A stretch of DNA of 64,000 nt from Lachnospiraceae bacterium. Lineage in GTDB: Bacteria; Bacillota; Clostridia; Lachnospirales; Lachnospiraceae. Positions 1 to 64,000 of the stretch are shown here, one piece after another (position 1 is the stretch's first letter; each line of letters starts with the position of its first letter). The stretch spans positions 1 to 64,000 of the forward strand of contig JAFXQX010000039.1 of the NCBI GenBank assembly GCA_017526745.1, written 5' to 3'. The translations under genes and the position numbers were made by a program. The notes beneath the pieces were generated by a model, which saw nothing but the letters and a program-made list of their open reading frames with translations, did no database searches and had not been told where the DNA came from.

Positions 1-226
1 CTTCCGCCTGCACTATATGTCCAAAGTTAAGTTCATCCTGTAAAATCCCGTATACATATGCAGGACTCTCTCGATAAAGACCTGTCTCTAAATCCAATAA
101 TCTCTCGTAGATTTCTGATTCATATATGATATGCATGGCAGAGTCGTATTCTATACCCTTCTCTTCAGTAAGCATTTCAACAAGATCCTGCACCATATAT
201 TCAATCATCTGTTGTTCTTTAGCCAT
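1..226 (-). CDS. Hypothetical protein, partial, usual companion of DUF3990 genes
   Basis: The reading frame starts with ATG at 226 on the minus strand and is open to the left edge, giving the first 75 residues (begins MAKEQQMIEYMVQDLVEM). It is acidic and mostly helical, with no membrane segment. It follows directly behind the DUF3990 remnant on the same strand, three bases after its stop. Small proteins of this look are, from memory, often found next to DUF3990 and DUF3791 genes in Lachnospiraceae; I cannot name a family or function. The C-terminus lies outside the window. Confidence 0.6.
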   Translation of the reverse strand, partial: MAKEQQMIEYMVQDLVEMLTEEKGIEYDSAMHIIYESEIYERLLDLETGLYRESPAYVYGILQDELNFGHIVQAE

Positions 227-229
227 AGA

Positions 230-490
230 TCATACACCAGTCTTTCTCAGCAGCTTGATTGCCTTTTGTGTGTGGAAAGAATACTGATTGGTGGTTTCCT
301 TATAGATCATTCCGGTCAGCATGTTTTCAAAAGTGATCATGCCATTCTCATATTGCCTGAACAGAAGTGCCATATCATCATTTGCAATAGGGCCAATTAC
401 AATATCATATTTATTATCGAAGTTGCATTCCGGATCAGAAAAATCCTCAAACGACTTATTCCTGTTATTTTGTGCGAATCTTGCCCATGC
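230..490 (-). pseudogene. DUF3990 protein, C-terminal remnant
   Basis: The minus frame from 490 down to the TGA at 230-232 encodes about 86 residues, including FDNKYDIVIGPIANDDMA and KETTNQYSFHTQKAIKLL. These match my memory of the C-terminal half of DUF3990 proteins, where a YDIV-GP-ANDD block is characteristic. In-frame stops lie immediately upstream (TAA at 491-493) and no plausible start or N-terminal half can be found, so the gene is truncated at its 5' end. Function of DUF3990 is not established; an ADP-ribosyltransferase-like fold has been suggested for related proteins. Confidence 0.65.
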
Positions 491-596
491 TTACTATTCA
501 AGATTGGTAAAGGACTAAATAGGAATCTGTAGAGTAGAGAACATAATTGATTAGTCAGATATAGAATCATAATAGGTATTCTAAAAAGCAAATTGG

Positions 597-725
597 ATGA
601 TAAATAAGGCTTTCGCGAATATCGCGGGAGCCTCTTTGGTTTTGCTCCTTGGGTACGGAGTCATGGGATCATTTGTGAACGCTTTCTTTGATAAAATGCC
701 AACCCATCCCATTGGGATAATATGA
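597..725 (+). other. Possible 42-aa membrane peptide or remnant
   Basis: ATG at 597 opens a 42-codon frame whose product has one hydrophobic stretch (AGASLVLLLGYGVMG) followed by FVNAFFDKMP. There is no good ribosome site. The stretch 500-730 otherwise holds no recognisable gene. It lies among truncated genes and may be the tail of a lost membrane protein. I do not recognise it. Confidence 0.25.
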
Positions 726-730
726 TATAA

Positions 731-907
731 TATAAACAAAATGAGGCTTCTGTTGCATTGGATGGTGAATTGCCTGAAGGCAAACTGCTGGTCAAACAGT
801 ATAGAATGGTAGTCGGGTGGATGGCAATACATGAAGACGAATTATATGCTACTGGGAATAATGCTGTTCAGCAGAAACCGTTTAGTAAGGTAGAACCCCT
901 TAAGTAA
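731..907 (+). pseudogene. DUF4160 protein, C-terminal remnant
   Basis: The frame ending at TAA 905-907 encodes the C-terminus typical of DUF4160 proteins: LDGELPEGKLLVKQYRMVVG, then WMAIHEDELYATGNNAV and KPFSKVEPL. A stop codon at 728-730 cuts the frame and the N-terminal half (the FW/HxPxH region expected of the family) is absent. It sits 14 bases before a DUF2442 gene, the usual DUF4160 partner in bacteria, which supports the call. DUF4160-DUF2442 pairs resemble small accessory or toxin-antitoxin-like modules but no function is proven. Confidence 0.65.
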
Positions 908-921
908 CCGGAGGTAGAACC

Positions 922-1215
922 ATGTTCGTTATGGATGGATTTGTTTGCGGTGGAGAACCAACAGAAACCATAAAGATAACGAGTGTCAAAGCACTGGATG
1001 ACCGGATTATGTTTGTTACGTTTAACTCCGGCGAAGAAAGAGTTTTTGACTCAACTGTTTTAAATGGGATCGTTTATGAACCGTTGAATAATAAAGAGAT
1101 ATTCGATAGTGTTACGATCGATCACGGTGTTTTGACGTGGCTTGACGGTCAGATTGACTGTGCTCCTGAGTACGTATATTCACACAGTTATGAGTATGAA
1201 CATATGACAGCATAA
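922..1215 (+). CDS. DUF2442 domain protein
   Basis: This 97-aa protein has the DUF2442 pattern: a conserved strand-rich core reading MFVTFNSGEERVFDSTVL followed by an acidic region and a closing LTWLDGQIDCAPEYVY, which corresponds to the usual 'I-W-DDIDLSPEELY' ending. ATG 922 is preceded by GGAGG at 910-914 with good spacing. The protein is close to the usual family length (80-100 aa), so it appears intact, unlike its broken DUF4160 partner just upstream. Small, soluble, function unknown. Confidence 0.8.
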   Translation: MFVMDGFVCGGEPTETIKITSVKALDDRIMFVTFNSGEERVFDSTVLNGIVYEPLNNKEIFDSVTIDHGVLTWLDGQIDCAPEYVYSHSYEYEHMTA

Positions 1216-1226
1216 CTGTTGTGATC

Positions 1227-1329
1227 GTTAAGATTTTGGTTAAGAAATCTTAACCCGAGATGCCCGAACCTCCTTTCTTACTGCATTTGAGGCGTTTTAG
1301 TTTACAAGTTCGAATCTTGTCACTCCGAT
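1227..1329 (+). repeat. Direct repeat copy 1 ending in tRNA-Pro 3' end
   Basis: About 103 bp repeated, at high identity, at 13824-13926. It begins with a short hairpin (GGTTAAGA-AA-TCTTAACC), continues through GATGCCCGAAC, and ends in a tRNA T-arm and acceptor strand: ACAAG TTCGAAT CTTGT CACTCCG A (1304-1328). CACTCCGA pairs with the CGGAGTG 5' acceptor of tRNA-Pro, but no matching 5' half, D-arm or anticodon arm lies upstream, so this is not an intact tRNA. tRNA 3' ends are common integrase attachment cores, so this may be an att footprint; no integrase is seen in the window. Confidence 0.75.
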
Positions 1330-1340
1330 TGTAACTTGAG

Positions 1341-1377
1341 ATCGCGAATCCGCTGTTTATGCGGGTTCGCGATTTTT
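1341..1377. terminator. Rho-independent terminator
   Basis: A 13-bp stem, ATCGCGAATCCGC against GCGGGTTCGCGAT with one wobble pair and a 7-base loop, is followed by a T5 run. It lies between DUF2442 and the convergent LytTR gene and directly follows the tRNA-Pro-like 3' end, as a tRNA terminator would. Confidence 0.85.
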
Positions 1378-1395
1378 AGTTAGATCAAAAACCTC

Positions 1396-2211
1396 TTAAT
1401 TTTGGTTAAGATTTGCATATCTGTCATACACTGTCTTTTTGAAGGCGGTGTATTTTTTTTCGGGAATCGGCAGAGTCCTTCCGTTTATAAGAGTAACGGT
1501 AAAGCGTTTGATGGTTACGATATATCGCGGATTCACAAGATAGCACTCGTGGCAGCGCATGAGAAGATCAGGATGTTCTTTTTCAAGAACTGCGGTTGGT
1601 GCGGAGGCCTGGAAATCTCCATCTGTTGTGTGGAGGATACTGTGGCGACCGTAGGTGGTGCTTTCAACCCACATGATCGTATTTGACAGGAGATACAGGT
1701 CGGAGGAATCCATTCCACGGAAATAAAGGCGCTCACCCTGCTCTGTAACAGGCAGACGTCCATTATACACTTCTTTTAAGTGTACAGGATAGATATTGTC
1801 AGCCTTATGCTTCTGGTACAGGTCGGATATATGTACGACCAGCATCCGGGGGACTTTTTCCTTCTCGTCCTCTGTCTTTCGTTCACACCACGTGATATGG
1901 ATGATCTGATCCATAGTGATACTGCCACCATCAGGATAATGCGTGGTGACGGGAAAAGACATCATCACCTCGCAATAGGAATTATGGGAGGAGATATGAT
2001 CCAGGCGGACATTCCCAAGTGAAAAGGACAGAGAATGCTTTTCACACGACCAGGCATCCAGAATCGCCTGCTTTCCGGAGAGAAACTGCCCTTTTGCAGG
2101 ACCATACCAAAGCACCTTTTCATCTACATGATCTAAGAAGGGTCGTATGTCATTCTTATAATAGCGTTGGACAATATCATTTGTTAATACGACCATTTCT
2201 TTCGCTTTCAT
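1396..2211 (-). CDS. LytTR-family transcription regulator with SnoaL-like N-domain
   Basis: A 271-aa protein with two parts. Residues 1-130 look like a SnoaL/NTF2-like fold (YYKNDIRPFLDHVDEKVLWYG near the start, then a YCEVMMSFPVTTHYPDG strand region). Residues about 165-265 are a LytTR DNA-binding domain (STTYGRHSILHTTDG, then CHECYLVNPRYIVTIKRF and LPIPEKKYTAFKKTVYDRY). LytTR domains normally sit behind receivers or membrane sensors; here a possible small-ligand-binding domain takes that place. ATG 2211 has AGGCAGGA upstream. The gene is divergent from the phosphatase lipoprotein at 2408, and the intergenic region carries a perfect 10-bp inverted repeat, a natural candidate operator. A local regulator of the protease/exporter block is likely but inferred. 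Confidence 0.85.
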   Translation of the reverse strand: MKAKEMVVLTNDIVQRYYKNDIRPFLDHVDEKVLWYGPAKGQFLSGKQAILDAWSCEKHSLSFSLGNVRLDHISSHNSYCEVMMSFPVTTHYPDGGSITMDQIIHITWCERKTEDEKEKVPRMLVVHISDLYQKHKADNIYPVHLKEVYNGRLPVTEQGERLYFRGMDSSDLYLLSNTIMWVESTTYGRHSILHTTDGDFQASAPTAVLEKEHPDLLMRCHECYLVNPRYIVTIKRFTVTLINGRTLPIPEKKYTAFKKTVYDRYANLNQN

Positions 2212-2253
2212 CTGTTTTTCCTGCCTCTAATTTAGGATTTCCAAATACATTTT

Positions 2254-2300
2254 ACCTCAAATCAGAAGCTGGAACAAGTTATATTGGACGGATTTGAGGT
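2254..2300. promoter_or_regulatory. Inverted repeat, candidate LytTR operator
   Basis: ACCTCAAATC at 2254-2263 is the exact reverse complement of GATTTGAGGT at 2291-2300, with 27 bases between. It lies between the divergent LytTR regulator and the phosphatase lipoprotein. The right arm lies inside the duplicated segment 2264-2340. LytTR proteins usually bind direct repeats, so assignment to this regulator is inference. Confidence 0.5.
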
Positions 2301-2340
2301 TACATTCCGTATGTTATTGACGCTCGATAATAAATATGAC
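2264..2340 (+). repeat. Promoter-like repeat, copy A
   Basis: This 77-bp segment is about 80% identical to 4693-4770. Shared landmarks are AACAAGTTATATT, GAC, ATTTGAGGTTA, ATTCC and TTGACG. It ends about 68 bases before the chosen GTG start of the phosphatase lipoprotein. TTGACG at 2317-2322 could be a -35 element; the best TATAAT (2345-2350) is spaced too far (22 bp), so the promoter itself is uncertain. The likely role is a shared regulatory region for two transcription units of the block. Confidence 0.65.
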
Positions 2341-2407
2341 AAATTATAATGATACCGGTTTAACAAAAAGAGTAGATGGCATAATAGTTTCTAGCGAGGA
2401 GAATGAA

Positions 2408-3781
2408 GTGAAAAATATTAAACACAGGAAGTATCTTGGACTAGGAATCATATTGTCGATATCTGTATTGTTAACTGCCTGTTACGGTGCTGATATCAAT
2501 ATTAATGTAAACCGCAATGCTTTCGGCGGCAAGGAAACAGATGAGAACACACTGACATCTCTATCCCGTGAGGGCTATACACTGGAGCAGGCTGTGGTTC
2601 TTAGCAGACATAACATCCGCGCTCCGTTTTCCGGCGAGGGATCTGTATTGGACGCGCTCACTCCTAACAAGTGGTTTGAGTGGTCGGCGGGCGCAAGCCA
2701 ACTTTCAACAAGGGGCGGTATTCTTGAGACGGAGATGGGTCAGTACTTTAGAAAATGGCTCGAGGCTGAAGGGCTCTTTGAACCGAACTATCGGCCTGCA
2801 GACGGAACAGTGAGAATTTACGCGAACTCCTTGCAAAGAACTATAGCCACAGCAAAGTTCTTTTCCGCAGGACTTCTGCCTGTTGCCGGTACCTGGGTAG
2901 AGTATCATATGGATTTCGACACGATGGACCCCGTGTTCGATCCGGTACTCACCTATGTGTCTGAGGACTATGCTGCAGATGCAGAGGATGAGATAAAGCT
3001 GATCTATGGTGATACCATAGTTGATCTTGCCAATAACCTTGATCTAATTTCAGAGGTGATCGATGTCCGGGATTCAGATGCTTTTAAGAAAGGCAAATTT
3101 GCAGGATTTAACGTAGATGACTACGAGTTTTACTTTGAAGAGGGAGAAGCACCTTCAGTACAAGGCTCGCTTTTTACCGCATGCCTGATTTCTGATGCGC
3201 TGGTTCTTCAGTATTATGAGGAACCTGATCCTACGAGGGCAGCTTTCGGTCACGACCTTTCCGAGGCGGACTGGGAGGCGATATCAGAGGTTAAGGATGT
3301 ATATTGTGACATACTCTTTACAGCTCCATCTGTTGCGGTTAACGTGGCCCATCCACTTCTTGAAGAGATTGAAAAAGAACTTTTGACAGAAGGCAGGCAG
3401 TTCACCTTTCTTTGCGGACACGACTCCAGCCTGGCAAGTGTGCTCTCGGCTCTTGAAGTTCAGGATTACAGCCTTCCCGGAACCATCGAGAAGAAGACAC
3501 CTATCGGAGGAAAACTTGTAATCAGCAAGTGGAAAGATAAAGATGGTAAGGCATTTATCAGCCTTGACATGGTCTATCAAAAGACACAGCAGCTTCAGCA
3601 GATATCTCTTTTAAATGACGAGAATCCGCCGGGAATCTATAACCTGAAGCTTAGAGGTATAAATGCCGATGCTAATGGACTGTATAAGGCAGAGGATGTA
3701 ATGGAGCGTTTTGAGAAGGCGATAGAAGCCTATGACAGCCTGGTAGAGGAATATGAGGCTGAAGATGCAGCACAGCATTAA
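2408..3781 (+). CDS. Histidine-type acid phosphatase lipoprotein
   Basis: A predicted surface lipoprotein of 457 aa. The frame can be extended to 2336, but GTG 2408 has AGGAGA just upstream and gives a clean signal sequence ending in lipobox L-T-A-C (Cys25). The branch-2 histidine phosphatase signature appears as SRHNIRAP (Arg67, His68), a variant of RHGxRxP with Asn for Gly, and the proton-donor motif as GHDSS (His338, Asp339). Relatives (glucose-1-phosphatase, phytase, acid phosphatase) remove phosphate from organic phosphates outside the cytoplasm; the substrate here is unknown. It is divergent from the LytTR regulator and precedes a CPBP protease by 26 bases, probably one transcript. Confidence 0.85.
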   Translation: MKNIKHRKYLGLGIILSISVLLTACYGADININVNRNAFGGKETDENTLTSLSREGYTLEQAVVLSRHNIRAPFSGEGSVLDALTPNKWFEWSAGASQLSTRGGILETEMGQYFRKWLEAEGLFEPNYRPADGTVRIYANSLQRTIATAKFFSAGLLPVAGTWVEYHMDFDTMDPVFDPVLTYVSEDYAADAEDEIKLIYGDTIVDLANNLDLISEVIDVRDSDAFKKGKFAGFNVDDYEFYFEEGEAPSVQGSLFTACLISDALVLQYYEEPDPTRAAFGHDLSEADWEAISEVKDVYCDILFTAPSVAVNVAHPLLEEIEKELLTEGRQFTFLCGHDSSLASVLSALEVQDYSLPGTIEKKTPIGGKLVISKWKDKDGKAFISLDMVYQKTQQLQQISLLNDENPPGIYNLKLRGINADANGLYKAEDVMERFEKAIEAYDSLVEEYEAEDAAQH

Positions 3782-3807
3782 AATGGTATTTGGCGAGGAG
3801 ACCAGCT

Positions 3808-4716
3808 ATGAACGGACAGAATAGTCAGAAAAGTCAATTTCGATCAAACGTGGAAACAGCAGTTATAGTATTTGTGCTTGGATATGGTCTGCACTATATC
3901 GGATATTTCATTAGAGCAAGATATTTCAAACTACTTGAAGGATTAGCCGTAGATGAAGGCATTGCCCATGTCCTGATGTATCTCGGGCATGTTATTTTCC
4001 TGGCATTTCTGCTGCTCTACGCATTGGCTGTCAGGAAAGACCGGAAGTACATATTATCCTTCGCAAGAGGCGGGTTCGGTCGTAATATCAGGTATGCATT
4101 GGCAGGTGCTGTGACCGGTTTTGTCCTGATGGGAATCTGCGTGCTCTCGGCAGCTTCTAATGGGAATCTTGAAATTCGGCCGGCAACAGCTGTCAGTATA
4201 CCGTTTTTTGTATTCGCTGCCCTTGCGGTATTCATTCAGGCGACCGTAGAAGAGATTGAGAGCAGAGCATTCGTATTCGGAAAAACGAATGATGAGGGCG
4301 TTCCACTTGTTCTGGCGATTGTGACAAGTGCATTCTTTTTCTCCTATATACACGCGGCAAATCCTGGATTTGGATGGCTTCCGCTTACAAGCATATTCGT
4401 TTTAGGGGTGTTGCTTGCCCTCTGCTACTATTATTTTGGAACAATCTGGTTTTGCTGCACAGCACACATGATGTGGAATTTCACCCAGGACTTTGTTTTT
4501 GGACTGCCTGACAGCGGAAAGCCTGCGGTGGTTTCACTGTTCAAATCGACCGCAAATGGTTCGAGCTTCTTCTATGACGAAACGTTCGGAATCGAGGGCA
4601 GCTATATGGCGATTGTTGTAAATATCCTGGCTTGTGTTGTGGTTGTTGTGATAGGAAGATATATACGAAAGAGACGTAATGCTGAGGATACCAGAAGCCA
4701 AAACAAGTTATATTAG
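3808..4716 (+). CDS. CPBP (CAAX/Abi) family membrane protease 1
   Basis: About 302 aa and seven or eight hydrophobic segments. The CPBP motifs are present: EExxxR as VEEIESR (Glu148, Glu149, Arg153), then FSYIHAANPG, and HMMWNFTQD, supplying the glutamates, histidines and asparagine of the glutamate-type intramembrane protease. ATG 3808 follows GAGGAG with 8-base spacing; the longer TTG start at 3790 overlaps that site and is unlikely. Bacterial CPBP proteins are linked to bacteriocin processing or self-immunity and to signal relay. It is diverged from the two paralogues at 5141 and 7775. Its last codons lie inside repeat copy B. Confidence 0.85.
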   Translation: MNGQNSQKSQFRSNVETAVIVFVLGYGLHYIGYFIRARYFKLLEGLAVDEGIAHVLMYLGHVIFLAFLLLYALAVRKDRKYILSFARGGFGRNIRYALAGAVTGFVLMGICVLSAASNGNLEIRPATAVSIPFFVFAALAVFIQATVEEIESRAFVFGKTNDEGVPLVLAIVTSAFFFSYIHAANPGFGWLPLTSIFVLGVLLALCYYYFGTIWFCCTAHMMWNFTQDFVFGLPDSGKPAVVSLFKSTANGSSFFYDETFGIEGSYMAIVVNILACVVVVVIGRYIRKRRNAEDTRSQNKLY

Positions 4717-4770
4717 ACGAATTTGAGGTTATATTCCATAAGCCGTTGACGGGCAATAATTATATGTGAC
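4693..4770 (+). repeat. Promoter-like repeat, copy B
   Basis: Counterpart of 2264-2340. It overlaps the end of the preceding CPBP gene (which stops at 4716) and leaves a 370-base leader before the next gene at 5141. TTGACG (4746-4751) and CATACT (4770-4775) at 18-bp spacing form a weak promoter. The upstream arm of the copy A inverted repeat is missing here, although ATTTGAGGT is kept. Probably a second start point for the S41/CPBP/M13/ABC transcript. Confidence 0.6.
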
Positions 4771-5140
4771 ATACTAAACATATACGGTTTTTTTACAACA
4801 ACAGCAGATGATATGAGAGTATACAAATAGCTGAAAAATAGATAAAAAAACAAAAAAGGGATTGATAAGCTATGCGCAGAGAGGCGACATTTTTTATTAA
4901 CATCACAGCACAGGCTGAGTGCGCCATTTTTATAGAAGAATACTGACATTTATTAAGCATGTCCTGTCGGATGGATTGTCCGATGGAGCATGCTTTTCGT
5001 TTTATGGGGAAATGACGGCAGTGATGAATATGTACTGCCCGAACATGATGAGACTGCATAAAAAGGCACTTAATCATTTGAAGGGGCTGATGTAATAAAA
5101 CATAAAGCCTGTGGGCGAAAGTGAAAGGAGCAGTAGTTAA
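4771..5140 (+). other. 370-bp leader with small frames and a hairpin
   Basis: No recognisable gene of normal size. An ATG at 4872 opens a 24-codon frame (ends IFIEEY) and a GTG at 4919 opens a 58-codon frame (ends KKALNHLKGLM) without a good ribosome site. One frame contains CPMEHAFRFMGK, which vaguely recalls the start of HxlR regulators (CP-E-x-x-x-x-x-GGKW), so decayed coding sequence is possible. A hairpin (4956-4994: AGCATG and TCGGA pairing with TCCGA and CATGCT) followed by TTTCGTTTT could act as an attenuator or terminator. None of this is certain. Confidence 0.3.
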
Positions 5141-5971
5141 ATGAGAAAGTCGATTGATTTTTTGAAAGCGCATCCGCTTATCACCGGAGTTATTGGCGCT
5201 GCGGTCGGTGTCGGAGCAACAAAGGTTTTTATAATGGACGCTATTTGGAAGTGGGCATTACTTAGGGTCATTCTGACAATGGCTCTGAGTATGTTTGTTT
5301 ACCTGGTCTCGAAGGAAAGACCCTTTGAAAACTGTCATTCTACCACGGGATATATACTGAAATGGGGACTGGTCACCCAGATAACGTCTGTCCTCGCGTT
5401 TGGTAGCCTAATACACTCATTTATAACGGGCGAACTGCATATAGCAGCCGGATGGTTTCCAAGGCTTCTTGCAGCCATCTGCCTGGCCGTTTTTGTCGGA
5501 CTTTTTGAAGAACTGGTATTCAGGGTATTGATAAATGATGCGTTATTGTACAGTTTCAGAAACAGCAAACATATTATTGTGTGGATAGCTGTAATCAGCA
5601 GTCTTGTGTTTGGAATCGTTCATGTTATCGGAGGCGGTATTCCGGATTCTCCGGCTGCATTTGGTGCGGCTGTTTTTAAGACGGTTTCCTGTGCCGTTGA
5701 TGGCTTTATTCTGTTGCTCCTGTACTGGAAGACCAGAAACATTTGGGGAATAGCTTTAACACATGCTTTGTGGGATTTGGCTACATTTGTTCAGTCGGCA
5801 CTTACGGAGAGCACTACTTCTTTTGGAGGTGCTAAAAACTATACCGGCGCGGGTGTGGCTGGAATAGTGATATATTCTTTCCAGATAATTATAGGTCTTA
5901 TAGCGCTCGCCATTGTATGGAAGAAGGTCGGCAAAACAATAGATTTTGAAGAGATCCGCCAAAACTGGTAA
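5141..5971 (+). CDS. CPBP family membrane protease 2
   Basis: A 276-aa membrane protein with the CPBP signatures LFEELVFR (Glu123, Glu124, Arg128), VFGIVHVIGG and LTHALWDLATF. AAAGGAG precedes ATG 5141. It is clearly a recent paralogue of the gene at 7775: both start MRK-IDLL/FL, share KERPFENCH-STGY, and end GK-IDFDEIR--W. The two copies sandwich an S41 lipoprotein gene in the same operon (29 bases to the next start). It is presumed to cut within or near the membrane; substrate unknown. The alternation of CPBP and exoprotease genes suggests stepwise processing or immunity, an inference. Confidence 0.85.
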   Translation: MRKSIDFLKAHPLITGVIGAAVGVGATKVFIMDAIWKWALLRVILTMALSMFVYLVSKERPFENCHSTTGYILKWGLVTQITSVLAFGSLIHSFITGELHIAAGWFPRLLAAICLAVFVGLFEELVFRVLINDALLYSFRNSKHIIVWIAVISSLVFGIVHVIGGGIPDSPAAFGAAVFKTVSCAVDGFILLLLYWKTRNIWGIALTHALWDLATFVQSALTESTTSFGGAKNYTGAGVAGIVIYSFQIIIGLIALAIVWKKVGKTIDFEEIRQNW

Positions 5972-5999
5972 ATACCGTGTTATGAAAGGAAAAGAATAG

Positions 6000-7763
6000 A
6001 TGAAGAGCAGGATGAAAATCACAGCTGTATTTATTGCTGTATCCATGACGTTTCTTTCGGGATGTGCACAGGTTAATATAAACCCTTCAGAAACTGTCGT
6101 AAGCAGTGATGCGGTCCGGGAATCCCATATATATGAGATTGAGGAGAAGACAGTACCGCTGTATATGGGAAGCCCTGATCAAAAGGTTGAGGTCGCTCTT
6201 GCGTTCATGGACGGGGTGCAGGATGTTCCTTATATTTCCGTAGAAAACTTCAAGTATATCTTCGAGGAAATTTTGGAGTCACCAAGCAATCCGGATTTTG
6301 CTGTGTCGATAGAAAAAGATGGAGAGAATGTTACTCTTACAAGAGAATCCGGTTATCCTGTAAGGTTGGTGTTTGATGAGGACTCTATTGAGTTTTATGA
6401 TCTGGATGCCTTTTTCAGAAAGACCGATGAAACTACACTGATCGACAGCGTGGAAATACCGACTGTTAACGAAGAAGGGCAGCCCCAGTTTTTTGAAATA
6501 ACCGACTCTTATGAGAAATACGGGCAGGCGGTTATCATCAATGTCGGCGATTACGGGATTGATCTGATACACCAGGATGACGGGTACTATTTGCCGTTGC
6601 ATCTCGTCAGCGATATTTTTATGTCCCAGTATGACCTCGGATTCATATATAACGGTTCTGCGGTCTATGTGGACGGGGACGGCGATTTCAGCGCTTTTGA
6701 AGATCTCTTTTACAATGAGGACTATCCGGCAAGGCGAAGCAAAGAGCTTGCGGAGTTCAATTACAACGAACTGTGCCTCGCGCTTGATTATCTCTATGGA
6801 CTGAAGAGCCAGCATGATATAACGGATTTTGACATCATGTACACACAGACAGGCTTAAAGGATTCCATGTTAAGCGAGGATCCCGCAGAATCCTGTCAGG
6901 CTCTTTATGAGAGTATCGATGTATATCTTGATGACCTTCACAGTTCCTACCTGAAAAACATATATGTTAAGAATGACAGGTTAAAATCCAAACATCCTGT
7001 TTCTGCAATGCTATCAAACAGGGATGGAGAACGCTTCACATCCGCAAGGGCAGAGTACTACGGTGATTCTGTCCCGGGTTATGAAGAGATCGGAAACACG
7101 GCATATATTACATTTGATCAATTTGATAATAAGGGCATTGATTACTATACGGAAAAAGCAGAGGATCACCTTGATGACACGATGGGTCTTATGATCTATT
7201 CCTTTGAGCAGATTACCCGCGATAACAGCCCGATAGAAAATGTTGTGCTGGATCTGTCTGCAAACATTGGCGGAGCCGTACCATCAGCCGCTTATGTTAT
7301 AGCCATGTTCATAGGGGACGGTTCGATAAGTGTAAAGGATGTCACGTCGAATGCCCTTGTGACGCAGAACTTCAAGGCAGATCTTAATCTTGACAGGAAG
7401 TTTGATGATAGCGATACACTTCGCGGGAAATACAATCTTATTTGCCTGACTTCACCGGTAAGTTTTTCTTGTGCAAACCTTGTTCCGTCCGTGCTGAAGA
7501 ATTCACACGAGGTAATACTGCTGGGACAGACATCAGGCGGAGGTTCATGTATGGTTCAGCATCTTACCACTGCAGACGGAAGCATACTTCAGCTTTCAGG
7601 CCCCAGGCTCATGTCATATACGAAGAACGGTTCATTCTATGACATTGACCGTGGAGTTGAACCTGATTTTATTATACCGACTGCAAGGCAGTTTTATGAC
7701 AGAAAGAACCTTACAACCTATATAAATGAGCTTTTGGGCAAAACAGAAGACAAAGAACAATAG
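6000..7763 (+). CDS. S41-family peptidase lipoprotein
   Basis: 587 aa with a signal peptide and lipobox L-S-G-C (Cys22), so probably anchored outside the membrane. Residues about 30-350 are not recognised. The C-terminal third is S41-like: ENVVLDLSANIGGAVPSA, then TSPVSFSCANLVPSVLKN (probable nucleophile Ser490) and LLGQTSGGGSCMVQHL. The classical GxxTxGK lysine of CtpA-type enzymes is replaced by GQTSGGGS, as in Ser-His-type S41 relatives, so the catalytic mechanism is uncertain. AAAGGA precedes ATG 6000. It sits between two near-identical CPBP protease genes in one operon, so it may process the same exported peptide or surface protein. Confidence 0.8.
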   Translation: MKSRMKITAVFIAVSMTFLSGCAQVNINPSETVVSSDAVRESHIYEIEEKTVPLYMGSPDQKVEVALAFMDGVQDVPYISVENFKYIFEEILESPSNPDFAVSIEKDGENVTLTRESGYPVRLVFDEDSIEFYDLDAFFRKTDETTLIDSVEIPTVNEEGQPQFFEITDSYEKYGQAVIINVGDYGIDLIHQDDGYYLPLHLVSDIFMSQYDLGFIYNGSAVYVDGDGDFSAFEDLFYNEDYPARRSKELAEFNYNELCLALDYLYGLKSQHDITDFDIMYTQTGLKDSMLSEDPAESCQALYESIDVYLDDLHSSYLKNIYVKNDRLKSKHPVSAMLSNRDGERFTSARAEYYGDSVPGYEEIGNTAYITFDQFDNKGIDYYTEKAEDHLDDTMGLMIYSFEQITRDNSPIENVVLDLSANIGGAVPSAAYVIAMFIGDGSISVKDVTSNALVTQNFKADLNLDRKFDDSDTLRGKYNLICLTSPVSFSCANLVPSVLKNSHEVILLGQTSGGGSCMVQHLTTADGSILQLSGPRLMSYTKNGSFYDIDRGVEPDFIIPTARQFYDRKNLTTYINELLGKTEDKEQ

Positions 7764-7774
7764 GAGGTTTGCAG

Positions 7775-8602
7775 ATGAGAAAGTGCATTGATTTATTAGA
7801 ACAAAGCCCGCTCATTACCGGAGTGGCCGGAGTAATTGTCGGGGTTGGAGGGATGAAGATATTAGGTGCCGGTGACGGTAATCTTCTCAAAATGTTCGCA
7901 TTGAGGGCAGTGCTTTTTTTGGCCATGTGCGTGTTTGTATATCTCATATCCCGCGAAAAGCCATTTGAGAATTGCCATACGTCGACAGGATATGTGGTAA
8001 GGTGGGAGCTTTTGACCATGATCCCTTATGTTATCATGCTTCCGCTTCAGTTCACTATGGAAGAAGGGTCAATTGTTCCTGACTGGCCGATTAAATTGAT
8101 CCTGAGCATTATCTTAAGTGTTTTTATTGGGCTGTATGAGGAGACGGTATTCAGGGTAATTATCAATGACGCGATCCTTTATAAGTTCAGAAACAGTAAG
8201 TACGTGTTTGCATGGATCGCAGTGATAAGCTCACTGGTATTTGGAGTCGTTCATACTATCGGAGCTGACTATTCATCGGTCTCGGCGTATATTTCAGCTG
8301 GCTTGAAGACTGTCCAGACCGGTCTCGTCGGATTCTGCCTGCTGATATTGTACTGGAAGACCAGGAATATATGGGGCATAGCGCTTGCTCACGCTCTGTA
8401 TGACGGACTGTCGATCGTGCCAAAGTCCATATATGAAGGCGCAACGAAGGGCTTGGGTTCGGCCAAAGAGTATGTCAATCTGGAAAGCGGAGGAAATATG
8501 GGTTATTTCATATTTATAGTCCCTTTGACCATTGCGGCGATAATACTGTGGAAAAAAGTCGGAAAGAAGATCGATTTTGACGAGATCCGAAAGACATGGT
8601 AG
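7775..8602 (+). CDS. CPBP family membrane protease 3
   Basis: A 275-aa paralogue of the protein at 5141, with LYEETVFR (Glu122, Glu123, Arg127), VFGVVHTIGA and LAHALYDGLS. ATG 7775 has AGGAGG seven bases upstream; the TTG at 7769 is less likely. Similarity with the 5141 gene runs end to end, indicating tandem duplication with the S41 gene now between the copies. Catalytic residues are intact in both, so both may be active, with partly different substrates or one acting as immunity factor. Confidence 0.85.
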   Translation: MRKCIDLLEQSPLITGVAGVIVGVGGMKILGAGDGNLLKMFALRAVLFLAMCVFVYLISREKPFENCHTSTGYVVRWELLTMIPYVIMLPLQFTMEEGSIVPDWPIKLILSIILSVFIGLYEETVFRVIINDAILYKFRNSKYVFAWIAVISSLVFGVVHTIGADYSSVSAYISAGLKTVQTGLVGFCLLILYWKTRNIWGIALAHALYDGLSIVPKSIYEGATKGLGSAKEYVNLESGGNMGYFIFIVPLTIAAIILWKKVGKKIDFDEIRKTW

Positions 8603-8748
8603 TGGCATGTGTTTTTTGAAAGGACGGAACTATCTTATGATAAAGAGATATCATAGGTGATCTCAAAAAATGATAAATGATATTCAGGAGACAAAACAAA
8701 AGGATAAGCGTAGCTTAACAAGAATAAAGTAATCAAAAGGAGATAAAA

Positions 8749-9177
8749 ATGAGTATGGAAAGAGCAAAAAGAGGTTTGAAAAGGTTTGGTTACATTTGGG
8801 TAATATGCGGAGGATTTCTCGTGATAATCGGTGTCATATTGCTGCTCGGTGCCAAAGCAGCAACCGCTGATGCGGAACGCGCGATAAATGCGCCGACGTT
8901 ACTTCATGGCGGGATCACTAACCTTGTTTTGGGATTGGTAGGTATTGATTCAGGCTATCGGTGTTTTAGGGCCGTTAAGGATAGTTCTAAGATAAAATCC
9001 GTATGCACCATTGCCCGGATTTTTATCTTATTGGCAGTTCTGGCAATAGTAGCAGGTCTTGTACGGGGTACATTGGCGGCAAACAGCCTTTCCAGCTGCA
9101 TTGCATCGATCGTGGTTAATGGAGTTCTGCTTTATGAGGCAAATATTGTCAAGAAGGAAAATGGAGCCGATGCGTGA
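8749..9177 (+). CDS. Small four-helix membrane protein, unknown
   Basis: 142 aa, with hydrophobic segments near residues 15-36, 50-66, 85-108 and 112-128 and a basic N-terminus (MSMERAKRGLKRFGY). AAGGAG sits just before ATG 8749. I do not recognise a family. It lies between the third CPBP gene and the M13 metallopeptidase, 43 bases before the latter, so it is likely co-transcribed and may be a membrane partner or immunity-type protein. The 146 bases before it hold only very short frames. Confidence 0.7.
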   Translation: MSMERAKRGLKRFGYIWVICGGFLVIIGVILLLGAKAATADAERAINAPTLLHGGITNLVLGLVGIDSGYRCFRAVKDSSKIKSVCTIARIFILLAVLAIVAGLVRGTLAANSLSSCIASIVVNGVLLYEANIVKKENGADA

Positions 9178-9220
9178 ATCGGTGCGCATTTAAGTAATAG
9201 TAGGAGGAATTGTAGCGTAT

Positions 9221-11332
9221 ATGAAGGAAAGAAAGCCAAGCCTGAGCCGACAGACCATAAGATGTACATTGGCGCTTATGCTTACCGGAGCTATTATCAC
9301 CGGTGTATTATCGGGCTGCGGAAGCCTTGCAACAAGCGACCCGGGTTTTGCAAAGGGCGACCCATGGCTCGATAGTGATCTGCTCGGAAGTATATCGGAA
9401 AGCGACGAGATTAGGCCGCAGGACAATTTTGCCGCAGCGGCAAACAAGGAGTGGATCCTAACTGAAGGAGCAACCCTTAAGAGGAGAAGCTTTGACCACA
9501 TAGCAGATATCATCAATGATAACAAGCTTGAACTCTTAAACGATGATTCGCTGACCGGCAAGGAAGCGGAGGAGCTGAAGAAATTTGCGGATCTTGCAAT
9601 GGACTGGGATTACAGAGCTTCGACGGGTGTGGAACCGGTCAGACCATACATCGAGTCAATAGAAGCCATATCGAGCATAGATGAATACTATGAGTGGCTT
9701 ACCGATATGGAGAAGAATCCGCTTGGGATCGCGCCCGTAGAGGTAAAAACGGCAGCAACCAGAATGAGAGCTTTTCCGGATGAAATGATGGTTGCTTATG
9801 AAGCGACCACGCTTTCGCTCGGTGATCAGAGCGCGTATTATCACCTTTTGGGAGACGCACTTGAGAAAAAGGAAATGACCGACAGGAAGGTTTCATACAT
9901 ACTTGGCAGACTTGGATATGCCCAAAATGATATCGACAGATTATTGAAAGAGAACTATTCGGTTGAGAAGAAGTTCGCTGCCATTATTGCGCCGGAAGAC
10001 ACAGATGAGGATGCCGAACTCAAGTATACAGACAGCATTGATGAGCTTTTAGCGGCTGCAGGTTCCTATCCTCTGGCTGACTATATGAAATCTCGCGGAT
10101 TTGAAAATATAAAGCATATGGTCGGGTACAAGAGCTATCTGAAGAAAGTATCGGGGGTATGTACAGAGGAAAATCTTGACGGTCTTAAATCCATGCTGAT
10201 AGTCGGATTTGTATTAAAGCTCGGATCTTATCTTGACCGGGAAACATACGATACTTTCTTTGAATTATCCAAATCACGCACGAAGGCGGAGATGCCGGAC
10301 TATAAGAGTGAAGCCGAAAAAGACAGGGATCTTCTATGTGAAAGCATACGAACGAGCGGCCTTGTGGCGGCCATGGATAAGCTCTACCTTGAAAAGTTTG
10401 TGGATCCGGAATCGGCGCAGGAACTTACGCAGTTGACTAAAGACACTATTGATATATATAGAACAGAGATATTTCCAAATGAGAGCTGGATGTCGGAAGA
10501 GGGAAAACGCCTTTGCATTGATAAGCTTAACGCGATCACTCTGAACGTTATATATCCGGACCTTTCCCAGGTTGATTACAGCACCCTCAATCTGGTCCCG
10601 AAGGAGGAGGGCGGCTCATATCTTGAGGCATATCTTGAGAGTATGCGGTACTTAAGCAGGATGAAGAACCAAAGGGCCGGCAGGAAGTATGAGGTGTCCG
10701 AATGGTTTCCTTACGAACCTGAGCTTTCCACCACGATCACCAATTCGGTATATGTTCCTATGGCCAACAGCATAAACATTTATGCCGGAATACTGGCGGA
10801 TCCTGCGTATCACAAGGGAATGAGCAGGGAAGAACTCATGTCCGGTATAGGAGCCGTTATCGGGCATGAGATAACACATGGATTTGACAATAACGGCGTT
10901 CTGTATGATAAGACCGGTATAAAGAACACGTGGATGCCTAAGGCTGATAAGCAGGAGTTCTCGGACAGGGCCGGAAAAGTATCTTCTTATTATACGCAGC
11001 TTCAGCCGTATAAAGGTTCGGGATTTTATATCGGCTCAAACGTTGTCGGGGAGGCCGTTGCCGACATGGGTGGACTGAAGGCAATGCTTACCCTTGCATC
11101 TAAGTATCCGGATTTTGATTACGATAAGTTCTTCCGTCATTATGCGTACCTGTGGGCGGCGCAGATATCTCCTGAACTGGAACAGTATTATTTCAAGAAC
11201 GATGAACATCCGCTGTGTGTTTTTCGTGTAAACGTGGGAGTGCAGCAGTTTGATAAGTTTTATGAGACATATAACGTGCAGCCCGGGGACGGGATGTTTC
11301 TGGAAGAGAAAAAGAGGATAGCAGTCTGGTAA
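9221..11332 (+). CDS. M13-family (neprilysin/PepO-like) metallopeptidase lipoprotein
   Basis: 703 aa, the usual M13 length. The signal peptide ends in lipobox L-S-G-C (Cys33). The zinc site is GHEITHGFDNNG (His549-x3-His553) and the third ligand motif is GEAVADMGGL (Glu611, Asp615); PMANSINIYAGILADP upstream is the M13 substrate-binding NA(F/Y) region in variant form. M13 enzymes cut short peptides (under about 40 residues) outside the cell. AGGAGG precedes the start. It lies 26 bases before the ABC exporter, so the operon couples peptide export with extracellular peptide cleavage; a host- or self-peptide role is open. Confidence 0.9.
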   Translation: MKERKPSLSRQTIRCTLALMLTGAIITGVLSGCGSLATSDPGFAKGDPWLDSDLLGSISESDEIRPQDNFAAAANKEWILTEGATLKRRSFDHIADIINDNKLELLNDDSLTGKEAEELKKFADLAMDWDYRASTGVEPVRPYIESIEAISSIDEYYEWLTDMEKNPLGIAPVEVKTAATRMRAFPDEMMVAYEATTLSLGDQSAYYHLLGDALEKKEMTDRKVSYILGRLGYAQNDIDRLLKENYSVEKKFAAIIAPEDTDEDAELKYTDSIDELLAAAGSYPLADYMKSRGFENIKHMVGYKSYLKKVSGVCTEENLDGLKSMLIVGFVLKLGSYLDRETYDTFFELSKSRTKAEMPDYKSEAEKDRDLLCESIRTSGLVAAMDKLYLEKFVDPESAQELTQLTKDTIDIYRTEIFPNESWMSEEGKRLCIDKLNAITLNVIYPDLSQVDYSTLNLVPKEEGGSYLEAYLESMRYLSRMKNQRAGRKYEVSEWFPYEPELSTTITNSVYVPMANSINIYAGILADPAYHKGMSREELMSGIGAVIGHEITHGFDNNGVLYDKTGIKNTWMPKADKQEFSDRAGKVSSYYTQLQPYKGSGFYIGSNVVGEAVADMGGLKAMLTLASKYPDFDYDKFFRHYAYLWAAQISPELEQYYFKNDEHPLCVFRVNVGVQQFDKFYETYNVQPGDGMFLEEKKRIAVW

Positions 11333-11358
11333 AACCTAATTTACGGGAGGAAATATAA

Positions 11359-12180
11359 ATGAGCGATACACAGGCAATGATAAAACTTGAAAATGTCAGG
11401 AAGTCCTACGGAAAGAGCGAGATCTTAAAGGGTGTCAGCATGCAGATCAATAAGGGGGATATCTATGGTCTCATCGGCAAAAACGGTGCCGGAAAGACTA
11501 CTATCTTTAAGATGATACTCGGCCTTTCGGAAAGGAGCGACGGCACGGTATCCATCGATGGCAGTACGAATGAAAAAGAACTTATGCAAAACAGGAGTAA
11601 AATCGGTTTTCTGGTGGGTACCAAGTTCTACAATTATCTGTCTGCCAGAGAGAACCTTAAGTATTATGCGACGGTCAAGGGTATAAAGAACAGTAAGGAA
11701 GAGATAGACAGGGTACTTGAGATAGTTGGACTTCAGGATGTGAAGAGACCATATAAGAATTTTTCTCTTGGAATGACTCAAAGACTCGGAATAGGCAATG
11801 CAATCCTTGGTAATCCTGACATACTCCTGCTTGACGAGCCGACAAACGGACTCGATCCACAGGGTATAGCAGATGTAAGACATATGGTCCAGCGCTTCAG
11901 GGATGAATTCGGTATGACGGTCATAGTCAGTTCTCATATTCTGGGGGAACTTGAGCATACGGCGGACAGGTTCGGTATCATAAATGGCGGTGTAGTCGTA
12001 CGTGAGATCACTCAGGAAGATCTGAAGGAGAAGCAGGCTTCAGTCGAGATAGCAGTCGATGATCTGCCTAAAGCGAAGGAACTGCTGACAGCCAATAATA
12101 TCCGTATAATACGTGAGGTGGAGGAAAAATCGACACTCGAAGATTACTACTTCAGACTGGTGGGAGGCAGTAAAGAATGA
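11359..12180 (+). CDS. ABC transporter ATP-binding protein
   Basis: 273 aa with Walker A GKNGAGKTT, signature FSLGMTQRLG, Walker B ILLLDEPTNGLDP and the switch histidine in VIVSSHILGELE. This is the type that works with ABC-2-like permeases such as bacitracin or lantibiotic immunity exporters. GGGAGG precedes ATG 11359, and the stop overlaps the first permease by four bases (ATGA), so translation is coupled. Substrate unknown; peptide export or self-protection fits the surrounding proteases. Confidence 0.9.
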   Translation: MSDTQAMIKLENVRKSYGKSEILKGVSMQINKGDIYGLIGKNGAGKTTIFKMILGLSERSDGTVSIDGSTNEKELMQNRSKIGFLVGTKFYNYLSARENLKYYATVKGIKNSKEEIDRVLEIVGLQDVKRPYKNFSLGMTQRLGIGNAILGNPDILLLDEPTNGLDPQGIADVRHMVQRFRDEFGMTVIVSSHILGELEHTADRFGIINGGVVVREITQEDLKEKQASVEIAVDDLPKAKELLTANNIRIIREVEEKSTLEDYYFRLVGGSKE

Positions 12181-12890
12181 GACAGCTTATAAAAGGTGAT
12201 ATCACAAGGATCCTAAAAAAGAAAGAGATATACATCTTTGCTTTTATTCTGTATATCATTCTGTTTGCTGTAAAGAGTAAGACAGAGGCGGAAGATCAGA
12301 TAGAAAGCTTTAGGAGCATGGTTGCAATTATAGGAATGCTTATGTGCCTTGTCCCTGTATATCTTACAGTATATGGCGATGAGATCCGTACAGGATCCAT
12401 GCAGACTGTCATAGGGCGTGGAATGTCAAGACGAAAAGTCATAATCAGTAAGCTTATCGACTGTGCGATATTGTTTACCATGATGTTTATGATGTTCCTG
12501 CTGCTGTTTTTTGTCAAGAATGCCATAGCAGGCCTTACACTGACACCGACGCAGAACTTTATGGCATTTGTATATGTATTGCTGACCTGCATAAGAGCCA
12601 CTGGATATTTTGCTTTGACCGGATTCTTCCTCTTCACATCCTGGAATGTTGCCATAGGTCTTACATCTTGTGTGCTGCTGGTATTCGTAAGTGTTTCTCT
12701 TGCTATGGTTCAGACAAATTTGCATATTCCGGTCCATGATTACTGGTTGGACGGCCTTGTCAATGCGTCGTATAACTCTGTTCAGACCGGGGATTTTCCG
12801 TGGAAGATCATTTTGATGATAGCGATATATATTGTTGGGGTCGTGATCGTTACAGTTAAGATATTTGACAGGAAGGAGCTCGATCTATGA
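12177..12890 (+). CDS. ABC-2 type permease 1
   Basis: 237 aa with six hydrophobic segments and an N-terminal MRQLIKGDITRILKKKE that is mirrored in the next gene (MKNLIKGDIMRIMRKKS), so the two permeases are paralogues likely forming a heterodimer with the preceding ATPase. GRGMSRRKVIISKLI matches GRGNSRLRIIIAKFI in the partner, the cytoplasmic coupling region typical of ABC-2 permeases. Overlaps both neighbours by four bases. Confidence 0.85.
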   Translation: MRQLIKGDITRILKKKEIYIFAFILYIILFAVKSKTEAEDQIESFRSMVAIIGMLMCLVPVYLTVYGDEIRTGSMQTVIGRGMSRRKVIISKLIDCAILFTMMFMMFLLLFFVKNAIAGLTLTPTQNFMAFVYVLLTCIRATGYFALTGFFLFTSWNVAIGLTSCVLLVFVSVSLAMVQTNLHIPVHDYWLDGLVNASYNSVQTGDFPWKIILMIAIYIVGVVIVTVKIFDRKELDL

Positions 12891-13639
12891 AGAATCTTAT
12901 TAAAGGAGATATCATGCGAATAATGCGCAAGAAATCTCTGTGGGTGGCTTTTATCGCTGCTTTGATCGTTAATGTTTTGATGATCATGTTCTATCTTTTT
13001 TCCATGAATAACAGCTCCCTTAACTATGTGATGGGCAATCTTGACGGAATGGGAGATATCGGAGGAATGGTCATAGGGATAGCGGTGTTCCTTGCGGTGT
13101 ATAACGATGATTTTAAGTCCATGACCATAATCAGCATCATCGGACGAGGTAATTCAAGGCTTCGTATCATTATCGCCAAGTTTATCAACAGTGTTATCAT
13201 CACCCTTATTTTATATGCAGTATTTGCCCTTCAGGTCCTGGTCATGACAAAAGTGATCGGCATGGAACTTTTGCCCGACGAGAGAGTGGCACTTTGCCTC
13301 GGAGTGTTCAGGGGGATATACATCACTATCGGGTATGTAACCATGGCGGCCATTGTGATATATGCGACCGGAAATAATGCATTTTCCGTATTTATGCTGG
13401 TTATGTTTTATCTGATCATACCTAATGTACTGCCATTTGCGTCCAATCTGCCTGTTGTCAGGAATATACATATCGAACGGTATGATTACTGCGGGCTATG
13501 TTCTAACGGACTGTCCAACATAATACTCGGGATGACATTCCGCGGAGTAATGATACTCATATTAGCATTCATTATTTATGTGGGGGCATCCATTGCGATC
13601 ATTTGCAAGGTGTTCAATAAAAAAGAACTGGATTTTTAA
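12887..13639 (+). CDS. ABC-2 type permease 2
   Basis: 250 aa, six membrane segments, paralogous to the preceding permease across its length, ending in CKVFNKKELDF (partner VKIFDRKELDL). It is the last gene of the exporter operon and of the repeat-bracketed block. No strong terminator follows immediately. Confidence 0.85.
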   Translation: MKNLIKGDIMRIMRKKSLWVAFIAALIVNVLMIMFYLFSMNNSSLNYVMGNLDGMGDIGGMVIGIAVFLAVYNDDFKSMTIISIIGRGNSRLRIIIAKFINSVIITLILYAVFALQVLVMTKVIGMELLPDERVALCLGVFRGIYITIGYVTMAAIVIYATGNNAFSVFMLVMFYLIIPNVLPFASNLPVVRNIHIERYDYCGLCSNGLSNIILGMTFRGVMILILAFIIYVGASIAIICKVFNKKELDF

Positions 13640-13823
13640 TACTATTTACTGTCATTGCGTATATGTGCAAGAATGCTGAAAACCCGAACGGCTTCACGTT
13701 AATGTATCTGCGGCCTTGTTGCGGAGACGCTAAACAGTGTTATAGTTAAGATGAGCGCTTATGAACTTATATTTGATTATTGACTATGTTATGGAAAAGG
13801 TAAAGCAAAGCGCTTGAAGGTTG
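13640..13823. other. Intergenic stretch without recognised gene
   Basis: Between the last permease and repeat copy 2 I see no convincing reading frame, promoter or terminator. TTGAC followed by TATGTTATGG near 13780-13800 is not a usable promoter. Confidence 0.5.
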
Positions 13824-13926
13824 GTTAAGATTTTGGTTAAGAATCTTAACCCGGGATGCCCGAACATCCTTTCTTTACAGTATTTGCGCAATTCGATAAG
13901 TCAAGTTTGAATCTTGTCACTCCGAT
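13824..13926 (+). repeat. Direct repeat copy 2 ending in tRNA-Pro 3' end
   Basis: Second copy of 1227-1329, same orientation. It keeps GGTTAAGA-A-TCTTAACC, GATGCCCGAAC and the tRNA end TCAAG TTTGAAT CTTGT CACTCCG A (13901-13925), where the outer T-stem pair is now mismatched, so it is more decayed as a tRNA. It is followed at once by a terminator, like copy 1, but the terminator sequence differs. Confidence 0.75.
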
Positions 13927-13931
13927 GAGAA

Positions 13932-13956
13932 AGACCGCAGTTTTGCGGTCTTTTTT
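13932..13956 (+). terminator. Rho-independent terminator
   Basis: AGACCGCA, a four-base loop, TGCGGTCT, then a T run. It follows the tRNA-Pro-like end of repeat copy 2 by six bases. Confidence 0.85.
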
Positions 13957-13983
13957 GTTTTGGACCGTGATATAATTCTTCTG

Positions 13984-14112
13984 CAGAATAATAAAAGAAG
14001 CAGGCTATACTCCGATGATCTACAGCAACATGCTGTGGGAGGCCTTTGAACTTGAGTTTCAGGCGTTGGAGGCGAAGTTGATCTTGATATCTGGCTGAAA
14101 CCAAAGGATTAG
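13984..14112 (+). pseudogene. GH25 lysozyme remnant
   Basis: One frame (13985 onward) reads IIKEAGYTPMIYSNMLWEAF, a hallmark of GH25 muramidases (usual form AGY-PMIY-NMLWEAFQLDL). A shifted frame then reads VGGEVDLDIWLKPKD and stops at 14110-14112, which matches the C-terminal end of the same family (usual form VDG-VDLDI). Roughly 40 residues between them (the WYADYE and WQYT region) are missing and the frames do not join, so the gene was deleted internally and truncated at the 5' end. It lies just outside the repeat-bracketed block. Confidence 0.7.
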
Positions 14113-14136
14113 GATTACTTGATAAAGGGTAAGTTT

Positions 14137-15000
14137 ATGAGCAGAACAAAAGCGAGTTTATTGTTAATATTTGTGTTCATGGCACGAGGAACGTCTTTTT
14201 TGTTCTCCAAGACATTGATGTCGGATCTGTCACCTATGAGTATTCTTGCTGTCAGGTTTATAATGTCATTTATTGTTCTGGCTGTTCTGTTTTATAAGAA
14301 ACTCGTTGAGGCTGACAACAGATGCATACGTCATGGAATGATGCTTGGTGTGCTGTATTTTGTCTGTATGTCATTCGAGATGTACGGTCTTCGACTGGTT
14401 GATACCGGAACAAGCTCATTGATAGAAAACATGGCAATAGTTCTTGTTCCTCTGTGTGTAGCTGTACTGACAAGATCCTTACCCAAAGCCAAAACCATGA
14501 TATGTGCTGCTCTGGCAGTTATAGGTGTTGGACTCCTTTCAACGGATCAGATAAAAAACGGCGGAAGCGGTTGGGGAATCTTTCTGGTATTGATGGCGGC
14601 TATGACATATGCTGTATGTATACTTTATACTGAAAGGGTAAGCCATGATTCCGATCCTGTAACTATCGGTATCATTCAACTTGGAACCATGGGTCTGATC
14701 AGTCTTGCGGCAGCTTTATTTACAGGTGGACTGGCGATACCACAGACCGGAGGCCGGTGGATCATGATGCTCATTCTTGTTCTGCTGTGCAGTTGTTTTG
14801 GATTTGCGTTCCAACCACTGGGACAAAAGTATCTTCAGGCGGAAAACGCAGCTGTCCTTACAGTAGTAAATCCACTCACAGCAAGTATCCTGGGCATTCT
14901 GGCCATCGGTGAAAGACTGACAGTTCTGAAATTTCTCGGTTACGTGATAATTATTTCGGCTTTGGTCTTTTACAATATCAAAGATTTATCGGAGGATTGA
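14137..15000 (+). CDS. EamA/DMT family transporter
   Basis: 287 aa with ten hydrophobic segments in two EamA halves. FVFMARGTSFLFSKTLMSDL at the start and FGFAFQPLGQKYLQAENAAV late are typical of each half's first and last region, with INPL-like VVNPLTASILGILAIGERLT at the end. TTG 14119 is possible, but ATG 14137 (MSRTKASLL) is favoured with a weak AAAGGG upstream. Such carriers export amino acids or other small metabolites; substrate unknown. Confidence 0.85.
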   Translation: MSRTKASLLLIFVFMARGTSFLFSKTLMSDLSPMSILAVRFIMSFIVLAVLFYKKLVEADNRCIRHGMMLGVLYFVCMSFEMYGLRLVDTGTSSLIENMAIVLVPLCVAVLTRSLPKAKTMICAALAVIGVGLLSTDQIKNGGSGWGIFLVLMAAMTYAVCILYTERVSHDSDPVTIGIIQLGTMGLISLAAALFTGGLAIPQTGGRWIMMLILVLLCSCFGFAFQPLGQKYLQAENAAVLTVVNPLTASILGILAIGERLTVLKFLGYVIIISALVFYNIKDLSED

Positions 15001-15022
15001 TGGACATGAAAAATAGACTTTT

Positions 15023-15047
15023 GGGGGTAGCGATATCCCCGTTTTTA
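15023..15047 (+). terminator. Rho-independent terminator
   Basis: GGGGGTA, a four-base loop, TATCCCC (one wobble), then GTTTTTATT. It closes the EamA gene; a TATAAT hexamer at 15058-15063 just downstream may serve the next gene, without a clear -35. Confidence 0.7.
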
Positions 15048-15132
15048 TTATATAAGCTATAATCATGTACATGGAAATGAAGACTTGTATGAAGGCAAAA
15101 CGAGCTTCGACAAGGCCAAAGGAGACAGGAAG

Positions 15133-16476
15133 ATGATGAAGAAAACATTGATATTGATCAGTATTATCTGTGCAGTCCTTCTGGCAGGATGCGGTAAAAG
15201 TGCGGACAACAGCAGCCTTTCCGACAAAATGAAGGACAAGGCTGTTGCTGCCACGCAAAAGGCAGAAAAAGAAGAACCGGAAGGTGTGCCGGACATTTTG
15301 CTTTTCCGTCAAAACGAATACAAGTATCTGGAATCTTCAACTCCTGCAATCAAGCATCAATACACGTACTTTATGCTTGACGGGGAAAGCGCCGGAAAAT
15401 TTAAGGCACTGGCGGCATCTCTTGAGGATGCAAGAGATGAGATGCTGGCTAAACAGCATGAAGTATGGGACAAAGACTTAAAGAGCATCGAAGAAAACGA
15501 TCTGATAACATTTGATGAGACCTGGAGGGTATATCTTCGAAGGGCGGATGAGAAATACTTAAGCTTTGTCACTGAGTTTTGCTCGGAAGGACTCTTTGAC
15601 GACGGCGCATATACGAAGTATACGGCTCATTCCTACTATGTGGATAACGGAAAAGAGATCGCATTCTCTGATGTTATTGCTGATGAAAACGCATTCTATG
15701 ATCTTCTTGCCGACAAAATGTATGAGAGCATCAATGAAAATCTGCAGCAGTATTACTCGAGTGATATTGGTGAAGATAAAGAGACGTTTGGGAAAGACCT
15801 GATAGATCTGATGAAGTCCGGGGATATTGCCTGGACTCTTGATCCGTTCGGCGTGACCTGTTACCTTCCGGCATATACAAAGGCACCCTTTGCCGAGTCA
15901 GCGGTTATACTGTTTTCGGAAGATCCTGATCACGTGATCTTCGCAGATGAATTCCGCAACAGCGCAGCAGATGAGTATGTCATCCAGTTACCGGGATATG
16001 TCGGCTCATATATCGATATAAATGACAGCGGGGTGCCTGAATATGTGGATGTATCCGAGTTTTATGATTATAACGAATCATATGATGATATGGAGCTTTC
16101 CGGACTGCACTTAAGCTGTGGCGGGGACTGGAAGAACATTCCGATGACCATGCGCGGCGGGACGGATTTTTATAATATCTTTCTTCTCCACAAAGATGGA
16201 AGTACGGTCGTTCTTGAAAATCACGATGAATACGACACCTCTTTCTTAAATACATACGTATTGGCAAGGCATGAAGTCAGACAGGCCTCTTCGATAAGAG
16301 GCTGCCTCGAGTGGGCAGGCATGAAAGACTATGATATTAACGGAGAGGGATATACGCCGGTGTATGTTCCTACCGATCCGGCAAATATAAGGGTTCTTAC
16401 CGGTAACGGAGATTATGCGCAGGATTGGAGCCCGACGATCATAAGAGTGGACCCCAAAGGTAACATTGAGAATTGA
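15133..16476 (+). CDS. Lipoprotein with DUF3298/RsiV-like region
   Basis: 447 aa. The frame extends to 15085, but ATG 15133 follows AAAGGAG with 8-base spacing and begins a signal peptide ending in lipobox L-A-G-C (Cys20). A low-complexity linker rich in K and E follows. The middle (FSDVIADENAFYDLLADKMY, then WTLDPFGVTCYLPAY) recalls DUF3298/RsiV-type extracellular domains, where a 'F-DL' turn precedes a helical segment; this is a tentative match. No enzyme motif is seen. It is 100 bases from the next gene and may be a separate transcript. Confidence 0.65.
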   Translation: MMKKTLILISIICAVLLAGCGKSADNSSLSDKMKDKAVAATQKAEKEEPEGVPDILLFRQNEYKYLESSTPAIKHQYTYFMLDGESAGKFKALAASLEDARDEMLAKQHEVWDKDLKSIEENDLITFDETWRVYLRRADEKYLSFVTEFCSEGLFDDGAYTKYTAHSYYVDNGKEIAFSDVIADENAFYDLLADKMYESINENLQQYYSSDIGEDKETFGKDLIDLMKSGDIAWTLDPFGVTCYLPAYTKAPFAESAVILFSEDPDHVIFADEFRNSAADEYVIQLPGYVGSYIDINDSGVPEYVDVSEFYDYNESYDDMELSGLHLSCGGDWKNIPMTMRGGTDFYNIFLLHKDGSTVVLENHDEYDTSFLNTYVLARHEVRQASSIRGCLEWAGMKDYDINGEGYTPVYVPTDPANIRVLTGNGDYAQDWSPTIIRVDPKGNIEN

Positions 16477-16577
16477 AAGGGATCATATGGAAGAATCCGC
16501 GATCTTGGTGTTCTGATGTCCATTATGTGGTAAAATAGAGGCGGATGTACAATCTGGACAGTATCAGGAGATGGATC

Positions 16578-17012
16578 ATGGCAATCATACCTATCAAGGA
16601 CATACCGGTGAACAAGGCGCTGGCACCCTCGCAAAGGGATCTTATTCGAGCCGATATAAGGGAAGCCATAAGGCTTGGCGTGACCAAGTTTGAGTTTGAT
16701 GATGAGAGATATAAATACAACACTCTCAAGGGAAACGCAAAAGAAGCGTTCAAGTCGATGTTTATAAACGGGATCTACCGGTCCGCATCCGACAAGGCCA
16801 AAAAGCGGCTTGAGAAGGAGTTCCCCGGGGTGGCGGTCGAAATGCCGACGTATGAGGGGTACATATCCAAAGCTGCCGCGTTTACTGCACGAAAACTCGA
16901 AGACAGAACTCATGTATACTGCGCACTCGACCTTAATCTGATAAACGGCCTGGAAGGTTATCTGTATATAGATGTCCTGAAAACACTGTATAAAAAAGGC
17001 CACAGACAGTAG
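16578..17012 (+). CDS. Conserved hypothetical, 144 aa
   Basis: ATG 16578 follows AGGAG with good spacing; the longer frame from 16545 is less likely. The product starts MAIIPIKDIPVNKALAPSQR and is basic, mainly helical and soluble, with no membrane segment or known motif. It lies 15 bases before the hybrid kinase at 17028, so it may be co-transcribed with the kinase and its binding protein. I do not recognise the family. Confidence 0.65.
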   Translation: MAIIPIKDIPVNKALAPSQRDLIRADIREAIRLGVTKFEFDDERYKYNTLKGNAKEAFKSMFINGIYRSASDKAKKRLEKEFPGVAVEMPTYEGYISKAAAFTARKLEDRTHVYCALDLNLINGLEGYLYIDVLKTLYKKGHRQ

Positions 17013-17027
17013 CAAAGCATAGACGGC

Positions 17028-19172
17028 ATGAAAAAAACCTATATTATCGTTGTCAACGTGATCATTATGGTCACTATACTGATCTTCGTTGTTCAATATT
17101 CCGGATATGAAAACAGGATATCTTACCAGAGACAGGTAGAACACTTCAAAGATACAACGGTCACCATGGAACAGGTGACCGAAAATTATCTGCAAAGTGA
17201 GCAGAGGATCTGCGACGTATGGGCGCAGTATATAAACAGCAGTCAAATGACGATGGAAGAGGCGGCTGATTTTATCCGCGCCTTGCATGTTCTGAATAAC
17301 ACTTCTGCACATCTGGTCGACGAAGACACGCTCTGCGGGCTGTCCACGCGTCCGAAACAGGGTACGGCGGACGATTATGAAGTCTCATATGACCGAGTGG
17401 ATCTTCTTGATAACACTGACTGGATCGATGAGATCGGCAGGTCGATCAACATAACCCGTGCTTACACCAATCCGATGAACGGCGAGCAGTCTCTGGCCTT
17501 CTGCAACCGCGTCACGCTGTACGATCCTGAAAAGAAAACGGGCAATCCGTGCGTGCTATTGCGCGTGATCCCCATTTCGGCGCTTGAACAGAAATGGGTA
17601 TTTCCGCAGATAGAACTGGCAAATGCCGGTCTGTCAATGATCGATGCCGACGGTGACTATATCCTCAAAGGATACAGTTTTAAGAACTCCAGTTTTTTCG
17701 AATTCTACAAATCATATAATCAGACTGATCCCGAAACGTCCGGCGAACTGTTCGGAAGGATCACTTCATCGACAGGTAATATTCCGATGACCGACTCACA
17801 CGGGCAGGAGTGCATACTCGCCTTTACACCCATATCGGCCACAGCGGGATGGACATTACTCGGACTTGTTCCGTCGAAGGATCTTATCGTGGATAATGAA
17901 AACTGGATGCTGTTCGGAGTTGTTTTTGTAGGACTGCTCGTACTGTTCTTCTTTGACCTGTTCTATATGCTCAAACTGAACAAGCATCTTCAGATCTCTG
18001 TCCGAGAAGCGGAGTCGGCCAATAAGGCAAAGACCGAGTTTCTTTCCACCATGTCTCACGACATCCGAACCCCGATGAATGCCATCATAGGACTTACGGC
18101 CATTACCGAGAAGAATCTGGATGATACCGAACTGACAGCCCAAAACCTGCGTAAGATCAGTCTTGCCGGCAATCATCTTCTGACCCTTATCAACGATATC
18201 CTGGATATTTCAAAGGTGGAGAGCGGAAAGCTGAAGCTTAGTCCCGCGGCTTTTTCCATTCTTGAAACGGTTGAAAACCTTGAAAGCATTTCCCAGCCGA
18301 TGGTCAAAGAAAAGAATATCGATTTTTCCCTCAATATAGGCCGGATGGAAAAAGAATACCTGTATACGGACCAGCTCCGTTTGAATCAGATATATATCAA
18401 TATCCTTTCAAATGCGATCAAGTACACGCAGCCCGGAGGAATGGTCAGTGTTGATCTTCGCGAGGAGGCAAGCGACCGGCCGGGATGTGTGCGGCTGACC
18501 TACGTTGTATCGGATACGGGTATCGGAATGAGCCCGGAATTTATGTCGGTCATGTATCAGCCCTTCTCTCGTCAGATAGACAGCCGGGTCAACAGCGTTG
18601 TCGGAACCGGCCTCGGGCTTGCCATCACTAAGCAGATGGTGGACCTGCTCGGCGGAACGATAGAATGCCAAAGCCGCCAGGGCGAAGGGACAACGTTTAC
18701 CATCATTCTCGATATCCCTGCAGCCGACAGACAGCGGGATGATATGAGGTTCGATCAGGTCGATGATTCCGAACTGAAGGGCATGCGGATCCTGGTAGCC
18801 GAGGATAACGATATCAACTGGGAGATCATCTCCTACATGCTGGGTACGTTCGGGATAACCACCGACCGTGCGGAAAACGGAAAGGTATGCGTCGATATGA
18901 TAAGTGCCGGGGGCGGGGATGCTTACGACCTGATATTCATGGATGTACAGATGCCCGAGATGAACGGCCTTGACGCAACAAGAGCGATCAGAAAGCTTGA
19001 AGATCCCGTGGCAGCATCCGTCCCGATAGTGGCAATGACGGCAGATGCATTTTCCGAAAATGTTACGGAGTGTCTCAATGCCGGAATGAACGGGCATATA
19101 GCGAAGCCCATAGATGAAAAACTGGTTATAAAGGAGATCCGCAGGATCAGGGAGGAAAAAAGACGATCATGA
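17028..19172 (+). CDS. Hybrid sensor histidine kinase with extracytoplasmic sensor
   Basis: 714 aa. Membrane segments at about 5-26 and 292-314 flank a 265-residue outside domain of Cache-like appearance. HisKA has the H-box STMSHDIRTPMNA (His344), HATPase_c has ILSNAIKYT, DTGIGMSPE and GTGLGLAI, and the C-terminal receiver has AEDNDIN, LIFMDVQMP (Asp639) and the lysine in HIAKPID. No DNA-binding domain. Its stop overlaps the start of a solute-binding lipoprotein gene (ATGA), so the two are translationally coupled. A ligand-loaded binding protein docking on the kinase is a reasonable inference; the downstream phosphoacceptor is unknown. Confidence 0.9.
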   Translation: MKKTYIIVVNVIIMVTILIFVVQYSGYENRISYQRQVEHFKDTTVTMEQVTENYLQSEQRICDVWAQYINSSQMTMEEAADFIRALHVLNNTSAHLVDEDTLCGLSTRPKQGTADDYEVSYDRVDLLDNTDWIDEIGRSINITRAYTNPMNGEQSLAFCNRVTLYDPEKKTGNPCVLLRVIPISALEQKWVFPQIELANAGLSMIDADGDYILKGYSFKNSSFFEFYKSYNQTDPETSGELFGRITSSTGNIPMTDSHGQECILAFTPISATAGWTLLGLVPSKDLIVDNENWMLFGVVFVGLLVLFFFDLFYMLKLNKHLQISVREAESANKAKTEFLSTMSHDIRTPMNAIIGLTAITEKNLDDTELTAQNLRKISLAGNHLLTLINDILDISKVESGKLKLSPAAFSILETVENLESISQPMVKEKNIDFSLNIGRMEKEYLYTDQLRLNQIYINILSNAIKYTQPGGMVSVDLREEASDRPGCVRLTYVVSDTGIGMSPEFMSVMYQPFSRQIDSRVNSVVGTGLGLAITKQMVDLLGGTIECQSRQGEGTTFTIILDIPAADRQRDDMRFDQVDDSELKGMRILVAEDNDINWEIISYMLGTFGITTDRAENGKVCVDMISAGGGDAYDLIFMDVQMPEMNGLDATRAIRKLEDPVAASVPIVAMTADAFSENVTECLNAGMNGHIAKPIDEKLVIKEIRRIREEKRRS

Positions 19173-20464
19173 AAAAACTGGTGTGCATACTATTGGCGGT
19201 GATGATGGTAACGAGCCTGACGGCCTGTACGGTACAGATACAGGAAGAGGCTAAAGCGCAGGGCTTTACGCCGCGCCTGGATGCTTCTGCCCACGGACAT
19301 ATACGCATTGCCGGCGGTTACGATAACTTCGAAGCCCTGGAAGCCGAATTCGACAGGTTCAGCGATCACTATCCCAATGTGGAACTGATGTATACGAAGG
19401 TCGATGACTATAACAATATGATCGGCACGGTTTTAAACGGAAACGATGCCCCTGACATCTATGTCAATTATTCCTGGATGTACGGGCGTGACCAGTATAA
19501 GGATGCCATCGAACATGCTGAGGATCTGGCCGATCCCTCGCTTGGTCTTGACACGGACTGCATCCGCAGCAATATCATTCTGAAAACGGATGATAAATCG
19601 CTTCCGATGGTACCGATATTTTCCAACACATACGGCATGCTCGTAAACAACAGCCTTTTTGAAAAAGAGGGACTGAGCGTCCCGAAGACCTATGAGGAAC
19701 TGGTAAGCGTATGCGGCAGTTTTCGCGATAAAGGATATAAAAACCCCATGATGGGATTTTCCAAAGAGGAGACTACATCGCTGTTTACCCTGGTGAGCTA
19801 CCCCTTCTTCTGCGAAAATGTTGCGGATGATAAAGATGCCGTTAACAAGCTTAACGCTATGGATCCTTCGGCGGGAGAGTATATGAGACCCACTCTTGAG
19901 AAGATGAATCAGTTCATTAAGGACGGATGCGTTGATCTTGGTGAGTGCGATACTATCGAGAACAATTACGATGCGGTGATCCTCCGCTTTTTTGAAGGCG
20001 ATGTGCCGATGATGACCTGCTCCGGAGATACGGTGTCCGGAACAAAGAAACGTGAGAGCCGCTCCGAGGCATTCATTGCAAATCCCTTCGAGTACTCCTT
20101 TGTCCCGATCCCGATGTCAAAAGGGGGCGCAGTTTTTCTTGATATGTCGAACCTGCAGTTTTCCGTCAATAAGGACAGTTCCGAACTTGATATTGCCAAT
20201 GAGTTCATGCGTTTTCTGATAACACCGCAGGAACTTAACGAAATTGCACAGAATAAGGGACTTATGTCTCCGACGAAGGATCTGTCATTTAGCAGCATGT
20301 ATGCGGCATTCGGAGATGTTCCGGAATCGGGGATCGTTTCACCGGAAGAGATCGGATTGACCGATGATGCGCTCATACAGTTCAGACAGGCAGTTTTCCA
20401 TGTCGGAACGGGTGATATGACAATAGATGAGGCGATAGCCGCTTACGGCTCGTTTTCGCAATAA
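19169..20464 (+). CDS. Extracellular solute-binding lipoprotein (family 1, sugar-type)
   Basis: 431 aa with signal peptide and lipobox L-T-A-C (Cys20). The family-1 fold is visible: GHIRIAGGYDNFEALEAEFD at the start, then NGNDAPDIYVNYSWMYG and VPIFSNTYGMLVNNSLFEKE, the last two typical of ABC sugar-binding proteins. No permease or ATPase gene is nearby; instead it is coupled to the hybrid kinase upstream, so it may act as a sensor subunit rather than in uptake. The 3' end overlaps a convergent GGDEF remnant by about 22 bases. Confidence 0.88.
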   Translation: MKKLVCILLAVMMVTSLTACTVQIQEEAKAQGFTPRLDASAHGHIRIAGGYDNFEALEAEFDRFSDHYPNVELMYTKVDDYNNMIGTVLNGNDAPDIYVNYSWMYGRDQYKDAIEHAEDLADPSLGLDTDCIRSNIILKTDDKSLPMVPIFSNTYGMLVNNSLFEKEGLSVPKTYEELVSVCGSFRDKGYKNPMMGFSKEETTSLFTLVSYPFFCENVADDKDAVNKLNAMDPSAGEYMRPTLEKMNQFIKDGCVDLGECDTIENNYDAVILRFFEGDVPMMTCSGDTVSGTKKRESRSEAFIANPFEYSFVPIPMSKGGAVFLDMSNLQFSVNKDSSELDIANEFMRFLITPQELNEIAQNKGLMSPTKDLSFSSMYAAFGDVPESGIVSPEEIGLTDDALIQFRQAVFHVGTGDMTIDEAIAAYGSFSQ

Positions 20465-20767
20465 AACGTGTAGGTTTTCTTTCCGCTCTTTTTGGAACGG
20501 TACATTGCTTCGTCTCCGGTCTTTCAACTCGTAATAATCGTCACCCAGTACGATCTCCGTCGCATGCCTTATCTTTTCGTCGGCAGAAAGCGCAGCGTCT
20601 TCATCTGTCAGTTTTACATCTTCCAGAAGTTCCGGATAGTCTGTATACCCTTTGGCCTCGATAACAAGACGCATGGCGTAGTATTCCAGATCCATGAGCT
20701 TGACGGAGTTGTCCATTGCGGACCGAAGCTGCGAATATGCGGCAGCTGCCCAGCTGTCTGTTTCCAT
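20443..20767 (-). pseudogene. GGDEF protein remnant, internally deleted and frameshifted
   Basis: An N-terminal piece starts with ATG 20767 (METDSWAAAAYSQLRSAMDN, on to VLGDDYYELK). Around 20505 the reading must shift by one base to give TGDEAMYRSKKSGKKTYTFY and a stop at 20443-20445, which is the invariant C-terminal end of GGDEF domains (ADxAMYxxKxxGKNxY). The roughly 150-residue GGDEF core, including the active site, is absent. Deletion of the core plus a frame change leaves no function. The unshifted frame continues as a spurious 142-aa ORF deep into the neighbouring gene. Confidence 0.7.
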
Positions 20768-20839
20768 AATAATAATCCACGCGGCATTATATCACAAAAC
20801 AGTACAATTGTATTATAATACCTGAAGGAGGAGATAAAA

Positions 20840-21676
20840 TTGTTTTCCGAAGGACATCTGATATGGATCGGCCTGTCGATCCTTATGATAATCATCGGAC
20901 TGGCGGCCTGCCGCATCCGCAGGCCTTCTCTCAGATCGTTGATGAAGTCGGCTCTGTACATCGGCATTGCCTCAGAGGTCATCAAGGTTTTTTCCGTGGC
21001 GCAGATCGTTCCGGTTGCGGATACCGTCATAAGGGAGGAAGGCGGAAGGATCACAGTCGATTATGTCGTAAGCGCCGGTTATACTCCGTATATTGCCATG
21101 GAACACATGCCGCTCGAACTGTGCTCGCTCTACCTTGTGTTTATGCTCCTTTGCATCGCACTTCGGGACGGAGGATGGAAAAGAGGACTGTATGCGGTCA
21201 TGTATGCATCCGGCACGATAGGCGGACTGATGGGCATATTCTTTGCCTCGATCTCCAATGATTTTTCAACCGTTGCACAGTATTTTGCGTCTGCGAGAGT
21301 GTGGCAGTATTTCATCTATCATTCGATGATCGTGGTCGTCAGTCTGTACCTGGGATCTTCGGATGAGGCCGCACTGCGGTTTGCCGATCATAAAAAGGCG
21401 GTTATCGGATTAGTCCTGTTGGACATACCGACCTTTTATCTGAATTCGGTACTGTCGAGTGAGATCTATGTAAACGACAAACTTGTCGGGGTCAGTCACA
21501 GGATCAATTATTTCTCTTCATATGTCAGTCCTTTCGGAATGAACTCGCCGGATAAACGCGCATGGCTCATCTATCTTGTGATAAGAGCGGTTTTGGCATA
21601 CCTGTTCATAATCGCGGCCTTTTCTGTCTGCGGTATCAGGGAAAGACTAAGACGGAGGCAAAAGGATAATGTCTGA
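20840..21676 (+). CDS. YwaF/TMEM164-like membrane protein
   Basis: 278 aa with seven hydrophobic segments. EHMPLELCSLYLVFM corresponds to the PLHLCS motif of the YwaF (TIGR02206) family, and an early FSEGHLIWIGLS to its N-terminal F-x-x-x-H. TTG 20840 is used as start, with AAGGAGGAG at 20825-20833; no ATG fits. A TATAAT hexamer lies at 20814-20819. TMEM164 in animals is a lipid acyltransferase, but the bacterial function is unknown. Its stop overlaps the next gene by 8 bases, so it heads the operon 20840-24342. Confidence 0.75.
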   Translation: MFSEGHLIWIGLSILMIIIGLAACRIRRPSLRSLMKSALYIGIASEVIKVFSVAQIVPVADTVIREEGGRITVDYVVSAGYTPYIAMEHMPLELCSLYLVFMLLCIALRDGGWKRGLYAVMYASGTIGGLMGIFFASISNDFSTVAQYFASARVWQYFIYHSMIVVVSLYLGSSDEAALRFADHKKAVIGLVLLDIPTFYLNSVLSSEIYVNDKLVGVSHRINYFSSYVSPFGMNSPDKRAWLIYLVIRAVLAYLFIIAAFSVCGIRERLRRRQKDNV

Positions 21677-22379
21677 TATAACGGATATCGATCTTATAGA
21701 GAAGAGATTTGAACAGCGGTATAAAACGAAGAAGAAGTTAAATCTTGTGATCTGCGCCGTTATAGCGCTGCTGGGTACCGCATCTGTCATGTTCATCTTC
21801 GATTTCGATAATGACGGACTGTATACTTTCCGGTGGATGACCGTTGACGGGACACTGTATACGACCATCATCTCCTATATCTGCTTTTTCGTGAATATAG
21901 TGGAGATCAGAAAATATACCGAGCTTACATCAAGAGCGGTCTATTACATGAGGCTGTCGTCCGCTGTTGCGGAGGGACTGATCATAACAGTCGTGCTCAT
22001 CAGCCAGCTTCCGTTTACGGATGAGCATATGCATATATTCAGATTCGATATGTTCAACATGCATATACTGATCCCGCTCCTGACGATCCTCTCATTTATC
22101 ATGAACGATTCCCCGATCGGTTTCATCAACCGCATTAAGCGCTTAAACGGAACGTGGTTCATAACGGTTTATGCGGTTGTCATAGTATCGTTCATACTTG
22201 GCGGGACGATCTCAGATGACATGATCCCGTACGAATTCCTTGATATCGTTAATATGTCGGCAGGCGAGATAATCGGATGCCTTCTGGTCATATATACGAT
22301 CGGGTATTGCTTTTCCAATCTTTTGTACAGGCTTAACAAAAAGATATCATTCAGGATGCTAAGGGTTACCGGACGATGA
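21669..22379 (+). CDS. Pr6Pr-like membrane protein
   Basis: 236 aa with six hydrophobic segments. YTFRWMTVDGTLYTTIISY and FNMHILIPLLTILSFIMND match the pattern of Pr6Pr/FAR-17a-type proteins (F-YFT--SN-- then H---P---). Basic N-terminus (FEQRYKTKKKL) suggests cytoplasmic N. Overlaps the YwaF-like gene and, by four bases, the PfkB gene. Function unknown; pairing of two lipid-enzyme-like membrane proteins with a sugar kinase and aldolase is unusual. Confidence 0.7.
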   Translation: MSDITDIDLIEKRFEQRYKTKKKLNLVICAVIALLGTASVMFIFDFDNDGLYTFRWMTVDGTLYTTIISYICFFVNIVEIRKYTELTSRAVYYMRLSSAVAEGLIITVVLISQLPFTDEHMHIFRFDMFNMHILIPLLTILSFIMNDSPIGFINRIKRLNGTWFITVYAVVIVSFILGGTISDDMIPYEFLDIVNMSAGEIIGCLLVIYTIGYCFSNLLYRLNKKISFRMLRVTGR

Positions 22380-23509
22380 AAAAGAAAACGATAGTAGCGG
22401 GACACATATGTCTTGATATCACTCCCATGATCCCGGACAGGAAGACAGATCATATCGGGGATATCCTGTCTCCCGGAAAGACGGTAAATGCAGGTGCGGC
22501 GGATATACATACCGGAGGTGCGGTCGCAAACACCGGACTGGCAATGAAGATCCTCGGCGCCGATGTCAGTCTTGCGGGAAAGATCGGAGATGACGAGTTC
22601 GGTGACATGATCGAAAAGATCATGGACGGATACGGCGTATCGGAAGGACTGATAAGAAGTCCCGGCGATCACACATCATACTCTGTCGTGATCGCGGTCC
22701 CGGGGCTTGACCGTATATTCATGCATTATCCGGGAGCGAACGATACGTTTTGCTATGACGATCTGCAGACGGAAGAAATAAAAGAAGCCGCCTTGTTCCA
22801 TTTCGGATATCCTTCGATAATGAAGAAGATGTATGAGGATGACGGTGCGGAGCTTGTGCGTATCATGAAGAACGTCAAGTCGATGGACGCAGCAACAAGC
22901 CTTGACCTGAGTGCGGTCGATCCCGAAAGCGAATCCGGAAAGAGCGACTGGGAGCGGATACTGTCCGACACTCTGCCCTACGTTGATATATTTGCCCCGA
23001 GCATAGAAGAGCTCATGTTCATGCTGTGCAGGAGCCGGTATGAGAGCATCAGCCAAAATGCACGGGAAGATGATTTTACATCCCATATAGACATCAAAGA
23101 GGATGTGATCCCTCAGGCGCAGCGATGCATCGATATGGGTGCGAAGATCGTTCTCATCAAGTGCGGTGCAAGAGGTATGTATTATATGACTTCAGAACGC
23201 GAAGGGATACTTAAGGTCGGATCAAAGCTCGGGCTCGATGCCGCGGCGTGGACACAAAAGAGCGCCTTTGTGCCAAGCTTTGTTCCCGACAGGGTATTAT
23301 CGGCAACGGGTGCGGGAGATACGGCAATAGCAGCGTTCCTGACATCGATATTAAAAGGGTACGGGCCTGCTGACTGCGCAAAATATGCCGCTGCTGCGGG
23401 AGCGCTGGCGGTAAGCGAATACGATGCGCTGTCCGGCCTGAAAAGCTTTGAAGAGATAGACCGTATGATAAGGAACGGGTGGAAGCAAAGAGGTGATGAC
23501 CGATGTTAG
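22376..23509 (+). CDS. PfkB-family carbohydrate kinase
   Basis: 377 aa. The PfkB signatures are present: GHICLDITPMIPDR at the start, HTGGAVANTGLAMKILGADV (signature 1) and LSATGAGDTAIAAFLTSILK (signature 2, catalytic Asp315). It phosphorylates a sugar or nucleoside; the exact substrate cannot be read off. A class II aldolase follows with a 7-base overlap, so the natural scheme is phosphorylation of a ketose or its phosphate and then cleavage. No sugar permease lies in the operon. Confidence 0.88.
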   Translation: MKKKTIVAGHICLDITPMIPDRKTDHIGDILSPGKTVNAGAADIHTGGAVANTGLAMKILGADVSLAGKIGDDEFGDMIEKIMDGYGVSEGLIRSPGDHTSYSVVIAVPGLDRIFMHYPGANDTFCYDDLQTEEIKEAALFHFGYPSIMKKMYEDDGAELVRIMKNVKSMDAATSLDLSAVDPESESGKSDWERILSDTLPYVDIFAPSIEELMFMLCRSRYESISQNAREDDFTSHIDIKEDVIPQAQRCIDMGAKIVLIKCGARGMYYMTSEREGILKVGSKLGLDAAAWTQKSAFVPSFVPDRVLSATGAGDTAIAAFLTSILKGYGPADCAKYAAAAGALAVSEYDALSGLKSFEEIDRMIRNGWKQRGDDRC

Positions 23510-24342
23510 TCAATCTGAATGAGATACTGATCCCGGCAAAAGAGAAGAGGTATGGTGTCGGTTTTTTCAATGCGGTAAATGTCGAGATGGCACGTGCCGT
23601 GATAGAGACTGCAGAGGAGATGGATTCGCCCGTCATCATAGGCACTGCGGAAATACTTCTTCCGGTTACGGAACTTGTAAATGTTGCAGACTATCTCATA
23701 CCTATGGCAAAACGTGCATCCGTACCGGTCTGCGTGCACTACGACCACGGACTGACGTCCGAAAGGTGCATGGAGGCTGCGGATCTTGGATTCACATCCA
23801 TCATGTATGACTGTTCAACTCTTGCATACGAAGAGAACATAAGCGAGCTTGCCCGCATGACAGGGATATGTCACAAAAGAGGGATCACGGTCGAAGGTGA
23901 ACTCGGTCATGTCGGGGACAATGAGGGAGACGGTAAACTTGAGCGCCCGGAAGACTTCTACACGGATCCTGACCAGGCGGAGGATTACGTGAAAAGAACA
24001 GGTGTTGATGCACTTGCGGTCGCGGTCGGTAATGCTCATGGAGATTATAAGTTTCCTCCCAAACTTGATTTTGACAGGATCAGGACAATAGCTGCCCGCA
24101 CCGGGATCCCCCTTGTGCTTCACGGCGGGAGCGGTCTGTCCGATGGGGATTTTACGCGGGCGGTCAGTGAAGGGATATGCAAGATAAACATATTTACCGA
24201 TATCGATAAAGCGGGAAAAGAAGGGATCAGAAGAGGCCTTGATGAAGGGGCTTCGAGTGTGTGCGGCCTTATCCCCTATGAGACAGAGGCAATAAAAGAG
24301 GTCGTCCGGAACAAGATCAGATTGTTCGGATCGGGAAGATAA
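23503..24342 (+). CDS. Class II ketose-bisphosphate aldolase
   Basis: 279 aa, the usual length of tagatose/fructose-bisphosphate aldolases. Catalytic Asp81 and zinc ligand His82 are in VHYDHGLT, the other zinc ligands in VGNAHGDYKF and LHGGSGLSDGDF. It cleaves a ketose 1,6-bisphosphate into two triose phosphates in the cytoplasm. Together with the overlapping PfkB kinase it would complete tagatose-6-phosphate- or fructose-1-phosphate-type catabolism. FBA versus TBA specificity is not decidable here. Confidence 0.9.
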   Translation: MLVNLNEILIPAKEKRYGVGFFNAVNVEMARAVIETAEEMDSPVIIGTAEILLPVTELVNVADYLIPMAKRASVPVCVHYDHGLTSERCMEAADLGFTSIMYDCSTLAYEENISELARMTGICHKRGITVEGELGHVGDNEGDGKLERPEDFYTDPDQAEDYVKRTGVDALAVAVGNAHGDYKFPPKLDFDRIRTIAARTGIPLVLHGGSGLSDGDFTRAVSEGICKINIFTDIDKAGKEGIRRGLDEGASSVCGLIPYETEAIKEVVRNKIRLFGSGR

Positions 24343-24355
24343 CAGAGGTAGAGTC

Positions 24356-25159
24356 ATGGCCCTTGCAGGTGTTGTTAAAACAGATGATTTTGAAATGGAT
24401 TATTGTACGTTCGGAAAAGGAGACAGGATATTTGTGATCATTCCGGGCCTTTCCGTACAAAGCGTTATGGGGTCAAAGGATGCCATTGAAAAAGCCTATG
24501 AGTTGTTTGGGAATGATTTTACCGTTTACGTTTTTGACAGGAAGCGCAGCATCCCTGAAGGATACTCGGTAAGTGATATGGCTGATGATACGGCAGCTGC
24601 GATGAAACAGCTCGGGCTCGATGGGGCATACATCTTCGGTGCATCGCAGGGCGGTATGATCGGGATGATGCTCGCCATAAAATATCCGGAACTTGTTTCA
24701 AAACTCGCCCTCGGCTCCACATCATCGCATGTTCATCGCAGCCAGCAGAAGGTGATAAAGGAGTGGATACGACTGGCCCAAAACAAAGACAGTGCGGGCC
24801 TTTATGATGAATTCGGGAAGGAGATATATCCTCCGGATGTTTATGAACAGTTCAGAGATTCTTTTGCCGAAGCGGCCAAAAGTGTGACGGACAAGGATCT
24901 TGAAAGATTCGTGATACTTGCTCGTGCCGTTGTGGATTTTAATATCACCGGGCAGCTTAAAATGATCGACTGCCCCGTCCTCGCACTCGGAGAGTTTGAT
25001 GATGAGGTGCTGGACAGCGATGCGACCATGGAGATCGCGGAAAATCTCGACTATCGCTCCGATTTTTCCCTTTATATGTATAAAGGGTACGGACATGCCG
25101 CTTTCGACACCGCCCCGGACTATAAAAAGAGACTCTATGATTTCTATATGAAACCATGA
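24356..25159 (+). CDS. Alpha/beta hydrolase
   Basis: 267 aa with the nucleophile elbow FGASQGGMIGMM (Ser97), acid region around VLALGEFDDEVLD and late histidine in YGHAAFDTAPD, so the catalytic triad looks complete. No signal peptide, hence cytoplasmic. GAGGTAGAG precedes ATG 24356, 13 bases after the aldolase stop, so it is likely the last gene of that operon. Substrate unknown. Confidence 0.85.
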   Translation: MALAGVVKTDDFEMDYCTFGKGDRIFVIIPGLSVQSVMGSKDAIEKAYELFGNDFTVYVFDRKRSIPEGYSVSDMADDTAAAMKQLGLDGAYIFGASQGGMIGMMLAIKYPELVSKLALGSTSSHVHRSQQKVIKEWIRLAQNKDSAGLYDEFGKEIYPPDVYEQFRDSFAEAAKSVTDKDLERFVILARAVVDFNITGQLKMIDCPVLALGEFDDEVLDSDATMEIAENLDYRSDFSLYMYKGYGHAAFDTAPDYKKRLYDFYMKP

Positions 25160-25165
25160 TATAAT
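25157..25165 (+). promoter_or_regulatory. Possible extended -10 promoter
   Basis: TGATATAAT fits an extended -10 (TGnTATAAT) at the end of the hydrolase gene, about 60 bases before the start at 25225. No -35 is visible. Confidence 0.35.
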
Positions 25166-25224
25166 CACTTGTAATCCCTTGTCACCCCGTAACAGCAGAT
25201 CTTTCTTTGGCAGGAGATCATAAA

Positions 25225-25746
25225 ATGTTCAATTCCCCTGATGAGGTTAACCTTCGTCGTTATACGGACAATCTGGCCGGCAGCGGTGCAGCAGTCATAC
25301 TGTTCGGGATCTGGAGCGCAGTCAGGCTTTTTATGCAGATCACCATGGACCGGACTGCATACGAGGATATCATCGAAACTGTGGGTATAACCGACTATAC
25401 CCCTGAGTTCCTTAATCTTGTCATATTCTTTATCCTGTCGTTCTTTGCGTTGAGCATCATGCTGCTTCACCTTTGCGTAGGAGTGGCTGCGATCCGGTAC
25501 AGCAGGGGCAGAAGTGTCAGAAGAACTTACCTGCTGTTTGTTGCCGTTGTTATGATCTTTATGTTTGTGGGGATCCGGGGTAATTTCTTTGACGCAAAGA
25601 CAGATCAGTATGTTTTTAAGATGACCGCATTAGCCACATCGATAGTTGACATCACAATGATATTTGTCCTTTTTGATATCATCTTTTCTTCGATCATGAT
25701 CGGAAAGCTCCGGAAGAATGTCGGACCGGGATTAAGGAGCATATAA
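25225..25746 (+). CDS. Four-helix membrane protein, unknown
   Basis: 173 aa. ATG 25225 has AGGAG upstream; the TTG at 25207 overlaps it. Hydrophobic segments lie at about 20-40, 65-90, 100-120 and 140-165. No family recognised. It ends on the A of the next gene's ATG, so it is coupled to the REC-GGDEF-REC-HD-GYP gene and may be its membrane partner. Confidence 0.65.
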   Translation: MFNSPDEVNLRRYTDNLAGSGAAVILFGIWSAVRLFMQITMDRTAYEDIIETVGITDYTPEFLNLVIFFILSFFALSIMLLHLCVGVAAIRYSRGRSVRRTYLLFVAVVMIFMFVGIRGNFFDAKTDQYVFKMTALATSIVDITMIFVLFDIIFSSIMIGKLRKNVGPGLRSI

Positions 25747-28115
25747 TGGCTTCGTGGATAATAATAGTTGATGACGATGTTACAAACCTCAAAGCGGCGG
25801 GTCAGATCCTTTCCAAAAACAACATGCGTGTTACCACATTGAAGTCGGGAAAGAGCCTGCTTGATTACGTGCGCGAAAAAGGTGCACCCGACCTCATTCT
25901 TCTTGACATCAACATGCCGGGGATGGATGGATTTGAAACGCTTTCCAATTACCGTAAGCTCGAGGAGGAACTGTCCGTACCCGAGACCCCGATCGTCTTT
26001 CTGACGGCTGACGAAGACGGTGCGAATGAGAGCCGCGGTTTTGAGATGGGGGTGAGCGATTACATCAGGAAGCCGTTCGATCCGGATGTTCTCGTACGAC
26101 GTGTAAACAATATCGTTAATACCCGGGGGCAGATGCTCCGCTTTGAAGAAGAGGCGACCATTGACAAGCTCACGGGCTTTCTGAACAAATACAATGCAAA
26201 TGAACAGATCGGAAAACTGTGCGCTTCCAAAGAAGGTGCACTCTTTATCATAGATCTTGATTCTTTCAAACTCGTCAATGATATTTACGGTCATGATATG
26301 GGTGACCGTGTCCTTGCGACATTCTCCGAGATCCTGAAAGCGAATATGGTATTTCCCGCAGTCTTCGGCAGGATAGGCGGAGACGAGTTTCTGATGTTTG
26401 CCGAAAACCTTCATGATGAGAAGGAGATCAGCAAGTATTCCGAAACAATAAACCGCTGTCTGATCATAGAAGCCCGTAAGATGATGGGCGAGGATATGAG
26501 CATACCGCTCGGCGCTTCGATAGGTGTTGTTTTTGCCCCCGATCAGGGCACTGATTTCAACACCCTCTTCAGGCTCGCCGACAAGGCGCTTTATATGATA
26601 AAGAGCAACGGCAAGCACGGCTATTCACTGTATCTTGAAGAAAACGAGGCCAGTCAGGTCCCGACCGATATCAGCCTTGCGATGCTGACCCAGATACTTG
26701 AGGAACGCAATATCCCGCAGAATGCCATGTGGATGGGAAAAGAAGCGTTCGGAAACGTATACCGTTACATGATCCGGTACATGGACAGATACCGCGGAAC
26801 AGCGTATAAGATGCTCTTTACCGCAAAGTTCATTCCGAAGGATCTGTCCGGATCCGAAAAAGAAAGGATCATGTTAAGCCTTCGCGAACTTCTCCAGGAA
26901 TCCTTAAGAAACAGCGATATCATGATGCAGATCGGGGATAACCACTTCTTCCTGATGCTTCCGGAGATAAGCGACTACAATGTCTCGCGTGTGACAGACA
27001 GGGTCATGCATGCCTGGAAGAGCAACCAGTACAGCGGTCTTGTTAAGCTGTCTGTTGAGACTGAGAGCACCGATCCGGAGATGCATGACTATGTTTCGGA
27101 CCGGTCCGATGACGAAAATCATATCATCGTGGTTAACGATGATACCGCTGACCTTGACTTTATGGTCAACAGCCTTCTTGCAAAAGGATATGATGTTACC
27201 GGCGTCTCAGGCGGATCGCAGCTTCTTGAGATGCTTGAAGAGAGCAGGCCGAACCTTATCATCATCAAGGAAGATCTTGAAGGTCTTTCCGGACTTGACA
27301 CGATAGTCAGCATCAGAAAACAGGGCGGCGCGATCCGGAGGATCCCGGTGGTACTTATAGCAAATGACGATCTCGCAGTGGAACAAAGAGGCCTCGAACT
27401 TGGCGTCGTTGATTTTATCCGCATGCCGATATCCAAAGAGAAACTGTTCATCCGCGTCAGTAACATCTTAAGGATGACGATCCTGAAGGATCACATGAAT
27501 CAGGAGGTCGAGAAAAAGACTGAGGAATACGAGCAGCTCGGTATTCATATAATAAAAGCACTTGCGCTTTCGATCGATGCGAAGGACAGATACACAAACG
27601 GCCATTCGAGCCGTGTTGCCGAATACTCCAGGGAGATCGCGGCAAGATGCGGATATGGCGAGCACGAGCAAAATGAGATATATATTGCAGGCCTGTTGCA
27701 CGATGTCGGCAAGATAGGCATACCCGATGCGATCATAAACAAGAAGGACAGACTTACCGACGAGGAATACGACGTCATCAAGAAGCATCCCGTCATCGGT
27801 GCGCAGATACTTGGATCGATAAAGGAGATGCCGAACCTTCCTAACGGTGCAAGATGGCATCATGAAAGATATGACGGAAGCGGTTATCCCGACGGACTTC
27901 GCGGGGATGCCATACCGGAAGTTGCAAGGATCATCGCAGTGGCAGATGCGTATGATGCCATGACGAGCCATAGAAGCTACAGGGATACCCTGCCTCAGGA
28001 CGAGGTAAGGGCAGAACTGAAAAGATGCAGCGGTACCCAGTTCGATCCCGTATTTGCCGACATCATGATCGGCATCATGGATGAGGACAAGGACTACCAG
28101 CTGAGGGAACAGTAA
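25746..28115 (+). CDS. REC-GGDEF-REC-HD-GYP cyclic-di-GMP enzyme
   Basis: 789 aa, soluble. Receiver 1 (about 3-125) has LILLDINMP (Asp54) and DYIRKPFD. GGDEF (about 140-300) has an intact GRIGGDEF (211-215) and ALYMIKSNGK. Residues 310-450 are unassigned. Receiver 2 (about 458-580) is degenerate: the acceptor site reads NLIIIKEDLEG, Lys for Asp. HD-GYP (about 600-780) has LLHDVGKIGIP (His652, Asp653) and HHERYDGSGYPDGL. So the protein could both make and break c-di-GMP under phosphorylation of receiver 1. First of three tightly coupled signalling genes. Confidence 0.92.
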   Translation: MASWIIIVDDDVTNLKAAGQILSKNNMRVTTLKSGKSLLDYVREKGAPDLILLDINMPGMDGFETLSNYRKLEEELSVPETPIVFLTADEDGANESRGFEMGVSDYIRKPFDPDVLVRRVNNIVNTRGQMLRFEEEATIDKLTGFLNKYNANEQIGKLCASKEGALFIIDLDSFKLVNDIYGHDMGDRVLATFSEILKANMVFPAVFGRIGGDEFLMFAENLHDEKEISKYSETINRCLIIEARKMMGEDMSIPLGASIGVVFAPDQGTDFNTLFRLADKALYMIKSNGKHGYSLYLEENEASQVPTDISLAMLTQILEERNIPQNAMWMGKEAFGNVYRYMIRYMDRYRGTAYKMLFTAKFIPKDLSGSEKERIMLSLRELLQESLRNSDIMMQIGDNHFFLMLPEISDYNVSRVTDRVMHAWKSNQYSGLVKLSVETESTDPEMHDYVSDRSDDENHIIVVNDDTADLDFMVNSLLAKGYDVTGVSGGSQLLEMLEESRPNLIIIKEDLEGLSGLDTIVSIRKQGGAIRRIPVVLIANDDLAVEQRGLELGVVDFIRMPISKEKLFIRVSNILRMTILKDHMNQEVEKKTEEYEQLGIHIIKALALSIDAKDRYTNGHSSRVAEYSREIAARCGYGEHEQNEIYIAGLLHDVGKIGIPDAIINKKDRLTDEEYDVIKKHPVIGAQILGSIKEMPNLPNGARWHHERYDGSGYPDGLRGDAIPEVARIIAVADAYDAMTSHRSYRDTLPQDEVRAELKRCSGTQFDPVFADIMIGIMDEDKDYQLREQ

Positions 28116-30689
28116 ATGGCACCGAAACGAAATGACAAACAAAAGATCACAAAGAATGAACTGTTCATATCGTCCCATCTGATGATGATCCTGACATATA
28201 CGATCTTCTCGGTGATACTGATCATCGAGACGTTTGTCATGGACTGGGAGAAATGGGCAGCCCTTCTGATACTTGCAGGAGTCGCAATATCATGGTACAT
28301 ACATTTTTCGCAGATAGGAGATGATATTCTCAGGCTGTGGATATGTTCGATACTAATGATGGCCACGTTCTTTTTCTACGGGACACACGAGACGAGCACA
28401 TTCGATCTGGCCGTCGTGATATGCGTTGTGATGTTCCTGTATACGATGACCGGGATACATTCTCTTGTCACCCTCTGTCAGGTCACGTATTATCTTACCC
28501 TTGCGTATGAACTGTACAACCTTTATACCGGCGGGACGGTGTTCGATCCGCTTCTTGTATCGCGAACGCTCCTTCACATCGCTGTCGTTACGATGACGGG
28601 CTGGATCGCCAGAACGATCATAGATAAATGGCAGGGAGTCCTGGACCAGTCAAGGGAAGAGGTTACCGCGCTTTCCGAGTCGGCTTCGCGTCTTAATGAT
28701 TTTATCGCTAACGTTTCCCATGAGATCAGAACTCCGATAAATGCGATCCTCGGCATATGCAACATGTGCCTGAACGATGAGGAAGATCCGAAAACAAGAA
28801 ACAGCCTCGTTTCCATCGAGAAGGCAGGCAAGAGGATAGGAGAGCAGATAAGCGATATCCTTGATTATTCTGAGATCGACAGGAAGGATCTTGCAAACAA
28901 CTTCGAGGATTTCATGCTCTCATCCGTTCTTAACGATCTTGTAAATGAACTGTCCGTGTATCATAAGAACGGGCTCGAACTCATCATTGACGTTGATGCG
29001 TCCATTCCTTCCGTCATGGAAACTGATGTCGCAAAGCTTAAAAAGATATTGTGGCATCTTATTACAAACGGCATCAAGTTTACAAACGAGGGCGGCGTAT
29101 ATGTACACATCTCATCCATACCGCATGAATACGGCATCAATCTGTGCATGGAGATAAGGGATACCGGGATCGGCATGGATGAAAAACAGCTCGAAAAGAT
29201 CTACGATGACTTCTACAGGGCTGATACAGGGAGAACGAGGAATACCGGAGGTCTCGGCCTGGGCATGATAATCGTCCACGGATTTGTCAGATCTCTGGGC
29301 GGCTTCATGACCGTCGAATCCGAACCCGGCGAGGGGACTACGGTCCGTGTCAGCATTCCCTGCAGGGTAGTTGACAGCGAGAGCTGCATGTCCGTAAGGG
29401 ACAGGGACAGTATCAGTCTCGGTGCATATCTTCATTTCGAAAAGTATTCCAATCCTCACGTCAGGGAATTCTACGATACGATGGTACGAAACATAGTCAC
29501 CGGACTGAAAGTCACGATGCACAGGGTTGACAATACAGAGTCCCTTCGTGCCCTGACCGACAGCAAGAAACTCACGCATCTCTTTGCAGGCCCCGAGGAG
29601 TATCTTAGCGCTTCGGACCTGATGGAGGAGCTTGCAAGATCGATAATAGTTACGGTAGTTGCCGATCCCGGACAGATCATCCTTCCGGCAGGATCCAAAG
29701 TCCGCATAATGTTCAAACCCTTCTACTGTTTCCCCGTTGTCGGCGTGCTCAATTCCAAGATCGGAGAGGCACCGGAGGGTGAAGGGACCGTAACGTTCCC
29801 GGGAGCACGCGTGCTTGTTGTTGATGATGAGCCTATGAACCTGATCGTTTCGTCGCAGATGTTAAGACGTTACGGGATGAACGTTACGACGTGCGAGTCG
29901 GGACAGTCGGCGATCGATCTGTGCCGCTCAAATGATTACGACGTTATACTGATGGATCATATGATGCCGGGTATGGACGGGGTCGAGGCCATGAAGAGGA
30001 TAAGGGCCGACCAGACAAGAGGAAAGGTCCTTGTTCCGATCATTGCTTTTACGGCAAATGCTGTAAGCTCGGCCAAGGAGATGTTCCGTCAGGCGGGATT
30101 TGACGGATTTGTGGGCAAACCCGTTGACAGTGTTGAACTTGAAAGGGTGTTAAAGCGGGTCCTTCCCGCATCTCTTATAGTACTCAGCGATCCCGTAACC
30201 GCAAAAAGGCATATAACAGAGGCAGAAGGGGCCGACGTAAGGTCTGCAGCCGACAGACTTGCTGCGATCGGGGTCGATACCGCAAAGGGACTGTATTACT
30301 GCCAGAATGACAGGAACTTCTATGAAACACTCCTGGCCCAGTATAAAAAAGAATCGGTCCTGAAGAAAAAGATCATGGACGAATCCCTTTTATCGGGAGA
30401 TCTTGCAGCTTATGCGATCCAGGTCCATTCGATAAAGAGTACGTCGAAGATGATCGGCGCGATGGATCTGTCGGAGATCGCACGCGGCCTTGAGACGGCT
30501 GCAAAATCATCGGACAGGGATTATATCGATCAAAATCATGAGACCATGATCACGATGTATGACAGGGTACTGGACGCCATCGGGAAAGATGACGAAGAAC
30601 CGCTGACGGAGAGCGCTGCCGCTGATGATGACGATGACATACTCGAATTCGATCCGGAAGGAGACGATGAGGAAGGAGGCAGTTTATGA
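28116..30689 (+). CDS. Hybrid histidine kinase with receiver and Hpt domains
   Basis: 857 aa. Six hydrophobic segments (about 15-170) form an integral-membrane sensor. HisKA has [12 protein letters not shown] (His202); HATPase has LITNGIKFT, DTGIGMDEK and GGLGLGMI. A linker of about 170 residues looks like a degenerate receiver. The real receiver has LVVDDEPMN and VILMDHMMP (Asp614). Hpt is VHSIKSTSKMIG (His771), then an Asp/Glu-rich tail. Starts directly after the preceding stop and overlaps the next gene by four bases. A complete His-Asp-His relay with no DNA-binding output; partners may be the receivers of the neighbours. Confidence 0.92.
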   Translation: MAPKRNDKQKITKNELFISSHLMMILTYTIFSVILIIETFVMDWEKWAALLILAGVAISWYIHFSQIGDDILRLWICSILMMATFFFYGTHETSTFDLAVVICVVMFLYTMTGIHSLVTLCQVTYYLTLAYELYNLYTGGTVFDPLLVSRTLLHIAVVTMTGWIARTIIDKWQGVLDQSREEVTALSESASRLNDFIANVSHEIRTPINAILGICNMCLNDEEDPKTRNSLVSIEKAGKRIGEQISDILDYSEIDRKDLANNFEDFMLSSVLNDLVNELSVYHKNGLELIIDVDASIPSVMETDVAKLKKILWHLITNGIKFTNEGGVYVHISSIPHEYGINLCMEIRDTGIGMDEKQLEKIYDDFYRADTGRTRNTGGLGLGMIIVHGFVRSLGGFMTVESEPGEGTTVRVSIPCRVVDSESCMSVRDRDSISLGAYLHFEKYSNPHVREFYDTMVRNIVTGLKVTMHRVDNTESLRALTDSKKLTHLFAGPEEYLSASDLMEELARSIIVTVVADPGQIILPAGSKVRIMFKPFYCFPVVGVLNSKIGEAPEGEGTVTFPGARVLVVDDEPMNLIVSSQMLRRYGMNVTTCESGQSAIDLCRSNDYDVILMDHMMPGMDGVEAMKRIRADQTRGKVLVPIIAFTANAVSSAKEMFRQAGFDGFVGKPVDSVELERVLKRVLPASLIVLSDPVTAKRHITEAEGADVRSAADRLAAIGVDTAKGLYYCQNDRNFYETLLAQYKKESVLKKKIMDESLLSGDLAAYAIQVHSIKSTSKMIGAMDLSEIARGLETAAKSSDRDYIDQNHETMITMYDRVLDAIGKDDEEPLTESAAADDDDDILEFDPEGDDEEGGSL

Positions 30690-33430
30690 GTCTTTCCCTC
30701 AGAGAGTTTATAGAGTTTCTTATCCATGAGAAAGGATATGATGCCAACGAGGATAAGATAAACAGGTACATATACGGGTCCACACTCGGCAAGATGCGCA
30801 TGATAGCTCTCGGAGTGGCGATCTTTGAGATCATTGCGCTGATCGTAAGCTTTACTCCCAAGCATCTTGGTGCCGCATATCTTACAGAGTACAGATGGGT
30901 GTATGGTTCGGTCCTTCTTGTCATGCTCTTCGGACTGGCACTTTTTGCGTATGTCAGGCATGACATTGACAGAAGATACAGATCACTTATGTGGATCATG
31001 CCGGTCACTTCACTTCTCGTACAGCTGTGGGCCGTCGCGGCGATGTGCGTGAACGCTTATGCGCTCGGCTTTGCCAATCCGAGCCTTTATATCGCATCGG
31101 CGCTTCTCATCCCGGTATGCACATATATGCATCCCCTGGCATATATTGCCGTTGCCGTTCTCTCGGATACCGCGATGCTTGTCGTATACAGCAGGCTCAG
31201 GGAAGTGATCACCGCTCCTTCTCCTATGCCGGTCGTTATCGCAACGATCCTTCTGATCAAGACGGTGTTCACACTGATGATGTATTTCCTTCAGTTCACG
31301 CTTCGTGCCAAAACGATCACGTTCGAAGAGCAGAAGAAGGAGATCAGCGATCTGAACAACGCCCAGAACAGATTTTTCTCAAGCATGAGTCATGAGATAA
31401 GGACGCCTATCAACACGATCATAGGTCTTAATGAGATGATACTGCGCGAGAAGGTAAGCGATGAGGTCGCCGAGGATGCAGCCAATATCCGTGCCGCCAG
31501 CAACATGCTCCTGCACCTTATAAACGATATACTCGACATGTCCAAGATCTCATCCGGACAGATGAGGCTGACACCGGCTGCTTACCGCCCGGGCGACATG
31601 CTCTCCGAGATAGTCGGCATGCTGTGGCTGAGGTGCCGGGAAAAGGGCCTTGATTTTCACATCCAGGTAGCCCCCGATATCCCATCGGAACTGTACGGCG
31701 ATGAGGTCAGGATCAAACAGATACTCATAAATGTTTTGAATAATGCGATCAAATACACAGAGAAAGGTTCGGTAACGCTTGCGATCCAGTGTAACGGTAT
31801 CACAGACGGCATTGCCGATATCGTGTATTCCGTGACGGACACTGGAAAGGGTATCAGGAAAGAAAGCATACCCCATCTGTTCACTGCTTTCAGACGCGTT
31901 GACGAGACCGAGAACCGCTACATAGAGGGTACCGGCCTTGGCCTGTCGATAGTTAAAGAGCTTACGGAACTTATGGGCGGACACGTCAGCGTGAACAGTG
32001 TTTATACCCAGGGATCGACTTTTGTCATCGAGATCCCCCAGACCGTAACCGATTTTGAAAAGATCGGGAACATCAATCTCGAGGAGAAGCATAAGGCAAA
32101 TCTTTCGGGAGATTATAAATGCAGTTTTGAAGCCCCCGATGCGAATGTGCTCGTTGTTGATGACAATGAATCAAACCTTCTTGTAGTCAGGAAACTCCTT
32201 CGTGCGACCAAGGTAAAGCTTGATACCGCCATAAGCGGTGCCACTGCCCTGGACAGGACACTGGAGAATTCTTACGATGTCATTTTCATGGATCATCTCA
32301 TGCCCGAGATGGACGGGATCGAATGCCTTCACAGAATAAAGGAACAGGTAGGCGGAAGATCGAAGGGATCCAAGTTCATCGCCCTTACCGCCAATGCCGG
32401 GAGCGAGATGAGAAAGCTGTATGCGGATGAGGGATTCGACGGATATCTCGTAAAACCCGTCAATACCCGGGAACTTGAAAGTGAACTTGCCCGCCTTCTT
32501 CCGGGCGACCTAGTAAGATCGACAGGTGAAAATGAAGACATACTGGAAAACAGTACTTCATGGATAGATGCCCGCACCAAGAAGAAACCGATAGTAATCA
32601 CAACAGAGAGCGTTGCGGATATTCCGGCATCGCTTCTGGAAGAGTACGGTATTGATGTGATACCTCATAAAGTCGAGACGGAGGATGGGGTGTTCCTCGA
32701 CGGAGTTGAGATCGATTCGGGCGGACTGCTCGAGTATATGAGAGATGAGAACAAAGTCTCCACTCATCCGCCTTCGGTTTCCGAACACGAGGAATTCTTT
32801 GCCCGGGCCTTATCCGGAGCCCATAATGTGATACATGTAACGATATCGTCCAAAGTACGTCACAGCGGATATGAAGGCTCTGTTGAAGGCGCGGCTGCAT
32901 TTAACAATGTCACCGTATTTGATTCGCACCTTCTGTCGAGCGGGCAGGGCATACTGGCTATTGAAGCGTGCCGTCTCGCCTCCACGGGTGTATCTGTCGG
33001 AGAGATATTAAACCGGCTGGCTTATATCCGTAAATACATCCAGACAAGCTTTATTGTTGACAATATCGATTATCTTGCGAGAAACGGACAGATAAGCGCA
33101 AGACTTGCCGGGGTGGCGAAGTCTATCATGTTCCATCCCGTGATCGATATGAAGAACGGAAAGATGAAGATGTACAGGTTCTATTTCGGGTCGAGGCAGC
33201 GGGCGTGGATCCGGTATATCAATTCGACGCTTGCCAGGGTGACTGATATAGACAGGAGCGAACTGTTCATAACATATGTGGGTCTTTCCCAGAATGACCT
33301 TGATCATATTAAGAATATCGTGGAAAGGAAGATCGTATTCGAACACATTTATTTCCAGAAGGCATCTCCTGCGATAGCCGTCAACTCCGGCCCCGGAACA
33401 TTCGGCCTTCTGTTCAAGTACAGGATGTGA
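30686..33430 (+). CDS. Hybrid histidine kinase fused to a DegV fatty-acid-binding domain
   Basis: 914 aa. Membrane segments at about 35-190; HisKA with [13 protein letters not shown] (His236); HATPase with VLNNAIKYT, DTGKGIRKE and GTGLGLSI; receiver with LVVDDNESN and VIFMDHLMP (Asp536). From residue 634 to the end lies a full DegV/FakB-like domain: IVITTESVADIPASLLEEYG, FDSHLLSSGQGILAIEA, TSFIVDNIDYLARNGQIS, and NSGPGTFGLLF at the C-terminus. The family's TSQPS appears as THPPS, and the SGTY loop is altered. DegV proteins bind long-chain fatty acids and present them to a FakA kinase. Fusion to a kinase-receiver is not something I know as standard. It overlaps the previous gene by four bases and shows no frameshift, so it is a genuine single protein. 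Confidence 0.92.
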   Translation: MSLSLREFIEFLIHEKGYDANEDKINRYIYGSTLGKMRMIALGVAIFEIIALIVSFTPKHLGAAYLTEYRWVYGSVLLVMLFGLALFAYVRHDIDRRYRSLMWIMPVTSLLVQLWAVAAMCVNAYALGFANPSLYIASALLIPVCTYMHPLAYIAVAVLSDTAMLVVYSRLREVITAPSPMPVVIATILLIKTVFTLMMYFLQFTLRAKTITFEEQKKEISDLNNAQNRFFSSMSHEIRTPINTIIGLNEMILREKVSDEVAEDAANIRAASNMLLHLINDILDMSKISSGQMRLTPAAYRPGDMLSEIVGMLWLRCREKGLDFHIQVAPDIPSELYGDEVRIKQILINVLNNAIKYTEKGSVTLAIQCNGITDGIADIVYSVTDTGKGIRKESIPHLFTAFRRVDETENRYIEGTGLGLSIVKELTELMGGHVSVNSVYTQGSTFVIEIPQTVTDFEKIGNINLEEKHKANLSGDYKCSFEAPDANVLVVDDNESNLLVVRKLLRATKVKLDTAISGATALDRTLENSYDVIFMDHLMPEMDGIECLHRIKEQVGGRSKGSKFIALTANAGSEMRKLYADEGFDGYLVKPVNTRELESELARLLPGDLVRSTGENEDILENSTSWIDARTKKKPIVITTESVADIPASLLEEYGIDVIPHKVETEDGVFLDGVEIDSGGLLEYMRDENKVSTHPPSVSEHEEFFARALSGAHNVIHVTISSKVRHSGYEGSVEGAAAFNNVTVFDSHLLSSGQGILAIEACRLASTGVSVGEILNRLAYIRKYIQTSFIVDNIDYLARNGQISARLAGVAKSIMFHPVIDMKNGKMKMYRFYFGSRQRAWIRYINSTLARVTDIDRSELFITYVGLSQNDLDHIKNIVERKIVFEHIYFQKASPAIAVNSGPGTFGLLFKYRM

Positions 33431-33443
33431 CCGGAAACAGAAA

Positions 33444-34511
33444 ATGAAAACAACAGAAAAGAGTACGAACGAAATAAGCTCAAATGATAAAGCACAGATC
33501 CGCGAGAGCGGGCCGGATCTTATCAGATCGCTGGCCTGCTTCTTCGTTGTCGGTGCGCATTTTTACCTGAACATGGGATACTATAATGAGCCGATGGCAG
33601 GGTGGAAGATGTTTGTGGAAACGTCCTGCCGCTGGCTGTTTGTTACGGCCGTGCCCCTGTTTTTTATGCTGACCGGTTATTTCAAGAAGAACAAGAAGAT
33701 GGACAGGGCGCATTATATGTCGATCGTTCCGCTCCTTATCTCATATGTGGTCATTTCGGTCGCAAAGATGATACTGTACAACAGATTGTACGGAAAGATA
33801 TACGGGATCAAAGAGATGTTCGTCAATCTGGGGAACTATCAGATCGCCTGGTATATGGGACTGTATCTGTGCGTGTTCCTGCTGATCCCTTTTCTTAACA
33901 AGGGATGGTATGCACTAACCCAAAAAGAGCAGAATGTCCTTATCGGAACGCTTTTCTTTTTATGTGCTTTATATCCGGTGTGGAACTATATAGCTCCGTC
34001 ATATTTTATTGGCATTTACCCGGTCGTATTTTATTTTCTCGGGATCGCCGTTCGGGACAGAAGATGGAGACCGAACAGGCTGATACTGATCGGAGTGATC
34101 GCTGTAACCGTTCTTACGGAAGCGCTTATCAGCATGAAACTTACATCGACCGGACTGTTTGACTGGAATCTTATCTCAACATCCGACGGAACATACGGGA
34201 CAGCGTTCATCACCATATGTACCGTGTGCATTTTTCTTCTTTTCTATGATGTTAACATCACGTCAAAGACCGTACGTTTTCTGCTGTCAAAGATCAGCGG
34301 GGTGTCGTTTGAGATATACCTGTTTGCAGGTGCTTACGATGCGATAATATACGGGTACGCCAAGAGATACTTAACGGGACCGGTACAAAGCTTTTGGTGG
34401 TTCTTTGTAACGGTCCCGCTCAGTTTTACATGTGCGCTCGTTTCTTCTCTTATCTTTAGATTTATCGTGGATAAGATCTTATTGATCTTCAATCCTTCTG
34501 CTTCGGGTTGA
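33444..34511 (+). CDS. Acyltransferase family 3 membrane protein
   Basis: 355 aa with about ten membrane segments. The acyltransferase-3 start is visible as GPDLIRSLACFFVVGAHFYL (catalytic-type His in GAHF) and PLFFMLTGYFKKNKK. Such proteins O-acylate surface sugars, peptidoglycan or lipids. ATG 33444 follows the DegV-kinase stop by 13 bases with CCGGAAACAG, a weak ribosome site. Co-transcription with the DegV-kinase is likely. The 3' end overlaps a convergent gene by 33 bases. Confidence 0.85.
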   Translation: MKTTEKSTNEISSNDKAQIRESGPDLIRSLACFFVVGAHFYLNMGYYNEPMAGWKMFVETSCRWLFVTAVPLFFMLTGYFKKNKKMDRAHYMSIVPLLISYVVISVAKMILYNRLYGKIYGIKEMFVNLGNYQIAWYMGLYLCVFLLIPFLNKGWYALTQKEQNVLIGTLFFLCALYPVWNYIAPSYFIGIYPVVFYFLGIAVRDRRWRPNRLILIGVIAVTVLTEALISMKLTSTGLFDWNLISTSDGTYGTAFITICTVCIFLLFYDVNITSKTVRFLLSKISGVSFEIYLFAGAYDAIIYGYAKRYLTGPVQSFWWFFVTVPLSFTCALVSSLIFRFIVDKILLIFNPSASG

Positions 34512-34892
34512 AGATCCGTCTGCAAGATCTACTGCGGATGCATCGCAGTTCCTTTTGTGGAACTGTTCCATGATCCGGGCATCACAGTGGCTCGCATGCT
34601 CTATCTTAAGATCGAACATCTCGCTTGTGGCCTTGAAGGCCCTGTGTTCATCGCGAAGCTGTCTTGCAAGCCAGTCGTTGTTCTTATCATCGCAAAGTAC
34701 GGAACTTCTCTTATCCCCCATGTCGCGGCTGACGCTCACGATATCCTTATGGGGCCTGTAGTTCGTATATGTACGTCCCTTGGACTTTGATGCTGCCTTG
34801 GTATTTGATCCGAGGCTTCCGCTTTTGATCACCCTGCGGATTATCAGCCAGATGACAACTACCCAGACAGCAAGCGCAAATAATCCGCTCAT
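34479..34892 (-). CDS. Small single-pass membrane protein paired with SPFH gene
   Basis: 137 aa: an N-terminal membrane anchor (LFALAVWVVVIWLIIRRVI), then a basic linker and a charged helical tail containing NDWLARQLRDEHRAFKATSE. Its ATG overlaps the stop of the SPFH gene (34889-34892), so the two are coupled. I do not know a family. Small membrane partners (for example NfeD-like) commonly accompany SPFH proteins, but this one lacks an NfeD domain. Confidence 0.65.
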   Translation of the reverse strand: MSGLFALAVWVVVIWLIIRRVIKSGSLGSNTKAASKSKGRTYTNYRPHKDIVSVSRDMGDKRSSVLCDDKNNDWLARQLRDEHRAFKATSEMFDLKIEHASHCDARIMEQFHKRNCDASAVDLADGSSTRSRRIEDQ

Positions 34893-35779
34893 GATCTTGC
34901 ACTTTCCGAAAGAGCCGTTATGGCACCGGCAAGGTTTGCAAGGTCCGAAGGAACGATGACTTTTGTCGCCTGTCCGTCAGCCATCTTGGCGACCGCATCA
35001 AACGACTGAAGAGTAAGATACTGCTGTGTCGGATTTGCTTCGTTGATCAGCCTGATACCTTCAGCTTTGGCCTTCTGTACGGCAAGGAGTGCTTCGGCCT
35101 CACCTTCAGCCTCACGAATGCGCTGTTCCTTTACTGCTTCGGCACGAAGTATGGCAGCCTGCTTTTCACCTTCGGCAAGCGTAATAGCTGACTGTTTCTT
35201 ACCTTCTGCCGTAAGGATGGCTTCACGTTTTTCACGCTCGGCTCTCATCTGTTTTTCCATCGCATCCTGGATCGACTGCGGAGGCATGATGTTCTTGACT
35301 TCCACGCGGCTGACCTTGATGCCCCATTTATCCGTTGCTTCATCAAGGATCACAGTGATCTGGGAATTGATATCGTCACGGCTCGTAAGCGTTTCATCAA
35401 GGGTCATGCTTCCGATGATGTTTCGAAGAGTTGTGGCCGACAGATTCTCGATCGCTGCTATGGGACGCTCAACACCGTATGTGAAGAGCTTGGCATCAAA
35501 CACCGAGAAGAATACGACTGAGTCGACCATCATCGTAACGTTATCTTTTGTTATGACGGGCTGGGGCTCGAAGTCGGCAACCTGCTCTTTCAGTGACACT
35601 TTCTTGACTATCCTGTAGAAAAAGGGCACCTTGAAGTGAAGTCCTGCCGCCCAGGAACTGTGATACTTTCCGAGAAACTCAACCACCCAAGCGTTCGCCT
35701 GCGGAACGATGCATATGATTCTTACCAAGAAGATGACTACGATAAGAAATACGATCAGTAAAAAAATCAAACCTTCCAT
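34889..35779 (-). CDS. SPFH/band 7 (stomatin-like) protein
   Basis: 296 aa. The frame runs further upstream, but ATG 35779 begins MEGLIFLLIVFLIVVIFLVR, a membrane anchor, and has AAAGGAG upstream. The SPFH domain shows IVPQANAWVVEFLGKYH, then DVTMMVDSVVFFSVFD-like strands and the coiled tail EKQMRAEREKREAILTAEGK with repeated AEGEKQAAI units. It matches bacterial stomatin/QmcA proteins, which form membrane scaffolds influencing protease and lipid domain organisation. Divergent from the secreted HExxH gene; TATAAT on this strand lies at 35819-35824. Confidence 0.9.
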   Translation of the reverse strand: MEGLIFLLIVFLIVVIFLVRIICIVPQANAWVVEFLGKYHSSWAAGLHFKVPFFYRIVKKVSLKEQVADFEPQPVITKDNVTMMVDSVVFFSVFDAKLFTYGVERPIAAIENLSATTLRNIIGSMTLDETLTSRDDINSQITVILDEATDKWGIKVSRVEVKNIMPPQSIQDAMEKQMRAEREKREAILTAEGKKQSAITLAEGEKQAAILRAEAVKEQRIREAEGEAEALLAVQKAKAEGIRLINEANPTQQYLTLQSFDAVAKMADGQATKVIVPSDLANLAGAITALSESARS

Positions 35780-35840
35780 AATTATTGTTACTCCTTTCGT
35801 ATACAAATACCGGACAGTATTATACCATAATACGAACACG

Positions 35841-35870
35841 TTGACAGCAGGGAGCGTATGAGGGTAAAAT
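35841..35870 (+). promoter_or_regulatory. Promoter for the secreted metallopeptidase operon
   Basis: TTGACA (35841-35846) and TAAAAT (35865-35870) are spaced 18 bp, 54 bases before ATG 35925. No strong promoter lies between the next genes, which overlap, so it may drive 35925-39834. Confidence 0.6.
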
Positions 35871-35924
35871 TCTGATGTATGGCTGTTTTTAGTGCATTGA
35901 CAGTATCCCGAGAGGTTCAATTTC

Positions 35925-38111
35925 ATGAAACTGTTTAGGAAATTAAGCTTGATCATGGCAATGGCTCTTTTTGTGTCATCTTTCGGAAGCATGGGTGTTC
36001 ATGCCGATGAGATTACCAAAAAACCCGCGCCCAAGCCTATCGAGCTTTCAAATCTTGAGATCACGAATGTTGATGTTCCGACACCGGGCAAACCGCTCGA
36101 TAAGGCCGCTACGGTCGTATCGGCCGAAGGTGTCAGCTGGGACATCCCTGTAGTCTGGGTTGACGAAGCGGGAAAGACAGCTATCGTTGCAGAAGCCGGA
36201 AAGAGGTATTTCCCGACCTTTGTGATGTATGTTCCTTCGCAGTATATCATTAAGGGAACGGATGCATCCGGGAGGTTCCCGGTTAAGCTGCCGGCATTTC
36301 TTGCCCAGTTGGGCATCGATAAACTTATCTTTGCCGTAGACCCCGCAACACGCCTCATATATATATTCAATGCACTCGGCTATGATACCTTCGCCGCAGG
36401 TTACTCATCCGGAGCAGAATCCGGCAAAACGTCCGGGGAAGAGGCGAATGACTCATCGGATGATGACGATGACGATGGCGAACTCACACTATTTGAAAAA
36501 TACTGTGCACAAAGTGCGATAGACAGGTTTGAGAGTAATTATCCCGGTTTTCTTGAATGGCTCATTGATGTGATAATGAATGAGATCCAACCCCAGGCGG
36601 TAACTCTTCTGGAGGATGGATTCCCTGTATTTAAGGAGGCGGCACAAAAAGGTCAGCTCAGCAGCAAATTGGGACTTTATATTTATGACAGAACAGGAAA
36701 TGTTGATGGAATGGATACTCCGGAAGAAGCCCTTGCTTATGTCAACGGCGTGTATGATAATGATATGAATTTCAGAATGCTCATGGGAGTCGATACTGAA
36801 TCGTTCAGATTGTCCTATGATGAAACAACAGATATGTGGCTGCTTGACGAAAGGGATCGGGATACGCTCGATAATACGATCATACATGAGATGCTTCACG
36901 GATTCATGTATGATTATACCAGAAGCGGATTGGATGGATTTTGTTACGAGTTCCCAAATTTAAGATACGGATATCCCATATGGTTCGTGGAAGGTATTGC
37001 AACTGCGGTAGAGAATGGCGTCCAGTACAGAGCGAACCATTTTCTGGGCCTGAGTGATCGGGTTTATCCGGATTATAATTATACTGCTGAGTCGGTACGA
37101 GCTGCTTTTAATTATCTGGGAGATAACAGGTTGCTATACGGCCTGAATTACGCGGATAAACAAGTAAAGGATGTGGGGCCCGATTTTGATTATTCTACCA
37201 GTGCATATTCAACCGGCTATCTGGCTGCAGTCTATCTCGGGTATCTTGATGCAAAAACAAGGGGAAAAGACGCTGCGCTTCCCGGCGGTAAAGGCTATGA
37301 TATAGACATCATAAGAGACGGTGTGAACAATATACTGAGCCAGTTGCACGGAACGGGTGACGGCTCGGATAATAAGACTCTTAATGCCATTATCGCTGAA
37401 GTATCAAACAACAACTATACGGGTATAAAGGATTTCCAGAACAGATTCGGAGTTTCAGATCCCGACTCCCAGCAGTTTATGGCAGGCTATCTTCAAATGC
37501 TGAAAACAATAGCCGCAACCGGAGATACAATGATGGCAAACGGCTCGATACTTCTTTCGAATGATGAACAGGTGATCACGTCTCCGATAGAAAGAGGACA
37601 CAAGCCGGGTGCTCCTGATGTATATGCTATCCAGGATGCTCAGGGTTCTGCGGTATCCGATGTGGATGACGTCAGGGCAAACACTACCGGTGGAGGATAT
37701 GTCAATGGCGACGGTTCACACAATTATCTGGCGGAAGGCAAGGACGCAAATGAGGTCGCTGCGATCGCTGCTTCGATTCCCGTAACTGATCTTGCTGCCA
37801 AAGCATCTGTAGTTGATACTATGGATGAAGAAGCACCGATGGCTGAAACACCTGAGGCTGAAGATCCTGTTGCAGAAGTACCTGCGGCAGAACCGCCTGC
37901 GGTTGAAGAACCCATAGCAGAACCGCCTGCAGTTGATGAGCCTGCATCTGATGCTCCTGTTGCAGAAGCACCTGCGGTTGAAGAACCTGCAGCTGAAACC
38001 CCCGTGGAAGATACACCTGCGGAAGATACAGCTGCGGAAGATACATCTTCCGATGAGACGGAAGAGACGGAAGAGACGGAAACGGAAACAGAAGAATCTT
38101 CAGAGTCATGA
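35925..38111 (+). CDS. Secreted HExxH zinc peptidase-like protein with acidic repeat tail
   Basis: 728 aa. Signal peptide ends near GVHA-DE (about residue 27), with no lipobox. An Asp/Ser run (about 165-185) links an N-terminal beta region to a gluzincin-like core: IIHEMLHGFMYDYTR (His321, Glu322, His325) and WFVEGIATAVE (Glu356, 35 residues later). The last 110 residues are a low-complexity tail of Pro-Ala-Val-Glu units ending in Glu/Thr runs, perhaps a wall-spanning spacer. No sorting motif is seen. The family is unclear to me; a peptidase MA clan enzyme is the best description. The stop overlaps the lipid kinase start (ATGA). Confidence 0.78.
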   Translation: MKLFRKLSLIMAMALFVSSFGSMGVHADEITKKPAPKPIELSNLEITNVDVPTPGKPLDKAATVVSAEGVSWDIPVVWVDEAGKTAIVAEAGKRYFPTFVMYVPSQYIIKGTDASGRFPVKLPAFLAQLGIDKLIFAVDPATRLIYIFNALGYDTFAAGYSSGAESGKTSGEEANDSSDDDDDDGELTLFEKYCAQSAIDRFESNYPGFLEWLIDVIMNEIQPQAVTLLEDGFPVFKEAAQKGQLSSKLGLYIYDRTGNVDGMDTPEEALAYVNGVYDNDMNFRMLMGVDTESFRLSYDETTDMWLLDERDRDTLDNTIIHEMLHGFMYDYTRSGLDGFCYEFPNLRYGYPIWFVEGIATAVENGVQYRANHFLGLSDRVYPDYNYTAESVRAAFNYLGDNRLLYGLNYADKQVKDVGPDFDYSTSAYSTGYLAAVYLGYLDAKTRGKDAALPGGKGYDIDIIRDGVNNILSQLHGTGDGSDNKTLNAIIAEVSNNNYTGIKDFQNRFGVSDPDSQQFMAGYLQMLKTIAATGDTMMANGSILLSNDEQVITSPIERGHKPGAPDVYAIQDAQGSAVSDVDDVRANTTGGGYVNGDGSHNYLAEGKDANEVAAIAASIPVTDLAAKASVVDTMDEEAPMAETPEAEDPVAEVPAAEPPAVEEPIAEPPAVDEPASDAPVAEAPAVEEPAAETPVEDTPAEDTAAEDTSSDETEETEETETETEESSES

Positions 38112-38989
38112 AAAGCCTTTTGTTCATTTATAACCCCAGAGCCGGAAAGGGCAGTATCGGGACTCATATCGGGGATATCGTTGATATTTTCACCAAGAAC
38201 GGATATATGGTCACGGTCTATCCGACGCAGTGTCAGGGCGATGCTGAAGTTGCGGCCTCAAGGTTTTCCAAGGGGTTTGACAGGGTCGTCTGTGCCGGCG
38301 GCGACGGCACGCTTGATGAGGTAGTTACCGGGCTTAAGACTGCCGGATCCGACCTGCCCATAGGGTATCTGCCGACAGGCTCGACCAATGATTTTGCCAG
38401 GAGCATCGGACTTCCGAAAAGCGTCAGGAGGGCTGCTTCAGTAGCCTCATCGGACAGGTTTTTCAAGTGCGACATAGGGAAGTTCAATTCGAGATATTTT
38501 GTATATGTTGCGGCATTCGGATTGTTTACTGACGTGACATACGAGACGGATCAGGGGCTTAAGAATATTTTCGGATACAGTGCCTATCTTGCCGAGGCGG
38601 CCAAGAAACTGACATCCATCAGATCGATACCTTTAAGGATCACATACGATGATAATGTCATCTCAGATAATTTTCTTGTCGGTCTTGTGACAAATTCCGA
38701 TTCCGTCGGAGGGATCAAGGCACTTCCGGGACCGGATGTCAAACTGGACGATGGTGTTTTTGAAGTTATGCTCGTCCGTTCCCCCGATAACATACTCGAG
38801 TTTAACATGATCGGGCCGGCGATCCTTGACCGCAGGATCAGGTCCGATAACGTGATATGTTTTAAATGCTCGCAGATCAGGATCGAATCGGATGAGCCGA
38901 TACCGTGGAATCTTGACGGGGAATTCGGCGGCATGATGGATGTTGTGAATATCGTAAATGAACATGAATCAGTGGAGTTTGTTGTATGA
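38108..38989 (+). CDS. Diacylglycerol/lipid kinase family protein
   Basis: 293 aa. DAGK catalytic motif AGGDGTLDEVV (Gly64-Thr68), N-terminal FIYNPRAGKG and substrate-loop PTGSTNDFARSIGLP are all present, as in DgkB/YegS proteins. It phosphorylates diacylglycerol or a related lipid at the membrane face. Four-base overlaps with both neighbours show a tightly coupled operon with the secreted peptidase and the patatin. Confidence 0.92.
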   Translation: MKSLLFIYNPRAGKGSIGTHIGDIVDIFTKNGYMVTVYPTQCQGDAEVAASRFSKGFDRVVCAGGDGTLDEVVTGLKTAGSDLPIGYLPTGSTNDFARSIGLPKSVRRAASVASSDRFFKCDIGKFNSRYFVYVAAFGLFTDVTYETDQGLKNIFGYSAYLAEAAKKLTSIRSIPLRITYDDNVISDNFLVGLVTNSDSVGGIKALPGPDVKLDDGVFEVMLVRSPDNILEFNMIGPAILDRRIRSDNVICFKCSQIRIESDEPIPWNLDGEFGGMMDVVNIVNEHESVEFVV

Positions 38990-39834
38990 CGGGACTGGTC
39001 CTTGAAGGCGGGGCGATGCGCGGGATATTTACCGCGGGAGTGCTCGACGTCTTTATGGAAAACGGAATAAAGTTTGATAATGTCATAGGCGTAAGCGCAG
39101 GTGCGTGTTTCGGCTGTAATTTTGTTTCCGGACAGGAAGGAAGGACTATACGTTACAACATGAAATATGCGAAGGACAAACGCTACTGCAGCTTCTCCTC
39201 TTTGCTTCGGACCGGGGATATATTCGGGGCGGAGTTTTGCTACCATACGCTCCCGAACGAGCTTGACAGATTTGATGAGGAGGCCTTTATCGCATCCGGT
39301 GTCCCCTTCTATGTTGTCGTGACCGATGTCGATACCGGAGAAGCCGGATATCACAGGATGGAGAGTGCTTCATACGAGGAACTTGAATGGATGCGTGCAT
39401 CATCTTCGATGCCGCTTGTCTCCAATATAGTTCATATCGACGGAGGCCGGTATCTTGACGGAGGCGTTGCCGATTCGATCCCGCTCAAGGCTTCCGAAGC
39501 CCTCGGATGCGCAAGGAATGTTACCGTACTTACGAAACCGAGAGGATACCGCAAGAGCGCCGACAGGAGCATGCCTATCATAAGACGTAAATACAGGGAT
39601 TATCCGAATCTCGTTCATGCGATGCAGGTAAGGCATATCGCATACAACGAGCAGTTTGAATACTGCCTGCGGCAGGAAAAGGCCGGGACCAATTTTGTCA
39701 TATGCCCGAAGTCGCCTCTGCCGATAGGACATATCTGCCACGATCCCCTTGTGATGCGTGAGACATATGATCTCGGCAGAAGTGAAGCTGAAGAACTCAT
39801 GCCCGCTCTTGAAAGATTTCTTGAACAGGCATAA
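38986..39834 (+). CDS. Patatin-like phospholipase
   Basis: 282 aa, cytoplasmic by lack of a signal peptide. The patatin catalytic dyad is complete: oxyanion loop LEGGAMRGIFTAGVLD, nucleophile GVSAGACFG (Ser37) and the Asp158 of LDGGVADSIPL. Family members hydrolyse phospholipid acyl chains, releasing free fatty acids. Directly downstream of a lipid kinase with a four-base overlap. Released fatty acid would be a ligand for the DegV proteins encoded nearby (inference). Confidence 0.92.
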   Translation: MTGLVLEGGAMRGIFTAGVLDVFMENGIKFDNVIGVSAGACFGCNFVSGQEGRTIRYNMKYAKDKRYCSFSSLLRTGDIFGAEFCYHTLPNELDRFDEEAFIASGVPFYVVVTDVDTGEAGYHRMESASYEELEWMRASSSMPLVSNIVHIDGGRYLDGGVADSIPLKASEALGCARNVTVLTKPRGYRKSADRSMPIIRRKYRDYPNLVHAMQVRHIAYNEQFEYCLRQEKAGTNFVICPKSPLPIGHICHDPLVMRETYDLGRSEAEELMPALERFLEQA

Positions 39835-39865
39835 GTGATACCATAAAGAAAGAAGATATGTGATA

Positions 39866-40801
39866 ATGAACCGCATTAAGATCAGTGCAGTTACGGTCGT
39901 GACTGCATTTACAGCACTGTTGTTTGCTCAAAACGTACGGGCCGATGTCATGCCCGAGACCGGTACCGTGCAGATCGTCTCTCCGGTCGGCGCCGCAGTC
40001 GCAGTAACTCCTTCCCCGGTCGTAACTCCGGAAGCAGTTGTAACTCCTTCCCCTCTTAAGGTTGTCGACCTCGTTTTGTTCATGGGACAGAGCAATATGT
40101 CGGGAAGAGGAGGGAATGCAAAAGCAGCTCCGTCCGTTCCGGTAGATAAAGGTTATGAGTTCAGGATAGGATCATCCCCGACGGGACTGTATCCGATGTC
40201 GGAGCCTTTCGGCATATACTCGAACGGATATCTGAGCGATCTACCGGCACTTCGCGGGGGGTCCTGTGCCTCTTCGTTCATGAACGCATATTATAAGGGA
40301 TGCGGGGTACCCGTCATGGGATTTTCGGCTGCAAGAGGCGGCACGGGGATAGGATACTGGCAGGGTGCAAATGTTCAGCAGGAACTTTCGTCAAAATATG
40401 ATACAATAAAGGCATGGTGTGCAGCCAATAATGTTCAGATCAGAAGATCATATGCCGTGTGGCTTCAGGGAGAGACCGACGGCGTGGGGCACATCACAAG
40501 GAGTGCATACAAGACAGGCCTTACGAATGTGTTCAGCCGTCTGTTTGACAAAGGACTCGATCAGGTATTCGTTATAACCGTCGGACAGTACGGGGGACTT
40601 CCGGGGATATACGATGAGGTGGCAGCGGCGCAGATGGAACTGTGCGCAGAAAACCCCCATTTCACACTCGGGTCATCGGCACTTCGCACTATCGATGAGA
40701 AACATCTTACGGACGGTTGCCATTATGACCAGGCCGCTCTTAACATAGTCGGGGCGCAGTGCGGAAGTGCTGCGGCCGCAAGATCGAACCTTCTGCCGTG
40801 A
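39866..40801 (+). CDS. Secreted sialate O-acetylesterase-like (CE6/SASA) esterase
   Basis: 311 aa from ATG 39866 (GTG 39860 is also possible). Signal peptide through about residue 26 (FAQNVRA), a Pro/Thr/Val linker (VTPSPVVTPEAVVTPSP), then an SGNH-type domain: LFMGQSNMSGRGG (Ser76), VWLQGETDG, and the late DGCHYDQAALN supplying Asp and His. CE6/SASA enzymes remove acetyl groups from xylan or sialic acid. For a rumen- or gut-type anaerobe, hemicellulose deacetylation is likely. Confidence 0.88.
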   Translation: MNRIKISAVTVVTAFTALLFAQNVRADVMPETGTVQIVSPVGAAVAVTPSPVVTPEAVVTPSPLKVVDLVLFMGQSNMSGRGGNAKAAPSVPVDKGYEFRIGSSPTGLYPMSEPFGIYSNGYLSDLPALRGGSCASSFMNAYYKGCGVPVMGFSAARGGTGIGYWQGANVQQELSSKYDTIKAWCAANNVQIRRSYAVWLQGETDGVGHITRSAYKTGLTNVFSRLFDKGLDQVFVITVGQYGGLPGIYDEVAAAQMELCAENPHFTLGSSALRTIDEKHLTDGCHYDQAALNIVGAQCGSAAAARSNLLP

Positions 40802-40825
40802 TCCGGCGGTATTATTGGAGAAAAC

Positions 40826-42667
40826 GTGTACAACATAGCATTCTTTCTTGGAGAATTACAACTTGATTCGCAGCGTAAAGTTCTTGAAGGCATAGTCGAA
40901 GCCGCGAAGAAGGACGGTAACAATATCATCGTCTACTGCCTGACACTGTCCACCGATGAAGAGTTCAACATCGGTGAATCATCGGCGATGCTGTACGATG
41001 ATTTTGGTCAGTATGACGGCTTTATCATCTATGCCGAGAGTATATATTCCGCTGCTATCAGGACCAAGGTCGTTTCCAAGATCATGGAGCAGCACAAACC
41101 TGTTGCTTCCATCGACTGCCCGCTTCCGGGCATGATCAATGTTTCAAGTGATAACGAGACTGCGATGCAGATTCTTTCAAAGCATCTGATCAATGAGCAT
41201 AATATCAGGACCGTTAATTTCATAAGCGGTCCGGAAGACTCGCTCGACTCCGTAACCAGGAAGCGTGTGTTCGAGATGGAGATGGTCAGGAAGGGATTGA
41301 AGCTTGAAAAGGAAAGATGCTTTACCGGCGATTATTATGCAAGAAGCGGCAGGGCGGCCGTGGCATATTTCGAGAGCAAGGGTCTTCTTGAGGCCGATGC
41401 ATATGTATGTGCCAACGACCAGATGGCACTCGGTGCATTCTATGCGCTTACGGACAGGGGCATAAAGATCCCGGAAGATACCATACTGTCGGGATATGAC
41501 AATATATTTGAAGCGGCCAATCACTATCCGAGGATCACGACGGTCAACCGTTTTGAGAAAAAGCTCGGTGAGGCGGCGTACAAAAACGTGATATTTGCGA
41601 TCGAAGGAAAGGATTACGATAAAAATCCCGTGATCGACTCTCAGCCCGTATATGCCGAAAGCTGCGGCTGCTCGGCAGTACGTCCCGTGAATCACCGTAT
41701 TGTCGTCAACCAGTATTCCAGAAGCAAACTGCGTGAAGCACGATACTCAGAGATGATCAGTGAACTGACAGTCGAGCTTACGAACGCACAGACTGCGGAA
41801 GACATATGCAATGCCTTAAAGCCCAGGCTTCCGGAACTTGGCGGAGATGCATTCTGCCTTCTCATAAGCGATGATGAGAATTCAAGTTTCGAATCCGGAG
41901 TAAATGTGGTCGCCGGGATCAATTACTATAACGGCAGGTTCGGTGCGGTCTCCAAAGAGTATATAAGGGAACATCATCCGAGGTTTGACAATAAGGTCGG
42001 GGGACATCTGTACATAATCGATTCGATCCATTACAGGGAGAAGTTTTACGGTATCGCGATCATAAGGGATTCAAACATGCCGTTCTTTTCCGAGTTCTAC
42101 AGGGTTCTGATCATGACGCTGTCAAGTGCGCTTGAAAGGGTCAGAAACGTCAGGACGATGCAGAAGATGATCAAGACACTTGATGAGATGTGGGTGTTCG
42201 ATCCGATGACTCATGTATATAACCGCGCGGGATTTTTCAAGTTCTCGGAAGAGATATTGCAGAAGGCGAGACAGGAGAAGGAGGACATGTTCTTTATCTT
42301 CCTCGATCTCGACGGACTCAAGATCGTTAACGATGAATATGGTCACGAGATGGGAGACCGGATGATATGCGATATGGCCGATGTGCTGCGTAAGCTACGT
42401 AACCGCGGGGAACTCCTGATGCGCTATGGCGGCGATGAATTTGTCGTGTTCGGAAAAGGACGGACAGGATCCGAAGTGGAAGAGGATATAGTCAGGATCC
42501 GCAAGGCAATGAAGGAATTAAACGACAGCGGAGACAGGATCTACAAACTGGATGCGAGCATCGGCTATAACATGGTGCCGTATGACAACGAAAAACCCCT
42601 GTCGTCGCTTATCGAACTGGCTGATCAGGAAATGTACAAGGAAAAGAGAGAAAAACACAAGAGGTGA
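40826..42667 (+). CDS. LacI-type ligand-binding domain fused to GGDEF
   Basis: 613 aa. GTG 40826 has TTGGAGA upstream. Residues 1-285 are a periplasmic-binding-protein-1-like sensor as in LacI/GalR regulators (GFIIYAESIYS, NVSSDNETAMQILSKHLINE, ADAYVCANDQMALGAFYALT, ILSGYDNI), but there is no helix-turn-helix and no signal peptide or membrane segment, so it is a cytoplasmic sensor. A middle region (about 300-450) is GAF-like by position. GGDEF follows: MTHVYNRAGFFKFSEE, LDLDGLKIVNDEYGH, RYGGDEFVVFG (535-539), so the diguanylate cyclase is probably active. Sugar-controlled c-di-GMP synthesis is inferred. Confidence 0.9.
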   Translation: MYNIAFFLGELQLDSQRKVLEGIVEAAKKDGNNIIVYCLTLSTDEEFNIGESSAMLYDDFGQYDGFIIYAESIYSAAIRTKVVSKIMEQHKPVASIDCPLPGMINVSSDNETAMQILSKHLINEHNIRTVNFISGPEDSLDSVTRKRVFEMEMVRKGLKLEKERCFTGDYYARSGRAAVAYFESKGLLEADAYVCANDQMALGAFYALTDRGIKIPEDTILSGYDNIFEAANHYPRITTVNRFEKKLGEAAYKNVIFAIEGKDYDKNPVIDSQPVYAESCGCSAVRPVNHRIVVNQYSRSKLREARYSEMISELTVELTNAQTAEDICNALKPRLPELGGDAFCLLISDDENSSFESGVNVVAGINYYNGRFGAVSKEYIREHHPRFDNKVGGHLYIIDSIHYREKFYGIAIIRDSNMPFFSEFYRVLIMTLSSALERVRNVRTMQKMIKTLDEMWVFDPMTHVYNRAGFFKFSEEILQKARQEKEDMFFIFLDLDGLKIVNDEYGHEMGDRMICDMADVLRKLRNRGELLMRYGGDEFVVFGKGRTGSEVEEDIVRIRKAMKELNDSGDRIYKLDASIGYNMVPYDNEKPLSSLIELADQEMYKEKREKHKR

Positions 42668-42681
42668 CAAGGGTCACCTCT
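42660..42681. terminator. Bidirectional terminator between convergent genes
   Basis: AGAGGTGAC and GTCACCTCT form a perfect 9-bp stem with a four-base loop, flanked by A-rich (left) and T-rich (right) sequence. It covers the stop codons of both the LacI-GGDEF gene and the convergent DUF1836 gene. Confidence 0.85.
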
Positions 42682-43282
42682 TTCTTATCTCAATGCTTCC
42701 TCCGTTTGAGACATCCTTTCCGTCAAGAAGCAGAAGCTTTTCCGCAAGGAGCTTGGACAGGCCCGAGTATATCGTGCATACGGTTATCAGATCTTCCGTG
42801 CCGGTCACGCTTTCCTCAACGATCTCTTCGTGATCGAGTATCGGTCCGGCAACAAGCCTTATCTGCTTTAAAAAATACCGGATCGTCGACTGGTGGGTGT
42901 CGGAATACCTGTCATATATCTGCCGCAGTTCGTCCTCGGGTATGTTCATCGGCAGGATGCGTGAGATGACAGCTATAGGAAGAGTCTGCTTTAGGGTGCA
43001 TATCATGACAAGGTATGCGATATGCTCCCTGTAGTATTTCTTTTTGATAGGTTCCGGCATTATCTTGGTCCGGACGTAATTGTTGATCGTTGCCGCCGTT
43101 ATTATCTGTTCATCCTTGAGCTCGGGAGGCAGGTAATCAAGGTATTCCTTGAGCAGTATTATGATCTGTTCCATATACAGTCCGATGTTCGGGATCTCGT
43201 TCCATGTCGGAAGCCTGTAGTCTTCGAGATATTTTTCCCAGCGGCGGAGCTTTCCGGCCACAAGTTCTTTGTCATATTTCAT
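42674..43282 (-). CDS. DUF1836 domain protein
   Basis: 202 aa with the DUF1836 layout: WEKYLEDYRLPTWNEIPNIG, LYMEQIIILLKEYLDYLP, ATINNYVRTKIMPEP, and YYREHIAYLVMICTLKQTLP. The family is common in Firmicutes and related to MerR-like helix-turn-helix regulators, so DNA binding is likely. The C-terminal 60 residues are variable. Its target is unknown; the DegV gene starts 148 bases away in the opposite direction. Confidence 0.85.
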   Translation of the reverse strand: MKYDKELVAGKLRRWEKYLEDYRLPTWNEIPNIGLYMEQIIILLKEYLDYLPPELKDEQIITAATINNYVRTKIMPEPIKKKYYREHIAYLVMICTLKQTLPIAVISRILPMNIPEDELRQIYDRYSDTHQSTIRYFLKQIRLVAGPILDHEEIVEESVTGTEDLITVCTIYSGLSKLLAEKLLLLDGKDVSNGGSIEIRKR

Positions 43283-43358
43283 CTTCTGTACCTCGTGGAA
43301 GTCTTCTTAATACGTGAGTATATCATCTTCACAGCAAGATTTCACCATGCTTTTACTA

Positions 43359-43387
43359 TTGACATGATGAGGGGCTCTTGTTAATCT
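43359..43387 (+). promoter_or_regulatory. Promoter for the stand-alone DegV gene
   Basis: TTGACA (43359-43364) and TAATCT (43382-43387) at 17-bp spacing. The -10 is weak, but the position (44 bases before ATG 43431) and a perfect -35 support it. It overlaps an inverted repeat. Confidence 0.55.
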
Positions 43388-43404
43388 AATATAAGATATT
43401 AGAT
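43384..43404. promoter_or_regulatory. Inverted repeat, candidate operator at DegV promoter
   Basis: ATCTAATA and TATTAGAT pair perfectly (8 bp, 5-base centre TAAGA). It covers the -10 and transcription start area, an ideal place for a repressor. The binding protein is unknown: the divergent DUF1836 regulator or a fatty-acid regulator are options. Confidence 0.5.
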
Positions 43405-43430
43405 GGTCTGATTTTCTGTTTGGAGGAATT

Positions 43431-44291
43431 ATGAGCGATTATGTGATCATGTCGGATACCGGCAGTGATATCGAGTTTGAGACACTTCGCGAGTGGGGCG
43501 TCGGTTTCCGCGGACTTACTTTTCATTTTGAGGACGGTATAGAATATCGTGAAGGCGACATGCCGATGAGCGAGTTCTACTCGAGGATGCGTGCCGGTGA
43601 AGTCAGCAAAACGAGCGCAGTCAATTCGCAGAGCTTTAAGGAACTGTTCGAGGAAGCGTTAAAAGACGGAAAGGACATCCTCTATATCGGTTTCTCGTCC
43701 GGTATCTCCGCAACATCGAACTCCGCGATGATGGCGGCAAACGAGCTGAGGGAAGAATATCCCGACAGGAAGATCATAGCCATAGATACGCTTTCCGCAT
43801 CAGCGGGTGAAGGCCTCGTGCTTCACCTTGCGGTCGAAAAGAAAAAAGCAGGCGCCGACATAGATGAGAATGCAAAATACATAAGGGATCTTCTTATGAA
43901 TGTGGCGCACTGGTTCACGGTCGAAGATCTCGTTTATTTAAAAAGAGGCGGAAGAGTCAGCGCAGCCGCTGCCTTTGCGGGCGGAGTGCTCGGCATCAAG
44001 CCCGTGCTTCATGTTGATAACGAAGGCAAGCTGATCAATATGAAGAAGGTTCGCGGAAGGACCCAGTCACTTAAAGAGATAGCCAGGAAATACATGGAGA
44101 CGGCACTTGATCCGAAGGGCACGTATTACATTTCCCATGGGGACTGTCTTGAGGATGCGAAGGCGCTTGAGAGTATGATAATGGCTGAGGGAGGAACTTC
44201 CTGCGAGCTGATCACGCAGATCGGAATGGTAATAGGTTCCCACGCGGGCCCCGGAACGATCGCACTTTTCTTCCTTGCAAAGGAAAGATGA
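43431..44291 (+). CDS. DegV family fatty-acid-binding protein
   Basis: 286 aa, usual length. All DegV marks are present: MSDTGSDIEFETLREWGVGF at the start, VSKTSAVNSQSF, IGFSSGISATSNSA, DTLSASAGEGLVLHLA, VEDLVYLKRGGRVSAAAA and SHAGPGTIALFF. Such proteins (FakB type) bind fatty acids for phosphorylation by FakA. TGGAGGAATT precedes ATG 43431. It is more canonical than the DegV domain fused to the kinase at 30686. No fakA-like gene is in the window. Confidence 0.93.
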   Translation: MSDYVIMSDTGSDIEFETLREWGVGFRGLTFHFEDGIEYREGDMPMSEFYSRMRAGEVSKTSAVNSQSFKELFEEALKDGKDILYIGFSSGISATSNSAMMAANELREEYPDRKIIAIDTLSASAGEGLVLHLAVEKKKAGADIDENAKYIRDLLMNVAHWFTVEDLVYLKRGGRVSAAAAFAGGVLGIKPVLHVDNEGKLINMKKVRGRTQSLKEIARKYMETALDPKGTYYISHGDCLEDAKALESMIMAEGGTSCELITQIGMVIGSHAGPGTIALFFLAKER

Positions 44292-44305
44292 CAGGAGATG
44301 ACCGG

Positions 44306-45682
44306 TCAGTCTTTTCGATCTTCTTTCGGAGTCTTGGAAAAGAACCGTTTGGCCATGAACATGGCCGGTGCGACAGACAGGACAAATGAGAGAGGCTGTG
44401 CTTCCTGAACTCCGGCCAGACCCCTGACCATGGGAAGAAGTATCAGCATTGGGATCAGAAGTATACCCCCGCGCAGTGACGAGAGCACTGTCGCGGGGAT
44501 TTTTTGTCCGCTTGACTGCATGAGCATCTCCGTGATCATGACGATCGGAAGAGGCACCTGCGACAGGCACTGAAGGATCAAAGCGCGTTTTCCGACCGCA
44601 ATGACATCCGGATCGTCGCGGAACAGCCGTATCAGTTCTTCGGGGAAGATCAGAGCAAATACGGTAAGGACCGTCATCACGGCAAGTGACAGAAGAAGAG
44701 TGAACCGGTATGCTTCCCTTTGCCGCCTGTATTTGCCGGCACCGTAATTAAATGCGCATACCGGCTGGAATCCCTGCCCGATGCCCAGCGCGATCGCAAC
44801 GAGAAAGAACGACACGCGCGTCACGATCGTCATTGCCGATACACCGGCATCGCCGGCAAACTGTGCAGCTTTGAAATTGATCAGGATCGTTGCCAGACTT
44901 CCAAGCCCCTGTCGCAACAGAGAAGGAAAGCCCGTTGTGATGATATCGGTCAGTTTCCCGCGTGCGGCATTGACAAAAGAAAATGCCAACTTTGACTGTG
45001 TCTTATGTGACAGGAACATATACAGAAGGATCGAGAAGCTGATCACCTGGGAGATCGCAGTGGAAAGACCCGCCCCGGCGATCCCCATCTTCATTTGGAA
45101 GATGAACAGCGCATCTCCGCCGATATTGAGCACTCCTCCGGTCAGAAGGCCGATCATTCCGAGCTTGGCCTTTCCTTCATAACGGAGCATATTGTTGAGC
45201 GTAAAACTTGAGGAGCAAAACGGCGCAACGAACATGATGTTGTTAAGATAAGCCTTTGCATATGGTGCGATCGTGGGGGTGCTCCCGAGCATTACTATAA
45301 GTTCATCCTCAAATACAAATCCGAGGATCGCAATGATAACCCCGCATATAAACGATGCGGCAAATCCGGTCGATGCCGTATAGCATGCGGAATTGGGATC
45401 TTTTGCTCCGAGAAGTCTTGAAAGGATGCTTCCGGCACCCTGGCCGAACATGAATCCGAATGCCTGGAGTATAGCCATAAATCCGAACACCACACCGACA
45501 GCTCCGCTTTGGGACGTGCCGAGGCTCCCGACGAATGCCGTGTCGACAAGATTATATATAGTCGTTGCCATCATGCTCAGGATGGTAGGTATGGCAAGAG
45601 TCACTATAAGCTTACGTACAGGGACTTTTGTCAGGCGGTCGTATTGTTGTTGTGCACTTTCATTTGACATTTCCATAGCCAT
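44306..45682 (-). CDS. MATE family efflux transporter
   Basis: 458 aa with twelve membrane segments and MATE features: KLIVTLAIPTILSMMATTIY, NLVDTAFVGSLGTSQSGAVG, FMFGQGAGSILSRLLGAKD and GIGQGFQPVCAFNYGAGKY. Exports drugs or metabolites using a cation gradient. No Shine-Dalgarno is seen before ATG 45682; a TATAAT on this strand lies only a few bases upstream, so the real start may be one of the next Met codons (Met3 or Met5) or the message may be nearly leaderless. Confidence 0.9.
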   Translation of the reverse strand: MAMEMSNESAQQQYDRLTKVPVRKLIVTLAIPTILSMMATTIYNLVDTAFVGSLGTSQSGAVGVVFGFMAILQAFGFMFGQGAGSILSRLLGAKDPNSACYTASTGFAASFICGVIIAILGFVFEDELIVMLGSTPTIAPYAKAYLNNIMFVAPFCSSSFTLNNMLRYEGKAKLGMIGLLTGGVLNIGGDALFIFQMKMGIAGAGLSTAISQVISFSILLYMFLSHKTQSKLAFSFVNAARGKLTDIITTGFPSLLRQGLGSLATILINFKAAQFAGDAGVSAMTIVTRVSFFLVAIALGIGQGFQPVCAFNYGAGKYRRQREAYRFTLLLSLAVMTVLTVFALIFPEELIRLFRDDPDVIAVGKRALILQCLSQVPLPIVMITEMLMQSSGQKIPATVLSSLRGGILLIPMLILLPMVRGLAGVQEAQPLSFVLSVAPAMFMAKRFFSKTPKEDRKD

Positions 45683-45753
45683 GATTATACAATATCAAAA
45701 TCATATTGCGCTACAGTGTCGGGTAAATAAAACATATATCAGGAGATACTAAC

Positions 45754-46269
45754 ATGAATAAACAACTTAAGACACTGGTGACGGCAGCTCTTCTTGCTGC
45801 CATGACAACTGTAGCAACTCTTGTTATCAGAATACCTGTCATTGCCACGAATGGATATGTGAACATCGGTGATACGATAGTTCTCGTTGCCGCGTGGCTT
45901 CTCGGAAACCCTTACGGCGCCCTTGCTGCCGGAATTGGTTCCGGCCTGGCCGATCTTCTTGCAGGCTATCCCGCATATATCCCCGGAACGGCAGTCATAA
46001 AATTCCTCATGGCCTTCATATGGACTCCGGTCTTTTTGTTCCTGTCCGGAAAAGGTCTTCCTTCCGCGGCATCCGCAGTTATCAGCAGCGTGATATCGGA
46101 AGTATGGATGATACTCGGTTACTTCCTGTATGAGTCTATCATTCTGGGATATGGACCGGGAGCACTCGGATCTGTCGCCGGAAACGCCATGCAGGCCGTT
46201 GCGGGTCTTGTTTTGGGCAGCATTTTGATGCTCGCGTTAAAAAAAGTAAAATACCTATTGACATACTAG
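45754..46269 (+). CDS. ECF transporter S component
   Basis: 171 aa with six membrane segments. The ECF S-component pattern is clear: LVTAALLAAMTTVATLVIRI (Ala-rich helix 1 that contacts EcfT), YVNIGDTIVLVAAWLLGNP and GIGSGLADLLAGYPAYIPGT. It confers vitamin or precursor specificity; the ligand cannot be read. CAGGAGA precedes ATG. Its 3' end contains the -35 of the next gene's promoter. Confidence 0.88.
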   Translation: MNKQLKTLVTAALLAAMTTVATLVIRIPVIATNGYVNIGDTIVLVAAWLLGNPYGALAAGIGSGLADLLAGYPAYIPGTAVIKFLMAFIWTPVFLFLSGKGLPSAASAVISSVISEVWMILGYFLYESIILGYGPGALGSVAGNAMQAVAGLVLGSILMLALKKVKYLLTY

Positions 46270-46272
46270 GTA
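46252..46272. promoter_or_regulatory. CymR/Rrf2-like inverted repeat operator
   Basis: TACCTA and TAGGTA flank the -35 box of the sulfur-gene promoter (centre TTGACATAC). Rrf2-family regulators such as CymR bind ATACC-type inverted repeats at cysteine genes in Firmicutes; that both downstream genes make cysteine or homocysteine supports this. Identification by motif and context only. Confidence 0.55.
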
Positions 46273-46286
46273 AATAGTATTATACT
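46258..46286 (+). promoter_or_regulatory. Strong sigma-A promoter of the sulfur genes
   Basis: TTGACA (46258-46263), 17-bp spacer, TATACT (46281-46286). It overlaps the end of the ECF gene and lies about 82 bases before ATG 46368. Confidence 0.85.
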
Positions 46287-46367
46287 CCCCCTATACCCGA
46301 ACACGCAATATGCATTTTTTGAAGTAGGAGTAGGCAGTCAAGTGATTTTACAAGGAGGAGTGATATT

Positions 46368-47645
46368 ATGAGCAACTACAGATTTGAGACACTTCAGTTA
46401 CACGTGGGACAGGAAAAACCCGATCCCGCAACCGATGCGAGAGCTGTTCCGATCTACCAGACAACTTCATATGTTTTCAGGAACAGCAAACATGCCGCAG
46501 ACCGTTTCGGACTGGCAGATGCCGGAAACATTTACGGCAGGCTTACGAACTCCACTCAGGGAGTGCTCGAGGACAGGATAGCAGCACTCGAGGGAGGAAG
46601 CGCAGGACTGGCACTTGCATCGGGAGCTGCTGCGATAACGTACACAATAGAGGCACTTGCTGCCGGCGGCGGACATATCGTTGCACAGAAGACGATCTAC
46701 GGAGGAAGTTACAATCTTCTTGCCCATACACTTCCCCTTTACGGCATAAGGACTACTTTTGTGGATGCCCATAACCTTGCGGAAGTTGAAGCTGCCATTG
46801 AGGATGATACAAGAGCGATCTATCTTGAGACACTCGGTAATCCCAACAGCGATATCCCCGATATCGATGCGATCGCGAAGATAGCACACGCAAAGGGACT
46901 TCCGGTTGTTGTTGACAATACTTTCGGAACACCTTTTCTTATCCGCCCTATAGAACACGGAGCAGACATCGTCGTACATTCCGCAACAAAGTTCATCGGC
47001 GGTCACGGAACGACTCTGGGCGGCGTGATCGTAGAGTCCGGTAAGTTTGACTGGAAGGCAAGCGGTAAATATCCGAACATAGCCGATCCCAACCCCAGTT
47101 ACCACGGCGTATCTTTTGCCGATGCAGTAGGCCCCGCAGCATTTGTCACATATATACGTGCGATACTTCTGCGTGATACCGGAGCAACGATAGCACCTTT
47201 TTCCGCCTTCCTTCTGCTTCAGGGCGTTGAGACGCTTTCACTCAGACTCGAAAGACATGCCGAAAACACCAAGAAGGTCGTTGAATACCTCTCCAAGCAT
47301 CCGAAGGTTGCAAAGGTCAATCATCCTTCTCTTCCGGATCATCCCGATCACGAGCTTTACAAGAAGTATTTCCCGAACGGCGGAGCATCTATCTTCACCT
47401 TTGAGATAAAGGGCGGACAGGAAGCGGCATGGAAGTTTATCGATAACCTTAAGATATTCTCGCTGCTCGCAAACGTTGCCGATGTTAAGAGCCTTGTTAT
47501 CCATCCGGCATCAACCACACATTCGCAGCTGTCCGAAGAAGAGCTTGCCGATCAGGACATAACACCCGGAACCATCCGCCTGTCGATCGGAACGGAACAT
47601 ATTGATGATATCATCGCAGACCTTGACGCAGCATTTAACGCGTGA
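46368..47645 (+). CDS. metY: O-acetylhomoserine sulfhydrylase
   Basis: 425 aa, PLP enzyme of the Cys/Met metabolism family. [20 protein letters not shown] at the start and [20 protein letters not shown] are hallmark O-acetylhomoserine/O-acetylserine sulfhydrylase sequence; the PLP lysine is Lys208 in [15 protein letters not shown]. It makes homocysteine from O-acetylhomoserine and sulfide in the cytoplasm. AAGGAGGAG precedes ATG. Followed 27 bases later by cysteine synthase, so one sulfide-assimilation operon. Confidence 0.93.
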
Positions 47646-47672
47646 TATCTTGAGGTCTAAAGGAGAAAAATC

Positions 47673-48602
47673 ATGGGAAAAATATTTAAGAGTGCAGTTG
47701 AACTTATAGGCAATACACCTCTCGTTGAGGTTTCCAACATCGAAAAGGAACTCGGACTTGAGGCTACGGTACTTGTTAAGCTGGAGTACTTCAATCCCGC
47801 GGGATCCGTTAAGGACCGTATCGCAAAAGCGATGATAGAAGATGCGGAGAAGAAAGGCATTCTGAAAGAGGGTTCGGTTATAATTGAGCCCACCAGCGGA
47901 AACACAGGTATAGGTCTTGCGGCCATAGCCGCATCAAAAGGATATCGTGCCATCTTCACGATGCCCGAGACAATGAGTGTAGAGAGAAGGAACATCCTTA
48001 AGGCATACGGTGCCGAGATCGTACTTACAGACGGCACCAAGGGTATGAAGGGTGCCATCGCCAAGGCAGAGGATCTTGCCGAGGAGATACCCGGCGGCTT
48101 CATTCCCGGACAGTTTGTCAATCCAGCCAATCCGGCCATCCACAAGGCTACAACCGGTCCCGAGATCTGGAGCGATACGGACGGAAAGGTCGATATATTC
48201 ATTGCGGGTGTCGGAACGGGTGGTACCGTTACCGGAACAGGCGAATATCTGAAGGAGCAGAATCCTTCGATAAAGGTAGTCGCACTTGAACCCGAGGATT
48301 CCCCCGTGCTTTCGGAGGGCAGGAGCGGAGCTCATAAGATACAGGGTATCGGAGCGGGATTCGTTCCCGATGTTCTTAACACGAAAGTATATGATGAAGT
48401 GTTCAAGGCTCCGAGCCAGGCGGCATTTGAGACCGCAAAGCTTCTTGCCAGGAAGGAAGGCATTTCTGTCGGAATATCAAGCGGAGCTGCACTTTACGCG
48501 GCGATCGAGTATGCCAGAAAGAGCGAGAACAAAGGCAAGACAATAGTTGCACTGCTTCCCGACAGCGGAGACAGATATTACTCCACGGCTTTGTTTGAAT
48601 AA
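47673..48602 (+). CDS. cysK: Cysteine synthase A
   Basis: 309 aa. The PLP lysine is Lys47 in NPAGSVKDRIAKAMIEDA; the phosphate loop is EPTSGNTGIGLA and GTGGTVTGTGEYLKEQNP, and ILPDSGDRYYST-type ALLPDSGDRYYSTALF ends the protein. It forms L-cysteine from O-acetylserine and sulfide. AAAGGAG precedes ATG. In operon with O-acetylhomoserine sulfhydrylase; terminates at the palindrome that follows. Confidence 0.97.
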   Translation: MGKIFKSAVELIGNTPLVEVSNIEKELGLEATVLVKLEYFNPAGSVKDRIAKAMIEDAEKKGILKEGSVIIEPTSGNTGIGLAAIAASKGYRAIFTMPETMSVERRNILKAYGAEIVLTDGTKGMKGAIAKAEDLAEEIPGGFIPGQFVNPANPAIHKATTGPEIWSDTDGKVDIFIAGVGTGGTVTGTGEYLKEQNPSIKVVALEPEDSPVLSEGRSGAHKIQGIGAGFVPDVLNTKVYDEVFKAPSQAAFETAKLLARKEGISVGISSGAALYAAIEYARKSENKGKTIVALLPDSGDRYYSTALFE

Positions 48603-48631
48603 GAAAGAGCCCTAAGATCTTAAAACACCAA

Positions 48632-48661
48632 AAAGCGCCGGCACATATGTGCCGGCGCTTT
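48632..48661. terminator. Bidirectional terminator between cysK and purA
   Basis: A perfect 30-bp palindrome, AAAGCGCCGGCACAT and its complement, with A-rich sequence left and TATCTTT right. Serves both convergent genes. Confidence 0.92.
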
Positions 48662-48703
48662 ATCTTTATCATTTCGGTAAGGGATCATTTAGTTTGTATC
48701 GGA

Positions 48704-49999
48704 TCACTTTATGGCAGAATCCCTGTAGATGATGTCGTCCCTTGCGGGCCCGTTTGATACCATCGTGATAGGGAATCCTATCTTCTTTTCTATGAACTCG
48801 ATATACTTCCTGCAGTTTTCGGGAAGCTTGTCATACTCTTTGATCCCGGTTATATCGCATTTCCATCCGGGAAGTGTCTCATAAACAGGTTTTGCCTTCT
48901 GAAGGAGACGGGTCACAGGGAATGATGTTGTCACTTCACCGTCGATCTCGTATCCGACACAGACGGGTATCTCGTCAAGATAACCGAGTACGTCCAGCAC
49001 CGTAAAGGCCACATCGGTCGTTCCCTGAAGGGCGCATCCGTATTTGGATGCTACACAGTCAAACCATCCCATTCTTCTCGGACGTCCCGTGGTCGCACCG
49101 TATTCTCCGCCGTCCCCGCCGCGCCTTCTGAGTTCATCGGCAACGGCCTCATCGGTTATCTCACTTACGAATTCGCCTGCACCGACAGCGGAAGAGTATG
49201 CCTTGCAGACCGAAATGATCTGCTTTATCTCGTAAGGAGGGATGCCGCATCCGACACCGCCGTATGCCGCTATCGTATTTGAGGAAGTGACCATAGGATA
49301 GATGCCGTGGTCGCAGTCCTTGAGTGTTCCGAGCTGCCCCTCGAGCAGTATGGTCTTCTTGTTCTTGATCGCTTCGTGAAGATATGAAGAGACATCGCAC
49401 ACATAAGGCGCGATCATCTCTTTGTATTTCATGAGCGTATCATATGTTTCTTCAACGTCTATGAGCGGTTTGTGATACAGATGCTCGAGAAGGACGTTTT
49501 TCTGGACGCTCACGTTCTTTATCTTTTCTTTGAGCATATCCATATCATCCCACAGATCGCACACCTGGAATCCGATCTTGGCGAACTTGTCCGAATAGAA
49601 CGGCGCTATGCCCGATTTTGTGGATCCGAACGATCTGCCTGCCAGTCGTTCTTCCTCGTATTCGTCAAACTTGATATGGTAGGGCATTATGATCTGCGCA
49701 CGTTCCGAGATGAGTATCACCGGCTTCGGTACGCCTTTTGAAACGATGCCTTCGATCTCACTGATCAGTATGGGAATGTTAAGAGCCACGCCGTTACCGA
49801 TTATGTTTACGGTGTTTTCATTGAACACTCCGGATGGAAGCGTATGAAGCGCAAACTTTCCGTACTTGTTCTTTATAGTATGTCCGGCATTTGCTCCGCC
49901 CTGGAATCTTACTACAACGTCGGCATTCTGGGCCAGCATATCGGTGATCTTTCCTTTGCCCTCGTCTCCCCAGTTTGCCCCGACAACAGCTTTTACCAT
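48704..49999 (-). CDS. purA: Adenylosuccinate synthase
   Basis: 431 aa. ATG 49999 is chosen (GGAGG just upstream); the frame's 21 extra upstream codons are not expected. Motifs: VGANWGDEGKGKITDML (P-loop, usually GxQWGDEGKGK, here Asn for Gln), GGANAGHTI, RSFGSTKSGIAP and a late GTTDVAFTVLDVLGYLDEIP. It joins IMP and aspartate with GTP in AMP synthesis. Single gene behind its own promoter. Confidence 0.97.
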   Translation of the reverse strand: MVKAVVGANWGDEGKGKITDMLAQNADVVVRFQGGANAGHTIKNKYGKFALHTLPSGVFNENTVNIIGNGVALNIPILISEIEGIVSKGVPKPVILISERAQIIMPYHIKFDEYEEERLAGRSFGSTKSGIAPFYSDKFAKIGFQVCDLWDDMDMLKEKIKNVSVQKNVLLEHLYHKPLIDVEETYDTLMKYKEMIAPYVCDVSSYLHEAIKNKKTILLEGQLGTLKDCDHGIYPMVTSSNTIAAYGGVGCGIPPYEIKQIISVCKAYSSAVGAGEFVSEITDEAVADELRRRGGDGGEYGATTGRPRRMGWFDCVASKYGCALQGTTDVAFTVLDVLGYLDEIPVCVGYEIDGEVTTSFPVTRLLQKAKPVYETLPGWKCDITGIKEYDKLPENCRKYIEFIEKKIGFPITMVSNGPARDDIIYRDSAIK

Positions 50000-50067
50000 T
50001 GCATTACCTCCGTAAAAAATAAAAAAGGGTGTCATAAACACAGTTATGGCCCCTTTGCCCACACATG

Positions 50068-50096
50068 AATATATCCCTGTACAAAAAAAAAGTCAA
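50068..50096 (-). promoter_or_regulatory. purA promoter
   Basis: On the minus strand TTGACT (50096-50091), 17 bp including a T run, and TATATT (50073-50068), 69 bases before the purA start. Confidence 0.7.
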
Positions 50097-50179
50097 TAAA
50101 AAACGGGCCATATTATTTATTTTTTTACCTTATTGCATTATATTAATCTGTGTGGTCACAAACGGGAGGACGGGTCAAG

Positions 50180-52327
50180 GTGAAGACGAAATTCCACGGC
50201 TTTTCAGGCATCAACGACATAAACAGGACAAACCGCGCTGTCATGATCCTGGCGGGTATCCTTGTCAATGTCTTGCTTTCATTTGTCATGGACAGGCTGG
50301 GGATGCCGCTCTTTCTCGATACCGTCGGTACCATTGCCGTTGCGGCACTCGGGGGATACTTCCCCGGTATATTCACGGCTGTTGCAACGAATGTGATATG
50401 CACCTTCTTTAATAACAATGCCATCTATTTTTCGGCGATCAATGCCCTTATCGCGATCTTTACTTCATGGTTTGTGAAAAGATACAACCTTAAGAAGCCG
50501 GGTGTGATCGTTGCTTTCGTACTGAGCATTGCCTTTTCTGCCGCCCTTCTTTCGACGGTTCTCCAGCTGGGCGTTTTTTCCGGAGCTTACCATCCGGTCC
50601 TGAATCAGATGTCGCATTCACTTTCAGTTGCGACATCGCTTCCACGATATCTGGCATTCTTTCTGGCCAATTTCCTTCTCAATCTTCTTGATAAAGGCCT
50701 TGCAACAGCTCTGATGCTGCTGCTCGTACAGTTCATTCCGCAAAGGATCCTCAAGGGCATAGAACGGGGCGGATGGATGCAGCGTCCGCTCTCCGAAAGC
50801 GAGATCGCTGCCATGAAGGAATGGAGCAGGGATGTCAGGACAAGCGTGCGTACCAAGACCGCAGTCACACTCGTGTTCACAGCCCTTATGATCATCATCG
50901 CGATGTCATGGATAAGCGTTAAGCTTTATTTTGACAACGTCAAGGAAGAAAAGACGAGAAATGCGGAAAATGCGGCCAAGTTTGTTGCCGATATCATTGA
51001 CCCCGATAAGATCGATGATTTTCTCCGGGAGGGCCGTGCCGCGGAAGGATATAAAGAGACCGAGGACATGATGTACAAGATAAGGAACAATGCATCCGGA
51101 GTCGAGTATCTGTATGTGATAAGGATAGAAGAGGACGGCTGCAGGTTCATATTTGATCTGTCATCATGGGATGTGGAGGCAAATGAACCCGGAACACTCG
51201 TTCCTTTTGAGGAGGCGTTCATGCCGTATCTCCCCGATCTGTTTGCGGGACGTTCCATAGATCCCATCGAATCAAACGATGTGAGCGGATGGGTACTTAC
51301 GGTATATTCTCCGGTAAGGGATGAGAGGGGACACTGCCTGGCCTATGTCGGTGCCGATGTTTCCCTTGTATATATGGCCGATTACATGAGTGAGTTCATT
51401 CTCAAAGTGCTCCTTATCGCACTCGGATTTTTCATGGTGATCATATCATATGCGATCTGGTCTACCGGCGTATACACGTCGTATCCGATAAGCAGCATCG
51501 CATCCTGCGTTGACCGTTTTGCCGCAACCGGAGATGATCAGGAAAAACTGGATGCCGATGTGCGCATGATCCGTGCCCTTGACATCCATACCGGAGATGA
51601 GGTCGAAAAACTCTACCATGCTATCTGCCGGATGACGGTCGATCAGGCTGACAGGATCAGGGATTTAAGACGTCTTTCCGATTCTACCGTCAAGATGCAG
51701 GACGGGCTCATAGTCACGATGGCAGACATGGTCGAGAGCCGGGACTCCGATACCGGAGCCCATGTACAGAAGACATCGGCATATGTCAGGATAATCGTGG
51801 AAGGACTCAGGGACAAAGGGTACTATGCGGAAAAGATCACTCCGAAGTTCATTTCGGATGTCGTAAGATCCGCCCCGCTTCATGACGTCGGCAAGATCAA
51901 TATTTCCGACAAGATACTCAATAAGCCCGGCAAGCTAGATGATGACGAATATGAGATCATGAAGACTCATACGACTGCCGGCAAGAAGATCATGGAGAAT
52001 GCTATCAGTACCGTAAAAGGCGAGAACTATCTGAAGGAAGCAAGGAACATGGCGGCATACCATCATGAGAGATGGGACGGCAAAGGTTATCCCGAAGGCC
52101 TGCATGGCGAGGTGATACCCCTGTCGGCCCGTATCATGGCTGTTGCCGATGTATTTGATGCATTGGCATCGCCGCGTGTGTACAAGCCCGCATTTCCGCT
52201 TGAAAAAGCCCTTGCGATACTTGAAGAGGGCGCCGGAACACAGTTCGATCCGAAGTGTGTGGAAGTGTTCATGGACTCGCTCGATGAGGTTAAGATCATT
52301 CTGAAGAAATACAATCAGACTGTATAG
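50180..52327 (+). CDS. HD-GYP phosphodiesterase with membrane sensor regions
   Basis: 715 aa. GTG 50180 has GGGAGGA at 50164-50170; the frame starts earlier at 50150 without a ribosome site. N-terminal residues 20-200 hold six membrane segments resembling an ECF-S-like/MASE sensor ([19 protein letters not shown]). A seventh segment (about 235-255) leads to an outside Cache-like domain with [19 protein letters not shown], then an eighth (about 410-435). HD-GYP follows with [14 protein letters not shown] (His568, Asp569), [14 protein letters not shown] and [14 protein letters not shown], so c-di-GMP hydrolysis is likely. Stop is 11 bases before the propeller kinase. Confidence 0.9.
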
Positions 52328-52338
52328 ACGGAGATGAG

Positions 52339-55300
52339 ATGACTGGTTATAAGATCGTAAAGGCAGCCGCCCTGGCTGCAGTAATATCCGGTTTGACGCT
52401 GCTTGTTCCGGTGACGGCACATGCAGACGGTGATGCGCGCCCCGGAGGCGGATATGCCGCAACCGGCCAGATCGGGGATGTCGGATATTCGGAAACGATA
52501 TACGATGCAACGAACGGCCTTCCGACATCGGATGCAAATTATATTATGGCTTCATCGGACGGCCACATCTGGATCGGAGGCTACAGCGGAATCATACGTT
52601 ATGACGGTACTTCGTTTGAAAGACTCGATCCTTCGGAGGGCCTTACGAGCGGCCGGGTCATCTTTGAGGACAGCCTTAACAGGATATGGGTCGGGACCAA
52701 TGATAACGGAGCGGTAGTGATTGACAAAAACACTTCAAGGCACTATACGTTCAGGGACGGTCTTGCCTCATCGAGTGTGCGGTCATTTGCGGAAGATCCC
52801 GACGGTAACATATTCATGGGTACGACTGCGGGGGTTGCGTATGTCGACAATAACATGAAGCTTAACGTTTTATATGACGACAGGATAGCCGATGAAGTCA
52901 TACAAAAGCTTGAGACCGACGCTTCCGGGACCATATACGGCATTACCAGGACGGGCAAGATGTTCACTATCGACAGATTTGAGGTGTCTTCATTTTACGA
53001 AAGCCCGGATCTGGGGTTAGAACATGTTTCCACATTTATGACTGACCCCGTAAACGGCGGCATCGTCTATCTGTGCACGGATGAAGACGTGATATATCAC
53101 GGAAGTTTGGGCAGCAGTCTTGGCGAGATGGAAAAGATCAAAGTGGCATCCATGTCAGGGATCCGTTGGATCAGTTATGACTGCGGACGGATATGGCTTG
53201 CATCGGCACAGATGATCGGTTATCTGACTGCGGATGATCATTTCCATCTGCTCGATAACCTTCCCATGGACAGTGCGATCGAGATGATGACATCGGACTA
53301 TCAGGGCAATATGTGGTTTGCATCATCCACCCAGGGCGTGATGAAGATCGCGACCAATAATTTTGTTGATATAAACGACAAATACGGTATTCCGAATGAA
53401 GTAACGAATGCAACCTGTCTTCATAACGACAGACTGTACATAGGAACAGACAACGGACTGTTCATACTGGACAGGGAAGAAGGTGCGATAACCGACAGAC
53501 TGACCGAGTATCTTGAAGGTACAAGGATCAGATGCATTATGGAAGATCCCGAAGGCAATCTGTGGATCTCGACATATACGAATGATCTGGGACTTGTGTT
53601 CCAGGGCCCGGAAGGCGTTATAGAGACCTTTACAAAAGAAAACGGAATGCCTGACGACCAGATCAGATGCACGGCGATGGCGGCGGACGGATCCGTACTT
53701 GCAGGGACTAACGGCGGTCTTGCGATAATAAAGGACAAAAAGGTCATCCGCACCGTCGGCGATAAGGAAGGCATGAAGAACACGGTGCTCCTTACCGTAT
53801 GTGAGGGTGACAACAATAAGATATACGCCGGAACAGACGGTGACGGCATATATATCATCGACGAATCGGGCGGCGGGGTCAAACGCATCGGACGCGAGGA
53901 CGGACTGACAAGCGATGTCATACTGCGTATCAAGAAGGACGAGGAAAGGGGTGTGTATTATGTGATCACATCCAATTCCATAGAATACATCAGGAACGAT
54001 ACCGTTAAGGAAGTTTCGACATTTCCTTACAACAACAATTATGATATCTACGCCGATGACAACGGACTGTTATGGATACTGTCTTCCTACGGCATATATA
54101 ACGTCAGCGCACAGGATATCATTGATGATAACGTTAGTCAGTACAGGATATATACGATCGCAAACGGACTTACGTGCACGGCGACAAGCAATTCTTACAG
54201 TGCGCTTGATGACCGGAAGAATCTGTATATTTCCGGACGTGAAGGAGTCAGCCGCGTAAACATAGACCATTTCTATTCGGACAGTGCGGAGATAAAAACT
54301 TCGGTCAATTCGATATACTGCGATGACACACGTATCCTGCCGGATGAGCGCGGAGTATATACGATACCGCCTTTTGACGGACGTATTAAGATCACCGCTT
54401 CCGTCATGGACTATACGATGAAGGATCCGATGGTAAGAGTCTACCTCGAAGGCAGTGATGATGCAGGTATCACGGCAAAGAGGAGCGAACTGACTTCACT
54501 TGAATACACCGGACTGTCATACGGTAATTACACCCTTCACATTCAGGTGCTCGATGATGACAGGAGTACAGTCCTTCTGGATAACAGGTTTTCGATCGTC
54601 AAGGAACCGAGGATCACGGAGCTTGTGATATTCCGGCTCATGATCGTCATGCTGCTCGTTCTGGCAGCGGGCCTTATCGTTTGGCGTGTCATGAAATCTA
54701 CGGTCATCCGCAGACAGTATGACGAGATACGTCAGGCGAAGGATGAGGCGGAACGGGCCAACTCGGCCAAGTCTAGATTCCTTGCGAATATGTCTCATGA
54801 GATTAGGACTCCCATCAACACGATAATGGGTATGGACGAGATGATCCTGAGGGAGGATGCCAAGGAAGTTCCCAAGGGATACTATATGTCTGTCATCAAC
54901 TATGCTCTCGATATAAGAAACGCATCCGAATCGCTTCTGGGACTGATAAACGATCTTCTTGATATGTCCAAGATCGAATCAGGGAAGATGCATCTTGTAG
55001 AGCAGGAATATGATGTATGCGAACTGCTGCGCTCGATAGTTTCCATGATCAGGGTAAGAAGTACCGAAAAGGAACTCGCGTTTGACGTTGTCGTGGATGA
55101 GATCATGCCGGTGCGGCTGTATGGTGATGCCCAGAAGATTAGGCAGATCGTGTTGAACCTTCTTACCAATGCGGTAAAGTATACCGATGTCGGAGGATTT
55201 TCACTGAATGTGACCGTGGCCGAGAGAACGGATGACAGGTGTGTCATCAGGTTTGGCGTTATGGACACCGGGATCGGGATCAAGAGCGAGGACATGGATA

Positions 55301-56553
55301 AGCTGTTTACGGCTTACGAGCGCCTTGATGAGGAGAAGAACAGCGGCATCCAGGGTACGGGTCTGGGACTTGATATTTCCAGAAGATTTGCCGAGCTTAT
55401 GGGAGGGACGCTTACATGCGAGAGCGTTTACGGCAAAGGCAGCGAGTTCATACTTACCGTCACCCAGAAGATAATAGACAAAACACCTGTCGGGATATTC
55501 AAGGAGCATGACGAGAACGCTCAAAAAGGCCCGTATGTTCCGCTGTTTGTCGCTCCCGATGCGGATGTGCTCGTTGTCGATGACAACGCGATGAACCTTA
55601 ATGTCATAAAGGGCCTCTTAAAAGCGACCAAGATATTTGTAACGACTGCTTCAAGCGGAGAAGAGTGCCTTGAGAAGATCAGGAACAGCCGCTTTAATGT
55701 TGTGCTTCTGGATCATATGATGCCCGGTATGGATGGTGTGGAGACTCTTGAGAAGATAAGGGTCGATCATCCCGATCTTCCGGTATATGCGCTTACCGCC
55801 AACGCAACAGCAGGCGAGGAGTTCTACATTTCGAAAGGATTTAACGGATATCTGGCAAAGCCCATCGACAGTGCCGAACTTGAGCGCACGATCATGAAGC
55901 ATCTTCCCGAGAAAATGATGATGAAGGCAACGGCAGATGATGCGGTTGATGATCTTACCGAGATCCCCGGGAACATGGAGTGGATCAAAAATGCCGAAGG
56001 CATAACGGTTGATGACGGCATACGCAATTCGGGAGGGATATCAAACTACATCATGTCGCTTGGCATGTTTTATGACACGATAGATGAGAACCTGAAAGTG
56101 ATAGAAGATGCATATGATCAGGAAAACTTCAGGCTCTATACGATCAAGGTCCACTCGCTCAAGAGCTCCGCAAGGATAATAGGTGCAAACGAACTGTCTG
56201 GACTGTGTGAGGATCTTGAGAAGGCAGGCAATCATGAGGATATTGATTTCATCCGCGAAAATCATGAAAAAATGGTTCATCTGTTCGAAGGGTTCAAAAA
56301 GATCCTTGCTCCCCTTTCGAAGGACGACAGATCGGATGAGCAAAAGGAAGATGTCAGCGAACAGGAACTTGCGGATGCGTACGAAGCACTAAAAGAGGTG
56401 ATCCCTCAGATGGATTACGATTCCGTCGAGATGATACTCGGCCAGCTTTTGGAATATCGTCTTCCCGATGAGGATGCAAAGAAGATGAAAGAACTTGAGG
56501 TAATGCTGAAAAAGCTTGACTGGGACGGCATGGAGTCGCTGATCTGCGGATAA
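52339..56553 (+). CDS. Giant propeller-type hybrid histidine kinase (Reg_prop, Y_Y_Y, HK, REC, Hpt)
   Basis: 1404 aa. Signal peptide to about residue 30 (VPVTAHA-DG). Residues 45-680 are repeated two-component propeller units ([51 protein letters not shown]), then a Y_Y_Y domain ([14 protein letters not shown]) and a membrane segment at 761-785. HisKA has [12 protein letters not shown] (His820), HATPase [20 protein letters not shown] and GTGLGLDI, receiver VLLDHMMPG (Asp1125), and Hpt [12 protein letters not shown] (His1272). Bacteroidetes homologues (HTCS) end in an AraC domain and sense glycans; here that is absent and Hpt takes its place, so output passes to another receiver, most simply the RR encoded next. 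Confidence 0.93.
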
Positions 56554-56577
56554 ATTCAGACGGAAAAGGAGATGAGG

Positions 56578-57336
56578 ATGGACAACAATCGTATTATCGT
56601 TACCGGAGAGCGGGAATCGTTCATCGTGAGGGTTCTCGTAAAAAAAGCAACGGATACGGGTGCTGCGTGTGAATTTGTAAAATGCACCATAGATGACATC
56701 AATGCAAAACTTGAAGGCACCGTTCTTATCGTATTGTATATGGAGGATGACCGGCCTCCCAAGGACAGTGTGCTTCATTTTATCAAAGACCGTATGGAAG
56801 AAGACGGGATAAAGCTCATCGCCATAGGGCAGTCTCCTGACATCAAACATATCCGCAACAGCCTTCCGGCAGAACTGATCTACAGTACGTTCACCCGGCC
56901 CGTTGATAATGAGGCGTTTGCCAATACCGTAACCGAGTATTTTGAAAAGATCAGATCGGGGGAGTTTAAAAAGAGCATATTGATCGTCGATGACGATGCC
57001 CAGTATCTGTCACTTGTAAGGGAATGGCTCAAGGGAACTTACAAAGTCTCCATGGCCAACTCCGGGCTGCAGGCGATAAAGTGGCTCGGAAAGAATAAGG
57101 TCGACCTGATACTGCTTGACCATGAGATGCCGGTAACAAGTGGGCCGCAGGTTCTCGAGATGCTCAGAAGCGATCCCGAGACAAGCTCGATCCCTGTAAT
57201 GTTCCTTACCGGAAAGGGAGACAAGGACAGTGTCATGTCCGTAGTATCTCTCAGACCCGAGGGCTATTTTCTGAAGAATATCCAAAAGGACGAACTGCTG
57301 GAAAAACTTGCCGAATACTTCGCCCTTCACAGATAA
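56578..57336 (+). CDS. Two-domain response regulator, pseudo-receiver plus receiver
   Basis: 252 aa. ATG 56578 fits GGAG at 56568-56571 (6 bases); ATG 56572 is too close. Residues 1-125 look receiver-like by strand/helix pattern (LIVLYMEDDRPPKDS, KLIAIGQSPDIKHIR) but lack the acidic pocket and phosphoacceptor. Residues 128-250 are a normal receiver: ILIVDDDAQYLSLVREWLKG, LILLDHEMP (Asp181), MFLTGKGDKD, and Lys in YFLKNIQKDEL. No output domain. Probable acceptor for the Hpt of the propeller kinase 24 bases upstream. Confidence 0.88.
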   Translation: MDNNRIIVTGERESFIVRVLVKKATDTGAACEFVKCTIDDINAKLEGTVLIVLYMEDDRPPKDSVLHFIKDRMEEDGIKLIAIGQSPDIKHIRNSLPAELIYSTFTRPVDNEAFANTVTEYFEKIRSGEFKKSILIVDDDAQYLSLVREWLKGTYKVSMANSGLQAIKWLGKNKVDLILLDHEMPVTSGPQVLEMLRSDPETSSIPVMFLTGKGDKDSVMSVVSLRPEGYFLKNIQKDELLEKLAEYFALHR

Positions 57337-57346
57337 GGAGTGGATA

Positions 57347-59707
57347 ATGTTTGAGGTTTTAGAGGCACATCAGCAAAATTTCATGCTCGTTATGAGCGGC
57401 ATCTGTGTCGCCATGGGCATACTGATGCTGTTTACAAAGTTTCTGCCGCCGAAGCGCAAATGGATACTCGTTGCGATGGAACTGTTCGCAACGCTCCTCA
57501 TTTCATTCGACCGGCTGTCATATATTTATGACGGGAATCTGAGCGACAGGGGATATGCCCTTGCAAGGATCTCAAACTTTATCGTGTTCTTTCTGACTCC
57601 TGCCATAGTCCTTCTGTTCAATCTGTATCTGTGCGACCTTCTGGCATCGGACGGGAAGTTTAAGGATTTTCCCGTAAGGCTTAATGTTGTCAGCTTTGCT
57701 TCCCTTATCGGTATGGTGCTTGCGGTCGTATCGCAGTTCACGGGTCTTTATTATACGTTTGATGCCGATAACCGTTACGTAAGAAGTCCCGGTTTTGCTA
57801 TCTGCTACATAGTTCCGATAGTCTGCCCGCTCATTCAGTTTTCGGTGATCATCGGAAGAAGAAAGAAGTTTTCAAAACTGATCTTTATCAGCCTTGTTCT
57901 GTATATTTTTGTCCCGATATTATTTGCTCTCATACAGATATATGCCTACGGCCTGTCTCTGGTCAACACGGCGCTGGCTCTTGTTTCCGTAGGACTTTAT
58001 ATATTTACATATTTGGATATCAACGAAGAGGTGATAAAGGCTCACCGGATTGAGATGCAGACTCTTGAAAAAGAAAGAGGAAGCATGAAGCGCCTGTTTG
58101 AACAGACTGCGGTTTCTTTTGTCCGCGCCATTGACGAAAGAGACAGTTACAGATCCGGACATTCCCTGAGGGTTGCCGAACTTGCCAGAAAGATCGCAAG
58201 ACAGAGCGGCAGGAGCGAGGACGAATGCGACGATGTTTATTTTTCCGCACTTGTTCATGATGTCGGAACGATAACGCTTCCCGACAACCTCATCGGAAGA
58301 GAAGATGATCTTTCCGAAGAGGAGGAACAAAAGATCAGATCCGTACCTGAAGCCGGAGCGGCGATCCTGTCAGGGATAAAGGAATATCCGGACCTTGCCG
58401 AGGGCGCAAAATACAGTTACGAACGCTATGACGGAAGCGGATATCCTGAAGGAAGAAAAGGTACGGCCATACCCTATACCGCCAGGATCATAAGTGTTGC
58501 AGATGCATTCGATGAGATGGCAGGTGCGAAAAGAACGAGGGGCGCGATACCTTCCCAGGTTATACGGGAGGAATTCGTAAAGGATTCCGGCGTCAGGTTC
58601 GATCCGGATATGGCAAAGATACTTGTCCGTATGATCGATTCGAATGAACTTGAAGTTGAATCCGAGGACAATATATCGGTCGATAAGGAGCTTTCTGTCG
58701 GGGAATACAGAAGTGCGGTGACAGCCGGCATCCCGGTAACAAACGATACGGAGGAGATATCGTTTTTATGTGATAAGGCTCCTGATGCCCCGTCGGGATT
58801 TTCACAACCGTCTGTCATATTGTTTGATTCGTTTGACAGGCATATACATGATAACCCGAGGTCGATAGAAGCATATCATTACATCGAGTACGGTGAGATA
58901 TGGTTCGACGGACATTACATATCGACCGAGGCCAGAAACATGGATGTACAGGTATCGAAACGCGAAGGAGATACCGCAAATGATCGTTATTCTGTTTCTG
59001 CATCGAGGTTCGAGGATCACGTTAAGATCGTGCTGACAAGCAATGACTGCATAGTGAACGTCACGGCCGCGCTGTCCGACAGCTCCAAGTCCGCATATAT
59101 CGCTCTTACCGGGGAAAACTGCAGACTGCATGATATTACCGCAGGATCCTCGGGGATTATGACCGGTGCAAAGGATATCACAAGGATCGCAGACAAGATC
59201 AGCTATATCGACAGGATGGAATCGGATATCCCGAATGTTCAGATAGACAGAACCATGTCGGCATATTCCGAAGGGGTGAAGATCAGTGACGGGATGAGGA
59301 TCATATTCCATACGATGAGCCTTCCGTCGGCAAATCTTGTATGGCACTGCCCTTATATCGTTCTGTATTATTCCGAAGACGGGACGGTCGGAGGAAAGGA
59401 CTACCGAGAGTATACCGTTATCAAGCTGAACGGCGAGAATGACGGCGGCGGTTCGTATTCGCACAATTCGTTCGCTATGAAGAAAAGTGACGTCTTCCCC
59501 GGATGGGATGTCTGGAAGGAGACAAACAAAAAGGGGTTGGAGTGCGAGATCGGCTTCCTGAAAAAGAAAGAGAAGGTCACTGTCATTACCGAGAATCTGG
59601 GCGTGTTCATAGAAAGCACTTCGGTCGTATCTGATGGAAATGAGACGGTATATGCGGCGATCACAGGCGATCAGTGCGCAATTACCGACATACGTATCGA
59701 GGCTTGA
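57347..59707 (+). CDS. Degenerate HD-GYP protein with membrane sensor and beta-rich tail
   Basis: 786 aa. ATG 57347 has AAGGAG six bases upstream; the TTG at 57308 lies inside the RR gene. Seven or eight membrane segments (about 12-235) are followed by HD-GYP (about 265-450): LVHDVGTITLP keeps His304 and Asp305, but HHExxDGxGYP reads YSYERYDGSGYPEG (Ser357-Tyr358 for the two His), so metal binding and c-di-GMP hydrolysis are doubtful. The last 290 residues are beta-rich with AYHYIEYGEIWFDGHYIS and FAMKKSDVFPGWDVWKETN, like a carbohydrate-binding or lectin fold; unidentified. It is 10 bases after the RR gene. Confidence 0.85.
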   Translation: MFEVLEAHQQNFMLVMSGICVAMGILMLFTKFLPPKRKWILVAMELFATLLISFDRLSYIYDGNLSDRGYALARISNFIVFFLTPAIVLLFNLYLCDLLASDGKFKDFPVRLNVVSFASLIGMVLAVVSQFTGLYYTFDADNRYVRSPGFAICYIVPIVCPLIQFSVIIGRRKKFSKLIFISLVLYIFVPILFALIQIYAYGLSLVNTALALVSVGLYIFTYLDINEEVIKAHRIEMQTLEKERGSMKRLFEQTAVSFVRAIDERDSYRSGHSLRVAELARKIARQSGRSEDECDDVYFSALVHDVGTITLPDNLIGREDDLSEEEEQKIRSVPEAGAAILSGIKEYPDLAEGAKYSYERYDGSGYPEGRKGTAIPYTARIISVADAFDEMAGAKRTRGAIPSQVIREEFVKDSGVRFDPDMAKILVRMIDSNELEVESEDNISVDKELSVGEYRSAVTAGIPVTNDTEEISFLCDKAPDAPSGFSQPSVILFDSFDRHIHDNPRSIEAYHYIEYGEIWFDGHYISTEARNMDVQVSKREGDTANDRYSVSASRFEDHVKIVLTSNDCIVNVTAALSDSSKSAYIALTGENCRLHDITAGSSGIMTGAKDITRIADKISYIDRMESDIPNVQIDRTMSAYSEGVKISDGMRIIFHTMSLPSANLVWHCPYIVLYYSEDGTVGGKDYREYTVIKLNGENDGGGSYSHNSFAMKKSDVFPGWDVWKETNKKGLECEIGFLKKKEKVTVITENLGVFIESTSVVSDGNETVYAAITGDQCAITDIRIEA

Positions 59708-59732
59708 CAAAATACTTTGGAATGTGTATAAC
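59704..59732 (+). promoter_or_regulatory. Strong promoter of the MacAB-like operon
   Basis: TTGACA (59704-59709), 17-bp spacer, TATAAC (59727-59732). It begins inside the last codons of the preceding gene. Confidence 0.85.
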
Positions 59733-59741
59733 ATTTACTGT

Positions 59742-59757
59742 GTTAGCGTTGACTAAC
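59742..59757. promoter_or_regulatory. Inverted repeat operator downstream of the efflux promoter
   Basis: GTTAG and CTAAC separated by six bases (CGTTGA) lie just after the expected transcription start. The shape suits a TetR-, MarR- or DtxR-type repressor; the protein is not encoded in the window. Confidence 0.5.
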
Positions 59758-59802
59758 CCATTGTTCAGGTCAGTATTTTTACATCAGATACGGTGAATTG
59801 AT

Positions 59803-61257
59803 ATGAGTATTAAGAAGATTCTATCCGCCGCCGGCGTTTTGGCCGTGTGCGGCGGGGCGGTATTATCAATAACGGCATTCTCGGGCAAGGCCAAAGTGTA
59901 CAGTACTCAGACGGCAGGCCACAGGAACATTTCGGAGATCGTTGAAGCCACGGGCGACGTGCATGGCGACAAGACCATGACATACTATTCGGACGTGACG
60001 GCGCCGGTCTCTTTTTACGAGCTGGAGGTCGGAGATGCAGTCACAAAGGGAGAAAAAGTCGTCGGGTACGATCCCTCGGATCTTGTAAAAGCTCTCGATC
60101 AGGCCCAGCTTTCATCGGAATCCGCCAAGAACACGATGAACGGACAGGTCAAGGCCAGCGACAGCAACCAGGCCAAGTTCAATAAGGCGGTCTCCGACAT
60201 AGAGATATACAGAAACACATATGCCCTGTTCAGAATGGCAGGCGATTACATAGATCAGGACCAGTATCAGGAAAACTGGGATATCAACTGCATAGCAGCA
60301 GGTATCAACAAGAACATCGCCGACAAGACCGGCCAGATCAACTCTTTGAAGATCGAACTTGAGAAGGCCGAACTTGAAGGGGATACGGATGAGGTCGATG
60401 ATCTTGTTGACAGGATCAAAGGACTGAACAAGGATATTGCGGATCTGAACAGTGATCTTGCAGGACTCCCCCCGGCAAACCTGTCTCCCGAGGAGTATGC
60501 GCAGAAGGTCATCGACGGCAACTGGATGTCGGACATAATGAGAAACTGGACCGAGTCGTCCACACTCCGCAATACGTATGAAAGCCAGATACTCAACTCA
60601 TACCAGAAGGAACAGCTGAAGAATTCGTACGATCTGTCCACGATCAGTGTTGACATGGCACAGGAAAATGTACTCAAGGCTTCGGAAGGAATAACTGCCG
60701 AGTATGACGGTATAGTCACGGAAAGCTTTATAAACAGGGGAAGCGTTGTCAGCAAGGGAAGCCCGCTGTTTACCGTTGAGAGCAGTGACGTCATGAAGGT
60801 TGATGTCGGGATTTCAAAGTACGATATAGGAAAGATCGCAACCGGACAGCGTGCATCGGTAGATATAGCCGGCAAGCTCTATGCGGGTACGGTGACGGAG
60901 GTCAAGAGACTGGCTGTTGCCAAGGATTCCGACAAGGCGAAGGTTGTCGTATCCGTTACGATCAATGAGCCGGATGAAAACGTATTCATAGGACTTGAAG
61001 CCGATGTAACGATCTTCACGGATGAAAAGAGCGGAGCGCTTGCCATGCCGCTTGAGGCGTATTATGCGGATGATACCGGTGATTACTGTTATGTGATAAG
61101 AAACGGAGTAGTTGAGAAACAGTACATTACGACCGGGATCAAGACCGATGATCAGGTCGAGGTCATCACAGGTTTAAATGACGGTGATGTGGTCATCACC
61201 GATGCCATCACGGATGACAGCGTGGGAAGCCGCGCCCAGGGAAGTGTACAAAACTGA
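59803..61257 (+). CDS. MacA-like periplasmic adaptor (HlyD/RND family)
   Basis: 484 aa. One N-terminal membrane anchor (ILSAAGVLAVCGGAVLSITA), first biotinyl-lipoyl half (VTAPVSFYELEVGDAVTKGE), a coiled-coil hairpin (about 95-270, with NKNIADKTGQINSLKIELEK) and the second half ITAEYDGIVTESFINRGSVV with beta-barrel and membrane-proximal domains after it. This is the adaptor of ABC exporters of MacB type in Gram-positives. ATG 59803 has GGTGAATTG before it, a weak site, although transcription signals are strong. ATPase and permease genes follow. Confidence 0.88.
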   Translation: MSIKKILSAAGVLAVCGGAVLSITAFSGKAKVYSTQTAGHRNISEIVEATGDVHGDKTMTYYSDVTAPVSFYELEVGDAVTKGEKVVGYDPSDLVKALDQAQLSSESAKNTMNGQVKASDSNQAKFNKAVSDIEIYRNTYALFRMAGDYIDQDQYQENWDINCIAAGINKNIADKTGQINSLKIELEKAELEGDTDEVDDLVDRIKGLNKDIADLNSDLAGLPPANLSPEEYAQKVIDGNWMSDIMRNWTESSTLRNTYESQILNSYQKEQLKNSYDLSTISVDMAQENVLKASEGITAEYDGIVTESFINRGSVVSKGSPLFTVESSDVMKVDVGISKYDIGKIATGQRASVDIAGKLYAGTVTEVKRLAVAKDSDKAKVVVSVTINEPDENVFIGLEADVTIFTDEKSGALAMPLEAYYADDTGDYCYVIRNGVVEKQYITTGIKTDDQVEVITGLNDGDVVITDAITDDSVGSRAQGSVQN

Positions 61258-61272
61258 TCCCGGAGATTATCA

Positions 61273-62049
61273 ATGGATAAAAAGAATGTAAGCGGACAGC
61301 CACTTGATATCATAGATCTTGAAGCGGAAAAGGATACTGACGGATCTAAGGTTCTCATAGAATTCAAGGACGTATGTAAGAAATACCAGCAGGGTGATCA
61401 CGAATTCTATGCACTTAAGGACGCTTCTCTTACTATCAACGAAGGAGAGATGGTGGTGATCCTGGGGCCATCCGGCGCAGGAAAAAGTACTCTCCTTAAT
61501 CTGCTGGGCGGTATGGACAGTGCCACAAGCGGGCATATCATGTTCGACGGCTCGGATCTTACGACATTTAACGACAATCAGCTCACTTCATATCGCGCCC
61601 AGAACGTCGGCGTTGTATTTCAGTTCTACAATCTCATACCTACACTCACGGCGTATGAGAACGTTGCGCTCATGAAGGATATCAAGAGTGATACTACAGA
61701 CCCTGCCGAGGCTCTCGATTCGGTAGGACTTGCCGATCATATGCATCAGTTTCCCTCACAGATGTCCGGAGGCGAGCAGCAGAGGACTTCCATAGCCAGA
61801 GCGATAGCCAAGAACCCGCGACTGCTTCTTTGTGATGAACCGACAGGAGCGCTTGATACCGTTACAGGCAAGGAAGTGTTAAAGCTTCTTCAGGATATGA
61901 GCCGTGAAAAAAAGAGGACTGTTGTAATGGTAACCCATAACAGTTTCTTTGCGGATATCGCGGATACGGTCATACGCGTTAAGAACGGCGGGATAGAGAG
62001 CATCATCCACAACGATGCTCCGAAGGATGCTTCGGAGGTCAACTGGTAG
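61273..62049 (+). CDS. MacB/LolD-type ABC ATPase
   Basis: 258 aa. Walker A GPSGAGKSTLLNLLGGMDSA (residues 65-72 for the loop), Q-loop VVFQFYNLIPTLTAYENV, signature QMSGGEQQRTSIARAIAKNP, Walker B LLLCDEPTGALDT, switch VMVTHNSFFADIADTVI. The LNLLGG and FQFYNLIPTLT features are typical for ATPases pairing with FtsX-like permeases. CCCGGAG precedes ATG. Two bases before the permease start. Confidence 0.93.
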   Translation: MDKKNVSGQPLDIIDLEAEKDTDGSKVLIEFKDVCKKYQQGDHEFYALKDASLTINEGEMVVILGPSGAGKSTLLNLLGGMDSATSGHIMFDGSDLTTFNDNQLTSYRAQNVGVVFQFYNLIPTLTAYENVALMKDIKSDTTDPAEALDSVGLADHMHQFPSQMSGGEQQRTSIARAIAKNPRLLLCDEPTGALDTVTGKEVLKLLQDMSREKKRTVVMVTHNSFFADIADTVIRVKNGGIESIIHNDAPKDASEVNW

Positions 62050-62051
62050 AT

Positions 62052-64000
62052 ATGCTCACCCGAAAAATGTGGCGCGATCTTCTGAAGAACAAGACGCAGT
62101 TCATTTCAATATTTCTCATGTCACTTCTCGGAATGCTTGTCTTTGTCGGCATCGATGCGGAAAGCTCGGGCGGGGCGGCTGCAGCCGACAGCTATTATCA
62201 GAGCCAGAATCTATGCGATATATGGGTGAACGGAGCCGGGTTTTCCGACGATGATGTAAGGACGGCGAAGAAAGTATCGGGAGTAAAGGATGTTGAAAAA
62301 CGCCTGACTCTTACGGGAAATGCCGAAAAATATGACAACGCCTATATGCACATCAACTTCATGGATTCCAACAATATCAATAGACTCCTTTTGTACGACG
62401 GCATTCAGTTTGATCCTGATAAAGACGGCATGTGGGTTCAGGAATGGTTTGCAAGGACTAACGGCATAAACATCGGTGATACGCTCACTGTCAAGATCGA
62501 CAGCATGAAGATCGACGGGATCGTAAGAGGAATAATAGATGCTCCGGATTATGTGTATTATGTTTCCGAGATGGATGTCATGTATCCCAATTATCAGAAA
62601 TGCGGACTGGTGTTCATGCCGTCTTCGATGTTTCCGGATCAGCCGGTAAGATACAACCGTCTTATCGTTGACGTAAGGGATGACATGAGCGATGAAGCGG
62701 ATATCGCAGTCATAAAGGAAAGACTCGAGGATGCTTTTGACAGGGATGATATAGCGGTCACGGGACGCAGCCAGGATCTGAGTTTTTCGACATTTGACGC
62801 CGAAGTAAAGCAGCATCATGCCATGGGAAGCATGTTCTCGATCGTTTTTCTGGCTATCGCCCTTCTCGGGATAGTCACGACGATGGCAAGGGTAACGGCC
62901 GGTCAGAGAACCGTGATCGGAACAATGAAGGCATTGGGATTCAAAAAATCTACGATAACGATGCATTACATATCTTACGGATTTGTTATAAGCACGATAG
63001 GATGTATCACGGGAGCCTGGATCGGATATGTGACGATGCCGCCGTGGATACTCGGGATGTTCGAGGGAAGCTATCTGATCCCCAACCTTAAAGGAAAGAT
63101 AACCGCAACCGATATTTATGCCACATGTCTTGCAATAGCCGTATCAACACTTGTGAGCTTTCTGTCATGCCGCAAGGAACTTCGTGACATGCCTGCAGTC
63201 ACGCTCAAACCTCCGGCGCCCAAGAAGGTCAGACATTCCGCACTTGAAAAAAGCAGGCTGTGGTTAAAACTTGATTTTGCGACGCAGTGGAACATAAGAG
63301 ATGTGTTCAGAAACAAGATGAGGAGCCTGATGGGCATCATGGGAGTGCTCGGCTGCGCGATGCTGCTCGAGTGCGGTTTCGGATGTTTTGATTCCATAAA
63401 CGGACTTATGGACAAAATGTACGGTGAACTCATGACCGCTGATAACAAGATACTTTTGTCTTCGGATGCGGGGGCCGGTTATGCATATGATCTTTCCAAC
63501 AAGTACAAAGGACAGATGATCCAGGAATCAAGCGTTGAATTCATGTCCGGCGATGTCAAAAAGAGCGGGACGGCAACGATAGTAGACGAGGGCAATTACG
63601 TACATATCCAGGACAGTGATTTTCGCTCCGAGAAGCTTTCGGACTCCGGGATAGCGATGACGTACAAGATGGCAAACCTTCTGGGCCTTAAAGCCGGTGA
63701 CAGGGTTAAGTGGCATTTTGTGGGAGACGATAAGTGGCAGAACAGCCGTATCGCGCAAATATACCGTGATCCCTCGATACAGGGCATCACAATGAGAAGA
63801 AAAGTATATGAGAGTATGGAGTATACTTTCCGCCCGACGTCTGTTCTTACGAACATGACTGTCCCATCCGACATTACGGATGATGACGAGGTCTCATCGA
63901 TCCTAAATGTCGCCCAGATGAAAAGCTCTTTTCAGGAGACGATGGAGATGATGAACGCCATGGTGTATATCATGGTCATAGCGGCTGTTCTTCTCGGAGT
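62052..64000 (+). CDS. FtsX/MacB-like ABC permease, partial
   Basis: ATG 62052 opens a frame running to the right edge (649 codons so far). N-terminal membrane segment (FISIFLMSLLGMLVFVGIDA), a large outside domain (about 40-245), then FtsX core: MFSIVFLAIALLGIVTTMAR, GQRTVIGTMKALGFKKSTIT, and a second half opening with WNIRDVFRNKMRSLMGIMGV and a second outside domain. The tandem-FtsX layout (about 750-800 aa expected) matches Gram-positive MacB-type transporters. It works with the adaptor and ATPase before it; substrate unknown (antimicrobial peptide or lipoprotein export are usual). Confidence 0.88.
   Translation, partial: MLTRKMWRDLLKNKTQFISIFLMSLLGMLVFVGIDAESSGGAAAADSYYQSQNLCDIWVNGAGFSDDDVRTAKKVSGVKDVEKRLTLTGNAEKYDNAYMHINFMDSNNINRLLLYDGIQFDPDKDGMWVQEWFARTNGINIGDTLTVKIDSMKIDGIVRGIIDAPDYVYYVSEMDVMYPNYQKCGLVFMPSSMFPDQPVRYNRLIVDVRDDMSDEADIAVIKERLEDAFDRDDIAVTGRSQDLSFSTFDAEVKQHHAMGSMFSIVFLAIALLGIVTTMARVTAGQRTVIGTMKALGFKKSTITMHYISYGFVISTIGCITGAWIGYVTMPPWILGMFEGSYLIPNLKGKITATDIYATCLAIAVSTLVSFLSCRKELRDMPAVTLKPPAPKKVRHSALEKSRLWLKLDFATQWNIRDVFRNKMRSLMGIMGVLGCAMLLECGFGCFDSINGLMDKMYGELMTADNKILLSSDAGAGYAYDLSNKYKGQMIQESSVEFMSGDVKKSGTATIVDEGNYVHIQDSDFRSEKLSDSGIAMTYKMANLLGLKAGDRVKWHFVGDDKWQNSRIAQIYRDPSIQGITMRRKVYESMEYTFRPTSVLTNMTVPSDITDDDEVSSILNVAQMKSSFQETMEMMNAMVYIMVIAAVLLG

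Follow-up and report, generated by a model that had tools for sequence, protein, structure and literature searches.

What does a DegV domain do at the end of a histidine kinase? The question is raised by a gene in the window, the whole stretch of 64,000 nucleotides of Lachnospiraceae DNA analysed here. DegV/FakB proteins are carriers for phospholipid synthesis, and few histidine kinases, to our knowledge, have a defined fatty-acid receptor.

Architecture of the DegV hybrid kinase

The gene and its parts are as follows.

30686..33430, + strand: DegV hybrid kinase, 914 aa, with an ATG start and no internal stop (Pfam and NCBIfam)
30785..31303, + strand: membrane segments (5 to 7), residues 34–206 (hydropathy; helices in the model, at low confidence)
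31361..31558, + strand: HisKA with His236 in SHEIRTP (Pfam; alignment)
31697..32044, + strand: HATPase_c (Pfam; N and G2 boxes)
32147..32485, + strand: receiver with Asp536 (Pfam; alignment)
32591..33415, + strand: DegV (EDD/FakB fold), residues 636–910; Gln, Phe and Asn replace FakB2 R170, R202 and H266, and T61 is kept

The open reading frame and Pfam agree with the initial annotation, which had read membrane segments, HisKA (His236), HATPase, receiver (Asp536) and DegV in one uninterrupted frame. Pfam places HisKA at residues 226–291 (3.8e-18), HATPase_c at 338–453 (1.6e-27), Response_reg at 488–600 (6.8e-21) and DegV (PF02645) at 636–910 (2.1e-45; 155.6 bits against a cut-off of 27), the last matched over positions 2–277 of the 280-position profile. 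NCBIfam TIGR00762 scores 167.5 bits on the fused domain against a cut-off of 99.7, and by profile and fold the domain belongs to the DegV/EDD family PF02645. Hydropathy detects seven windows within residues 34–206; as these include two overlapping pairs, the number of membrane segments is put at 5 to 7.

The protein is predicted to be a genuine hybrid histidine kinase, carrying a phospho-acceptor His, the ATPase boxes, and the receiver Asp and Lys. His236, Asp492, Asp493, Asp536 and Lys590 are invariant in a full-length alignment of 33 proteins. Both the phospho-acceptor motif and the N and G2 boxes occur in 119/119 fused frames of at least 650 aa with a HisKA match, and alignment locates the equivalents of Asp492, Asp493, Asp536 and Lys590 in 122/122 fused frames with a receiver match, including the Asp and Lys that a regular-expression motif scan overlooks in 6 and 15 of 119 frames, respectively. 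In the full-length model the soluble domains are confident; with a pTM of 0.41 and a linker (residues 614–631) of pLDDT below 50, it is uninformative on the contacts of DegV with the receiver or the kinase.

Recurrence of the fusion

Two overlapping samples were compared. The family set comprises 150 same-family genomes, in which fusion matches were listed down to about 6e-25 and relatives in a second listing down to about 6e-40, so that weaker fusions may have been missed by either. The genome-collection set comprises 80 loci, the best 80 of 477 related stretches in a named genome collection, retrieved with 11 of 30 family members as queries. Together they hold 124 frames with 119 distinct DegV sequences, among them two frames of another type and three truncated ones.

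The search for this architecture across genomes, proposed in the initial annotation, found the same domain order in at least 39 genes from at least 27 of the 150 same-family genomes, the window gene included; the family listing holds two further frames of another type besides these 39 canonical fusions. Among the best 80 of 477 loci, the receiver is joined to DegV in 83/83 frames, from many assemblies that include named isolates, and the whole kinase is joined in 80/83. A split between receiver and DegV in many genomes, which would have pointed to an annotation fusion, was not seen. A few relatives are broken within the kinase part (L111, L140, L146 and L201), as an assembly error or chance joining might leave them, but such recurrence of unbroken fusions in both samples makes that explanation virtually negligible, and we reject it. 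Two loci (L107 and L123) carry a second fusion copy. The host genome encodes two more fusions, L160 and L159, each with an extra C-terminal Hpt; these and the conserved operon setting had escaped the initial annotation. The deepest relevant node of the fusion tree is weak (0.375), and in a second tree the fused forms alone receive a support of 0.844 and the fused together with both free forms 0.277. No description of a DegV-kinase fusion was found among titles and the opening parts of abstracts in the openly licensed PMC literature (PMC3146951 included).

Pairing with a distinct kinase subfamily

Directly upstream lie a second hybrid kinase and a regulator.

25746..28115, + strand: probable response regulator, 789 aa, with REC 5–120, GGDEF 137–290, a receiver-like stretch and HD-GYP 610–768 (Pfam)
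28116..30689, + strand: partner hybrid kinase, 857 aa, with HisKA 193–255, HATPase 304–416, REC 566–678 and Hpt 740–819 (Pfam)
29364..29810, + strand: partner insert of about 145 aa, residues 417–565, between HATPase and receiver, ending in KPFY (sequence)
30333..30572, + strand: partner Hpt, the sole Hpt found in the window pair (PF01627, 28.0 bits against a cut-off of 24.6)
30686..30689, + strand: 4-bp ATGA overlap of the partner stop and the DegV-kinase start (coordinates)

The overlap suggests translational coupling of the two kinases, and the same 4-bp ATGA spacing recurs in 42/78 pairs of the genome-collection set and 13/39 of the family set. The partner-type insert is present in 106/107 partners versus 1/24 other hybrid kinases of the same loci; the partners thus form a distinct kinase subfamily, whose profile matches the window partner at 9.6e-52. 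A Pfam search of the window insert gave no match, and since hhalign assigns it a probability of just 0.2 as a degenerate receiver, receiver identity is not claimed. The 179-aa open reading frame at 25207–25746 likewise had no match in a Pfam search.

Of the forty strong partner loci found in the 150 genomes, two run off the contig. At each of the other 38 the gene downstream is intact and encodes DegV (36 fused, 2 free). Among the listed matches, 26 genomes contain both partner and fusion, two the partner only, two the fusion only and 120 neither (n = 150; Fisher p = 1.5e-24, an indicative value, as the genomes share kinship and are not independent). For five of the 83 genome-collection frames, no neighbouring gene within 400 nt encodes a receiver: L118 and L111 sit at contig ends, a broken-looking gap separates the L106 fusion from its partner, and L140 and L146 have truncated kinase parts with no partner alongside. 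No DegV adjoins L208 (G066), a distant partner relative. This near-constant pairing suggests that the DegV kinase and its partner act as a lipid-sensing switch.

One Hpt for two kinases

Of the 39 canonical fusions, 38 show exactly one Hpt when the pair and the gene next to it are taken together, and the remaining one lies at a contig edge. The Hpt resides in the partner only in 30 cases (two of these partners are cut or broken), in the fusion only in seven, and in a separate downstream gene in one; no pair has two. None of the 83 fusions from the best 80 of 477 loci carries an Hpt. The Hpt is two genes off at L080, at L108 and for the second DegV gene of L129, whose first pair has an additional Hpt gene downstream; at L201 (G236), where the fusion is interrupted, the partner carries a weak Hpt and a further Hpt gene follows. 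Judged by gene content, this arrangement is consistent with one Hpt serving two hybrid kinases, as in the LadS/GacS type.

An Hpt-less hybrid kinase beside an Hpt-bearing one is compatible with the RetS/GacS mode and also with that of LadS/GacS. The DegV kinase could accordingly heterodimerise with the partner and block or tune its autophosphorylation, with DegV gating the contact and no transfer to a shared Hpt. Two partner-linked DegVs that lack any second kinase favour this possibility, since they indicate that DegV does not need its own phosphorelay in order to act. Against it, the conserved His236, N and G2 boxes, Asp536 and Lys590 give the second kinase the appearance of an active enzyme, and one Hpt per pair, with the seven swaps, is what a shared relay would be expected to produce, although the swaps may stem from few events. 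We regard such a RetS-like mode as a serious contender that is nonetheless somewhat unlikely. If the Hpt is shared, these loci offer natural swaps for studying Hpt sharing among phosphorelays.

Residues of the fused DegV domain

The initial annotation had left two roles open, a fatty-acid sensor that gates the kinase and a carrier whose loading the kinase-receiver controls. The fused domains were compared with 37 stand-alone DegV frames from 36 loci (30 from one search and six others). The FakA/membrane-docking Arg (R202 of FakB2, R205 of FakB1) is present in 1/119 fused DegVs versus 35/37 stand-alone ones; one control, L033, is partner-linked and counts toward the sensor reading, and without it the latter figure becomes 35/36. 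The basic residues at positions 185, 200 and 205 have mostly gone with this Arg, K200 occurring in 0/119 fused versus 31/37 stand-alone DegVs. R170 (R173 of FakB1) is retained in 84/119 fused versus 37/37 stand-alone DegVs, and the H266 position is Asn in 113/119. A hydroxyl is kept at position 61 in most fused DegVs (Ser/Thr in 110/119, Ala in six, other non-hydroxyl residues in three) and at position 93 in 91/119. The window domain has Phe at the docking position, Gln at 170, Asn at 266 and Thr at 61; its column for S93 holds Arg, and the loop there has one residue inserted and a Ser two residues on. With Arg at S93 and Gln at R170, its carboxylate site departs further from FakB than that of the average family member. 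Both free partner-linked DegVs share the changes at 200, 202 and 266, while their nearest ordinary relatives (L001 and L038) keep the FakB residues.

These differences bear on whether the fused DegV still feeds FakA, with the kinase-receiver controlling fatty acid loading or membrane placement of FakB for phospholipid synthesis. The fused domain retains the DegV/FakB fold, R170 persists in most family members, and a FakA-like DAK2 protein of 584 aa is encoded elsewhere in the host genome. However, R205 of FakB1 is reportedly crucial to its binding of FakA and the membrane, and R173 essential for the FakA reaction. The window domain possesses neither the docking nor the catalytic Arg, and 118/119 fused DegVs have lost the former. 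Four stand-alone DegVs are also encoded in the host genome, and the window has a stand-alone DegV at 43431–44291. We therefore reject service to FakA as very improbable. Of the two roles, the sensor is the one supported, by the retained fold, the retention of most carboxylate hydroxyls, the loss of FakA docking and the linkage to a kinase subfamily even as a free protein; control of FakA loading is disfavoured by the loss of the FakA-binding Arg.

With head-group recognition altered, the domain might also sense a ligand of another kind, be it a different carboxylate, an isoprenoid or a lipid head group. The change of H266 to Asn and the variation at S93 and R170 would suit this idea, but Ser/Thr at position 61 still fits the acid end of a buried chain, and at the 69 columns with hydrophobic residues in ordinary DegVs the fused ones are hydrophobic too in 89% of cases on average (six columns fall below 50%), which still fits the chain itself. 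We consider another ligand unlikely. The initial annotation had seen a changed specificity in the motifs THPPS and HSGYEG. Both are present, but they make a weak case: the THPPS Thr is the counterpart of FakB Thr61 in the alignment, and the more informative substitutions fall elsewhere, at R202, H266 and positions 185 and 200.

Output genes and neighbourhood

The genes that recur near the fusions, apart from that of the partner hybrid kinase, are concerned with c-di-GMP, receivers or chemotaxis. In many pairs, including that of the window, the gene directly preceding the partner encodes REC-HD-GYP, REC or REC-GGDEF. REC-HD-GYP holds this position in 41/78 pairs of the genome-collection set and 8/39 of the family set, and profiles found no regulator before the partner in 21/78 and 19/39, respectively. 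Seven pairs have CheA-CheW-MCP-like genes upstream and no adjoining HD-GYP, and other pairs without HD-GYP have a lone receiver instead. The window regulator contains the GGDEF, HD and GYP motifs, and the PDB entries closest to its HD-GYP part are 5z7c, 4mcw and 4r8z. As 5z7c, the closest solved HD-GYP, is a cGAMP rather than a c-di-GMP phosphodiesterase and the regulator has a GGDEF of its own, the output may be of either sign.

The lipid-related genes near the fusion had initially been taken as support for a lipid theme. Relatives of the window acyltransferase, patatin and DAGK occur in 0, 0 and 1 of 120 other loci, some of them short or duplicate (phmmer, E ≤ 1e-5), and this argument was discarded.

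A proposed lipid-sensing phosphorelay

By analogy with RpfC/RpfG and LadS/GacS, we consider it rather probable that the gene encodes a FakB-derived ligand sensor in a two-kinase phosphorelay with a shared Hpt. We infer its ligand, direction of control, phosphotransfer path and output as follows. The DegV domain, a FakB-type carrier no longer serving FakA, would report bound lipid to the kinase, the ligand most likely being a free fatty acid drawn from the inner membrane leaflet. Phosphate would pass from His236 to Asp536 within the DegV kinase, which, having no Hpt of its own, would give phosphate to, or take it from, the Hpt of the upstream partner. This Hpt would donate phosphate to the receiver of the REC-GGDEF-HD-GYP regulator, and phosphorylation of the regulator may alter c-di-GMP or a related nucleotide.

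More broadly, we tentatively propose, as possible rather than probable, that FakB became an intracellular lipid receptor obligately paired with a dedicated kinase subfamily. The resulting two-kinase, one-Hpt phosphorelay of Lachnospiraceae and related Clostridia would set c-di-GMP, or chemotaxis in one subclade, through a pathway with no relation to the DSF receptors known from Proteobacteria. If so, a carrier has been recruited as a sensor, c-di-GMP in Lachnospiraceae is linked in a testable way to fatty acids from the host, the diet or the membrane, and a family of possibly hundreds of proteins (477 related stretches, the best 80 examined) would have a common function.

Comparison with known systems

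What separates this DegV from FakB1 and FakB2 is its fusion to a hybrid kinase, or the overlap of its gene with one, the loss of the docking Arg and of most of the basic patch, and the replacement of His266 by Asn and, in the window, of the catalytic Arg170 by Gln. DhaQ (2iu4 and 2iu6), the co-activator paralogue of DhaK, has the superfamily fold in common with DegV and offers a parallel: in it the substrate-binding subunit of a small-molecule kinase has taken on a signalling role. It differs in that its ligand is dihydroxyacetone and its target a transcription factor, with no histidine kinase involved.

In the LadS/RetS/GacS system of Pseudomonas the genes lie apart and the sensors point out of the cell, whereas here the genes are adjacent, the Hpt may be on either protein and DegV is intracellular. 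LadS is reported to work through the Hpt of GacS; the likeness, here judged from gene content, is a hybrid kinase that would act via the Hpt of a second kinase.

The RpfC/RpfG system of Xanthomonas, which serves quorum sensing through the fatty acid DSF, resembles the locus in combining an HK-REC-Hpt kinase and a REC-HD-GYP regulator in one operon, the window regulator having a GGDEF besides. A search of the openly licensed PMC literature for RpfC/RpfG together with Lachnospiraceae found only Rpf papers. RpfC binds a fatty acid and signals to an HD-GYP regulator, and here too the signal may be a fatty acid; RpfC has five hydrophobic segments and the partner about five by hydropathy. In contrast to the single kinase of that system, two are present here, in Clostridia, and the partner has an extra insert. 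The sensor of RpfC is a 22-residue N-terminal segment, whereas the proposed lipid binder here is the cytosolic DegV domain.

The DegV kinase gene and its domain organization

The DegV kinase is encoded by 914 uninterrupted codons beginning at an ATG (30686–33430, + strand). Four Pfam domains, all scoring far over the cut-off, are arranged along the protein as follows.

Pfam domains of the DegV kinase
Residues 226–291: HisKA
Residues 338–453: HATPase_c
Residues 488–600: Response_reg
Residues 636–910: nearly complete DegV domain (profile positions 2–277 of 280)

NCBIfam also assigns the fused domain to DegV, and hydropathy indicates five to seven membrane segments within residues 34–206. The open frame and these domains bear out the initial annotation, which had placed kinase, receiver and DegV in a single frame. 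An alignment of 33 full-length relatives shows no variation at His236, the receiver acids, Asp536 or Lys590. The full-length model (pTM 0.41) did not resolve the contacts between domains.

Distribution of the fusion

Of the seven DegV domains encoded in the genome of the window, four stand alone and three are fused; the two other fusions carry an Hpt after DegV. A profile built from the three fused domains detected at least 41 DegV frames of 786–1170 aa in at least 28 of 150 same-family genomes, with no internal stops in those listed. As judged from the neighbourhoods, 39 of the 41 listed frames (27 genomes) exhibit the HisKA-HATPase-REC-DegV architecture, termed canonical here, while the other two, at loci L190 and L191, are of another type. 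With 11 family members as queries, a named genome collection yielded 477 related stretches, of which the best 80 loci were examined. Their titles include Lachnospiraceae, Roseburia, Acetatifactor, Oscillibacter, Pseudoflavonifractor and others, and the isolates among them include Schaedlerella arabinosiphila DSM 106076, Oscillibacter sp. 1-3 and Lachnospiraceae V9D3004. These best 80 loci hold 83 DegV frames: 80 are canonical, two are without HisKA, and in one the kinase part occupies an open piece of its own. Class-wide, DegV frames longer than 700 aa occur in at least 9 of 391 genomes, with families f1 and f45 among the matches listed; the genomes compared are related to each other, and many are metagenome bins. 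A frequent split between receiver and DegV had been named beforehand as the observation that would speak against the fusion. Instead, the two lie within one frame in all 83 cases from the best 80 of 477 loci, and they remain joined even at four loci where the kinase part is interrupted or truncated (L111, L140, L146 and L201). Given this recurrence, the DegV-kinase fusion is a family and not an accident.

A partner kinase adjoins the DegV kinase

The DegV kinase is part of a larger unit, an operon that also encodes a partner kinase.

Upstream features of the operon
25746–28115, +: regulator, REC-GGDEF-second receiver-like stretch-HD-GYP (Pfam); the gene before the partner
28116–30689, +: partner, HisKA-HATPase-insert-REC-Hpt (Pfam); ATGA overlap with the DegV kinase
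29364–29810, +: partner insert of about 145 aa; marker of the module

The insert of the window partner has no Pfam match. Across 36 insert sequences, E, P and L are invariant, and R, Y, H, Y and K are nearly so. The HATPase-receiver interval contains 140–159 extra residues in 106 of 107 partners; the corresponding figure is 10–39 for all but one of the 24 other hybrid kinases encoded at these loci. The partner is thus, by its sequence, a specific hybrid kinase subfamily.

When the same 150 genomes were searched with a profile of the insert (A6), 40 strong matches (E at most 1e-20) came from 28 genomes, 26 of which also possess a DegV fusion. The exceptions are G134, where the partner runs off the contig, and G044, both with the partner only, as well as G011 (contig edge) and G103 (other-type fusion), both with the fusion only. 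The gene following the strong partner is a fused DegV kinase at 36 of the 40 loci and a free-standing DegV at two, and the contig ends within two; DegV is therefore next in 38 of 38 cases with an intact neighbour. The two free DegVs (L204, 302 aa; L205, 283 aa) each overlap the gene of the partner and share the sequence signature of the fused domains. No other single line of evidence speaks as strongly for DegV acting together with the partner kinase, as opposed to being carried along by the fusion.

Hpt distribution and neighbouring regulators

Neighbourhoods were examined for the 38 other frames listed in the family search and the two other own-genome fusions. Among 39 canonical fusions, the Hpt resides in the upstream partner and is absent from the fusion in 30 (the partner being cut or broken at L163 and L168), and the reverse holds in seven. 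One has a separate Hpt gene directly downstream (L184), one lies at a contig edge with no partner visible (L169), and none has an Hpt in both proteins. In the best 80 of 477 loci, the upstream neighbour carries an Hpt for 72 of 83 frames and a receiver without Hpt for six, two of which are a second copy of the fusion; five have no receiver-bearing neighbour within 400 nt. L140, L146, L201 and a few others are imperfect fits to the pair rule.

A REC-HD-GYP gene directly precedes the partner in 41 of 78 pairs from the best 80 of 477 loci and in 8 of 39 pairs from the family set. Lone receivers or REC-GGDEF forms occupy this position in some remaining pairs, and profiles found no regulator there in 21 of 78 and 19 of 39 pairs, respectively. 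In two f45 genomes (L202, L203), the same kinase pair stands behind a REC-GGDEF-REC gene. At seven loci (L188, L189, L192, L193, L194, L196, L197), the pair is preceded by three genes, CheA-like, CheW and MCP, called by Pfam at L188 and assigned by gene size and order alone at the other six; the output of this subclade may be chemotaxis instead of c-di-GMP. Module outputs differ between clades.

In 28 of 124 cases, the DegV kinase gene is followed, on its own strand and no more than 600 nt away, by a gene for a family 3 solute-binding protein relative (for example, L082 8077–8907, + and L089 9882–10685, +), which may provide an extracellular input. The window is also rich in other signalling genes. 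A periplasmic-binding-like domain is joined to GGDEF at 40826–42667, HD-GYP-type (HD_5) proteins are encoded at 50150–52327 and 57308–59707, and two further hybrid kinases lie at 52339–56553 (propeller sensor, with Hpt) and 17028–19172.

The fused DegV domain and other DegV fusions

The fused domain of the window protein belongs to the DegV fold family but lacks two tested features of FakA-dependent FakB, and its pocket ranks with the less FakB-like ones. The other-type fusions place DegV after a kinase-like protein.

Other-type DegV fusions
L190 6751–9360, +
L191 6790–9375, +

Profiles found neither HisKA nor a receiver in their kinase-like part, and no second kinase adjoins them. Their middle part weakly matches the partner insert, and the next two genes at L190 contain GGDEF domains. 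Shorter fusions of 594 aa (L199 617–2398, +) and 556 aa (L200 660–2327, +) have N-terminal halves that appear, by eye, FakA/DAK2-like and HAD phosphatase-like, respectively; the former is perhaps a natural FakA-FakB fusion.

Proposed mechanism and comparison with known systems

DegV is known as one domain in multidomain proteins, according to PMC12288450, and the titles and abstract openings found in literature searches contained no description of a DegV-kinase fusion or module. Since hybrid kinases, Hpt, HD-GYP and DegV are components of known kinds, what would be new in this phosphorelay is the kind of sensor and the fixed partner.

The analysis establishes the order and domain content of the genes, where the Hpt lies, the conservation of residues in kinase and receiver, the fold and the residue losses; ligand binding, a DegV effect on the kinase, the phosphate path and the output step are inferred. 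By analogy with FakB, the DegV domain would bind an inner-leaflet fatty acid, and the lipid-loaded domain would alter the state of the DegV kinase. Phosphate would then pass from His236 to Asp536, the partner Hpt and the upstream receiver, with the HD-GYP or another output acting last. The closest solved HD-GYP to the regulator is a 3'3'-cGAMP phosphodiesterase, so the output nucleotide may be c-di-GMP or a related one.

The use of a second kinase's Hpt by a hybrid kinase has a precedent in LadS, described in PMC4866733 as relaying H1-D1-H2-D2 via the Hpt of GacS. The same text describes GacS as blocked by a RetS heterodimer; similar heterodimer control of the partner may operate here in place of a relay, although the relay seems likelier in view of the conserved catalytic residues and the Hpt swaps. 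The other half of the proposed relay, from fatty-acid kinase to HD-GYP regulator, resembles RpfC, which is activated by binding the fatty acid DSF (PMC5391125) and whose signal reaches the HD-GYP regulator RpfG by way of REC and Hpt (PMC4504480). With these two precedents, each half of the proposed mechanism is plausible by analogy.
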